From the NCBI GenBank assembly GCA_022605955.1, contig JAKCOZ010000329.1, forward strand, positions 1 to 64,000: a stretch of DNA of 64,000 bases, written 5' to 3'. The notes under the pieces were generated by a model, which saw only the letters and a program-made list of their open reading frames with translations, did not search any database and was not told the DNA's origin. The position numbers and the translations under genes are program-made. Source of the stretch: Rallus limicola. Its lineage: Eukaryota > Chordata > Aves > Gruiformes > Rallidae. Positions 1 to 64,000 of this stretch are shown one piece after another. Every line of letters starts with the position of its first letter. Position 1 is the first letter of the stretch.

Positions 1-130
1 TATTGCTGGACGTTTAGCATGTTTTGAACTGCAGTCTGCTAGGGCCGAGAAAAGCACTGTAGGAGGTAGCAGGTATGTTCCCTCTTTCCAGGCAAAGTAA
101 AAGGCTGAGAGCCAAAGTGACAGGGTCTGC

Positions 131-3070
131 TTGTGTGTCCTGTTAGGAGGTTTCAGACAAGCTATGCCTTTCAGTCCTAGCTTCTTTACTTTGGGAGTTA
201 TTGCTGGACGTTTAGCATGTTTTGAACTGCAGTCTGCTAGGGCCGAGAAAAGCACCGTAGGAGGTTCCAGGCATGTTCCCTCTTTCCAGGCAAAGGAAAA
301 GGCTGAGAGCCAAAGTGACAGGGTCTGCTTGTGTGTCCTGTTAGGAGGTTTCAGACAAGCTATGCCTTTCAGTCCTAGCTTCTTTACTTTGGGAGTTATT
401 GCTGGACGTTTAGCATGTTTTGAACTGCAGTCTGCTAGGGCCGAGAAAAGCACCGTAGGAGGTTCCAGGCATGTTCCCTCTTTCCAGGCAAAGGAAAAGG
501 CTGAGAGCCAAAGTGACAGGGTCTGCTTGTGTGTCCTGTTAGGAGGGTTCAGACAAGCTATGCCTTTCAGTCCTAGCTTCTTTACTTTGGGAGTTATTGC
601 TGGACGTTTAGCATGTTTTGAACTGCAGTCTGCTAGGGCCGAGAAAAGCACCGTAGGAGGTTCCAGGCATGTTCCCTCTTTCCAGGCAAAGGAAAAGGCT
701 GAGAGCCAAAGTGACAGGGTCTGCTTGTGTGTCCTGTTAGGAGGTTTCAGACAAGCTATGCCTTTCATGCCTAGCTTCTTTACTTTGGGAGTTATTGCTG
801 GACGTTTAGCATGTTTTGAACTGCAGTCTGCTAGGGCCGAGAAAAGCACCGTAGGAGGTTCCAGGCATGTTCCCTCTTTCCAGGCAAAGGAAAAGGCTGA
901 GAGCCAAAGTGACAGGGTCTGCTTGTGTGTCCTGTTAGGAGGTTTCAGACAAGCTATGCCTTTCATGCCTAGCTTCTTTACTTTGGGAGTTATTGCTGGA
1001 CGTTTAGCATGTTTTGAACTGCAGTCTGCTAGGGCCGAGAAAAGCACCGTAGGAGGTTCCAGGCATGTTCCCTCTTTAAAGGCAAAGGAAAAGGCTGAGA
1101 GCCAAAGTGACAGGGTCTGCTTGTGTGTCCTGTTAGGAGGTTTCAGACAAGCTATGCCTTTCATGCCTAGCTTCTTTACTTTGGGAGTTATTGCTGGACG
1201 TTTAGCATGTTTTGAACTGCAGTCTGCTAGGGCCGAGAAAAGCACCGTAGGAGGTTCCAGGCATGTTCCCTCTTTCCAGGCAAAGGAAAAGGCTGAGAGC
1301 CAAAGTGACAGGGTCTGCTTGTGTGTCCTGTTAGGAGGTTTCAGACAAGCTATGCCTTTCAGTCCTAGCTTCTTTACTTTGGGAGTTATTGCTGGACGTT
1401 TAGCATGTTTTGAACTGCAGTCTGCTAGGGCCGAGAAAAGCACCGTAGGAGGTTCCAGGCATGTTCCCTCTTTCCAGGCAAAGGAAAAGGCTGAGAGCCA
1501 AAGTGACAGGGTCTGCTTGTGTGTCCTGTTAGGAGGTTTCAGACAAGCTATGCCTTTCATGCCTAGCTTCTTTACTTTGGGAGTTATTGCTGGACGTTTA
1601 GCATGTTTTGAACTGCAGTCTGCTAGGGCCGAGAAAAGCACCGTAGGAGGTTCCAGGCATGTTCCCTCTTTCCAGGCAAAGGAAAAGGCTGAGAGCCAAA
1701 GTGACAGGTTCTGCTTGTGTGTCCTGTTAGGAGGTTTCAGACAAGCTATGCCTTTCATGCCTAGCTTCTTTACTTTGGGAGTTATTGCTGGACGTTTAGC
1801 ATGTTTTGAACTGCAGTCTGCTAGGGCCGAGAAAAGCACCGTAGGAGGTTCCAGGCATGTTCCCTCTTTCCAGGCAAAGGAAAAGGCTGAGAGCCAAAGT
1901 GACAGGGTCTGCTTGTGTGTCCCGTTAGGAGGTTTCAGACAAGCTATGCCTTTCAGTCCTAGCTTCTTTACTTTGGGAGTTATTGCTGGACGTTTAGCAT
2001 GTTTTGAACTGCAGTCTGCTAGGGCCGAGAAAAGCACCGTAGGAGGTTCCAGGCATGTTCCCTCTTTCCAGGCAAAGGAAAAGGCTGAGAGCCAAAGTGA
2101 CAGGGTCTGCTTGTGTGTCCTGTTAGGAGGTTTCAGACAAGCTATGCCTTTCAGGCCTAGCTTCTTTACTTTGGGAGTTATTGCTGGACGTTTAGCATGT
2201 TTTGAACTGCAGTCTGCTAGGGCCGAGAAAAGCACCGTAGGAGGTTCCAGGCATGTTCCCTCTTTCCAGGCAAAGGAAAAGGCTGAGAGCCAAAGTGACA
2301 GGGTCTGCTTGTGTGTCCTGTTAGGAGGTTTCAGACAAGCTATGCCTTTCAGTCCTAGCTTCTTTACTTTGGGAGTTATTGCTGGACGTTTAGCATGTTT
2401 TGAACTGCAGTCTGCTAGGGCCGAGAAAAGCACCGTAGGAGGTAGCAGGCATGTTCCCTCTTTCCAGGCAAAGGAAAAGGCTGAGAGCCAAAGTGACAGG
2501 GTCTGCTTGTGTGTCCTGTTAGGAGGTTTCAGACAAGCTATGCCTTTCAGTCCTAGCTTCTTTACTTTGGGAGTTATTGCTGGACGTTTAGCATGTTTTG
2601 AACTGCAGTCTGCTAGGGCCGAGAAAAGCACCGTAGGAGGTAGCAGGCATGTTCCCTCTTTCCAGGCAAAGGAAAAGGCTGAGAGCCAAAGTGACAGGGT
2701 CTGCTTGTGTGTCCTGTTAGGAGGTTTCAGACAAGCTATGCCTTTCATGCCTAGCTTCTTTACTTTGGGAGTTATTGCTGGACGTTTAGCATGTTTTGAA
2801 CTGCAGTCTGCTAGGGCCGAGAAAAGCACCGTAGGAGGTAGCAGGCATGTTCCCTCTTTCCAGGCAAAGGAAAAGGCTGAGAGCCAAAGTGACAGGGTCT
2901 GCTTGTGTGTCCTGTTAGGAGGTTTCAGACAAGCTATGCCTTTCATGCCTAGCTTCTTTACTTTGGGAGTTATTGCTGGACGTTTAGCATGTTTTGAACT
3001 GCAGTCTGCTAGGGCCGAGAAAAGCACTGTAGGAGGTAGCAGGTATGTTCCCTCTTTCCAGGCAAAGTAA
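131..3070 (+). repeat. Head block H, copy 1
   Basis: A run of about 15 monomers marked by a fixed series of rare variants: GAGGGTTCAG (about 543), CTTTAAAGGC (about 1074), CAGGTTCTG (about 1707) and TCCCGTTAGG (about 1920). It ends in a CACTGTA/GGTAGC/AGGTATG/AAGTAA monomer. The same series returns from about 23493 and 27651. Agreement of several independent markers in order shows segmental copying. Confidence 0.85.
199..396 (+). repeat. Reference monomer with internal map
   Basis: This copy is close to consensus and serves as a guide. It is 198 bp and about 49% GC. The PstI site is at 228-233. CpG dinucleotides fall in GGACGTT, GGCCGAG and CACCGTA. The motif TAGGAGG occurs twice, at 258-264 and 342-348. 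Each copy is preceded by GTCTGCT at 232-238 and about 323-329, which suggests an old internal duplication. The 9-mer TTCCAGGCA occurs at 265-273 and 284-292. The most variable site (GTCC/TGCC/GGCC) lies near the end, before TAGCTTC. I see no match to the CENP-B box; there is no TTCG core on either strand. Confidence 0.9.
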
Positions 3071-6000
3071 AAGGCTGAGAGCCAAAGTGACAGGGTCTGC
3101 TTGTGTGTCCTGTTAGGAGGTTTCAGACAAGCTATGCCTTTCAGTCCTAGCTTCTTTACTTTGGGAGTTATTGCTGGACGTTTAGCATGTTTTGAACTGC
3201 AGTCTGCTAGGGCCGAGAAAAGCACCGTAGGAGGTTCCAGGCATGTTCCCTCTTTCCAGGCAAAGGAAAAGGCTGAGAGCCAAAGTGACAGGGTCTGCTT
3301 GTGTGTCCTGTTAGGAGGTTTCAGACAAGCTATGCCTTTCAGTCCTAGCTTCTTTACTTTGGGAGTTATTGCTGGACGTTTAGCATGTTTTGAACTGCAG
3401 TCTGCTAGGGCCGAGAAAAGCACCGTAGGAGGTTCCAGGCATGTTCCCTCTTTCCAGGCAAAGGAAAAGGCTGAGAGCCAAAGTGACAGGGTCTGCTTGT
3501 GTGTCCTGTTAGGAGGGTTCAGACAAGCTATGCCTTTCAGTCCTAGCTTCTTTACTTTGGGAGTTATTGCTGGACGTTTAGCATGTTTTGAACTGCAGTC
3601 TGCTAGGGCCGAGAAAAGCACCGTAGGAGGTTCCAGGCATGTTCCCTCTTTCCAGGCAAAGGAAAAGGCTGAGAGCCAAAGTGACAGGGTCTGCTTGTGT
3701 GTCCTGTTAGGAGGTTTCAGACAAGCTATGCCTTTCATGCCTAGCTTCTTTACTTTGGGAGTTATTGCTGGACGTTTAGCATGTTTTGAACTGCAGTCTG
3801 CTAGGGCCGAGAAAAGCACCGTAGGAGGTTCCAGGCATGTTCCCTCTTTCCAGGCAAAGGAAAAGGCTGAGAGCCAAAGTGACAGGGTCTGCTTGTGTGT
3901 CCTGTTAGGAGGTTTCAGACAAGCTATGCCTTTCATGCCTAGCTTCTTTACTTTGGGAGTTATTGCTGGACGTTTAGCATGTTTTGAACTGCAGTCTGCT
4001 AGGGCCGAGAAAAGCACCGTAGGAGGTTCCAGGCATGTTCCCTCTTTCCAGGCAAAGGAAAAGGCTGAGAGCCAAAGTGACAGGGTCTGCTTGTGTGTCC
4101 TGTTAGGAGGTTTCAGACAAGCTATGCCTTTCAGTCCTAGCTTCTTTACTTTGGGAGTTATTGCTGGACGTTTAGCATGTTTTGAACTGCAGTCTGCTAG
4201 GGCCGAGAAAAGCACCGTAGGAGGTTCCAGGCATGTTCCCTCTTTCCAGGCAAAGGAAAAGGCTGAGAGCCAAAGTGACAGGGTCTGCTTGTGTGTCCTG
4301 TTAGGAGGTTTCAGACAAGCTATGCCTTTCATGCCTAGCTTCTTTACTTTGGGAGTTATTGCTGGACGTTTAGCATGTTTTGAACTGCAGTCTGCTAGGG
4401 CCGAGAAAAGCACCGTAGGAGCTTCCAGGCATGTTCCCTCTTTCCAGGCAAAGTAAAAGGCTGAGAGCCAAAGTGACAGGGTCTGCTTGTGTGTCCTGTT
4501 AGGAGGTTTCAGACAAGCTATGCCTTTCAGTCCTAGCTTCTTTACTTTGGGAGTTATTGCTGGACGTTTAGCATGTTTTGAACTGCAGTCTGCTAGGGCC
4601 GAGAAAAGCACCGTAGGAGGTTCCAGGCATGTTCCCTCTTTCCAGGCAAAGGAAAAGGCTGAGAGCCAAAGTGACAGGGTCTGCTTGTGTGTCCTGTTAG
4701 GAGGTTTCAGACAAGCTATGCCTTTCAGTCCTAGCTTCTTTACTTTGGGAGTTATTGCTGGACGTTTAGCATGTTTTGAACTGCAGTCTGCTAGGGCCGA
4801 GAAAAGCACCGTAGGAGGTAGCAGGCATGTTCCCTCTTTCCAGGCAAAGGAAAAGGCTGAGAGCCAAAGTGACAGGGTCTGCTTGTGTGTCCTGTTAGGA
4901 GGTTTCAGACAAGCTATGCCTTTCATGCCTAGCTTCTTTACTTTGGGAGTTATTGCTGGACGTTTAGCATGTTTTGAACTGCAGTCTGCTAGGGCCGAGA
5001 AAAGCACTGTAGGAGGTAGCAGGTATGTTCCCTCTTTCCAGGCAAAGTAAAAGGCTGAGAGCCAAAGTGACAGGGTCTGTTTGTGTGTCCTGTTAGGAGG
5101 TTTCAGACAAGCTATGCCTTTCATGCCTAGCTTCTTTACTTTGGGAGTTATTGCTGGACGTTTAGCATGTTTTGAACTGCAGTCTGCTAGGGCCGAGAAA
5201 AGCACCGTAGGAGGTTCCAGGCATGTTCCCCATTTCCAGGCAAAGGAAAAGGCTGAGAGCCAAAGTGACAGGGTCTGCTTGTGTGTCCTGTTAGGAGGTT
5301 TCAGACAAGCTATGCCTTTCAGTCCTAGCTTCTTTACTTTGGGAGTTATTGCTGGACGTTTAGCATGTTTTGAACTGCAGTCTGCTAGGGCCGAGAAAAG
5401 CACCGTAGGAGGTTCCAGGCATGTTCCCTCTTTCCAGGCAAAGGAAAAGGCTGAGAGCCAAAGTGACAGGGTCTGCTTGTGTGTCCTGTTAGGAGGTTTC
5501 AGACAAGCTATGCCTTTCAGGCCTAGCTTCTTTACTTTGGGAGTTATTGCTGGACGTTTAGCATGTTTTGAACTGCAGTCTGCTAGGGCCGAGAAAAGCA
5601 CCGTAGGAGGTTCCAGGCATGTTCCCTCTTTCCAGGCAAAGGAAAAGGCTGAGAGCCAAAGTGACAGGGTCTGCTTGTGTGTCCTGTAAGGAGGTTTCAG
5701 ACAAGCTATGCCTTTCATGCCTAGCTTCTTTACTTTGGGAGTTATTGCTGGACGTTTAGCATGTTTTGAACTGCAGTCTGCTAGGGCCGAGAAAAGCACC
5801 GTAGGAGGTTCCAGGCATGTTCCCTCTTTCCAGGCAAAGGAAAAGGCTGAGAGCCAAAGTGACAGGGTCTGCTTGTGTGTCCTGTTAGGAGGTTTCAGAC
5901 AAGCTATGCCTTTCAGTCTTAGCTTCTTTACTTTGGGAGTTATTGCTGGACGCTTAGCATGTTTTGAACTGCAGTCTGCTAGGGCCGAGAAAAGCACCGT

Positions 6001-9000
6001 AGGAGGTTCCAGGCATGTTCCCTCTTTCCAGGCAAAGGAAAAGGCTGAGAGCCAAAGTGACAGGGTCTGCTTGTGTGTCCTGTTAGGAGGTTTCAGACAA
6101 GCTATGCCTTTCAGTCCTAGCTTCTTTACTTTGGGAGTTATTGCTGGACGTTTAGCATGTTTTGAACTGCAGTCTGCTAGGGCCGAGAAAAGCACTGTAG
6201 GAGGTTCCAGGCATGTTCCCTCTTTCCAGGCAAAGGAAAAGGCTGAGAGCCAAAGTGACAGGGTCTGCTTGTGTGTCCTGTTAGGAGGTTTCAGACAAGC
6301 TATGCCTTTCAGTCCTAGCTTCTTTACTTTGGGAGTTATTGCTGGACGTTTAGCATGTTTTGAACTGCAGTCTGCTAGGGCCGAGAAAAGCACCGTAGGA
6401 GGTTCCAGGCATGTTCCCTCTTTCCAGGCAAAGGAAAAGGCTGAGAGCCAAAGTGACAGGGTCTGCTTGTGTGTCCTGTTAGGAGGTTTCAGACAAGCTA
6501 TGCCTTTCAGTCCTAGCTTCTTTACTTTGGGAGTTATTGCTGGACGTTTAGCATGTTTTGAACTGCAGTCTGCTAGGGCCGAGAAAAGCACTGTAGGAGG
6601 TTCCAGGCATGTTCCCTCTTTCCAGGCAAAGGAAAAGGCTGAGAGCCAAAGTGACAGGGTCTGCTTGTGTGTCCTGTTAGGAGGTTTCAGACAAGCTATG
6701 CCTTTCAGTCCTAGCTTCTTTACTTTGGGAGTTATTGCTGGACGTTTAGCATGTTTTGAACTGCAGTCTGCTAGGGCCGAGAAAAGCACCGTAGGAGGTT
6801 CCAGGCATGTTCCCTCTTTCCAGGCAAAGGAAAAGGCTGAGAGCCAAAGTGACAGGGTCTGCTTGTGAGTCCTGTTAGGAGGTTTCAGACAAGCTATGCC
6901 TTTCATGCCTAGCTTCTTTACTTTGGGAGTTATTGCTGGACGTTTAGCATGTTTTGAACTGCAGTCTGCTAGGGCCGAGAAAAGCACCGTAGGAGGTTCC
7001 AGGCATGTTCCCTCTTTCCAGGCAAAGGAAAAGGCTGAGAGCCAAAGTGACAGGGTCTGCTTGTGTGTCCTGTTAGGAGGTTTCAGACAAGCTATGCCTT
7101 TCAGTCCTAGCTTCTTTACTTTGGGAGTTATTGCTGGACGTTTAGCATGTTTTGAACTGCAGTCTGCTAGGGCCGAGAAAAGCACCGTAGGAGGTTCCAG
7201 GCATGTTCCCTCTTTCCAGGCAAAGGAAAAGGCTGAGAGCCAAAGTGACAGGGTCTGCTTGTGTGTCCTGTTAGGAGGTTTCAGACAAGCTATGCCTTTC
7301 AGTCCTAGCTTCTTTACTTTGGGAGTTATTGCTGGACGTTTAGCATGTTTTGAACTGCAGTCTGCTAGGGCCGAGAAAAGCACCGTAGGAGGTTCCAGGC
7401 ATGTTCCCTCTTTCCAGGCAAAGGAAAAGGCTGAGAGCCAAAGTGACAGGGTCTGCTTGTGTGTCCTGTTAGGAGGTTTCAGACAAGCTATGCCTTTCAG
7501 TCCTAGCTTCTTTACTTTGGGAGTTATTGCTGGACGTTTAGCATGTTTTGAACTGCAGTCTGCTAGGGCCGAGAAAAGCACTGTAGGAGGTTCCAGGCAT
7601 GTTCCCTCTTTCCAGGCAAAGGAAAAGGCTGAGAGCCAAAGTGACAGGGTCTGCTTGTGTGTCCTGTTAGGAGGTTTCAGACAAGCTATGCCTTTCATGC
7701 CTAGCTTCTTTACTTTGGGAGTTATTGCTGGACGTTTAGCATGTTTTGAACTGCAGTCTGCTAGGGCCGAGAAAAGCACCGTAGGAGGTTCCAGGCATGT
7801 TCCCTCTTTCCAGGCAAAGGAAAAGGCTGAGAGCCAAAGTGACAGGGTCTGCTTGTGTGTCCTGTTAGGAGGTTTCAGACAAGCTATGTCTTTCATGCCT
7901 AGCTTCTTTACTTTGGGAGTTATTGCTGGACGTTTAGCATGTTTTGAACTGCAGTCTGCTAGGGCCGAGAAAAGCACCGTAGGAGGTTCCAGGCATGTTC
8001 CCTCTTTCCAGGCAAAGGAAAAGGCTGAGAGCCAAAGTGACAGGGTCTGCTTGTGTGTCCTGTTAGGAGGTTTCAGACAAGCTATGCCTTTCATGCCTAG
8101 CTTCTTTACTTTGGGAGTTATTGCTGGACGTTTAGCATGTTTTGAACTGCAGTCTGCTAGGGCCGAGAAAAGCACCGTAGGAGGTTCCAGGCATGTTCCC
8201 TCTTTCCAGGCAAAGGAAAAGGCTGAGAGCCAAAGTGACAGGGTCTGCTTGTGTGTCCTGTTAGGAGGTTTCAGACAAGCTATGCCTTTCAGTCCTAGCT
8301 TCTTTACTTTGGGAGTTATTGCTGGACGTTTAGCATGTTTTGAACTGCAGTCTGCTAGGGCCGAGAAAAGCACCGTAGGAGGTTCCAGGCATGTTCCCTC
8401 TTTCCAGGCAAAGGAAAAGGCTGAGAGCCAAAGTGACAGGGTCTGCTTGTGTGTCCTGTTAGGAGGTTTCAGACAAGCTATGCCTTTCAGTCCTAGCTTC
8501 TTTACTTTGGGAGTTATTGCTGGACGTTTAGCATGTTTTGAACTGCAGTCTGCTAGGGCCGAGAAAAGCACTGTAGGAGGTTCCAGGCATGTTCCCTCTT
8601 TCCAGGCAAAGGAAAAGGCTGAGAGCCAAAGTGACAGGGTCTGCTTGTGTGTCCTGTTAGGAGGTTTCAGACAAGCTATGCCTTTCAGTCCTAGCTTCTT
8701 TACTTTGGGAGTTATTGCTGGACGTTTAGCATGTTTTGAACTGCAGTCTGCTAGGGCCGAGAAAAGCACCGTAGGAGGTTCCAGGCATGTTCCCTCTTTC
8801 CAGGCAAAGGAAAAGGCTGAGAGCCAAAGTGACAGGGTCTGCTTGTGTGTCCTGTTAGGAGGTTTCAGACAAGCTATGCCTTTCAGTCCTAGCTTCTTTA
8901 CTTTGGGAGTTATTGCTGGACGTTTAGCATGTTTTGAACTGCAGTCTGCTAGGGCCGAGAAAAGCACTGTAGGAGGTTCCAGGCATGTTCCCTCTTTCCA

Positions 9001-9271
9001 GGCAAAGGAAAAGGCTGAGAGCCAAAGTGACAGGGTCTGCTTGTGTGTCCTGTTAGGAGGTTTCAGACAAGCTATGCCTTTCATGCCTAGCTTCTTTACT
9101 TTGGGAGTTATTGCTGGACGTTTAGCATGTTTTGAACTGCAGTCTGCTAGGGCCGAGAAAAGCACCGTAGGAGGTTCCAGGCATGTTCCCTCTTTCCATG
9201 CAAAGGAAAAGGCTGAGAGCCAAAGTGACAGGGTCTGCTTGTGAGTCCTGTTAGGAGGTTTCAGACAAGCT

Positions 9272-12200
9272 ATGCCTTTCATGCCTAGCTTCTTTACTTT
9301 GGGAGTTATTGCTGGACGTTTAGCATGTTTTGAACTGCAGTCTGCTAGGGCCGAGAAAAGCACCGTAGGAGGTTCCAGGCATGTTCCCTCTTTCCAGGCA
9401 AAGGAAAAGGCTGAGAGCCAAAGTGACAGGGTCTGCTTGTGTGTCCTGTTAGGAGGTTTCAGACAAGCTATGCCTTTCAGTCCTAGCTTCTTTACTTTGG
9501 GAGTTATTGCTGGACGTTTAGCATGTTTTGAACTGCAGTCTGCTAGGGCCGAGAAAAGCACCGTAGGAGGTTCCAGGCATGTTCCCTCTTTCCAGGCAAA
9601 GGAAAAGGCTGAGAGCCAAAGTGACAGGGTCTGCTTGTGTGTCCTGTTAGGAGGTTTCAGACAAGCTATGCCTTTCAGTCCTAGCTTCTTTACTTTGGGA
9701 GTTATTGCTGGACGTTTAGCATGTTTTGAACTGCAGTCTGCTAGGGCCGAGAAAAGCACCGTAGGAGGTTCCAGGCATGTTCCCTCTTTCCAGGCAAAGG
9801 AAAAGGCTGAGAGCCAAAGTGACAGGGTCTGCTTGTGTGTCCTGTTAGGAGGTTTCAGACAAGCTATGCCTTTCATGCCTAGCTTCTTTACTTTGGGAGT
9901 TATTGCTGGACGTTTAGCATGTTTTGAACTGCAGTCTGCTAGGGCCGAGAAAAGCACCGTAGGAGGTTCCAGGCATGTTCCCTCTTTCCAGGCAAAGGAA
10001 AAGGCTGAGAGCCAAAGTGACAGGGTCTGCTTGTGTGTCCTGTTAGGAGGTTTCAGACAAGCTATGCCTTTCAGTCCTAGCTTCTTTACTTTGGGAGTTA
10101 TTGCTGGACGTTTAGCATGTTTTGAACTGCAGTCTGCTAGGGCCGAGAAAAGCACTGTAGGAGGTTCCAGGCATGTTCCCTCTTTCCAGGCAAATGAAAA
10201 GGCTGAGAGCCAAAGTGACAGGGTCTGCTTGTGTGTCCTGTTAGGAGGTTTCAGACAAGCTATGCCTTTCAGTCCTAGCTTCTTTACTTTGGGAGTTATT
10301 GCTGGACGTTTAGCATGTTTTGAACAGCAGTCTGCTAGGGCCGAGAAAAGCACCGTAGGAGGTTCCAGGCATGTTCCCTCTTTCCAGGCAAAGGAAAAGG
10401 CTGAGAGCCAAAGTGACAGGGTCTGCTTGTGTGTCCTGTTAGGAGGTTTCAGACAAGCTATGCCTTTCAGTCCTAGCTTCTTTACTTTGGGAGTTATTGC
10501 TGGACGTTTAGCATGTTTTGAACTGCAGTCTGCTAGGGCCGAGAAAAGCACTGTAGGAGGTAGCAGGTATGTTCCCTCTTTCCAGGCAAAGGAAAAGGCT
10601 GAGAGCCAAAGTGACAGGGTCTGCTTGTGTGTCCTGTTAGGAGGTTTCAGACAAGCTATGCCTTTCAGTCTTAGCTTCTTTACTTTGGGAGTTATTGCTG
10701 GACTTTTAGCATGTTTTGAACTGCAGTCTGCTAGGGCCGAGAAAAGCACCGTAGGAGGTTCCAGGCATGTTCCCTCTTTCCAGGCAAAGGAAAAGGCTGA
10801 GAGCCAAAGTGACAGGGTCTGCTTGTGTGTCCTGTTAGGAGGTTTCAGACAAGCTATGCCTTTCAGTCCTAGCTTCTTTACTTTGGGAGTTATTGCTGGA
10901 CGTTTAGCATGTTTTGAACTGCAGTCTGCTAGGGCCGAGAAAAGCACCGTAGGAGGTTCCAGGCATGTTCCCTCTTTCCAGGCAAAGGAAAAGGCTGAGA
11001 GCCAAAGTGACAGGGTCTGCTTGTGTGTCCTGTTAGGAGGTTTCAGACAAGCTATGCCTTTCAGGCCTAGCTTCTTTACTTTGGGAGTTATTGCTGGACG
11101 TTTAGCATGTTTTGAACTGCAGTCTGCTAGGGCCGAGAAAAGCACCGTAGGAGGTTCCAGGCATGTTCCCTCTTTCCAGGCAAAGGAAAAGGCTGAGAGC
11201 CAAAGTGACAGGGTCTGCTTGTGTGTCCTGTCAGGAGGTTTCAGACAAGCTATGCCTTTCAGTCCTAGCTTCTTTACTTTGGGAGTTATTGCTGGACGTT
11301 TAGCATGTTTTGAACTGCAGTCTGCTAGGGCCGAGAAAAGCACCGTAGGAGGTTCCAGGCATGTTCCCTCTTTCCAGGCAAAGGAAAAGGCTGAGAGCCA
11401 AAGTGACAGGGTCTGCTTGTGTGTCCTGTTAGGAGGTTTCAGACAAGCTATGCCTTTCAGTCCTAGCTTCTTTACTTTGGGAGTTATTGCTGGACGTTTA
11501 GCATGTTTTGAACTGCAGTCTGCTAGGGCCGAGAAAAGCACCGTAGGAGGTTCCAGGCATGTTCCCTCTTTCCAGGCAAAGGAAAAGGCTGAGAGCCAAA
11601 GTGACAGGGTCTGCTTGTGTGTCCTGTTAGGAGGTTTCAGACAAGCTATGCCTTTCATGCCTAGCTTCTTTAATTTGGGAGTTATTGCTGGACGTTTAGC
11701 ATGTTTTGAACTGCAGTCTGCTAGGGCCGAGAAAAGCACCGTAGGAGGTTCCAGGCATGTTCCCTCTTTCCATGCAAAGGAAAAGGCTGAGAGCCAAAGT
11801 GACAGGGTCTGCTTGTGTGTCCTGTTAGGAGGTTTCAGACAAGCTATGCCTTTCAGTCCTAGCTTCTTTACTTTGGGAGTTATTGCTGGACGTTTAGCAT
11901 GTTTTGAACTGCAGTCTGCTAGGGCCGAGAAAAGCACCGTAGGAGGTTCCAGGCATGTTCCCTCTTTCCAGGCAAAGGAAAAGGCTGAGAGCCAAAGTGA
12001 CAGGGTCTGCTTGTGAGTCCTGTTAGGAGGTTTCAGACAAGCTATGCCTTTCAGTCCTAGCTTCTTTACTTTGGGAGTTATTGCTGGACGTTTAGCATGT
12101 TTTGAACTGCAGTCTGCTAGGGCCGAGAAAAGCACCGTAGGAGGTTCCAGGCATGTTCCCTCTTTCCAGGCAAAGAAAAAGGCTGAGAGCCAAAGTGACA

Positions 12201-14200
12201 GGGTCTGCTTGTGTGTCCTGTTAGGAGGTTTCAGACAAGCTATGCCTTTCAGTCCTAGCTTCTTTACTTTGGGAGTTATTGCTGGACGTTTAGCATGTTT
12301 TGAACTGCAGTCTGCTAGGGCCGAGAAAAGCACCGTAGGAGGTTCCAGGCATGTTCCCTCTTTCCAGGCAAAGGAAAAGGCTGAGAGCCAAAGTGACAGG
12401 GTCTGCTTGTGTGTCCTGTTAGGAGGTTTCAGACAAGCTATGCCTTTCATGCCTAGCTTCTTTACTTTGGGAGTTATTGCTGGACGTTTAGCATGTTTTG
12501 AACTGCAGTCTGCTAGGGCCGAGAAAAGCACCGTAGGAGGTTCCAGGCATGTTCCCTCTTTCCAGGCAAAGGAAAAGGCTGAGAGCCAAAGTGACAGGGT
12601 CTGCTTGTGTGTCCTGTTAGGAGGTTTCAGACAAGCTATGCCTTTCATGCCTAGCTTCTTTAATTTGGGAGTTATTGCTGGACGTTTAGCATGTTTTGAA
12701 CTGCAGTCTGCTAGGGCCGAGAAAAGCACCGTAGGAGGTTCCAGGCATGTTCCCTCTTTCCATGCAAAGGAAAAGGCTGAGAGCCAAAGTGACAGGGTCT
12801 GCTTGTGTGTCCTGTTAGGAGGTTTCAGACAAGCTATGCCTTTCAGTCCTAGCTTCTTTACTTTGGGAGTTATTGCTGGACGTTTAGCATGTTTTGAACT
12901 GCAGTCTGCTAGGGCCGAGAAAAGCACCGTAGGAGGTTCCAGGCATGTTCCCTCTTTCCAGGCAAAGGAAAAGGCTGAGAGCCAAAGTGACAGGGTCTGC
13001 TTGTGAGTCCTGTTAGGAGGTTTCAGACAAGCTATGCCTTTCAGTCCTAGCTTCTTTACTTTGGGAGTTATTGCTGGACGTTTAGCATGTTTTGAACTGC
13101 AGTCTGCTAGGGCCGAGAAAAGCACCGTAGGAGGTTCCAGGCATGTTCCCTCTTTCCAGGCAAAGAAAAAGGCTGAGAGCCAAAGTGACAGGGTCTGCTT
13201 GTGTGTCCTGTTAGGAGGTTTCAGACAAGCTATGCCTTTCAGTCCTAGCTTCTTTACTTTGGGAGTTATTGCTGGACGTTTAGCATGTTTTGAACTGCAG
13301 TCTGCTAGGGCCGAGAAAAGCACCGTAGGAGGTTCCAGGCATGTTCCCTCTTTCCAGGCAAAGGAAAAGGCTGAGAGCCAAAGTGACAGGGTCTGCTTGT
13401 GTGTCCTGTTAGGAGGTTTCAGACAAGCTATGCCTTTCATGCCTAGCTTCTTTACTTTGGGAGTTATTGCTGGACGTTTAGCATGTTTTGAACTGCAGTC
13501 TGCTAGGGCCGAGAAAAGCACCGTAGGAGGTTCCAGGCATGTTCCCTCTTTCCAGGCAAAGGAAAAGGCTGAGAGCCAAAGTGACAGGGTCTGCTTGTGT
13601 GTCCTGTTAGGAGGTTTCAGACAAGCTATGCCTTTCATGCCTAGCTTCTTTACTTTGGGAGTTATTGCTGGACGTTTAGCATGTTTTGAACTGCAGTCTG
13701 CTAGGGCCGAGAAAAGCACTGTAGGAGGTAGCAGGTATGTTCCCTCTTTCCAGGCAAAGTAAAAGGCTGAGAGCCAAAGTGACAGGGTCTGCTTGTGTGT
13801 CCTGTTAGGAGGTTTCAGACAAGCTATGCCTTTCAGTCCTAGCTTCTTTACTTTGGGAGTTATTGCTGGACGTTTAGCATGTTTTGAACTGCAGTCTGCT
13901 AGGGCCGAGAAAAGCACTGTAGGAGGTTCCAGGTATGTTCCCTCTTTCCAGGCAAAGTAAAAGGCTGAGAGCCAAAGTGACAGGGTCTGCTTGTGTGTCC
14001 TGTTAGGAGGTTTCAGACAAGCTATGCCTTTCATGCCTAGCTTCTTTACTTTGGGAGTTATTGCTGGACGTTTAGCATGTTTTGAACTGCAGTCTGCTAG
14101 GGCCGAGAAAAGCACTGTAGGAGGTAGCAGGTATGTTCCCTCTTTCCAGGCAAAGTAAAAGGCTGAGAGCCAAAGTGACAGGGTCTGCTTGTGTGTCCTG
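9272..14200 (+). repeat. Mid block M, copy 1 (with an internal 990-bp gain)
   Basis: The block is marked by CAAATGAAAA (10191), GAACAGCAG (about 10324), CAGTCTTAGC with GGACTTTTAG (about 10669-10709), TTTAATTTGG (about 11670), CAAAGAAAAA (12171) and three successive AAGTAAAAGG monomers (about 13758, 13956, 14154). The same series returns at 14618 with offset 5346 bp (27 x 198). The 5-monomer unit holding TTTAATTTGG and CAAAGAAAAA is present twice here, so the offset falls to 4356 bp beyond it. Confidence 0.85.
12044..13762 (+). repeat. 990-bp (5-monomer) tandem duplication inside block M
   Basis: CAAAGAAAAA at 12171 and 13161, TTTAATTTGG at about 11670 and 12660, TTTCCATGCAAAGG at about 11767 and 12757, and TTGTGAGTCC at about 12013 and 13003 are all 990 bp apart. 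The other copies of block M carry this unit once, so it is a local gain of exactly five monomers. Confidence 0.87.
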
Positions 14201-14617
14201 TTAGGAGGTTTCAGACAAGCTATGCCTTTCAGTCCTAGCTTCTTTACTTTGGGAGTTATTGCTGGACGTTTAGCATGTTTTGAACTGCAGTCTGCTAGGG
14301 CCGAGAAAAGCACCGTAGGAGGTTCCAGGCATGTTCCCTCTTTCCAGGCAAAGGAAAAGGCTGAGAGCCAAAGTGACAGGGTCTGCTTGTGTGTCCTGTT
14401 AGGAGGTTTCAGACAAGCTATGCCTTTCATGCCTAGCTTCTTTACTTTGGGAGTTATTGCTGGACGTTTAGCATGTTTTGAACTGCAGTCTGCTAGGGCC
14501 GAGAAAAGCACCGTAGGAGGTTCCAGGCATGTTCCCTCTTTCCATGCAAAGGAAAAGGCTGAGAGCCAAAGTGACAGGGTCTGCTTGTGAGTCCTGTTAG
14601 GAGGTTTCAGACAAGCT

Positions 14618-17600
14618 ATGCCTTTCATGCCTAGCTTCTTTACTTTGGGAGTTATTGCTGGACGTTTAGCATGTTTTGAACTGCAGTCTGCTAGGGCCGA
14701 GAAAAGCACCGTAGGAGGTTCCAGGCATGTTCCCTCTTTCCAGGCAAAGGAAAAGGCTGAGAGCCAAAGTGACAGGGTCTGCTTGTGTGTCCTGTTAGGA
14801 GGTTTCAGACAAGCTATGCCTTTCAGTCCTAGCTTCTTTACTTTGGGAGTTATTGCTGGACGTTTAGCATGTTTTGAACTGCAGTCTGCTAGGGCCGAGA
14901 AAAGCACCGTAGGAGGTTCCAGGCATGTTCCCTCTTTCCAGGCAAAGGAAAAGGCTGAGAGCCAAAGTGACAGGGTCTGCTTGTGTGTCCTGTTAGGAGG
15001 TTTCAGACAAGCTATGCCTTTCAGTCCTAGCTTCTTTACTTTGGGAGTTATTGCTGGACGTTTAGCATGTTTTGAACTGCAGTCTGCTAGGGCCGAGAAA
15101 AGCACCGTAGGAGGTTCCAGGCATGTTCCCTCTTTCCAGGCAAAGGAAAAGGCTGAGAGCCAAAGTGACAGGGTCTGCTTGTGTGTCCTGTTAGGAGGTT
15201 TCAGACAAGCTATGCCTTTCATGCCTAGCTTCTTTACTTTGGGAGTTATTGCTGGACGTTTAGCATGTTTTGAACTGCAGTCTGCTAGGGCCGAGAAAAG
15301 CACCGTAGGAGGTTCCAGGCATGTTCCCTCTTTCCAGGCAAAGGAAAAGGCTGAGAGCCAAAGTGACAGGGTCTGCTTGTGTGTCCTGTTAGGAGGTTTC
15401 AGACAAGCTATGCCTTTCAGTCCTAGCTTCTTTACTTTGGGAGTTATTGCTGGACGTTTAGCATGTTTTGAACTGCAGTCTGCTAGGGCCGAGAAAAGCA
15501 CTGTAGGAGGTTCCAGGCATGTTCCCTCTTTCCAGGCAAATGAAAAGGCTGAGAGCCAAAGTGACAGGGTCTGCTTGTGTGTCCTGTTAGGAGGTTTCAG
15601 ACAAGCTATGCCTTTCAGTCCTAGCTTCTTTACTTTGGGAGTTATTGCTGGATGTTTAGCATGTTTTGAACAGCAGTCTGCTAGGGCCGAGAAAAGCACC
15701 GTAGGAGGTTCCAGGCATGTTCCCTCTTTCCAGGCAAAGGAAAAGGCTGAGAGCCAAAGTGACAGGGTCTGCTTGTGTGTCCTGTTAGGAGGTTTCAGAC
15801 AAGCTATGCCTTTCAGTCCTAGCTTCTTTACTTTGGGAGTTATTGCTGGACGTTTAGCATGTTTTGAACTGCAGTCTGCTAGGGCCGAGAAAAGCACTGT
15901 AGGAGGTAGCAGGTATGTTCCCTCTTTCCAGGCAAAGGAAAAGGCTGAGAGCCAAAGTGACAGGGTCTGCTTGTGTGTCCTGTTAGGAGGTTTCAGACAA
16001 GCTATGCCTTTCAGTCTTAGCTTCTTTACTTTGGGAGTTATTGCTGGACTTTTAGCATGTTTTGAACTGCAGTCTGCTAGGGCCGAGAAAAGCACCGTAG
16101 GAGGTTCCAGGCATGTTCCCTCTTTCCAGGCAAAGGAAAAGGCTGAGAGCCAAAGTGACAGGGTCTGCTTGTGTGTCCTGTTAGGAGGTTTCAGACAAGC
16201 TATGCCTTTCAGTCCTAGCTTCTTTACTTTGGGAGTTATTGCTGGACGTTTAGCATGTTTTGAACTGCAGTCTGCTAGGGCCGAGAAAAGCACCGTAGGA
16301 GGTTCCAGGCATGTTCCCTCTTTCCAGGCAAAGGAAAAGGCTGAGAGCCAAAGTGACAGGGTCTGCTTGTGTGTCCTGTTAGGAGGTTTCAGACAAGCTA
16401 TGCCTTTCAGGCCTAGCTTCTTTACTTTGGGAGTTATTGCTGGACGTTTAGCATGTTTTGAACTGCAGTCTGCTAGGGCCGAGAAAAGCACCGTAGGAGG
16501 TTCCAGGCATGTTCCCTCTTTCCAGGCAAAGGAAAAGGCTGAGAGCCAAAGTGACAGGGTCTGCTTGTGTGTCCTGTTAGGAGGTTTCAGACAAGCTATG
16601 CCTTTCAGTCCTAGCTTCTTTACTTTGGGAGTTATTGCTGGACGTTTAGCATGTTTTGAACTGCAGTCTGCTAGGGCCGAGAAAAGCACCGTAGGAGGTT
16701 CCAGGCATGTTCCCTCTTTCCAGGCAAAGGAAAAGGCTGAGAGCCAAAGTGACAGGGTCTGCTTGTGTGTCCTGTTAGGAGGTTTCAGACAAGCTATGCC
16801 TTTCAGTCCTAGCTTCTTTACTTTGGGAGTTATTGCTGGACGTTTAGCATGTTTTGAACTGCAGTCTGCTAGGGCCGAGAAAAGCACCGTAGGAGGTTCC
16901 AGGCATGTTCCCTCTTTCCAGGCAAAGGAAAAGGCTGAGAGCCAAAGTGACAGGGTCTGCTTGTGTGTCCTGTTAGGAGGTTTCAGACAAGCTATGCCTT
17001 TCATGCCTAGCTTCTTTAATTTGGGAGTTATTGCTGGACGTTTAGCATGTTTTGAACTGCAGTCTGCTAGGGCCGAGAAAAGCACCGTAGGAGGTTCCAG
17101 GCATGTTCCCTCTTTCCATGCAAAGGAAAAGGCTGAGAGCCAAAGTGACAGGGTCTGCTTGTGTGTCCTGTTAGGAGGTTTCAGACAAGCTATGCCTTTC
17201 AGTCCTAGCTTCTTTACTTTGGGAGTTACTGCTGGACGTTTAGCATGTTTTGAACTGCAGTCTGCTAGGGCCGAGAAAAGCACCGTAGGAGGTTCCAGGC
17301 ATGTTCCCTCTTTCCAGGCAAAGGAAAAGGCTGAGAGCCAAAGTGACAGGGTCTGCTTGTGAGTCCTGTTAGGAGGTTTCAGACAAGCTATGCCTTTCAG
17401 TCCTAGCTTCTTTACTTTGGGAGTTATTGCTGGACGTTTAGCATGTTTTGAACTGCAGTCTGCTAGGGCCGAGAAAAGCACCGTAGGAGGTTCCAGGCAT
17501 GTTCCCTCTTTCCAGGCAAAGAAAAAGGCTGAGAGCCAAAGTGACAGGGTCTGCTTGTGTGTCCTGTTAGGAGGTTTCAGACAAGCTATGCCTTTCAGTC

Positions 17601-18550
17601 CTAGCTTCTTTACTTTGGGAGTTATTGCTGGACGTTTAGCATGTTTTGAACTGCAGTCTGCTAGGGCCGAGAAAAGCACCGTAGGAGGTTCCAGGCATGT
17701 TCCCTCTTTCCAGGCAAAGGAAAAGGCTGAGAGCCAAAGTGACAGGGTCTGCTTGTGTGTCCTGTTAGGAGGTTTCAGACAAGCTATGCCTTTCATGCCT
17801 AGCTTCTTTACTTTGGGAGTTATTGCTGGACGTTTAGCATGTTTTGAACTGCAGTCTGCTAGGGCCGAGAAAAGCACCGTAGGAGGTTCCAGGCATGTTC
17901 CCTCTTTCCAGGCAAAGGAAAAGGCTGAGAGCCAAAGTGACAGGGTCTGCTTGTGTGTCCTGTTAGGAGGTTTCAGACAAGCTATGCCTTTCATGCCTAG
18001 CTTCTTTACTTTGGGAGTTATTGCTGGACGTTTAGCATGTTTTGAACTGCAGTCTGCTAGGGCCGAGAAAAGCACTGTAGGAGGTAGCAGGTATGTTCCC
18101 TCTTTCCAGGCAAAGTAAAAGGCTGAGAGCCAAAGTGACAGGGTCTGCTTGTGTGTCCTGTTAGGAGGTTTCAGACAAGCTATGCCTTTCAGTCCTAGCT
18201 TCTTTACTTTGGGAGTTATTGCTGGACGTTTAGCATGTTTTGAACTGCAGTCTGCTAGGGCCGAGAAAAGCACTGTAGGAGGTTCCAGGTATGTTCCCTC
18301 TTTCCAGGCAAAGTAAAAGGCTGAGAGCCAAAGTGACAGGGTCTGCTTGTGTGTCCTGTTAGGAGGTTTCAGACAAGCTATGCCTTTCATGCCTAGCTTC
18401 TTTACTTTGGGAGTTATTGCTGGACGTTTAGCATGTTTTGAACTGCAGTCTGCTAGGGCCGAGAAAAGCACTGTAGGAGGTAGCAGGTATGTTCCCTCTT
18501 TCCAGGCAAAGTAAAAGGCTGAGAGCCAAAGTGACAGGGTCTGCTTGTGT
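14618..18550 (+). repeat. Mid block M, copy 2
   Basis: This copy repeats the marker series of 9272-14200 without the 990-bp gain: CAAATGAAAA (15537), GAACAGCAG (about 15670), CAGTCTTAGC with GGACTTTTAG (about 16015-16055), TTTAATTTGG (about 17016), CAAAGAAAAA (17517) and three AAGTAAAAGG monomers (about 18114, 18312, 18510). A private change, GGATGTTTAG at about 15651, is a CpG-to-TpG transition. Confidence 0.85.
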
Positions 18551-20254
18551 GTCCTGTTAGGAGGTTTCAGACAAGCTATGCCTTTCAGTCCTAGCTTCTT
18601 TACTTTGGGAGTTATTGCTGGACGTTTAGCATGTTTTGAACTGCAGTCTGCTAGGGCCGAGAAAAGCACCGTAGGAGGTTCCAGGCATGTTCCCTCTTTC
18701 CAGGCAAAGGAAAAGGCTGAGAGCCAAAGTGACAGGGTCTGCTTGTGTGTCCTGTTAGGAGGTTTCAGACAAGCTATGCCTTTCATGCCTAGCTTCTTTA
18801 CTTTGGGAGTTATTGCTGGACGTTTAGCATGTTTTGAACTGCAGTCTGCTAGGGCCGAGAAAAGCACCGTAGGAGGTTCCAGGCATGTTCCCTCTTTCCA
18901 GGCAAAGGAAAAGGCTGAGAGCCAAAGTGACAGGGTCTGCTTGTGTGTCCTGTTAGGAGGTTTCAGACAAGCTATGCCTTTCAGTCCTAGCTTCTTTACT
19001 TTGGGAGTTATTGCTGGACGTTTAGCATGTTTTGAACTGCAGTCTGCTAGGGCCGAGAAAAGCACCGTAGGAGGTTCCAGGCATGTTCCCTCTTTCCAGG
19101 CAAAGGAAAAGGCTGAGAGCCAAAGTGACAGGGTCTGCTTGTGTGTCCTGTTAGGAGGTTTCAGACAAGCTATGCCTTTCATGCCTAGCTTCTTTACTTT
19201 GGGAGTTATTGCTGGACGTTTAGCATGTTTTGAACTGCAGTCTGCTAGGGCCGAGAAAAGCACCGTAGGAGGTTCCAGGCATGTTCCCTCTTTCCAGGCA
19301 AAGGAAAAGGCTGAGAGCCAAAGTGACAGGGTCTGCTTGTGTGTCCTGGTAGGAGGTTTCAGACAAGCTATGCCTTTCAGTCCTAGCTTCTTTACTTTGG
19401 GAGTTATTGCTGGACGTTTAGCATGTTTTGAACTGCAGTCTGCTAGGGCCGAGAAAAGCACCGTAGGAGGTTCCAGGCATGTTCCCTCTTTCCAGGCAAA
19501 GGAAAAGGCTGAGAGCCAAAGTGACAGGGTCTGCTTGTGAGTCCTGTTAGGAGGTTTCAGACAAGCTATGCCTTTCAGTCCTAGCTTCTTTACTTTGGGA
19601 GTTATTGCTGGACGTTTAGCATGTTTTGAACTGCAGTCTGCTAGGGCCGAGAAAAGCACCGTAGGAGGTTCCAGGCATGTTCCCTCTTTCCAGGCAAAGG
19701 AAAAGGCTGAGAGCCAAAGTGACAGGGTCTGCTTGTGTGTCCTGTTAGGAGGTTTCAGACAAGCTATGCCTTTCAGTCCTAGCTTCTTTACTTTGGGAGT
19801 TATTGCTGGACGTTTAGCATGTTTTGAACTGCAGTCTGCTAGGGCCGAGAAAAGCACCGTAGGAGGTTCCAGGCATGTTCCCTCTTTCCAGGCAAAGGAA
19901 AAGGCTGAGAGCCAAAGTGACAGGGTCTGCTTGTGTGTCCTGTTAGGAGGTTTCAGACAAGCTATGCCTTTCATGCCTAGCTTCTTTAATTTGGGAGTTA
20001 TTGCTGGACGTTTAGCATGTTTTGAACGGCAGTCTGCTAGGGCCGAGAAAAGCACCGTAGGAGGTTCCAGGCATGTTCCCTCTTTCCATGCAAAGGAAAA
20101 GGCTGAGAGCCAAAGTGACAGGGTCTGCTTGTGTGTCCTGTTAGGAGGTTTCAGACAAGCTATGCCTTTCAGTCCTAGCTTCTTTACTTTGGGAGTTATT
20201 GCTGGACGTTTAGCATGTTTTGAACTGCAGTCTGCTAGGGCCGAGAAAAGCACC

Positions 20255-20275
20255 GTAGGAGGTCCAGGCATGTTC
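20255..20275 (+). repeat. 1-bp deletion, first copy (197-bp monomer)
   Basis: GGAGGTTCCAGG is read here as GGAGGTCCAGG, losing one T at about 20263-20264. The same lesion recurs exactly 1187 bp later, so it was copied by a tandem duplication and did not arise twice. It breaks the open frame on both strands. Confidence 0.92.
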
Positions 20276-21441
20276 CCTCTTTCCAGGCAAAGGAAAAGGC
20301 TGAGAGCCAAAGTGACAGGGTCTGCTTGTGAGTCCTGTTAGGAGGTTTCAGACAAGCTATGCCTTTCAGTCCTAGCTTCTTTACTTTGGGAGTTATTGCT
20401 GGACGTTTAGCATGTTTTGAACTGCAGTCTGCTAGGGCCGAGAAAAGCACCGTAGGAGGTTCCAGGCATGTTCCCTCTTTCCAGGCAAAGGAAAAGGCTG
20501 AGAGCCAAAGTGACAGGGTCTGCTTGTGTGTCCTGTTAGGAGGTTTCAGACAAGCTATGCCTTTCAGTCCTAGCTTCTTTACTTTGGGAGTTATTGCTGG
20601 ACGTTTAGCATGTTTTGAACTGCAGTCTGCTAGGGCCGAGAAAAGCACCGTAGGAGGTTCCAGGCATGTTCCCTCTTTCCAGGCAAAGGAAAAGGCTGAG
20701 AGCCAAAGTGACAGGGTCTGCTTGTGAGTCCTGTTAGGAGGTTTCAGACAAGCTATGCCTTTCAGTCCTAGCTTCTTTACTTTGGGAGTTATTGCTGGAC
20801 GTTTAGCATGTTTTGAACTGCAGTCTGCTAGGGCCGAGAAAAGCACCGTAGGAGGTTCCAGGCATGTTCCCTCTTTCCAGGCAAAGGAAAAGGCTGAGAG
20901 CCAAAGTGACAGGGTCTGCTTGTGTGTCCTGTTAGGAGGTTTCAGACAAGCTATGCCTTTCAGTCCTAGCTTCTTTACTTTGGGAGTTATTGCTGGACGT
21001 TTAGCATGTTTTGAACTGCAGTCTGCTAGGGCCGAGAAAAGCACCGTAGGAGGTTCCAGGCATGTTCCCTCTTTCCAGGCAAAGGAAAAGGCTGAGAGCC
21101 AAAGTGACAGGGTCTGCTTGTGTGTCCTGTTAGGAGGTTTCAGACAAGCTATGCCTTTCATGCCTAGCTTCTTTAATTTGGGAGTTATTGCTGGACGTTT
21201 AGCATGTTTTGAACGGCAGTCTGCTAGGGCCGAGAAAAGCACCGTAGGAGGTTCCAGGCATGTTCCCTCTTTCCATGCAAAGGAAAAGGCTGAGAGCCAA
21301 AGTGACAGGGTCTGCTTGTGTGTCCTGTTAGGAGGTTTCAGACAAGCTATGCCTTTCAGTCCTAGCTTCTTTACTTTGGGAGTTATTGCTGGACGTTTAG
21401 CATGTTTTGAACTGCAGTCTGCTAGGGCCGAGAAAAGCACC

Positions 21442-21462
21442 GTAGGAGGTCCAGGCATGTTC
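21442..21462 (+). repeat. 1-bp deletion, second copy (197-bp monomer)
   Basis: This is the same loss of one T as near 20263, at about 21450-21451. The flanking monomers also match the earlier copy, including the rare pair TTTAATTTGG and GAACGGCAG upstream at about 21174 and 21214. It is inherited by duplication. Confidence 0.92.
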
Positions 21463-23492
21463 CCTCTTTCCAGGCAAAGGAAAAGGCTGAGAGCCAAAGT
21501 GACAGGGTCTGCTTGTGAGTCCTGTTAGGAGGTTTCAGACAAGCTATGCCTTTCAGTCCTAGCTTCTTTACTTTGGGAGTTATTGCTGGACGTTTAGCAT
21601 GTTTTGAACTGCAGTCTGCTAGGGCCGAGAAAAGCACCGTAGGAGGTTCCAGGCATGTTCCCTCTTTCCAGGCAAAGGAAAAGGCTGAGAGCCAAAGTGA
21701 CAGGGTCTGCTTGTGTGTCCTGTTAGGAGGTTTCAGACAAGCTATGCCTTTCAGGCCTAGCTTCTTTACTTTGGGAGTTATTGCTGGACGTTTAGCATGT
21801 TTTGAACTGCAGTCTGCTAGGGCCGAGAAAAGCACTGTAGGAGGTAGCAGGTATGTTCCCTCTTTCCAGGCAAAGTAAAAGGCTGAGAGCCAAAGTGACA
21901 GGGTCTGCTTGTGTGTCCTGTTAGGAGGTTTCAGACAAGCTATGCCTTTCAGTCCTAGCTTCTTTACTTTGGGAGTTATTGCTGGACGTTTAGCATGTTT
22001 TGAACTGCAGTTAGCTAGGGCCGAGAAAAGCACCGTAGGAGGTTCCAGGCATGTTCCCTCTTTCCAGGCAAAGGAAAAGGCTGAGAGCCAAAGTGACAGG
22101 GTCTGCTTGTGTGTCCTGTTAGGAGGTTTCAGACAAGCTATGCCTTTCATGCCTAGCTTCTTTACTTTGGGAGTTATTGCTGGACGTTTAGCATGTTTTG
22201 AACTGCAGTCTGCTAGGGCCGAGAAAAGCACCGTAGGAGGTTCCAGGCATGTTCCCTCTTTCCAGGCAAAGGAAAAGGCTGAGAGCCAAAGTGACAGGGT
22301 CTGCTTGTGTGTCCTGTTAGGAGGTTTCAGACAAGCTATGCCTTTCATGCCTAGCTTCTTTACTTTGGGAGTTATTGCTGGACGTTTAGCATGTTTTGAA
22401 CTGCAGTCTGCTAGGGCCGAGAAAAGCACCGTAGGAGGTTCCAGGCATGTTCCCTCTTTCCAGGCAAAGGAAAAGGCTGAGAGCCAAAGTGACAGGGTCT
22501 GCTTGTGTGTCCTGTTAGGAGGTTTCAGACAAGCTATGCCTTTCAGTCCTAGCTTCTTTACTTTGGGAGTTATTGCTGGACGTTTAGCATGTTTTGAACT
22601 GCAGTCTGCTAGGGCCGAGAAAAGCACCGTAGGAGGTTCCAGGCATGTTCCCTCTTTCCAGGCAAAGGAAAAGGCTGAGAGCCAAAGTGACAGGGTCTGC
22701 TTGTGTGTCCTGTTAGGAGGTTTCAGACAAGCTATGCCTTTCAGTCCTAGCTTCTTTACTTTGGGAGTTATTGCTGGACGTTTAGCATGTTTTGAACTGC
22801 AGTCTGCTAGGGCCGAGAAAAGCACCGTAGGAGGTTCCAGGCATGTTCCCTCTTTCCAGGCAAAGGAAAAGGCTGAGAGCCAAAGTGACAGGGTCTGCTT
22901 GTGTGTCCTGTTAGGAGGTTTCAGACAAGCTATGCCTTTCATGCCTAGCTTCTTTACTTTGGGAGTTATTGCTGGACGTTTAGCATGTTTTGAACTGCAG
23001 TCTGCTAGGGCCGAGAAAAGCACCGTAGGAGGTTCCAGGCATGTTCCCTCTTTAAAGGCAAAGGAAAAGGCTGAGAGCCAAAGTGACAGGGTCTGCTTGT
23101 GTGTCCTGTTAGGAGGTTTCAGACAAGCTATGCCTTTCATGCCTAGCTTCTTTACTTTGGGAGTTATTGCTGGACGTTTAGCATGTTTTGAACTGCAGTC
23201 TGCTAGGGCCGAGAAAAGCACCGTAGGAGGTTCCAGGCATGTTCCCTCTTTCCAGGCAAAGGAAAAGGCTGAGAGCCAAAGTGACAGGGTCTGCTTGTGT
23301 GTCCTGTTAGGAGGTTTCAGACAAGCTATGCCTTTCATGCCTAGCTTCTTTACTTTGGGAGTTATTGCTGGACGTTTAGCATGTTTTGAACTGCAGTCTG
23401 CTAGGGCCGAGAAAAGCACTGTAGGAGGTAGCAGGTATGTTCCCTCTTTCCAGGCAAAGTAAAAGGCTGAGAGCCAAAGTGACAGGGTCTGC

Positions 23493-26400
23493 TTGTGTGT
23501 CCTGTTAGGAGGTTTCAGACAAGCTATGCCTTTCAGTCCTAGCTTCTTTACTTTGGGAGTTATTGCTGGACGTTTAGCATGTTTTGAACTGCAGTCTGCT
23601 AGGGCCGAGAAAAGCACCGTAGGAGGTTCCAGGCATGTTCCCTCTTTCCAGGCAAAGGAAAAGGCTGAGAGCCAAAGTGACAGGGTCTGCTTGTGTGTCC
23701 TGTTAGGAGGTTTCAGACAAGCTATGCCTTTCAGTCCTAGCTTCTTTACTTTGGGAGTTATTGCTGGACGTTTAGCATGTTTTGAACTGCAGTCTGCTAG
23801 GGCCGAGAAAAGCACCGTAGGAGGTTCCAGGCATGTTCCCTCTTTCCAGGCAAAGGAAAAGGCTGAGAGCCAAAGTGACAGGGTCTGCTTGTGTGTCCTG
23901 TTAGGAGGGTTCAGACAAGCTATGCCTTTCAGTCCTAGCTTCTTTACTTTGGGAGTTATTGCTGGACGTTTAGCATGTTTTGAACTGCAGTCTGCTAGGG
24001 CCGAGAAAAGCACCGTAGGAGGTTCCAGGCATGTTCCCTCTTTCCAGGCAAAGGAAAAGGCTGAGAGCCAAAGTGACAGGGTCTGCTTGTGTGTCCTGTT
24101 AGGAGGTTTCAGACAAGCTATGCCTTTCATGCCTAGCTTCTTTACTTTGGGAGTTATTGCTGGACGTTTAGCATGTTTTGAACTGCAGTCTGCTAGGGCC
24201 GAGAAAAGCACCGTAGGAGGTTCCAGGCATGTTCCCTCTTTCCAGGCAAAGGAAAAGGCTGAGAGCCAAAGTGACAGGGTCTGCTTGTGTGTCCTGTTAG
24301 GAGGTTTCAGACAAGCTATGCCTTTCAGTCCTAGCTTCTTTACTTTGGGAGTTATTGCTGGACGTTTAGCATGTTTTGAACTGCAGTCTGCTAGGGCCGA
24401 GAAAAGCACCGTAGGAGGTTCCAGGCATGTTCCCTCTTTAAAGGCAAAGGAAAAGGCTGAGAGCCAAAGTGACAGGGTCTGCTTGTGTGTCCTGTTAGGA
24501 GGTTTCAGACAAGCTATGCCTTTCATGCCTAGCTTCTTTACTTTGGGAGTTATTGCTGGACGTTTAGCATGTTTTGAACTGCAGTCTGCTAGGGCCGAGA
24601 AAAGCACCGTAGGAGGTTCCAGGCATGTTCCCTCTTTCCAGGCAAAGGAAAAGGCTGAGAGCCAAAGTGACAGGGTCTGCTTGTGTGTCCTGTTAGGAGG
24701 TTTCAGACAAGCTATGCCTTTCAGTCCTAGCTTCTTTACTTTGGGAGTTATTGCTGGACGTTTAGCATGTTTTGAACTGCAGTCTGCTAGGGCCGAGAAA
24801 AGCACCGTAGGAGGTTCCAGGCATGTTCCCTCTTTCCAGGCAAAGGAAAAGGCTGAGAGCCAAAGTGACAGGGTCTGCTTGTGTGTCCTGTTAGGAGGTT
24901 TCAGACAAGCTATGCCTTTCATGCCTAGCTTCTTTACTTTGGGAGTTATTGCTGGACGTTTAGCATGTTTTGAACTGCAGTCTGCTAGGGCCGAGAAAAG
25001 CACCGTAGGAGGTTCCAGGCATGTTCCCTCTTTCCAGGCAAAGGAAAAGGCTGAGAGCCAAAGTGACAGGTTCTGCTTGTGTGTCCTGTTAGGAGGTTTC
25101 AGACAAGCTATGCCTTTCATGCCTAGCTTCTTTACTTTGGGAGTTATTGCTGGACGTTTAGCATGTTTTGAACTGCAGTCTGCTAGGGCCGAGAAAAGCA
25201 CCGTAGGAGGTTCCAGGCATGTTCCCTCTTTCCAGGCAAAGGAAAAGGCTGAGAGCCAAAGTGACAGGGTCTGCTTGTGTGTCCCGTTAGGAGGTTTCAG
25301 ACAAGCTATGCCTTTCAGTCCTAGCTTCTTTACTTTGGGAGTTATTGCTGGACGTTTAGCATGTTTTGAACTGCAGTCTGCTAGGGCCGAGAAAAGCACC
25401 GTAGGAGGTTCCAGGCATGTTCCCTCTTTCCAGGCAAAGGAAAAGGCTGAGAGCCAAAGTGACAGGGTCTGCTTGTGTGTCCTGTTAGGAGGTTTCAGAC
25501 AAGCTATGCCTTTCAGTCCTAGCTTCTTTACTTTGGGAGTTATTGCTGGACGTTTAGCATGTTTTGAACTGCAGTCTGCTAGGGCCGAGAAAAGCACCGT
25601 AGGAGGTTCCAGGCATGTTCCCTCTTTCCAGGCAAAGGAAAAGGCTGAGAGCCAAAGTGACAGGGTCTGCTTGTGTGTCCTGTTAGGAGGTTTCAGACAA
25701 GCTATGCCTTTCAGTCCTAGCTTCTTTACTTTGGGAGTTATTGCTGGACGTTTAGCATGTTTTGAACTGCAGTCTGCTAGGGCCGAGAAAAGCACCGTAG
25801 GAGGTAGCAGGCATGTTCCCTCTTTCCAGGCAAAGGAAAAGGCTGAGAGCCAAAGTGACAGGGTCTGCTTGTGTGTCCTGTTAGGAGGTTTCAGACAAGC
25901 TATGCCTTTCAGTCCTAGCTTCTTTACTTTGGGAGTTATTGCTGGACGTTTAGCATGTTTTGAACTGCAGTCTGCTAGGGCCGAGAAAAGCACCGTAGGA
26001 GGTAGCAGGCATGTTCCCTCTTTCCAGGCAAAGGAAAAGGCTGAGAGCCAAAGTGACAGGGTCTGCTTGTGTGTCCTGTTAGGAGGTTTCAGACAAGCTA
26101 TGCCTTTCATGCCTAGCTTCTTTACTTTGGGAGTTATTGCTGGACGTTTAGCATGTTTTGAACTGCAGTCTGCTAGGGCCGAGAAAAGCACCGTAGGAGG
26201 TAGCAGGCATGTTCCCTCTTTCCAGGCAAAGGAAAAGGCTGAGAGCCAAAGTGACAGGGTCTGCTTGTGTGTCCTGTTAGGAGGTTTCAGACAAGCTATG
26301 CCTTTCATGCCTAGCTTCTTTACTTTGGGAGTTATTGCTGGACGTTTAGCATGTTTTGAACTGCAGTCTGCTAGGGCCGAGAAAAGCACCGTAGGAGGTT

Positions 26401-27620
26401 CCAGGCATGTTCCCTCTTTCCAGGCAAAGGAAAAGGCTGAGAGCCAAAGTGACAGGGTCTGCTTGTGTGTCCTGTTAGGAGGTTTCAGACAAGCTATGCC
26501 TTTCAGTCCTAGCTTCTTTACTTTGGGAGTTATTGCTGGACGTTTAGCATGTTTTGAACTGCAGTCTGCTAGGGCCGAGAAAAGCACCGTAGGAGGTTCC
26601 AGGCATGTTCCCTCTTTCCAGGCAAAGGAAAAGGCTGAGAGCCAAAGTGACAGGGTCTGCTTGTGTGTCCTGTTAGGAGGGTTCAGACAAGCTATGCCTT
26701 TCAGTCCTAGCTTCTTTACTTTGGGAGTTATTGCTGGACGTTTAGCATGTTTTGAACTGCAGTCTGCTAGGGCCGAGAAAAGCACCGTAGGAGGTTCCAG
26801 GCATGTTCCCTCTTTCCAGGCAAAGGAAAAGGCTGAGAGCCAAAGTGACAGGGTCTGCTTGTGTGTCCTGTTAGGAGGTTTCAGACAAGCTATGCCTTTC
26901 AGTCCTAGCTTCTTTACTTTGGGAGTTATTGCTGGACGTTTAGCATGTTTTGAACTGCAGTCTGCTAGGGCCGAGAAAAGCACCGTAGGAGGTTCCAGGC
27001 ATGTTCCCTCTTTCCAGGCAAAGGAAAAGGCTGAGAGCCAAAGTGACAGGGTCTGCTTGTGTGTCCTGTTAGGAGGTTTCAGACAAGCTATGCCTTTCAG
27101 TCCTAGCTTCTTTACTTTGGGAGTTATTGCTGGACGTTTAGCATGTTTTGAACTGCAGTCTGCTAGGGCCGAGAAAAGCACCGTAGGAGGTAGCAGGCAT
27201 GTTCCCTCTTTCCAGGCAAAGGAAAAGGCTGAGAGCCAAAGTGACAGGGTCTGCTTGTGTGTCCTGTTAGGAGGTTTCAGACAAGCTATGCCTTTCAGTC
27301 CTAGCTTCTTTACTTTGGGAGTTATTGCTGGACGTTTAGCATGTTTTGAACTGCAGTCTGCTAGGGCCGAGAAAAGCACCGTAGGAGGTAGCAGGCATGT
27401 TCCCTCTTTCCAGGCAAAGGAAAAGGCTGAGAGCCAAAGTGACAGGGTCTGCTTGTGTGTCCTGTTAGGAGGTTTCAGACAAGCTATGCCTTTCATGCCT
27501 AGCTTCTTTACTTTGGGAGTTATTGCTGGACGTTTAGCATGTTTTGAACTGCAGTCTGCTAGGGCCGAGAAAAGCACTGTAGGAGGTAGCAGGTATGTTC
27601 CCTCTTTCCAGGCAAAGTAA
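23493..27620 (+). repeat. Head block H, copy 2 (expanded, 21 monomers)
   Basis: This copy carries the same marker order as copy 1: GAGGGTTCAG (about 23905), CTTTAAAGGC (about 24436), CAGGTTCTG (about 25069) and TCCCGTTAGG (about 25283). It is longer because extra monomers are inserted near its end, including another GAGGGTTCAG copy near 26679. It lies 4158 bp (21 x 198) before copy 3, so copies 2 and 3 form a tandem 21-monomer unit. Confidence 0.85.
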
Positions 27621-27650
27621 AAGGCTGAGAGCCAAAGTGACAGGGTCTGC

Positions 27651-30590
27651 TTGTGTGTCCTGTTAGGAGGTTTCAGACAAGCTATGCCTTTCAGTCCTAG
27701 CTTCTTTACTTTGGGAGTTATTGCTGGACGTTTAGCATGTTTTGAACTGCAGTCTGCTAGGGCCGAGAAAAGCACCGTAGGAGGTTCCAGGCATGTTCCC
27801 TCTTTCCAGGCAAAGGAAAAGGCTGAGAGCCAAAGTGACAGGGTCTGCTTGTGTGTCCTGTTAGGAGGTTTCAGACAAGCTATGCCTTTCAGTCCTAGCT
27901 TCTTTACTTTGGGAGTTATTGCTGGACGTTTAGCATGTTTTGAACTGCAGTCTGCTAGGGCCGAGAAAAGCACTGTAGGAGGTTCCAGGCATGTTCCCTC
28001 TTTCCAGGCAAAGGAAAAGGCTGAGAGCCAAAGTGACAGGGTCTGCTTGTGTGTCCTGTTAGGAGGGTTCAGACAAGCTATGCCTTTCAGTCCTAGCTTC
28101 TTTACTTTGGGAGTTATTGCTGGACGTTTAGCATGTTTTGAACTGCAGTCTGCTAGGGCCGAGAAAAGCACCGTAGGAGGTTCCAGGCATGTTCCCTCTT
28201 TCCAGGCAAAGGAAAAGGCTGAGAGCCAAAGTGACAGGGTCTGCTTGTGTGTCCTGTTAGGAGGTTTCAGACAAGCTATGCCTTTCATGCCTAGCTTCTT
28301 TACTTTGGGAGTTATTGCTGGACGTTTAGCATGTTTTGAACTGCAGTCTGCTAGGGCCGAGAAAAGCACCGTAGGAGGTTCCAGGCATGTTCCCTCTTTC
28401 CAGGCAAAGGAAAAGGCTGAGAGCCAAAGTGACAGGGTCTGCTTGTGTGTCCTGTTAGGAGGTTTCAGACAAGCTATGCCTTTCAGTCCTAGCTTCTTTA
28501 CTTTGGGAGTTATTGCTGGACGTTTAGCATGTTTTGAACTGCAGTCTGCTAGGGCCGAGAAAAGCACCGTAGGATGTTCCAGGCATGTTCCCTCTTTAAA
28601 GGCAAAGGAAAAGGCTGAGAGCCAAAGTGACAGGGTCTGCTTGTGTGTCCTGTTAGGAGGTTTCAGACAAGCTATGCCTTTCATGCCTAGCTTCTTTACT
28701 TTGGGAGTTATTGCTGGACGTTTAGCATGTTTTGAACTGCAGTCTGCTAGGGCCGAGAAAAGCACCGTAGGAGGTTCCAGGCATGTTCCCTCTTTCCAGG
28801 CAAAGGAAAAGGCTGAGAGCCAAAGTGACAGGGTCTGCTTGTGTGTCCTGTTAGGAGGTTTCAGACAAGCTATGCCTTTCAGTCCTAGCTTCTTTACTTT
28901 GGGAGTTATTGCTGGACGTTTAGCATGTTTTGAACTGCAGTCTGCTAGGGCCGAGAAAAGCACCGTAGGAGGTTCCAGGCATGTTCCCTCTTTCCAGGCA
29001 AAGGAAAAGGCTGAGAGCCAAAGTGACAGGGTCTGCTTGTGTGTCCTGTTAGGAGGTTTCAGACAAGCTATGCCTTTCATGCCTAGCTTCTTTACTTTGG
29101 GAGTTATTGCTGGACGTTTAGCATGTTTTGAACTGCAGTCTGCTAGGGCCGAGAAAAGCACCGTAGGAGGTTCCAGGCATGTTCCCTCTTTCCAGGCAAA
29201 GGAAAAGGCTGAGAGCCAAAGTGACAGGTTCTGCTTGTGTGTCCTGTTAGGAGGTTTCAGACAAGCTATGCCTTTCATGCCTAGCTTCTTTACTTTGGGA
29301 GTTATTGCTGGACGTTTAGCATGTTTTGAACTGCAGTCTGCTAGGGCCGAGAAAAGCACCGTAGGAGGTTCCAGGCATGTTCCCTCTTTCCAGGCAAAGG
29401 AAAAGGCTGAGAGCCAAAGTGACAGGGTCTGCTTGTGTGTCCCGTTAGGAGGTTTCAGACAAGCTATGCCTTTCAGTCCTAGCTTCTTTACTTTGGGAGT
29501 TATTGCTGGACGTTTAGCATGTTTTGAACTGCAGTCTGCTAGGGCCGAGAAAAGCACCGTAGGAGGTTCCAGGCATGTTCCCTCTTTCCAGGCAAAGGAA
29601 AAGGCTGAGAGCCAAAGTGACAGGGTCTGCTTGTGTGTCCTGTTAGGAGGTTTCAGACAAGCTATGCCTTTCAGTCCTAGCTTCTTTACTTTGGGAGTTA
29701 TTGCTGGACGTTTAGCATGTTTTGAACTGCAGTCTGCTAGGGCCGAGAAAAGCACCGTAGGAGGTTCCAGGCATGTTCCCTCTTTCCAGGCAAAGGAAAA
29801 GGCTGAGAGCCAAAGTGACAGGGTCTGCTTGTGTGTCCTGTTAGGAGGTTTCAGACAAGCTATGCCTTTCAGTCCTAGCTTCTTTACTTTGGGAGTTATT
29901 GCTGGACGTTTAGCATGTTTTGAACTGCAGTCTGCTAGGGCCGAGAAAAGCACCGTAGGAGGTTCCAGGCATGTTCCCTCTTTCCAGGCAAAGGAAAAGG
30001 CTGAGAGCCAAAGTGACAGGGTCTGCTTGTGTGTCCTGTTAGGAGGTTTCAGACAAGCTATGCCTTTCAGTCCTAGCTTCTTTACTTTGGGAGTTATTGC
30101 TGGACGTTTAGCATGTTTTGAACTGCAGTCTGCTAGGGCCGAGAAAAGCACCGTAGGAGGTAGCAGGCATGTTCCCTCTTTCCAGGCAAAGGAAAAGGCT
30201 GAGAGCCAAAGTGACAGGGTCTGCTTGTGTGTCCTGTTAGGAGGTTTCAGACAAGCTATGCCTTTCATGCCTAGCTTCTTTACTTTGGGAGTTATTGCTG
30301 GACGTTTAGCATGTTTTGAACTGCAGTCTGCTAGGGCCGAGAAAAGCACCGTAGGAGGTAGCAGGCATGTTCCCTCTTTCCAGGCAAAGGAAAAGGCTGA
30401 GAGCCAAAGTGACAGGGTCTGCTTGTGTGTCCTGTTAGGAGGTTTCAGACAAGCTATGCCTTTCATGCCTAGCTTCTTTACTTTGGGAGTTATTGCTGGA
30501 CGTTTAGCATGTTTTGAACTGCAGTCTGCTAGGGCCGAGAAAAGCACTGTAGGAGGTAGCAGGTATGTTCCCTCTTTCCAGGCAAAGTAA
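27651..30590 (+). repeat. Head block H, copy 3
   Basis: This copy has the same length and marker order as copy 1, displaced by 27,520 bp (139 x 198 minus the two 1-bp deletions between them). Markers are GAGGGTTCAG (about 28063), CTTTAAAGGC (about 28594), CAGGTTCTG (about 29227) and TCCCGTTAGG (about 29440). Private changes include GGATGTTCC at about 28573. Confidence 0.87.
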
Positions 30591-33227
30591 AAGGCTGAGA
30601 GCCAAAGTGACAGGGTCTGCTTGTGTGTCCTGTTAGGAGGTTTCAGACAAGCTATGCCTTTCAGTCCTAGCTTCTTTACTTTGGGAGTTATTGCTGGACG
30701 TTTAGCATGTTTTGAACTGCAGTCTGCTAGGGCCGAGAAAAGCACCGTAGGAGGTTCCAGGCATGTTCCCTCTTTCCAGGCAAAGGAAAAGGCTGAGAGC
30801 CAAAGTGACAGGGTCTGCTTGTGTGTCCTGTTAGGAGGTTTCAGACAAGCTATGCCTTTCAGTCCTAGCTTCTTTACTTTGGGAGTTATTGCTGGACGTT
30901 TAGCATGTTTTGAACTGCAGTCTGCTAGGGCCGAGAAAAGCACCGTAGGAGGTTCCAGGCATGTTCCCTCTTTCCAGGCAAAGGAAAAGGCTGAGAGCCA
31001 AAGTGACAGGGTCTGCTTGTGTGTCCTGTTAGGAGGTTTCAGACAAGCTATGCCTTTCAGTCCTAGCTTCTTTACTTTGGGAGTTATTGCTGGACGTTTA
31101 GCATGTTTTGAACTGCAGTCTGCTAGGGCCGAGAAAAGCACCGTAGGAGGTTCCAGGCATGTTCCCTCTTTCCAGGCAAAGGAAAAGGCTGAGAGCCAAA
31201 GTGACAGGGTCTGCTTGTGTGTCCTGTTAGGAGGTTTCAGACAAGCTATGCCTTTCATGCCTAGCTTCTTTACTTTGGGAGTTATTGCTGGACGTTTAGC
31301 ATGTTTTGAACTGCAGTCTGCTAGGGCCGAGAAAAGCACCGTAGGAGGTTCCAGGCATGTTCCCTCTTTCCAGGCAAAGGAAAAGGCTGAGAGCCAAAGT
31401 GACAGGGTCTGCTTGTGTGTCCTGTTAGGAGGTTTCAGACAAGCTATGCCTTTCATGCCTAGCTTCTTTACTTTGGGAGTTATTGCTGGACGTTTAGCAT
31501 GTTTTGAACTGCAGTCTGCTAGGGCCGAGAAAAGCACCGTAGGAGGTTCCAGGCATGTTCCCTCTTTCCAGGCAAAGGAAAAGGCTGAGAGCCAAAGTGA
31601 CAGGGTCTGCTTGTGTGTCCTGTTAGAAGGTTTCAGACAAGCTATGCCTTTCATGCCTAGCTTCTTTACTTTGGGAGTTATTGCTGGACGTTTAGCATGT
31701 TTTGAACTGCAGTCTGCTAGGGCCGAGAAAAGCACCGTAGGAGCTTCCAGGCATGTTCCCTCTTTCCAGGCAAAGTAAAAGGCTGAGAGCCAAAGTGACA
31801 GGGTCTGCTTGTGTGTCCTGTTAGGAGGTTTCAGACAAGCTATGCCTTTCAGTCCTAGCTTCTTTACTTTGGGAGTTATTGCTGGACGTTTAGCATGTTT
31901 TGAACTGCAGTCTGCTAGGGCCGAGAAAAGCACCGTAGGAGGTTCCAGGCATGTTCCCTCTTTCCAGGCAAAGGAAAAGGCTGAGAGCCAAAGTGACAGG
32001 GTCTGCTTGTGTGTCCTGTTAGGAGGTTTCAGACAAGCTATGCCTTTCAGTCCTAGCTTCTTTACTTTGGGAGTTATTGCTGGACGTTTAGCATGTTTTG
32101 AACTGCAGTCTGCTAGGGCCGAGAAAAGCACCGTAGGAGGTTCCAGGCATGTTCCCTCTTTCCAGGCAAAGGAAAAGGCTGAGAGCCAAAGTGACAGGGT
32201 CTGCTTGTGTGTCCTGTTAGGAGGTTTCAGACAAGCTATGCCTTTCAGTCCTAGCTTCTTTACTTTGGGAGTTATTGCTGGACGTTTAGCATGTTTTGAA
32301 CTGCAGTCTGCTAGGGCCGAGAAAAGCACCGTAGGAGGTAGCAGGCATGTTCCCTCTTTCCAGGCAAAGGAAAAGGCTGAGAGCCAAAGTGACAGGGTCT
32401 GCTTGTGTGTCCTGTTAGGAGGTTTCAGACAAGCTATGCCTTTCATGCCTAGCTTCTTTACTTTGGGAGTTATTGCTGGACGTTTAGCATGTTTTGAACT
32501 GCAGTCTGCTAGGGCCGAGAAAAGCACTGTAGGAGGTAGCAGGTATGTTCCCTCTTTCCAGGCAAAGTAAAAGGCTGAGAGCCAAAGTGACAGGGTCTGT
32601 TTGTGTGTCCTGTTAGGAGGTTTCAGACAAGCTATGCCTTTCAGTCCTAGCTTCTTTACTTTGGGAGTTATTGCTGGACGTTTAGCATGTTTTGAACTGC
32701 AGTCTGCTAGGGCCGAGAAAAGCACCGTAGGAGGTTCCAGGCATGTTCCCCATTTCCAGGCAAAGGAAAAGGCTGAGAGCCAAAGTGACAGGGTCTGCTT
32801 GTGTGTCCTGTTAGGAGGTTTCAGACAAGCTATGCCTTTCAGTCCTAGCTTCTTTACTTTGGGAGTTATTGCTGGACGTTTAGCATGTTTTGAACTGCAG
32901 TCTGCTAGGGCCGAGAAAAGCACCGTAGGAGGTTCCAGGCATGTTCCCTCTTTCCAGGCAAAGGAAAAGGCTGAGAGCCAAAGTGACAGGGTCTGCTTGT
33001 GTGTCCTGTTAGGAGGTTTCAGACAAGCTATGCCTTTCATGCCTAGCTTCTTTACTTTGGGAGTTATTGCTGGACGTTTAGCATGTTTTGAACTGCAGTC
33101 TGCTAGGGCCGAGAAAAGCACCGTAGGAGGTTCCAGGCATGTTCCCTCTTTCCAGGCAAAGGAAAAGGCTGAGAGCCAAAGTGACAGGGTCTGCTTGTGT
33201 GTCCTGTAAGGAGGTTTCAGACAAGCT

Positions 33228-35999
33228 ATGCCTTTCATGCCTAGCTTCTTTACTTTGGGAGTTATTGCTGGACGTTTAGCATGTTTTGAACTGCAGTCTG
33301 CTAGGGCCGAGAAAAGCACCGTAGGAGGTTCCAGGCATGTTCCCTCTTTCCAGGCAAAGGAAAAGGCTGAGAGCCAAAGTGACAGGGTCTGCTTGTGTGT
33401 CCTGTTAGGAGGTTTCAGACAAGCTATGCCTTTCAGTCTTAGCTTCTTTACTTTGGGAGTTATTGCTGGACGCTTAGCATGTTTTGAACTGCAGTCTGCT
33501 AGGGCCGAGAAAAGCACCGTAGGAGGTTCCAGGCATGTTCCCTCTTTCCAGGCAAAGGAAAAGGCTGAGAGCCAAAGTGACAGGGTCTGCTTGTGTGTCC
33601 TGTTAGGAGGTTTCAGACAAGCTATGCCTTTCAGTCCTAGCTTCTTTACTTTGGGAGTTATTGCTGGACGTTTAGCATGTTTTGAACTGCAGTCTGCTAG
33701 GGCCGAGAAAAGCACTGTAGGAGGTTCCAGGCATGTTCCCTCTTTCCAGGCAAAGGAAAAGGCTGAGAGCCAAAGTGACAGGGTCTGCTTGTGTGTCCTG
33801 TTAGGAGGTTTCAGACAAGCTATGCCTTTCAGTCCTAGCTTCTTTACTTTGGGAGTTATTGCTGGACGTTTAGCATGTTTTGAACTGCAGTCTGCTAGGG
33901 CCGAGAAAAGCACCGTAGGAGGTTCCAGGCATGTTCCCTCTTTCCAGGCAAAGGAAAAGGCTGAGAGCCAAAGTGACAGGGTCTGCTTGTGTGTCCTGTT
34001 AGGAGGTTTCAGACAAGCTATGCCTTTCAGTCCTAGCTTCTTTACTTTGGGAGTTATTGCTGGACGTTTAGCATGTTTTGAACTGCAGTCTGCTAGGGCC
34101 GAGAAAAGCACCGTAGGAGGTTCCAGGCATGTTCCCTCTTTCCAGGCAAAGGAAAAGGCTGAGAGCCAAAGTGACAGGGTCTGCTTGTGTGTCCTGTTAG
34201 GAGGTTTCAGACAAGCTATGCCTTTCAGTCCTAGCTTCTTTACTTTGGGAGTTATTGCTGGACGTTTAGCATGTTTTGAACTGCAGTCTGCTAGGGCCGA
34301 GAAAAGCACCGTAGGAGGTTCCAGGCATGTTCCCTCTTTCCAGGCAAAGGAAAAGGCTGAGAGCCAAAGTGACAGGGTCTGCTTGTGAGTCCTGTTAGGA
34401 GGTTTCAGACAAGCTATGCCTTTCATGCCTAGCTTCTTTACTTTGGGAGTTATTGCTGGACGTTTAGCATGTTTTGAACTGCAGTCTGCTAGGGCCGAGA
34501 AAAGCACCGTAGGAGGTTCCAGGCATGTTCCCTCTTTCCAGGCAAAGGAAAAGGCTGAGAGCCAAAGTGACAGGGTCTGCTTGTGTGTCCTGTAAGGAGG
34601 TTTCAGACAAGCTATGCCTTTCATGCCTAGCTTCTTTACTTTGGGAGTTATTGCTGGACGTTTAGCATGTTTTGAACTGCAGTCTGCTAGGGCCGAGAAA
34701 AGCACCGTAGGAGGTTCCAGGCATGTTCCCTCTTTCCAGGCAAAGGAAAAGGCTGAGAGCCAAAGTGACAGGGTCTGCTTGTGTGTCCTGTTAGGAGGTT
34801 TCAGACAAGCTATGCCTTTCAGTCTTAGCTTCTTTACTTTGGGAGTTATTGCTGGACGCTTAGCATGTTTTGAACTGCAGTCTGCTAGGGCCGAGAAAAG
34901 CACCGTAGGAGGTTCCAGGCATGTTCCCTCTTTCCAGGCAAAGGAAAAGGCTGAGAGCCAAAGTGACAGGGTCTGCTTGTGTGTCCTGTTAGGAGGTTTC
35001 AGACAAGCTATGCCTTTCAGTCCTAGCTTCTTTACTTTGGGAGTTATTGCTGGACGTTTAGCATGTTTTGAACTGCAGTCTGCTAGGGCCGAGAAAAGCA
35101 CTGTAGGAGGTTCCAGGCATGTTCCCTCTTTCCAGGCAAAGGAAAAGGCTGAGAGCCAAAGTGACAGGGTCTGCTTGTGTGTCCTGTTAGGAGGTTTCAG
35201 ACAAGCTATGCCTTTCAGTCCTAGCTTCTTTACTTTGGGAGTTATTGCTGGACGTTTAGCATGTTTTGAACTGCAGTCTGCTAGGGCCGAGAAAAGCACC
35301 GTAGGAGGTTCCAGGCATGTTCCCTCTTTCCAGGCAAAGGAAAAGGCTGAGAGCCAAAGTGACAGGGTCTGCTTGTGTGTCCTGTTAGGAGGTTTCAGAC
35401 AAGCTATGCCTTTCAGTCCTAGCTTCTTTACTTTGGGAGTTATTGCTGGACGTTTAGCATGTTTTGAACTGCAGTCTGCTAGGGCCGAGAAAAGCACTGT
35501 AGGAGGTTCCAGGCATGTTCCCTCTTTCCAGGCAAAGGAAAAGGCTGAGAGCCAAAGTGACAGGGTCTGCTTGTGTGTCCTGTTAGGAGGTTTCAGACAA
35601 GCTATGCCTTTCAGTCCTAGCTTCTTTACTTTGGGAGTTATTGCTGGACGTTTAGCATGTTTTGAACTGCAGTCTGCTAGGGCCGAGAAAAGCACCGTAG
35701 GAGGTTCCAGGCATGTTCCCTCTTTCCAGGCAAAGGAAAAGGCTGAGAGCCAAAGTGACAGGGTCTGCTTGTGAGTCCTGTTAGGAGGTTTCAGACAAGC
35801 TATGCCTTTCATGCCTAGCTTCTTTACTTTGGGAGTTATTGCTGGACGTTTAGCATGTTTTGAACTGCAGTCTGCTAGGGCCGAGAAAAGCACCGTAGGA
35901 GGTTCCAGGCATGTTCCCTCTTTCCAGGCAAAGGAAAAGGCTGAGAGCCAAAGTGACAGGGTCTGCTTGTGTGTCCTGTTAGGAGGTTTCAGACAAGCT
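33228..35999 (+). repeat. Tandem duplication, 1386-bp period (7 monomers)
   Basis: The segment from about 33228 is repeated from about 34614. Both copies hold the CCTGTAAGG variant just upstream (about 33206 and 34592), the CAGTCTTAGC plus GGACGCTTAG monomer, and a TTGTGAGTCC monomer at the end. The matching region near 5708-6868 exists once only, so this gain occurred after the large segmental duplication. Confidence 0.85.
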
Positions 36000-38177
36000 A
36001 TGCCTTTCAGTCCTAGCTTCTTTACTTTGGGAGTTATTGCTGGACGTTTAGCATGTTTTGAACTGCAGTCTGCTAGGGCCGAGAAAAGCACCGTAGGAGG
36101 TTCCAGGCATGTTCCCTCTTTCCAGGCAAAGGAAAAGGCTGAGAGCCAAAGTGACAGGGTCTGCTTGTGTGTCCTGTTAGGAGGTTTCAGACAAGCTATG
36201 CCTTTCAGTCCTAGCTTCTTTACTTTGGGAGTTATTGCTGGACGTTTAGCATGTTTTGAACTGCAGTCTGCTAGGGCCGAGAAAAGCACTGTAGGAGGTT
36301 CCAGGCATGTTCCCTCTTTCCAGGCAAAGGAAAAGGCTGAGAGCCAAAGTGACAGGGTCTGCTTGTGTGTCCTGTTAGGAGGTTTCAGACAAGCTATGCC
36401 TTTCATGCCTAGCTTCTTTACTTTGGGAGTTATTGCTGGACGTTTAGCATGTTTTGAACTGCAGTCTGCTAGGGCCGAGAAAAGCACCGTAGGAGGTTCC
36501 AGGCATGTTCCCTCTTTCCAGGCAAAGGAAAAGGCTGAGAGCCAAAGTGACAGGGTCTGCTTGTGTGTCCTGTTAGGAGGTTTCAGACAAGCTATGTCTT
36601 TCATGCCTAGCTTCTTTACTTTGGGAGTTATTGCTGGACGTTTAGCATGTTTTGAACTGCAGTCTGCTAGGGCCGAGAAAAGCACCGTAGGAGGTTCCAG
36701 GCATGTTCCCTCTTTCCAGGCAAAGGAAAAGGCTGAGAGCCAAAGTGACAGGGTCTGCTTGTGTGTCCTGTTAGGAGGTTTCAGACAAGCTATGCCTTTC
36801 ATGCCTAGCTTCTTTACTTTGGGAGTTATTGCTGGACGTTTAGCATGTTTTGAACTGCAGTCTGCTAGGGCCGAGAAAAGCACCGTAGGAGGTTCCAGGC
36901 ATGTTCCCTCTTTCCAGGCAAAGGAAAAGGCTGAGAGCCAAAGTGACAGGGTCTGCTTGTGTGTCCTGTTAGGAGGTTTCAGACAAGCTATGCCTTTCAG
37001 TCCTAGCTTCTTTACTTTGGGAGTTATTGCTGGACGTTTAGCATGTTTTGAACTGCAGTCTGCTAGGGCCGAGAAAAGCACCGTAGGAGGTTCCAGGCAT
37101 GTTCCCTCTTTCCAGGCAAAGGAAAAGGCTGAGAGCCAAAGTGACAGGGTCTGCTTGTGTGTCCTGTTAGGAGGTTTCAGACAAGCTATGCCTTTCAGTC
37201 CTAGCTTCTTTACTTTGGGAGTTATTGCTGGACGTTTAGCATGTTTTGAACTGCAGTCTGCTAGGGCCGAGAAAAGCACTGTAGGAGGTTCCAGGCATGT
37301 TCCCTCTTTCCAGGCAAAGGAAAAGGCTGAGAGCCAAAGTGACAGGGTCTGCTTGTGTGTCCTGTTAGGAGGTTTCAGACAAGCTATGCCTTTCAGTCCT
37401 AGCTTCTTTACTTTGGGAGTTATTGCTGGACGTTTAGCATGTTTTGAACTGCAGTCTGCTAGGGCCGAGAAAAGCACCGTAGGAGGTTCCAGGCATGTTC
37501 CCTCTTTCCAGGCAAAGGAAAAGGCTGAGAGCCAAAGTGACAGGGTCTGCTTGTGTGTCCTGTTAGGAGGTTTCAGACAAGCTATGCCTTTCAGTCCTAG
37601 CTTCTTTACTTTGGGAGTTATTGCTGGACGTTTAGCATGTTTTGAACTGCAGTCTGCTAGGGCCGAGAAAAGCACTGTAGGAGGTTCCAGGCATGTTCCC
37701 TCTTTCCAGGCAAAGGAAAAGGCTGAGAGCCAAAGTGACAGGGTCTGCTTGTGTGTCCTGTTAGGAGGTTTCAGACAAGCTATGCCTTTCATGCCTAGCT
37801 TCTTTACTTTGGGAGTTATTGCTGGACGTTTAGCATGTTTTGAACTGCAGTCTGCTAGGGCCGAGAAAAGCACCGTAGGAGGTTCCAGGCATGTTCCCTC
37901 TTTCCAGGCAAAGGAAAAGGCTGAGAGCCAAAGTGACAGGGTCTGCTTGTGTGTCCTGTTAGGAGGTTTCAGACAAGCTATGCCTTTCATGCCTAGCTTC
38001 TTTACTTTGGGAGTTATTGCTGGACGTTTAGCATGTTTTGAACTGCAGTCTGCTAGGGCCGAGAAAAGCACCGTAGGAGGTTCCAGGCATGTTCCCTCTT
38101 TCCAGGCAAAGGAAAAGGCTGAGAGCCAAAGTGACAGGGTCTGCTTGTGAGTCCTGTTAGGAGGTTTCAGACAAGCT

Positions 38178-41100
38178 ATGCCTTTCATGCCTAGCTTCTT
38201 TACTTTGGGAGTTATTGCTGGACGTTTAGCATGTTTTGAACTGCAGTCTGCTAGGGCCGAGAAAAGCACCGTAGGAGGTTCCAGGCATGTTCCCTCTTTC
38301 CAGGCAAAGGAAAAGGCTGAGAGCCAAAGTGACAGGGTCTGCTTGTGTGTCCTGTTAGGAGGTTTCAGACAAGCTATGCCTTTCAGTCCTAGCTTCTTTA
38401 CTTTGGGAGTTATTGCTGGACGTTTAGCATGTTTTGAACTGCAGTCTGCTAGGGCCGAGAAAAGCACCGTAGGAGGTTCCAGGCATGTTCCCTCTTTCCA
38501 GGCAAAGGAAAAGGCTGAGAGCCAAAGTGACAGGGTCTGCTTGTGTGTCCTGTTAGGAGGTTTCAGACAAGCTATGCCTTTCAGGCCTAGCTTCTTTACT
38601 TTGGGAGTTATTGCTGGACGTTTAGCATGTTTTGAACTGCAGTCTGCTAGGGCCGAGAAAAGCACCGTAGGAGGTTCCAGGCATGTTCCCTCTTTCCAGG
38701 CAAAGGAAAAGGCTGAGAGCCAAAGTGACAGGGTCTGCTTGTGTGTCCTGTTAGGAGGTTTCAGACAAGCTATGCCTTTCATGCCTAGCTTCTTTACTTT
38801 GGGAGTTATTGCTGGACGTTTAGCATGTTTTGAACTGCAGTCTGCTAGGGCCGAGAAAAGCACCGTAGGAGGTTCCAGGCATGTTCCCTCTTTCCAGGCA
38901 AAGGAAAAGGCTGAGAGCCAAAGTGACAGGGTCTGCTTGTGTGTCCTGTTAGGAGGTTTCAGACAAGCTATGCCTTTCAGTCCTAGCTTCTTTACTTTGG
39001 GAGTTATTGCTGGACGTTTAGCATGTTTTGAACTGCAGTCTGCTAGGGCCGAGAAAAGCACTGTAGGAGGTTCCAGGCATGTTCCCTCTTTCCAGGCAAA
39101 TGAAAAGGCTGAGAGCCAAAGTGACAGGGTCTGCTTGTGTGTCCTGTTAGGAGGTTTCAGACAAGCTATGCCTTTCAGTCCTAGCTTCTTTACTTTGGGA
39201 GTTATTGCTGGACGTTTAGCATGTTTTGAACAGCAGTCTGCTAGGGCCGAGAAAAGCACCGTAGGAGGTTCCAGGCATGTTCCCTCTTTCCAGGCAAAGG
39301 AAAAGGCTGAGAGCCAAAGTGACAGGGTCTGCTTGTGTGTCCTGTTAGGAGGTTTCAGACAAGCTATGCCTTTCAGTCCTAGCTTCTTTACTTTGGGAGT
39401 TATTGCTGGACGTTTAGCATGTTTTGAACTGCAGTCTGCTAGGGCCGAGAAAAGCACTGTAGGAGGTAGCAGGTATGTTCCCTCTTTCCAGGCAAAGGAA
39501 AAGGCTGAGAGCCAAAGTGACAGGGTCTGCTTGTGTGTCCTGTTAGGAGGTTTCAGACAAGCTATGCCTTTCAGTCTTAGCTTCTTTACTTTGGGAGTTA
39601 TTGCTGGACGTTTAGCATGTTTTGAACTGCAGTCTGCTAGGGCCGAGAAAAGCACCGTAGGAGGTTCCAGGCATGTTCCCTCTTTCCAGGCAAAGGAAAA
39701 GGCTGAGAGCCAAAGTGACAGGGTCTGCTTGTGTGTCCTGTTAGGAGGTTTCAGACAAGCTATGCCTTTCAGTCCTAGCTTCTTTACTTTGGGAGTTATT
39801 GCTGGACGTTTAGCATGTTTTGAACTGCAGTCTGCTAGGGCCGAGAAAAGCACCGTAGGAGGTTCCAGGCATGTTCCCTCTTTCCAGGCAAAGGAAAAGG
39901 CTGAGAGCCAAAGTGACAGGGTCTGCTTGTGTGTCCTGTTAGGAGGTTTCAGACAAGCTATGCCTTTCAGGCCTAGCTTCTTTACTTTGGGAGTTATTGC
40001 TGGACGTTTAGCATGTTTTGAACTGCAGTCTGCTAGGGCCGAGAAAAGCACCGTAGGAGGTTCCAGGCATGTTCCCTCTTTCCAGGCAAAGGAAAAGGCT
40101 GAGAGCCAAAGTGACAGGGTCTGCTTGTGTGTCCTGTTAGGAGGTTTCAGACAAGCTATGCCTTTCAGTCCTAGCTTCTTTACTTTGGGAGTTATTGCTG
40201 GACGTTTAGCATGTTTTGAACTGCAGTCTGCTAGGGCCGAGAAAAGCACCGTAGGAGGTTCCAGGCATGTTCCCTCTTTCCAGGCAAAGGAAAAGGCTGA
40301 GAGCCAAAGTGACAGGGTCTGCTTGTGTGTCCTGTTAGGAGGTTTCAGACAAGCTATGCCTTTCAGTCCTAGCTTCTTTACTTTGGGAGTTATTGCTGGA
40401 CGTTTAGCATGTTTTGAACTGCAGTCTGCTAGGGCCGAGAAAAGCACCGTAGGAGGTTCCAGGCATGTTCCCTCTTTCCAGGCAAAGGAAAAGGCTGAGA
40501 GCCAAAGTGACAGGGTCTGCTTGTGTGTCCTGTTAGGAGGTTTCAGACAAGCTATGCCTTTCAGTCCTAGCTTCTTTACTTTGGGAGTTATTGCTGGACG
40601 TTTAGCATGTTTTGAACTGCAGTCTGCTAGGGCCGAGAAAAGCACCGTAGGAGGTTCCAGGCATGTTCCCTCTTTCCATGCAAAGGAAAAGGCTGAGAGC
40701 CAAAGTGACAGGGTCTGCTTGTGTGTCCTGTTAGGAGGTTTCAGACAAGCTATGCCTTTCAGTCCTAGCTTCTTTACTTTGGGAGTTATTGCTGGACGTT
40801 TAGCATGTTTTGAACTGCAGTCTGCTAGGGCCGAGAAAAGCACCGTAGGAGGTTCCAGGCATGTTCCCTCTTTCCAGGCAAAGGAAAAGGCTGAGAGCCA
40901 AAGTGACAGGGTCTGCTTGTGTGTCCTGTTAGGAGGTTTCAGACAAGCTATGCCTTTCAGTCCTAGCTTCTTTACTTTGGGAGTTATTGCTGGACGTTTA
41001 GCATGTTTTGAACTGCAGTCTGCTAGGGCCGAGAAAAGCACCGTAGGAGGTTCCAGGCATGTTCCCTCTTTCCAGGCAAAGGAAAAGGCTGAGAGCCAAA

Positions 41101-42070
41101 GTGACAGGGTCTGCTTGTGTGTCCTGTTAGGAGGTTTCAGACAAGCTATGCCTTTCATGCCTAGCTTCTTTACTTTGGGAGTTATTGCTGGACGTTTAGC
41201 ATGTTTTGAACTGCAGTCTGCTAGGGCCGAGAAAAGCACCGTAGGAGGTTCCAGGCATGTTCCCTCTTTCCAGGCAAAGGAAAAGGCTGAGAGCCAAAGT
41301 GACAGGGTCTGCTTGTGTGTCCTGTTAGGAGGTTTCAGACAAGCTATGCCTTTCATGCCTAGCTTCTTTACTTTGGGAGTTATTGCTGGACGTTTAGCAT
41401 GTTTTGAACTGCAGTCTGCTAGGGCCGAGAAAAGCACCGTAGGAGGTTCCAGGCATGTTCCCTCTTTCCAGGCAAAGGAAAAGGCTGAGAGCCAAAGTGA
41501 CAGGGTCTGCTTGTGTGTCCTGTTAGGAGGTTTCAGACAAGCTATGCCTTTCATGCCTAGCTTCTTTACTTTGGGAGTTATTGCTGGACGTTTAGCATGT
41601 TTTGAACTGCAGTCTGCTAGGGCCGAGAAAAGCACTGTAGGAGGTAGCAGGTATGTTCCCTCTTTCCAGGCAAAGTAAAAGGCTGAGAGCCAAAGTGACA
41701 GGGTCTGCTTGTGTGTCCTGTTAGGAGGTTTCAGACAAGCTATGCCTTTCAGTCCTAGCTTCTTTACTTTGGGAGTTATTGCTGGACGTTTAGCATGTTT
41801 TGAACTGCAGTCTGCTAGGGCCGAGAAAAGCACTGTAGGAGGTTCCAGGTATGTTCCCTCTTTCCAGGCAAAGTAAAAGGCTGAGAGCCAAAGTGACAGG
41901 GTCTGCTTGTGTGTCCTGTTAGGAGGTTTCAGACAAGCTATGCCTTTCATGCCTAGCTTCTTTACTTTGGGAGTTATTGCTGGACGTTTAGCATGTTTTG
42001 AACTGCAGTCTGCTAGGGCCGAGAAAAGCACTGTAGGCGGTAGCAGGTATGTTCCCTCTTTCCAGGCAAA
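38178..42070 (+). repeat. Mid block M, copy 3 (within the large segmental copy)
   Basis: CAAATGAAAA (39097, exactly 28,906 bp after 10191), GAACAGCAG (about 39230) and CAGTCTTAGC (about 39575) show the relation to copies 1 and 2. Here the CAGTCTTAGC monomer has the standard GGACGTTTAG, not GGACTTTTAG. The TTTAATTTGG variant is missing at the expected place, although TTTCCATGCAAAGG remains (about 40675). Only two AAGTAA monomers follow (about 41674, 41872); the third carries GGCGGTAGC and an intact AAGGAA. Confidence 0.75.
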
Positions 42071-45000
42071 GGAAAAGGCTGAGAGCCAAAGTGACAGGGT
42101 CTGCTTGTGTGTCCTGTTAGGAGGTTTCAGACAAGCTATGCCTTTCATGCCTAGCTTCTTTACTTTGGGAGTTATTGCTGGACGTTTAGCATGTTTTGAA
42201 CTGCAGTCTGCTAGGGCCGAGAAAAGCACCGTAGGAGGTTCCAGGCATGTTCCCTCTTTCCAGGCAAAGGAAAAGGCTGAGAGCCAAAGTGACAGGGTCT
42301 GCTTGTGTGTCCTGTTAGGAGGTTTCAGACAAGCTATGCCTTTCATGCCTAGCTTCTTTACTTTGGGAGTTATTGCTGGACGTTTAGCATGTTTTGAACT
42401 GCAGTCTGCTAGGGCCGAGAAAAGCACCGTAGGAGGTTCCAGGCATGTTCCCTCTTTCCAGGCAAAGGAAAAGGCTGAGAGCCAAAGTGACAGGGTCTGC
42501 TTGTGTGTCCTGTTAGGAGGTTTCAGACAAGCTATGCCTTTCAGTCCTAGCTTCTTTACTTTGGGAGTTATTGCTGGACGTTTAGCATGTTTTGAACTGC
42601 AGTCTGCTAGGGCCGAGAAAAGCACCGTAGGAGGTTCCAGGCATGTTCCCTCTTTCCAGGCAAAGGAAAAGGCTGAGAGCCAAAGTGACAGGGTCTGCTT
42701 GTGTGTCCTGTTAGGAGGTTTCAGACAAGCTATGCCTTTCATGCCTAGCTTCTTTACTTTGGGAGTTATTGCTGGACGTTTAGCATGTTTTGAACTGCAG
42801 TCTGCTAGGGCCGAGAAAAGCACCGTAGGAGGTTCCAGGCATGTTCCCTCTTTCCAGGCAAAGGAAAAGGCTGAGAGCCAAAGTGACAGGGTCTGCTTGT
42901 GTGTCCTGGTAGGAGGTTTCAGACAAGCTATGCCTTTCAGTCCTAGCTTCTTTACTTTGGGAGTTATTGCTGGACGTTTAGCATGTTTTGAACTGCAGTC
43001 TGCTAGGGCCGAGAAAAGCACCGTAGGAGGTTCCAGGCATGTTCCCTCTTTCCAGGCAAAGGAAAAGGCTGAGAGCCAAAGTGACAGGGTCTGCTTGTGT
43101 GTCCTGTTAGGAGGTTTCAGACAAGCTATGCCTTTCAGTCCTAGCTTCTTTACTTTGGGAGTTATTGCTGGACGTTTAGCATGTTTTGAACTGCAGTCTG
43201 CTAGGGCCGAGAAAAGCACCGTAGGAGGTTCCAGGCATGTTCCCTCTTTCCAGGCAAAGGAAAAGGCTGAGAGCCAAAGTGACAGGGTCTGCTTGTGTGT
43301 CCTGTTAGGAGGTTTCAGACAAGCTATGCCTTTCATGCCTAGCTTCTTTAATTTGGGAGTTATTGCTGGACGTTTAGCATGTTTTGAACTGCAGTCTGCT
43401 AGGGCCGAGAAAAGCACCGTAGGAGGTTCCAGGCATGTTCCCTCTTTCCATGCAAAGGAAAAGGCTGAGAGCCAAAGTGACAGGGTCTGCTTGTGTGTCC
43501 TGTTAGGAGGTTTCAGACAAGCTATGCCTTTCAGTCCTAGCTTCTTTACTTTGGGAGTTATTGCTGGACGTTTAGCATGTTTTGAACTGCAGTCTGCTAG
43601 GGCCGAGAAAAGCACCGTAGGAGGTTCCAGGCATGTTCCCTCTTTCCAGGCAAAGGAAAAGGCTGAGAGCCAAAGTGACAGGGTCTGCTTGTGAGTTCTG
43701 TTAGGAGGTTTCAGACAAGCTATGCCTTTCAGTCCTAGCTTCTTTACTTTGGGAGTTATTGCTGGACGTTTAGCATGTTTTGAACTGCAGTCTGCTAGGG
43801 CCGAGAAAAGCACCGTAGGAGGTTCCAGGCATGTTCCCTCTTTCCAGGCAAAGGAAAAGGCTGAGAGCCAAAGTGACAGGGTCTGCTTGTGTGTCCTGTT
43901 AGGAGGTTTCAGACAAGCTATGCCTTTCAGTCCTAGCTTCTTTACTTTGGGAGTTATTGCTGGACGTTTAGCATGTTTTGAACTGCAGTCTGCTAGGGCC
44001 GAGAAAAGCACCGTAGGAGGTTCCAGGCATGTTCCCTCTTTCCAGGCAAAGGAAAAGGCTGAGAGCCAAAGTGACAGGGTCTGCTTGTGTGTCCTGTTAG
44101 GAGGTTTCAGACAAGCTATGCCTTTCATGCCTAGCTTCTTTACTTTGGGAGTTATTGCTGGACGTTTAGCATGTTTTGAACTGCAGTCTGCTAGGGCCGA
44201 GAAAAGCACTGTAGGAGGTAGCAGGTATGTTCCCTCTTTCCAGGCAAAGTAAAAGGCTGAGAGCCAAAGTGACAGGGTCTGCTTGTGTGTCCTGTTAGGA
44301 GGTTTCAGACAAGCTATGCCTTTCAGTCCTAGCTTCTTTACTTTGGGAGTTATTGCTGGACGTTTAGCATGTTTTGAACTGCAGTTAGCTAGGGCCGAGA
44401 AAAGCACCGTAGGAGGTTCCAGGCATGTTCCCTCTTTCCAGGCAAAGGAAAAGGCTGAGAGCCAAAGTGACAGGGTCTGCTTGTGTGTCCTGTTAGGAGG
44501 TTTCAGACAAGCTATGCCTTTCAGTCCTAGCTTCTTTACTTTGGGAGTTATTGCTGGACGTTTAGCATGTTTTGAACTGCAGTCTGCTAGGGCCGAGAAA
44601 AGCACCGTAGGAGGTTCCAGGCATGTTCCCTCTTTCCAGGCAAAGGAAAAGGCTGAGAGCCAAAGTGACAGGGTCTGCTTGTGTGTCCTGTTAGGAGGTT
44701 TCAGACAAGCTATGCCTTTCATGCCTAGCTTCTTTAATTTGGGAGTTATTGCTGGACGTTTAGCATGTTTTGAACTGCAGTCTGCTAGGGCCGAGAAAAG
44801 CACCGTAGGAGGTTCCAGGCATGTTCCCTCTTTCCATGCAAAGGAAAAGGCTGAGAGCCAAAGTGACAGGGTCTGCTTGTGTGTCCTGTTAGGAGGTTTC
44901 AGACAAGCTATGCCTTTCAGTCCTAGCTTCTTTACTTTGGGAGTTATTGCTGGACGTTTAGCATGTTTTGAACTGCAGTCTGCTAGGGCCGAGAAAAGCA

Positions 45001-45910
45001 CCGTAGGAGGTTCCAGGCATGTTCCCTCTTTCCAGGCAAAGGAAAAGGCTGAGAGCCAAAGTGACAGGGTCTGCTTGTGAGTCCTGTTAGGAGGTTTCAG
45101 ACAAGCTATGCCTTTCAGTCCTAGCTTCTTTACTTTGGGAGTTATTGCTGGACGTTTAGCATGTTTTGAACTGCAGTCTGCTAGGGCCGAGAAAAGCACC
45201 GTAGGAGGTTCCAGGCATGTTCCCTCTTTCCAGGCAAAGGAAAAGGCTGAGAGCCAAAGTGACAGGGTCTGCTTGTGTGTCCTGTTAGGAGGTTTCAGAC
45301 AAGCTATGCCTTTCAGTCCTAGCTTCTTTACTTTGGGAGTTATTGCTGGACGTTTAGCATGTTTTGAACTGCAGTCTGCTAGGGCCGAGAAAAGCACCGT
45401 AGGAGGTTCCAGGCATGTTCCCTCTTTCCAGGCAAAGGAAAAGGCTGAGAGCCAAAGTGACAGGGTCTGCTTGTGTGTCCTGTTAGGAGGTTTCAGACAA
45501 GCTATGCCTTTCATGCCTAGCTTCTTTACTTTGGGAGTTATTGCTGGACGTTTAGCATGTTTTGAACAGCAGTCTGCTAGGGCCGAGAAAAGCACCGTAG
45601 GAGGTTCCAGGCATGTTCCCTCTTTCCAGGCAAAGGAAAAGGCTGAGAGCCAAAGTGACAGGGTCTGCTTGTGTGTCCTGTTAGGAGGTTTCAGACAAGC
45701 TATGCCTTTCAGGCCTAGCTTCTTTACTTTGGGAGTTATTGCTGGACGTTTAGCATGTTTTGAACTGCAGTCTGCTAGGGCCGAGAAAAGCACTGTAGGA
45801 GGTAGCAGGTATGTTCCCTCTTTCCAGGCAAAGTAAAAGGCTGAGAGCCAAAGTGACAGGGTCTGCTTGTGTGTCCTGTTAGGAGGTTTCAGACAAGCTA
45901 TGCCTTTCAG
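41907..45910 (+). repeat. Segment related to 18.5-21.9 kb
   Basis: Rare variants CCTGGTAGG (42909), TTTAATTTGG (about 43350 and 44736), TTGTGAGTCC or TTGTGAGTTC (about 43692, 45078) and CAGTTAGCTAGG (about 44385 and 45968) recall 18545-22010. The two TTTAATTTGG copies here are 1386 bp apart, whereas they are 1187 bp apart near 20-21 kb. The T deletion is absent here, so it probably arose in the 20-kb copy after the segmental duplication, or this region descends from an undeleted relative. Confidence 0.7.
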
Positions 45911-48900
45911 TCCTAGCTTCTTTACTTTGGGAGTTATTGCTGGACGTTTAGCATGTTTTGAACTGCAGTTAGCTAGGGCCGAGAAAAGCACCGTAGGAGG
46001 TTCCAGGCATGTTCCCTCTTTCCAGGCAAAGGAAAAGGCTGAGAGCCAAAGTGACAGGGTCTGCTTGTGTGTCCTGTTAGGAGGTTTCAGACAAGCTATG
46101 CCTTTCAGTCCTAGCTTCTTTACTTTGGGAGTTATTGCTGGACGTTTAGCATGTTTTGAACTGCAGTCTGCTAGGGCCGAGAAAAGCACCGTAGGAGGTT
46201 CCAGGCATGTTCCCTCTTTCCAGGCAAAGGAAAGGGCTGAGAGCCAAAGTGACAGGGTCTGCTTGTGTGTCCTGTTAGGAGGTTTCAGACAAGCTATGCC
46301 TTTCAGTCCTAGCTTCTTTACATTGGGAGTTATTGCTGGACGTTTAGCATGTTTTGAACTGCAGTCTGCTAGGGCCGAGAAAAGCACCGTAGGAGGTTCC
46401 AGGCATGTTCCCTCTTTCCAGGCAAAGGAAAAGGCTGAGAGCCAAAGTGACAGGGTCTGCTTGTGTGTCCTGTTAGGAGGTTTCAGACAAGCTATGCCTT
46501 TCATGCCTAGCTTCTTTACTTTGGGAGTTATTGCTGGACGTTTAGCATGTTTTGAACTGCAGTCTGCTAGGGCCGAGAAAAGCACCGTAGGAGGTTCCAG
46601 GCATGTTCCCTCTTTCCAGGCAAAGGAAAAGGCTGAGAGCCAAAGTGACAGGGTCTGCTTGTGTGTCCTGTTAGGAGGTTTCAGACAAGCTATGCCTTTC
46701 AGTCCTAGCTTCTTTACTTTGGGAGTTATTGCTGGACGTTTAGCATGTTTTGAACTGCAGTCTGCTAGGGCCGAGAAAAGCACCGTAGGAGGTTCCAGGC
46801 ATGTTCCCTCTTTCCAGGCAAAGGAAAAGGCTGAGAGCCAAAGTGACAGGGTCTGCTTGTGTGTCCTGTTAGGAGGTTTCAGACAAGCTATGCCTTTCAT
46901 GCCTAGCTTCTTTACTTTGGGAGTTATTGCTGGACGTTTAGCATGTTTTGAACTGCAGTCTGCTAGGGCCGAGAAAAGCACTGTAGGAGGTAGCAGGTAT
47001 GTTCCCTCTTTCCAGGCAAAGGAAAAGGCTGAGAGCCAAAGTGACAGGGTCTGCTTGTGTGTCCTGTTAGGAGGTTTCAGACAAGCTATGCCTTTCAGTC
47101 CTAGCTTCTTTACTTTGGGAGTTATTGCTGGACGTTTAGCATGTTTTGAACTGCAGTCTGCTAGGGCCGAGAAAAGCACTGTAGGAGGTTCCAGGTATGT
47201 TCCCTCTTTCCAGGCAAAGGAAAAGGCTGAGAGCCAAAGTGACAGGGTCTGCTTGTGTGTCCTGTTAGGAGGTTTCAGACAAGCTATGTCTTTCAGTCCT
47301 AGCTTCTTTACTTTGGGAGTTATTGCTGGACGTTTAGCATGTTTTGAACTGCAGTCTGCTAGGGCCGAGAAAAGCACCGTAGGAGGTTCCAGGCATGTTC
47401 CCTCTTTCCAGGCAAAGGAAAAGGCTGAGAGCCAAAGTGACAGGGTCTGCTTGTGTGTCCTGGTAGGAGGTTTCAGACAAGCTATGCCTTTCAGTCCTAG
47501 CTTCTTTACTTTGGGAGTTATTGCTGGACGTTTAGCATGTTTTGAACTGCAGTCTGCTAGGGCCGAGAAAAGCACCGTAGGAGGTTCCAGGCATGTTCCC
47601 TCTTTCCAGGCAAAGGAAAAGGCTGAGAGCCAAAGTGACAGGGTCTGCTTGTGTGTCCTGTTAGGAGGTTTCAGACAAGCTATGCCTTTCAGTCCTAGCT
47701 TCTTTACTTTGGGAGTTATTGCTGGACGTTTAGCATGTTTTGAACTGCAGTCTGCTAGGGCCGAGAAAAGCACCGTAGGAGGTTCCAGGCATGTTCCCTC
47801 TTTCCAGGCAAAGGAAAAGGCTGAGAGCCAAAGTGACAGGGTCTGCTTTTGTGTCCTGTTAGGAGGTTTCAGACAAGCTATGCCTTTCAGTCCTAGCTTC
47901 TTTACTTTGGGAGTTATTGCTGGACGTTTAGCATGTTTTGAACTGCAGTCTGCTAGGGCCGAGAAAAGCACTGTAGGAGGTTCCAGGTATGTTCCCTCTT
48001 TCCAGGCAAAGGAAAAGGCTGAGAGCCAAAGTGACAGGGTCTGCTTGTGTGTCCTGTTAGGAGGTTTCAGACAAGCTATGCCTTTCATGCCTAGCTTCTT
48101 TACTTTGGGAGTTATTGCTGGACGTTTAGCATGTTTTGAACTGCAGTCTGCTAGGGCCGAGAAAAGCACCGTAGGAGGTTCCAGGCATGTTCCCTCTTTC
48201 CAGGCAAAGGAAAAGGCTGAGAGCCAAAGTGACAGGGTCTGCTTGTGTGTCCTGGTAGGAGGTTTCAGACAAGCTATGCCTTTCAGTCCTAGCTTCTTTA
48301 CTTTGGGAGTTATTGCTGGACGTTTAGCATGTTTTGAACTGCAGTCTGCTAGGGCCGAGAAAAGCACCGTAGGAGGTTCCAGGCATGTTCCCTCTTTCCA
48401 GGCAAAGGAAAAGGCTGAGAGCCAAAGTGACAGGGTCTGCTTGTGTGTCCTGTTAGGAGGTTTCAGACAAGCTATGCCTTTCATGCCTAGCTTCTTTACT
48501 TTGGGAGTTATTGCTGGACGTTTAGCATGTTTTGAACTGCAGTCTGCTAGGGCCGAGAAAAGCACTGTAGGAGGTTCCAGGCATGTTCCCTCTTTCCAGG
48601 CAAAGGAAAAGGCTGAGAGCCAAAGTGACAGGGTCTGCTTGTGTGTCCTGTTAGGAGGTTTCAGACAAGCTATGCCTTTCAGTCCTAGCTTCTTTACTTT
48701 GGGAGTTATTGCTGGACGTTTAGCATGTTTTGAACTGCAGTCTGCTAGGGCCGAGAAAAGCACTGTAGGAGGTAGCAGGTATGTTCCTTCTTTCCAGGCA
48801 AAGGAAAAGGCTGAGAGCCAAAGTGACAGGGTCTGCTTGTGTGTCCTGTTAGGAGGTTTCAGACAAGCTATGCCTTTCAGTCCTAGCTTCTTTACTTTGG

Positions 48901-49085
48901 GAGTTATTGCTGGACGTTTAGCATGTTTTGAACTGCAGTCTGCTAGGGCCTAGAAAAGCACCGTAGGAGGTTCCAGGCATGTTCCCTCTTTCCAGGCAAA
49001 GGAAAAGGCTGAGAGCCAAAGTGACAGGGTCTGCTTGTGTGTCCTGTTAGGAGGTTTCAGACAAGCTATGCCTTTCAGTCCTAGC
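45911..49085 (+). repeat. Junction-proximal segment of the left arm
   Basis: About 16 monomers with a more mixed variant set than the blocks to the left. CACTGTA with AGGTATG but an intact AAGGAA occurs several times (about 46980, 47180, 47970, 48763). CCTGGTAGG occurs twice more (about 47461, 48253). Private changes include TTTACATTGGG (46318), AAAGGGCTG (about 46231), TGCTTTTGTG (about 47845) and GCCTAGAAAAG (about 48948). The copy at 48781 reads ATGTTCCTTC, a base otherwise characteristic of the right arm. Confidence 0.75.
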
Positions 49086-49095
49086 GTATGAATGG
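49071..49095. other. Array inversion junction (tail-to-tail fold-back)
   Basis: The forward array ends in CCTTTCAGTC (49071-49080) and CTAGC (49081-49085). It is followed directly by GTATGAATGG, a diverged form of the reverse-oriented GCATGAAAGG. The two arms therefore pair as an inverted repeat with a loop of about 5 bases. The inner 10 bp match at 7 of 10 positions, and pairing improves further out (ACAAGCTATG against AATAGCTTGT matches at 9 of 10). Both breakpoints lie at the same place in the monomer, within a few bases of CTAG, so no spacer is present. The junction may be a real inversion or an assembly join; the sequence alone cannot decide. Confidence 0.95.
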
Positions 49096-49283
49096 AATAG
49101 CTTGTCTGAAACCTTCTAACAGGACACACAAGCAGACCCTGGCACTTTGGCTCTCAGCCTTTTCCTTTGCCTGGAAAGAGGGAACATGCCTGGAACCTCC
49201 TACAATGCTTTTCTCGGCCCTAGCAGACTGCTGTTCAAAACATGCTAAACGTCCAGCAATAACTCCCAAAGTAAAGAAGCTAG
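49086..49283 (-). repeat. Diverged edge monomer at the inversion
   Basis: This is the first reverse monomer. It is full length (198 bp to the same phase in the next copy at 49284) but carries an unusual load of changes for its position. These are GTATGAATGGAA for GCATGAAAGGCA, CCTTCTAAC for CCTCCTAAC, CTGGCACTT for CTGTCACTT, ACAATGC for ACGGTGC, and GCTGTTC for GCAGTTC. Several are not seen elsewhere in the window. Higher divergence is expected for monomers at an array edge or boundary, where unequal exchange homogenises less well (established for satellites). Confidence 0.85.
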
Positions 49284-49350
49284 GCATGAAAGGCATAGCT
49301 TGTCTGAAACCTCCTAACAGGACACACAAGCAGACCCTGTCACTTTGGCT

Positions 49351-49370
49351 CTCAGCCTTTTTTCTTTGCC
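49351..49370 (-). repeat. 1-bp insertion (199-bp monomer)
   Basis: The usual GCCTTTTCCTTTGCC reads here GCC, six T, then CTTTGCC, which is one base longer. It is the only length change found in the right arm and it shifts the frame of the reverse open frame at this point. It lies in the second monomer from the inversion, again in the less homogenised junction zone. Confidence 0.85.
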
Positions 49371-49547
49371 TGGAAAGAAGGAACATACCTGCTACCTCCT
49401 ACAGTGCTTTCCTCGGTCCTAGCAGACTGCAGTTCAAAACATGCTAAACGTCCAGCAATAACTCCCAAAGTAAAGAAGCTAGGACTGAAAGGCATAGCTT
49501 GTCTGAAACCTCCTAACAGGACACACAAGCAGACCCTGTCACTTTGG

Positions 49548-52500
49548 CTCTCAGCCTTTTCCTTTGCCTGGAAAGAGGGAACATGCCTGGAACCTCCTAC
49601 GGTGCTTTTCTCGGCCCTAGCAGACTGCAGTTCAAAACATGCTAAACGTCCAGCAATAACTCCCAAAGTAAAGAAGCTAGGACTGAAAGGCATAGCTTGT
49701 CTGAAACCTCCTAACAGGACACACAAGCAGACCCTGTCACTTTGGCTCTCAGCCTTTTCCTTTGCCTGGAAAGAGGGAACATGCCTGGAACCTCCTACGG
49801 TGCTTTTCTCGGCCCTAGCAGACTGCAGTTCAAAACATGCTAAACGTCCAGCAATAACTCCCAAAGTACAGATGCTAGGACTGAAAGGCATAGCTTGTCT
49901 GAAACCTCCTAACAGGACACACAAGCAGACCCTGTCACTTTGGCTCTCAGCCTTTTCCTTTGCCTGGAAAGAGGGAACATGCCTGGAACCTCCTACGGTG
50001 CTTTTCTCGGCCCTAGCAGACTGCAGTTCAAAACATGCTAAACGTCCAGCAATAACTCCCAAAGTAAAGAAGCTAGGCATGAAAGGCATAGCTTGTCTGA
50101 AACCTCCTAACAGGACACACAAGCAGACCCTGTCACTTTGGCTCTCAGCCTTTTCCTTTGCCTGGAAAGAGGGAACATGCCTGGAACCTCCTACGGTGCT
50201 TTTCTCGGCCCTAGCAGACTGCAGTTCAAAACATGCTAAACGTCCAGCAATAACTCCCAAAGTAAAGAAGCTAGGACTGAAAGGCATAGCTTGTCTGAAA
50301 CCTCCTAACAGGACACACAAGCAGACCCTGTCACTTTGGCTCTCAGCCTTTTCCTTTGCCTGGAAAGAGGGATCATACCTGCTACCTCCTACAATGCTTT
50401 TCTCGGCCCTAGCAGACTGCATTTCAAAACATGCTAAACGTCCAGCAATAACTCCCAAAGTAAAGAAGCTAGGCATGAAAGGCATAGCTTGTCTGAAACC
50501 TCCTAACAGGACACACAAGCAGACCCTGTCACTTTGGCTCTCAGCCTTTTCCTTTGCCTGGAAAGAAGGAACATACCTGCTACCTCCTACAGTGCTTTCC
50601 TCGGTCCTAGCAGACTGCAGTTCAAAAGATGCTAAACGTCCAGCAATAACTCCCAAAGTAAAGAAGCTAGGCCTGAAAGGCATAGCTTGTCTGAAACCTC
50701 CTAACAGGACACACAAGCAGACCCTGTCACTTTGGCTCTCAGCCTTTTCCTTTGCCTGGAAAGAGGGAACATGCCTGGAACCTCCTACGGTGCTTTTCTC
50801 GGCCCTAGCAGACTGCAGTTCAAAACATGCTAAACGTCCAGCAATAACTCCCAAAGTAAAGAAGCTAGGACTGAAAGGCATAGCTTGTCTGAAACCTCCT
50901 AACAGGACACACAAGCAGACCCTGTCACTTTGGCTCTCAGCTTTTTCCTTTGCCTGGAAAGAGGGAACATGCCTGGAACCTCCTACGGTGCTTTTCTCGG
51001 CCCTAGCAGACTGCAGTTCAAAACATGCTAAACGTCCAGCAATAACTCCCAAAGTAAAGAAGCTAGGACTGAAAGGCATAGCGTGTCTGAAACCTCCTAA
51101 CAGGACACACAAGCAGACCCTGTCACTTTGGCTCTCAGCCTTTTCCTTTGCCTGGAAAGAAGGAACATACCTGCTACCTCCTACAGTGCTTTCCTCGGTC
51201 CTAGCAGACTGCAGTTCAAAACATGCTAAACGTCCAGCAATAACTCCCAAAGTAAAGAAGCTAGGCCTGAAAGACATAGCTTGTCTGAAACCTCCTAACA
51301 GGACACACAAGCAGACCCTGTCACTTTGACTCTCAGCCTTTTCCTTTGCCTGGAAAGAGGGAACATGCCTGGAACCTCCTACGGTGCTTTTCTCGGCCCT
51401 AGCAGACTGCAGTTCAAAACATGCTAAACGTCCAGCAATAACTCCCAAAGTAAAGAAGCTAGGACTGAAAGGCATAGCTTGTCTGAAACCTCCTAACAGG
51501 ACACACAAGCAGACCCTGTCACTTTGGCTCTCAGCCTTTTCCTTTGCCTGGAAAGAGGGAACATGCCTGGAACCTCCTACGGTGCTTTTCTCGGCCCTAG
51601 CAGACTGCAGTTCAAAACATGCTAAACGTCCAGCAATAACTCCCAAAGTACAGATGCTAGGACTGAAAGGCATAGCTTGTCTGAAACCTCCTAACAGGAC
51701 ACACAAGCAGACCCTGTCACTTTGGCTCTCAGCCTTTTCCTTTGCCTGGAAAGAGGGAACATGCCTGGAACCTCCTACGGTGCTTTTCTCGGCCCTAGCA
51801 GACTGCAGTTCAAAACATGCTAAACGTCCAGCAATAACTCCCAAAGTAAAGAAGCTAGGCATGAAAGGCATAGCTTGTCTGAAACCTCCTAACAGGACAC
51901 ACAAGCAGACCCTGTCACTTTGGCTCTCAGCCTTTTCCTTTGCCTGGAAAGAGGGAACATGCCTGGAACCTCCTACGGTGCTTTTCTCGGCCCTAGCAGA
52001 CTGCAGTTCAAAACATGCTAAACGTCCAGCAATAACTCCCAAAGTAAAGAAGCTAGGACTGAAAGGCATAGCTTGTCTGAAACCTCCTAACAGGACACAC
52101 AAGCAGACCCTGTCACTTTGGCTCTCAGCCTTTTCCTTTGCCTGGAAAGAGGGATCATACCTGCTACCTCCTACAATGCTTTTCTCGGCCCTAGCAGACT
52201 GCATTTCAAAACATGCTAAACGTCCAGCAATAACTCCCAAAGTAAAGAAGCTAGGCATGAAAGGCATAGCTTGTCTGAAACCTCCTAACAGGACACACAA
52301 GCAGACCCTGTCACTTTGGCTCTCAGCCTTTTCCTTTGCCTGGAAAGAAGGAACATACCTGCTACCTCCTACAGTGCTTTCCTCGGTCCTAGCAGACTGC
52401 AGTTCAAAAGATGCTAAACGTCCAGCAATAACTCCCAAAGTAAAGAAGCTAGGCCTGAAAGGCATAGCTTGTCTGAAACCTCCTAACAGGACACACAAGC

Positions 52501-53111
52501 AGACCCTGTCACTTTGGCTCTCAGCCTTTTCCTTTGCCTGGAAAGAGGGAACATGCCTGGAACCTCCTACGGTGCTTTTCTCGGCCCTAGCAGACTGCAG
52601 TTCAAAACATGCTAAACGTCCAGCAATAACTCCCAAAGTAAAGAAGCTAGGACTGAAAGGCATAGCTTGTCTGAAACCTCCTAACAGGACACACAAGCAG
52701 ACCCTGTCACTTTGGCTCTCAGCTTTTTCCTTTGCCTGGAAAGAGGGAACATGCCTGGAACCTCCTACGGTGCTTTTCTCGGCCCTAGCAGACTGCAGTT
52801 CAAAACATGCTAAACGTCCAGCAATAACTCCCAAAGTAAAGAATGTAGGCATGAAAGGCATAGCGTGTCTGAAACCTCCTAACAGGACACACAAGCAGAC
52901 CCTGTCACTTTGGCTCTCAGCCTTTTCCTTTGCCTGGAAAGAAGGAACATACCTGCTACCTCCTACAGTGCTTTCCTCGGTCCTAGCAGACTGCAGTTCA
53001 AAACATGCTAAACGTCCAGCAATAACTCCCAAAGTAAAGAAGCTAGGCCTGAAAGACATAGCTTGTCTGAAACCTCCTAACAGGACACACAAGCAGACCC
53101 TGTCACTTTGA
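49548..53111 (-). repeat. 9-monomer higher-order repeat, 1782-bp period, two copies
   Basis: Markers are 1782 bp apart: GTACAGATGC (49869 and 51651 at its CAGATG), GACTGCATTTC (about 50420 and 52202), CAAAAGATGC (about 50624 and 52406), AGCTTTTTCC (about 50940 and 52722) and CTTTGACTC (about 51328 and 53110). Copy limits are set at the CTTTGACTC change and are approximate. One monomer differs between copies: GAAGCTAGGACTG near 51060 against GAATGTAGGCATG near 52842. CAGATG does not recur 1782 bp further on, so there is no third copy. Confidence 0.85.
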
Positions 53112-55140
53112 CTCTCAGCCTTTTCCTTTGCCTGGAAAGAGGGAACATGCCTGGAACCTCCTACGGTGCTTTTCTCGGCCCTAGCAGACTGCAGTTCAAA
53201 ACATGCTAAACGTCCAGCAATAACTCCCAAAGTAAAGAAGCTAGGACTGAAAGGCATAGCTTGTCTGAAACCTCCTAACAGGACACACAAGCAGACCCTG
53301 TCACTTTGGCTCTCAGCCTTTTCCTTTGCCTGGAAAGAGGGAACATGCCTGGAACCTCCTACGGTGCTTTTCTCGGCCCTAGCAGACTGCAGTTCAAAAC
53401 ATGCTAAACGTCCAGCAATAACTCCCAAAGTAAAGAAGCTAGGACTGAAAGGCATAGCTTGTCTGAAACCTCCTAACAGGACACACAAGCAGACCCTGTC
53501 ACTTTGGCTCTCAGCCTTTTCCTTTGCCTGGAAAGAGGGAACATGCCTGGAACCTCCTACGGTGCTTTTCTCGGCCCTAGCAGACTGCAGTTCAAAACAT
53601 GCTAAACGTCCAGCAATAACTCCCAAAGTAAAGAAGCTAGGCATGAAAGGCATAGCTTGTCTGAAACCTCCTAACAGGACACACAAGCAGACCCTGTCAC
53701 TTTGGCTCTCAGCCTTTTCCTTTGCCTGGAAAGAGGGAACATGCCTGGAACCTCCTACGGTGCTTTTCTCGGCCCTAGCAGACTGCAGTTCAAAACATGC
53801 TAAACGTCCAGCAATAACTCCCAAAGTAAAGAAGCTAGGACTGAAAGGCATAGCTTGTCTGAAACCTCCTAACAGGACACACAAGCAGACCCTGTCACTT
53901 TGGCTCTCAGCCTTTTCCTTTGCCTGGAAAGAGGGAACATGCCTGGAACCTCCTACGGTGCTTTTCTCGGCCATAGCAGACTGCAGTTCAAAACATGCTA
54001 AACGTCCAGCAATAACTCCCAAAGTAAAGAAGCTAGGACTGAAAGGCATAGCTTGTCTGAAACCTCATAACAGGACACACAAGCAGACCCTGTCACTTTG
54101 GCTCTCAGCCTTTTCCTTTGCCTGGAAAGAGGGAACATGCCTGGAACCTCCTACGGTGCTTTTCTCGGCCCTAGCAGACTGCAGTTCAAAACATGCTAAA
54201 CGTCCAGCAATAACTCCCAAAGTAAAGAAGCTAGGCATGAAAGGCATAGCTTGTCTGAAACCTCCTAACAGGACACACAAGCAGACCCTGTCACTTTGGC
54301 TCTCAGCCTTTTCCTTTGCCTGGAAAGAGGGAACATGCCTGGAACCTCCTACGGTGCTTTTCTCGGCCCTAGCAGACTGCAGTTCAAAACATGCTAAACG
54401 TCCAGCAATAACTCCCAAAGTAAAGAAGCTAGGACTGAAAGGCATAGCTTGTCTGAAACCTCCTAACAGGACACACAAGCAGACCCTGTCACTTTGGCTC
54501 TCAGCCTTTTCCTTTGCCTGGAAAGAGGGAACATGCCTGGAACCTCCTACGGTGCTTTTCTCGGCCCTAGCAGACTGCAGTTCAAAACATGCTAAACGTC
54601 CAGCAATAACTCCCAAAGTAAAGAAGCTAGGACTGAAAGGCATAGCTTGTCTGAAACCTCCTAACAGGACACACAAGCAGACCCTGTCACTTTGGCTCTC
54701 AGCCTTTTCCTTTGCCTGGAAAGAGGGAACATGCCTGGAACCTCCTACGGTGCTTTTCTCGGCCCTAGCAGACTGCAGTTCAAAACATGCTAAACGTCCA
54801 GCAATAACTCCCAAAGTAAAGAAGCTAGGACTGAAAGGCATAGCTTGTCTGAAACCTCCTAACAGGACACACAAGCAGACCCTGTCACTTTGGCTCTCAG
54901 CCTTTTCCTTTGCCTGGAAAGAGGGAACATGCCTGGAACCTCCTACGGTGCTTTTCTCGGCCCTAGCAGACTGCAGTTCAAAACATGCTAAACGTCCAGC
55001 AATAACTCCCAAAGTAAAGAAGCTAGGACTGAAAGGCATAGCTTGTCTGAAACCTCCTAACAGGACACACAAGCAGACCCTGTCACTTTGGCTCTCAGCC
55101 TTTTCCTTTGCCTGGAAAGAGGGAACATGCCTGGAACCTC

Positions 55141-58100
55141 CTACGGTGCTTTTCTCGGCCCTAGCAGACTGCAGTTCAAAACATGCTAAAAGTCCAGCAA
55201 TAACTCCCAAAGTAAAGAAGCTAGGACTGAAAGGCATAGCTTGTCTGAAACCTCCTAACAGGACACACAAGCAGACCCTGTCACTTTGGCTCTCAGCCTT
55301 TTCCTTTGCCTGGAAAGAAGGAACATACCTGCTACCTCCTACAGTGCTTTCCTCGGTCCTAGCAGACTGCAGTTCAAAACATGCTAAACGTCCAGCAATA
55401 ACTCCCAAAGTTAAGAAGCTAGGCCTGAAAGGCATAGCTTGTCTGAAACCTCCTAACAGGACACACAAGCAGACCCTGTCACTTTGGCTCTCAGCCTTTT
55501 CCTTTGCCTGGAAAGAAGGAACATACCTGCTACCTCCTACGGTGCTTTCCTCGGTCCTAGCAGACTGCAGTTCAAAACATGCTAAACGTCCAGCAATAAC
55601 TCCCAAAGTAAAGAAGCTAGGCCTGAAAGACATAGCTTGTCTGAAACCTCCTAACAGGACACACAAGCAGACCCTGTCACTTTGGCTCTCAGCCTTTTCC
55701 TTTGCCTGGAAAGAGGGAACATGCCTGGAACCTCCTACGGTGCTTTTCTCGGCCCTAGCAGACTGCAGTTCAAAACATGCTAAACGTCCAGCAATAACTC
55801 CCAAAGTAAAGAAGCTAGGCCTGAAAGACATAGCTTGTCTGAAACCTCCTAACAGGACACACAAGCAGACCCTGTCACTTTGGCTCTCAGCCTTTTCCTT
55901 TGCCTGGAAAGAGGGAACATGCCTGGAACCTCCTACGGTGCTTTTCTCGGCCCTAGCAGACTGCAGTTCAAAACATGCTAAACGTCCAGCAATAACTCCC
56001 AAAGTAAAGAAGCTAGGACTGAAAGGCATAGCTTGTCTGAAACCTCCTAACAGGACACACAAGCAGACCCTGTCACTTTGGCTCTCAGCCTTTTCCTTTG
56101 CCTGGAAAGAGGGAACATGCCTGGAACCTCCTACGGTGCTTTTCTCGGCCCTAGCAGACTGCTGTTCAAAACATGCTAAACGTCCAGCAATAACTCCCAA
56201 AGTAAAGAAGCTAGGACTGAAAGGCATAGCTTGTCTGAAACCTCCTAACAGGACACACAAGCAGACCCTGTCACTTTGGCTCTCAGCCTTTTCCTTTGCC
56301 TGGAAAGAAGGAACATGCCTGGAACCTCCTACGGTGCTTTCCTCGGCCCTAGCAGACTGCAGTTCAAAACATGCTAAACGTCCAGCAATAACTCCCAAAG
56401 TAAAGAAGCTAGGCCTGAAAGGCATAGCTTGTCTGAAACCTCCTAACAGGACACACAAGCAGACCCTGTCACTTTGGCTCTCAGCCTTTTCCTTTGCCTG
56501 GAAAGAGGGAACAGTCCTGGAACCTCCTACGGTGCTTTTCTCGGCCCTAGCAGACTGCAGTTCAAAACATGCTAAACGTCCAGCAATAACTCCCAAAGTA
56601 AAGAAGCTAGGACTGAAAGGCATAGCTTGTCTGAAACCTCCTAACAGGACACACAAGCAGACCCTGTCACTTTGGCTCTCAGCCTTTTCCTTTGCCTGGA
56701 AAGAAGGAACATACCTGCTACCTCCTACCGTGCTTTTCTCGGCCCTAGCAGACTGCAGTTCAAAACATGCTAAACGTCCAGCAATAACTCCCAAAGTAAA
56801 GAAGCTAGGCATGAAAGGCATAGCTTGTCTGAAACCTCCTAACAGGACACACAAGCAGGCCCTGTCACTTTGGCTCTCAGCCTTTTCCTTTGCCTGGAAA
56901 GAGGGAACATGCCTGGAACCTCCTACGGTGCTTTTCTCGGCACTAGCAGACTGCTGTTCAAAACATGCTAAACGTCCAGCAATAACTCCCAAAGTAAAGA
57001 AGCTAGGCATGAAAGGCATAGCTTGTCTGAAACTTCCTAACAGGACACACAAGCAGACCCTGTCACTTTGGCTCTCAGCCTTTTCCTTTGCCTGGAAAGA
57101 AGGAACATACCTGCTACCTCCTACAGTGCTTTCCTCGGTCCTAGCAGACTGCAGTTCAAAACATGCTAAACGTCCAGCAATAACTCCCAAAGTAAAGAAG
57201 CTAGGCATGAAAGGCATAGCTTGTCTGAAACCTCCTAACAGGACACACAAGCAGACCCTGTCACTTTGGCTCTCAGCCTTTTCCTTTGCCTGGAAAGAGG
57301 GAACATGCCTGGAACCTCCTACGGTGCTTTTCTCGGCCCTAGCAGACTGCAGTTCAAAACATGCTAAACGTCCAGCAATAACTCCCAAAGTAAAGAAGCT
57401 AGGACTGAAAGGCATAGCTTGTCTGAAACCTCCTAACAGGACACACAAGCAGACCCTGTCACTTTGGCTCTCAGCCTTTTCCTTTGCCTGGAAAGAGGGA
57501 ACATGCCTGGAACCTCCTACGGTGCTTTTCTCGGCCCTAGCAGACTGCAGTTCAAAACATGCTAAAAGTCCAGCAATAACTCCCAAAGTAAAGAAGCTAG
57601 GCATGAAAGGCATAGCTTGTCTGAAACCTCCTAACAGGACACACAAGCAGACCCTGTCACTTTGGCTCTCAGCTTTTTCCTTTGCCTGGAAAGAAGGAAC
57701 ATACCTGCTACCTCCTACAGTGCTTTCCTCGGTCCTAGCAGACTGCAGTTCAAAACATGCTAAACGTCCAGCAATAACTCCCAAAGTTAAGAAGCTAGGC
57801 CTGAAAGACATAGCTTGTCTGAAACCTCCTAACAGGACACACAAGCAGACCCTGTCACTTTGGCTCTCAGCCTTTTCCTTTGCCTGGAAAGAAGGAACAT
57901 ACCTGCTACCTCCTACGGTGCTTTCCTCGGTCCTAGCAGACTGCAGTTCAAAACATGCTAAACGTCCAGCAATAACTCCCAAAGTAAAGAAGCTAGGCCT
58001 GAAAGACATAGCTTGTCTGAAACCTCCTAACAGGACACACAAGCAGACCCTGTCACTTTGGCTCTCAGCCTTTTCCTTTGCCTGGAAAGAGGGAACATGC

Positions 58101-58200
58101 CTGGAACCTCCTACGGTGCTTTTCTCGGCCCTAGCAGACTGCAGTTCAAAACATGCTAAACGTCCAGCAATAACTCCCAAAGTAAAGAAGCTAGGACTGA
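55141..58200 (-). repeat. 12-monomer spaced duplication, 2376-bp period
   Basis: CTAAAAGTCC (about 55188 and 57564), AAGTTAAGAAG (55411 and 57787), ACGGTGCTTTCCTC (55541 and 57917) and GCCTGAAAGACATAG (55621 and 57997) are each 2376 bp (12 x 198) apart. The shared stretch is certain over about 0.7 kb at each end; the middle was not compared monomer by monomer. Confidence 0.75.
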
Positions 58201-60899
58201 AAGGCATAGCTTGTCTGAAACCTCCTAACAGGACACACAAGCAGACCCTGTCACTTTGGCTCTCAGCCTTTTCCTTTGCCTGGAAAGAGGGAACATGCCT
58301 GGAACCTCCTACGGTGCTTTTCTTGGCCCTAGCAGACTGCAGTTCAAAACATGCTAAACGTCCAGCAATAACTCCCAAAGTAAAGAAGCTAGGACTGAAA
58401 GGCATAGCTTGTCTGAAACCTCCTAACAGGACACACAAGCAGACCCTGTCACTTTGGCTCTCAGCCTTTTCCTTTGCCTGGAAAGAGGGAACATGCCTGG
58501 AACCTCCTACGGTGCTTTTCTCGGCCCTAGCAGACTGCAGTTCAAAACATGCTAAACGTCCAGCAATAACTCCCAAAGTAAAGAAGCTAGGACTGAAAGG
58601 CATAGCTTGTCTGAAACCTCCTAACAGGACACACAAGCAGACCCTGTCACTTTGGCTCTCAGCCTTTTCCTTTGCCTGGAAAGAGGGAACATGCCTGGAA
58701 CCTCCTACGGTGCTTTTCTCGGCCCTAGCAGACTGCAGTTCAAAACATGCTAAACGTCCAGCAATAACTCCCAAAGTAAAGAAGCTAGGCATGAAAGGCA
58801 TAGCTTGTCTGAAACCTCCTAACAGGACACACAAGCAGACCCTGTCACTTTGGCTCTCAGCCTTTTCCTTTGCCTGGAAAGAGGGAACATGCCTGGAACC
58901 TCCTACGGTGCTTTTCTCGGCCCTAGCAGACTGCAGTTCAAAACATGCTAAACGTCCAGCAATAACTCCCAAAGTAAAGAAGCTAGGACTGAAAGGCATA
59001 GCTTGTCTGAAACCTCCTAACAGGACACACAAGCAGACCCGGTCACTTTGGCTCTCAGCCTTTTCCTTTGCCTGGAAAGAAGGAACATGCCTGGAACCTC
59101 CTACGGTGCTTTTCTCGGCCCTAGCAGACTGCAGTTCAAAACATGCTAAACGTCCAGCAATAACTCCCAAAGTAAAGAAGCTAGGACTGAAAGGCATAGC
59201 TTGTCTGAAACCTCCTAACAGGACACACAAGCAGACCCTGTCACTTTGGCTCTCAGCCTTTTCCTTTGCCTGGAAAGAGGGAACATGCCTGGAACCTCCT
59301 ACGGTGCTTTTCTCGGCCCTAGCAGACTGCAGTTCAAAACATGCTAAACGTCCAGCAATAACTCCCAAAGTAAAGAAGCTAGGACTGAAAGGCATAGCTT
59401 GTCTGAAACCTCCTAACAGGACACACAAGCAGACCCTGTCACTTTGGCTCTCAGCCTTTTCCTTTGCCTGGAAAGAGGGAACATGCCTGGAACCTCCTAC
59501 GGTGCTTTTCTCGGCCCTAGCAGACTGCAGTTCAAAACATGCTAAACGTCCAGCAATAACTCCCAAAGTAAAGAAGCTAGGCATGAAAGGCATAGCTTGT
59601 CTGAAACCTCCTAACAGGACACACAAGCAGACCCTGTCACTTTGGCTCTCAGCCTTTTCCTTTGCCTGGAAAGAGGGAACATGCCTGGAACCTCCTACGG
59701 TGCTTTTCTCGGCCCTAGCAGACTGCTGTTCAAAACATGCTAAACGTCCAGCAATAACTCCCAAAGTAAAGAAGCTAGGCCTGAAAGGCATAGCTTGTCT
59801 GAAACCTCCTAACAGGACACACAAGCAGACCCTGTCACTTTGGCTCTCAGCCTTTTCCTTTGCCTGGAAAGAAGGAACATACCTGCTACCTCCTACGGTG
59901 CTTTTCTCGGCCCTAGCAGACTGCAGTTCAAAACATGCTAAACGTCCAGCAATAACTCCCAAAGTAAAGAAGCTAGGCCTGAAAGGCATAGCTTGTCTGA
60001 AACCTCCTAACAGGACACACAAGCAGACCCTGTCACTTTGGCTCTCAGCCTTTTCCTTTGCCTGGAAAGAGGGAACATGCCTGGAACCTCCTACGGTGCT
60101 TTTCTCGGCCCTAGCAGACTGCAGTTCAAAACATGCTAAACGTCCAGCAATAACTCCCAAAGTAAAGAAGCTAGGACTGAAAGACATAGCTTGTCTGAAA
60201 CCTCCTAACAGGACACACAAGCAGACCCTGTCACTTTGGCTCTCAGCCTTTTCCTTTGCCTGGAAAGAGGGAACATGCCTGGAACCTCCTACGGTGCTTT
60301 TCTCGGCCCTAGCAGACTGCTGTTCAAAACATGCTAAACGTCCAGCAATAACTCCCAAAGTAAAGAAGCTAGGCATGAAAGGCATAGCTTGTCTGAAACC
60401 TCCTAACAGGACACACAAGCAGACCCTGTCACTTTGGCTCTCAGCCTTTTCCTTTGCCTGGAAAGAAGGAACATGCCTGGAACCTCCTACGGTGCTTTTC
60501 TCGGCCCTAGCAGACTGCAGTTCAAAACATGCTAAACGTCCAGCAATAACTCCCAAAGTAAAGAAGCTAGGACTGAAAGGCATAGCTTGTCTGAAACCTC
60601 CTAACAGGACACACAAGCAGACCCTGTCACTTTGGCTCTCAGCCTTTTCCTTTGCCTGGAAAGAGGGAACATGCCTGGAACCTCCTACGGTGCTTTTCTC
60701 GGCCCTAGCAGACTGCAGTTCAAAACATGCTAAACGTCCAGCAATAACTCCCAAAGTAAAGAAGCTAGGCATGAAAGGCATAGCTTGTCTGAAACCTCCT
60801 AACAGGACACACAAGCAGACCCTGTCACTTTGGCTCTCAGCCTTTTCCTTTGCCTGGAAAGAGGGAACATGCCTGGAACCTCCTACGGTGCTTTTCTCG

Positions 60900-63800
60900 G
60901 CCCTAGCAGACTGCTGTTCAAAACATGCTAAACGTCCAGCAATAACTCCCAAAGTAAAGAAGCTAGGACTGAAAGGCATAGCTTGCCTGAAACTTCCTAA
61001 CAGGACACACAAGCAGACCCTGTCACTTTGGCTCTCAGCCTTTTCCTTTGCCTGGAAAGAAGGAACATACCTGCTACCTCCTACAGTGCTTTCCTCGGTC
61101 CTAGCAGACTGCAGTTCAAAACATGCTAAACGTCCAGCAATAACTCCCAAAGTAAAGAAGCTAGGCATGAAAGGCATAGCTTGTCTGAAACCTCCTAACA
61201 GGACACACAAGCAGACCCTGTCACTTTGGCTCTCAGCCTTTTCCTTTGCCTGGAAAGAGGGAACATGCCTGGAACCTCCTACGGTGCTTTTCTCGGCCCT
61301 AGCAGACTGCAGTTCAAAACATGCTAAACGTCCAGCAATAACTCCCAAAGTAAAGAAGCTAGGCATGAAAGGCATAGCTTGTCTGAAACCTCCTAACAGG
61401 ACACACAAGCAGACCCTGTCACTTTGGCTCTCAGCCTTTTCCTTTGCCTGGAAAGAGGGAACATGCCTGGAACCTCCTACGGTGCTTTTCTCGGCCCTAG
61501 CAGACTGCAGTTCAAAACATGCTAAACGTCCAGCAATAACTCCCAAAGTAAAGAAGCTAGGACTGAAAGGCATAGCTTGTCTGAAACCTCCTAACAGGAC
61601 ACACAAGCAGACCCTGTCACTTTGGCTCTCAGCCTTTTCCTTTGCCTGGAAAGAAGGAACATACCTGCTACCTCCTACAGTGCTTTCCTCGGTCCTATCA
61701 GACTGCAGTTCAAAACATGCTAAACGTCCAGCAATAACTCCCAAAGTAAAGAAGCTAGGCCTGAAAGGCATAGCTTGTCTGAAACCTCCTAACAGGACAC
61801 ACAAGCAGACCCTGTCACTTTGGCTCTCAGCCTTTTCCTTTGCCTGGAAAGAGGGAACATGCCTGGAACCTCCTACGGTGCTTTTCTCGGCCCTAGCAGA
61901 CTGCAGTTCAAAACATGCTAAACGTCCAGCAATAACTCCCAAAGTAAAGAAGCTAGGACTGAAAGGCATAGCTTGTCTGAAACCTCCTAACAGGACACAC
62001 AAGCAGACCCTGTCACTTTGGCTCTCAGCCTTTTCCTTTGCCTGGAAAGAAGGAACATACCTGCTACCTCCTACGGTGCTCTTCTCGGCCCTAGCAGACT
62101 GCAGTTCAAAACATGCTAAACGTCCAGCAATAACTCCCAAAGTAAAGAAGCTAGGCCTGAAAGGCATAGCTTGTCTGAAACCTCCTAACAGGACACACAA
62201 GCAGACCCTGTCACTTTGGCTCTCAGCCTTTTCCTTTGCCTGGAAAGAGGGAACATGCCTGGAACCTCCTACGGTGCTTTTCTCGGCCCTAGCAGACTGC
62301 AGTTCAAAACATGCTAAACGTCCAGCAATAACTCCCAAAGTAAAGAAGCTAGGCATGAAAGGCATAGCTTGTCTGAAACCTCCTAACAGGACACACAAGC
62401 AGACCCTGTCACTTTGGCTCTCAGCCTTTTCCTTTGCCTGGAAAGAGGGAACATGCCTGGAACCTCCTACGGTGCTTTTCTCGGCCCTAGCAGACTGCAG
62501 TTCAAAACATGCTAAACGTCCAGCAATAACTCCCAAAGTAAAGAAGCTAGGACTGAAAGGCATAGCTTGTCTGAAACCTCCTAACAGGAAACACAAGCAG
62601 ACCCTGTCACTTTGGCTCTCAGCCTTTTCCTTGGCCTGGAAAGAAGGAACATACCTGCTACCTCCTACAGTGCTTTTCTCGGCCCTAGCAGACTGCAGTT
62701 CAAAACATGCTAAACGTCCAGCAATAACTCCCAAAGTAAAGAAGCTAGGACTGAAAGGCATAGCTTGTCTGAAACCTCCTAACAGGACACACAAGCAGAC
62801 CCTGTCACTTTGGCTCTCAGCCTTTTCCTTTGCCTGGAAAGAGGGAACATGCCTGGAACCTCCTACGGTGCTTTTCTCGGCCCTAGCAGACTGCAGTTCA
62901 AAACATGCTAAACGTCCAGCAATAACTCCCAAAGTAAAGAAGCTAGGCATGAAAGGCATAGCTTGTCTGAAACCTCCTAACAGGACACACAAGCAGACCC
63001 TGTCACTTTGGCTCTCAGCCTTTTCCTTTGCCTGGAAAGAGGGAACATGCCTGGAACCTCCTACGGTGCTTTTCTCGGCCCTAGCAGACTGCTGTTCAAA
63101 ACATGCTAAATGTCCAGCAATAACTCCCAAAGTAAAGAAGCTAGGACTGAAAGGCATAGCTTGCCTGAAACTTCCTAACAGGACACACAAGCAGACCCTG
63201 TCACTTTGGCTCTCAGCCTTTTCCTTTGCCTGGAAAGAAGGAACATACCTGCTACCTCCTACAGTGCTTTCCTCGGTCCTAGCAGACTGCAGTTCAAAAC
63301 ATGCTAAACGTCCAGCAATAACTCCCAAAGTAAAGAAGCTAGGCATGAAAGGCATAGCTTGTCTGAAACCTCCTAACAGGACACACAAGCAGACCCTGTC
63401 ACTTTGGCTCTCAGCCTTTTCCTTTGCCTGGAAAGAGGGAACATGCCTGGAACCTCCTACGGTGCTTTTCTCGGCCCTAGCAGACTGCAGTTCAAAACAT
63501 GCTAAACGTCCAGCAATAACTCCCAAAGTAAAGAAGCTAGGACTGAAAGGCATAGCTTGTCTGAAACCTCCTAACAGGACACACAAGCAGACCCTGTCAC
63601 TTTGGCTCTCAGCCTTTTCCTTTGCCTGGAAAGAGGGAACATGCCTGGAACCTCCTACGGTGCTTTTCTCGGCCCTAGCAGACTGCAGTTCAAAACATGC
63701 TAAACGTCCAGCAATAACTCCCAAAGTAAAGAAGCTAGGACTGAAAGGCATAGCTTGTCTGAAACCTCCTAACAGGACACACAAGCAGACCCTGTCACTT

Positions 63801-64000
63801 TGGCTCTCAGCCTTTTCCTTTGCCTGGAAAGAAGGAACATACCTGCTACCTCCTACAGTGCTTTCCTCGGTCCTATCAGACTGCAGTTCAAAACATGCTA
63901 AACGTCCAGCAATAACTCCCAAAGTAAAGAAGCTAGGCCTGAAAGGCATAGCTTGTCTGAAACCTCCTAACAGGACACACAAGCAGACCCTGTCACTTTG
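60900..64000 (-). repeat. 11-monomer higher-order repeat, 2178-bp period
   Basis: GCTGTTCAAA (60913 and 63091), GCTTGCCTGAAACTTCC (AACTTCC at 60991 and 63169) and TCCTATCAGAC (61696 and 63874) are each exactly 2178 bp (11 x 198) apart. A related monomer with GCTGTTC and AACTTCC also lies 3960 bp (20 x 198) before the first, at about 56953-57031. The second copy is cut by the window end. Confidence 0.8.

What the first reader, a model, noticed from the sequence alone, without database searches (positions are those of the whole stretch)
49071..49283. Tail-to-tail orientation switch of the satellite with a 5-base loop
A forward array and a reverse array of the same monomer meet with no spacer, and both breakpoints lie at the same place in the monomer (CTAG). 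This makes a fold-back able to form a cruciform and a natural substrate for palindrome-type rearrangement. The arms are not mirror copies: rare variants and higher-order units differ. A single fold-back of one molecule therefore does not explain it. A real inversion, followed by separate homogenisation, fits better.
Basis: partly seen in the sequence, partly recalled or inferred. Interest (0 to 1): 0.75.

Follow-up and report, generated by a model that had tools for sequence, protein, structure and literature searches.

The report
Inverted junction inside satellite array
A long run of a 198-base repeat flips its direction once, joining two arrays that had drifted apart; this is a known, ordinary kind of rearrangement in repetitive DNA, and it still needs reads across the join to prove it is real.

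Summary
The 64 kb window is one 198-bp satellite: 248 forward units (1-49085, one cut by the window edge) meet 75 reverse units (49086-64000) with no spacer, at the window's only orientation switch. The forward array stops at monomer position 198 and the reverse one starts at 193. The "5-base loop" is nominal: nearby mismatches make the folded loop 11 nt, closing a 191-nt, 96% inverted repeat. The arms are not mirror copies. They share no monomer order beyond shuffles, and variants 61A/67G/99T mark 14-21 of 75 reverse monomers against 0-1 of 247 forward ones. The reverse arm is nearly twice as diverse. A recent fold-back of the neighbouring array is therefore rejected; a breakpoint joining two separately homogenised blocks fits best. 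Two post hoc clues hint at events at the centre: extra private changes in the first reverse monomer, and the only forward 99T lying second from the junction. Misassembly cannot be excluded: no genome is held, and no tool gives reads. Comparable switches are published in mouse, human and pea satellites. Ordinary; low interest.

The parts
1..49085 (+). forward satellite array: 245 monomers of 198 bp, two of 197 bp and one 181-bp partial at the window edge
49086..64000 (-). reverse satellite array of the same monomer: 75 monomers (73 of 198 bp, one of 199, the junction one of 193), plus a 69-bp remnant at the window edge
49081..49085 (.). CTAGC, last five bases of the forward array (unit positions 194-198), nominal 5-base loop; palindrome centre at 49083
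49078..49088 (.). 11-nt spacer between the two arms of the inverted repeat
   Evidence: arms; folded loop of the same length
48887..49077 (+). left arm of the 191-nt inverted repeat (96% complementary)
49089..49279 (-). right arm of the 191-nt inverted repeat
49086..49278 (-). R0, junction monomer of the reverse array, with 3 private substitutions, two of them (49093, 49096) within 11 bp of the junction
48690..48887 (+). F1, second forward monomer from the junction; the only one of 247 forward monomers with the reverse-array variant 99T
49279..49477 (-). R1, mirror partner of F1; carries 61A, 67G and 99T

Best explanation
It is a breakpoint of an inversion inside a large head-to-tail satellite, presumably of a eukaryote, which placed a separately homogenised block of the same 198-bp satellite in reverse orientation against another block. 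Most likely course: breakage and rejoining, or a replication template switch, between two blocks of the satellite at almost the same monomer phase (shown: phases within 5 bp, no spacer; inferred: the process). Each block had, or later acquired, its own variants on a shared older haplotype (shown: 85A/86G/91T in both arms, with 99T almost only in reverse and 115T only in forward). After that, unequal exchange, which needs direct repeats in register, works within each arm but not across the switch, so the switch also marks a boundary of homogenisation (inferred). The structure suggests no further role.
For: Single switch at 49085/49086. Arms belong to different sublineages: 61A 14/75, 67G 15/75, 99T 21/75 in reverse against 0, 0 and 1 of 247 in forward; 115T 19/247, 153A 15/247, 108T 10/247 in forward and 0/75 in reverse. 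85A+86G+91T occurs in 20/75 and 20/247 monomers; 99T is on it in 18 of 20 reverse and 1 of 20 forward, 115T in 14 of 20 forward. Forward against reverse monomer order scores 6.4 (same direction) and 5.0 (opposite), within 20 shuffles each (maxima 7.4 and 7.7), while each arm alone has strong duplications (86 against a shuffle maximum of 14; 23 against 7.8). The reverse arm is more diverse than any of 173 forward blocks of 75 monomers (5.33 against 2.49-3.18). By eye the two ends share only CTAG, so there is no long overlap that an assembler could have used.
Against: No read support or second breakpoint is available, and no genome is held. The near-equal phase of the two breakpoints (5 bp, about 5.6% by chance) is more natural for a fold-back than for two random breaks. 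In mirror register the first two and five forward monomers match R0-R1 and R0-R4 better than nearly every other forward stretch (rank 1 of 246 and 2 of 243), and 20 monomers are borderline (14 of 228; random pairings as good in 6%); this leans to a fold-back or to exchange across the centre. It is not borne out by 10, 40 or 70 monomers (60/238, 125/208, 31/178; random pairings as good in 25%, 25% and 22%), nor by sliding along the reverse arm (73/74, 51/71, 54/66, 50/56, 28/36, 4/6 for 2, 5, 10, 20, 40, 70 monomers).
Confidence: 0.6

Rival explanations
1. Assembly or read artefact: a chimeric read or misjoin links two unrelated pieces of the satellite.
For: Satellites are the hardest regions to assemble (general knowledge); no genome is held and no tool gives reads. 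The reverse arm belongs to another sublineage, as two unrelated pieces would. R0 has a cluster of odd bases at the join, which could be poor consensus.
Against: A self-fold-back read (missed hairpin adaptor) would give identical arms; these differ at diagnostic sites and in order. An overlap-based misjoin needs a long shared stretch, and by eye the two ends share only CTAG. Matching of the phases within 5 bp would be luck (about 5.6%).
Confidence: 0.22
2. Old fold-back (palindromic) duplication: the array copied itself back by template switching at CTAG, and the arms later diverged and were homogenised apart.
For: Phases equal within 5 bp; CTAG is self-complementary, though it is at two of the 9 palindromic tetramer sites of the unit. 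F0-F1 against R0-R1 in mirror register is the best of 246 forward positions, and the first five rank 2 of 243. The sole forward 99T is in F1, whose mirror partner R1 has 99T.
Against: F0 and R0 share no variant; F1 shares R1's five variants at 75-99 but lacks R1's six others. No clear mirror signal at 10, 40 or 70 monomers, borderline at 20; no shared monomer order. 21 of 75 reverse monomers (28%) carry 99T, so the R1 match is weak.
Confidence: 0.15
3. Two satellite blocks meeting through another event, such as a translocation, whole-arm exchange or insertion of a satellite circle, rather than an inversion.
For: Different sublineages and different diversity of the two arms.
Against: Nothing specific; the same majority consensus in both arms only says they are one family.
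Confidence: 0.03

Closest known systems
Directional switches in mouse minor and major satellites (PMC10880262, passages seen)
   Same: change of orientation inside satellite arrays (1.7% and 1.9% of MiSats and MaSats, in the authors' words), which the authors say suggests structural rearrangements such as inversion
   Different: other satellite sequence; junction bases were not in the two passages I saw
Inversion in the live alpha-satellite array of human centromere 1 (PMC9549924, passages seen)
   Same: orientation switch within a satellite array; [quoted passage not shown]
   Different: 171-bp alpha satellite (length recalled); here neither the organism nor any centromere role is known
FabTR-10 arrays of pea centromere 6 (PMC10027222, passages seen)
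   Same: inversion of part of one array (a2), and adjacent arrays a7/a8 explained by duplication and inversion; homogenisation mainly within arrays
   Different: a7/a8 stay highly similar; here the arms have separate sublineages
Template-switch palindromes (ODIRA; PMC10766186, passages seen)
   Same: inverted junction with a short spacer
   Different: there, in yeast, junctions map to pre-existing 5-6 bp inverted repeats 40-80 bp apart and the arms are copies of one segment; here the register gap is 5 nt and the arms are different sublineages

Membership tests
Inversion breakpoint within a satellite array | same monomer in opposite orientation on the two sides of one point | tested here: met
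Inversion breakpoint within a satellite array | second, reciprocal breakpoint elsewhere in the array | not testable with these tools
   array runs off both window ends; no genome held
Inversion breakpoint within a satellite array | present in independent reads | not testable with these tools
   no tool gives reads
Fold-back / palindromic duplication | breakpoints at the same monomer phase, short loop | tested here: met
   5-bp register offset, 11-nt folded loop
Fold-back / palindromic duplication | arms are mirror copies in monomer order and variants | tested here: not met
   only the first 2-5 monomers show a mirror preference among forward shifts, borderline at 20
ODIRA junction | junction at a pre-existing short inverted repeat separated by 40-80 nt (yeast; definition) | tested here: not met
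   register gap is 5 nt

The most novel reading that the evidence does not exclude
The switch is a long-lived quasi-palindrome (at least 14.9 kb per arm in the window) that blocks homogenisation between its arms while allowing short gene-conversion tracts between mirror partners right at the centre. It would be a natural gauge of the reach of unequal exchange and of conversion in a satellite.
Probability: 0.15. Interest if true: 0.45.

Novelty: new member of a known kind. Interest (0 to 1): 0.17.

Why it matters
If real, the switch separates two sublineages of one satellite to within about two monomers, so it is a small natural example of an orientation change acting as a boundary of homogenisation. 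It is also a caution: arms that differ rule out a simple fold-back read but do not by themselves prove the junction.

Tried and rejected
Identification of the satellite or species failed. No match in phage records (megablast of 48800-49400), in IMG/VR viral contigs to an exact 28-mer, in prokaryote genome contigs to an exact 22-mer, in Rfam for 48001-50400, or in the paper library to six 18-20-base stretches. Searches for a 198-bp satellite by name listed papers on plants, Drosophila and a frog; I saw listings only and claim no relation. Passages of a lemur centromere paper (PMC13228423; 12 of 28 places shown), a mouse T2T paper (PMC12597820) and an ape genome paper (PMC12058530) gave nothing that I use. 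Two listings on inverted satellite arrays led to the papers cited.

Recent fold-back of one molecule: rejected (with the limits told above). A fold-back at the 6-bp inverted repeat AAGCTA / TAGCTT, 13 nt apart, which the consensus unit carries around this very place (read by eye): its product would lack unit positions 176-198 on the reverse side, whereas the reverse arm starts at 193. A gradient of reverse-type variants along the forward arm: blocks at the junction ranked 1-2 of 208-246, but the trend along the arm is nil with or without F0-F1 (Spearman -0.008 and 0.001; mean score of the 20 monomers after F1 -1.20, 40 -1.38, 60 -1.37, rest -1.53), so only F1 is told. The mirror ranks for small blocks were spoilt by empty means and were redone; at 20, 30, 50 and 70 monomers one search put the mirror register 16th, 7th, 18th and 10th of 31. 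A 9-monomer lag in the reverse arm as a general period was not significant (81 of 200 shuffles reach it), though two neighbouring 9-monomer blocks are near-duplicates.

Protein coding by the very long open frames: rejected. A CENP-B box core was sought in the consensus unit and not found (motif recalled).

Rows dropped before counts: the 181-bp partial forward monomer and a 69-bp reverse remnant at the window edges, so n = 247 and 75.

Full report
What is there. The window is a single 198-bp satellite, GC about 0.49, in two arrays: forward 1-49085 and reverse 49089-64000 by Tandem Repeats Finder. Cutting it monomer by monomer from the switch gives 248 forward units (247 full, one partial at the window edge) and 75 reverse units, the first of 193 bp. 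The majority consensus of the two arrays is identical (232 and 63 monomers used). Of 55,356 consensus 20-mers found, those before the switch are forward and those after it reverse; there is one switch. No genome is held for the window, and the searches made, one megablast and two exact patterns, found the repeat in none of three collections, nor did six stretches occur in the paper library. A eukaryote is inferred from the nature of the array alone.

The junction. The forward array runs to unit position 198 and the reverse array starts at 193, so the breakpoints agree within 5 bp. The centre of symmetry is 49083. Nominally the loop is CTAGC, but mismatches at 49079/49087, 49078/49088, 49073/49093 and 49070/49096 leave an inverted repeat of 191-nt arms, 96% complementary, with 11 nt between. 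The single strand folds with an 11-nt loop at -65.6 kcal/mol, z -15.7. Because the monomers are so alike, a switch in register gives such a hairpin anyway; the hairpin follows from the switch and is not separate evidence. A cruciform in living cells is inference.

The arms are different sublineages. Over 247 forward and 75 reverse monomers, 44 and 51 variants were seen, 12 of them shared. 61A, 67G and 99T are in 14, 15 and 21 of 75 reverse monomers and in 0, 0 and 1 of 247 forward ones; 115T, 153A and 108T are in 19, 15 and 10 of 247 and in 0 of 75. Much of both sets sits on a shared haplotype (85A/86G/91T, 20 monomers in each arm): 99T is on it in 18 of 20 reverse and 1 of 20 forward copies, 115T in 14 of 20 forward copies. 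So the sublineages most simply split after that haplotype arose. Monomer order is not shared: local alignment of forward against reverse scores 6.4 (same direction, shuffle maximum 7.4) and 5.0 (opposite direction, shuffle maximum 7.7), 20 shuffles each, while within-arm duplications score 86 and 23 against shuffle maxima of 14 and 7.8. The reverse arm is the more diverse: mean pairwise difference 5.33 (5.08 without R0), against 2.49-3.18 for the 173 forward blocks of the same size.

Signs at the centre. R0 has three private substitutions (137C, 183T, 186A), besides five private gap positions at the junction end of its alignment, against 0.22 private variants per other reverse monomer; Poisson P for three about 0.0014 at the reverse rate. 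I looked there because it is the junction, so this is post hoc, and two of the three lie so close to the join that error-prone joining or poor consensus would do as well. The only forward monomer with 99T is F1, second from the junction; one chosen monomer lying that close has a chance of 2 in 247 (my arithmetic), again post hoc. Its mirror partner R1 also has 99T, as do 21 of 75 reverse monomers. Mirror agreement of the first two and five monomers ranks 1 of 246 and 2 of 243 among forward shifts, and of the first 20 ranks 14 of 228; but 10, 40 and 70 monomers rank 60/238, 125/208 and 31/178, random pairings of the same monomers are as good in 51%, 21%, 25%, 6%, 25% and 22% (2, 5, 10, 20, 40, 70 monomers), and among reverse shifts the mirror register ranks poorly throughout. 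This is a hint of conversion across the centre or of an old fold-back, not a demonstration.

Reading. A recent fold-back of the adjacent array is rejected by the differences between the arms, and so is the usual fold-back read artefact. A breakpoint joining two separately homogenised blocks is the best reading (0.6). Misassembly (0.22) can be settled only with reads. An old fold-back (0.15) keeps some weight because of the matched phase.

Comparison. Directional switches are described at 1.7% and 1.9% of mouse MiSats and MaSats (PMC10880262, passages); [quoted passage not shown] and in pea FabTR-10 arrays (PMC10027222, passages). Template-switch palindromes of the ODIRA kind use short inverted repeats 40-80 bp apart in yeast (PMC10766186, passages), which this junction does not match. 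The finding is a new member of a known kind, of low interest unless reads confirm it and the conversion hint holds.

Noticed in passing
window 21422-48763 (-), 1-20310 (-), 53166-63998 (+): Very long open frames (up to 9,113 codons), because 198 is a multiple of 3 and the consensus unit has one stop-free frame on each strand. Variants show no sign of coding: of 76 distinct substitutions, synonymous 17 and 19 in the two frames against 17.7 and 19.4 expected, stops 5 and 3 against 3.1 and 3.5. A trap for gene predictors.
   Followed up: yes
window about 28690-39980 and about 1170-11070: Large-scale duplication within the forward array: monomers F46-F102 match F192-F241 in order with some monomer gains and losses (score 86 against a maximum of 14 in 20 shuffles), about 28 kb apart.
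   Followed up: partly
window 49676-51457 and 51458-53239: Two neighbouring 9-monomer blocks of the reverse array (R3-R11, R12-R20) are near-duplicates, 8 of 9 monomers identical in type.
   Followed up: partly
whole window, monomer variants: Variants are rich in transversions (36 of 60 single substitutions) and in linked changes of two neighbouring bases (8 linked pairs against 1.9 expected; maximum 8 in 2,000 simulations), for example GT to TG at 191-192 and TC to AG at 85-86. One of the eight (74T with the commoner 75T) may be nested rather than one event. Cause unknown.
   Followed up: partly
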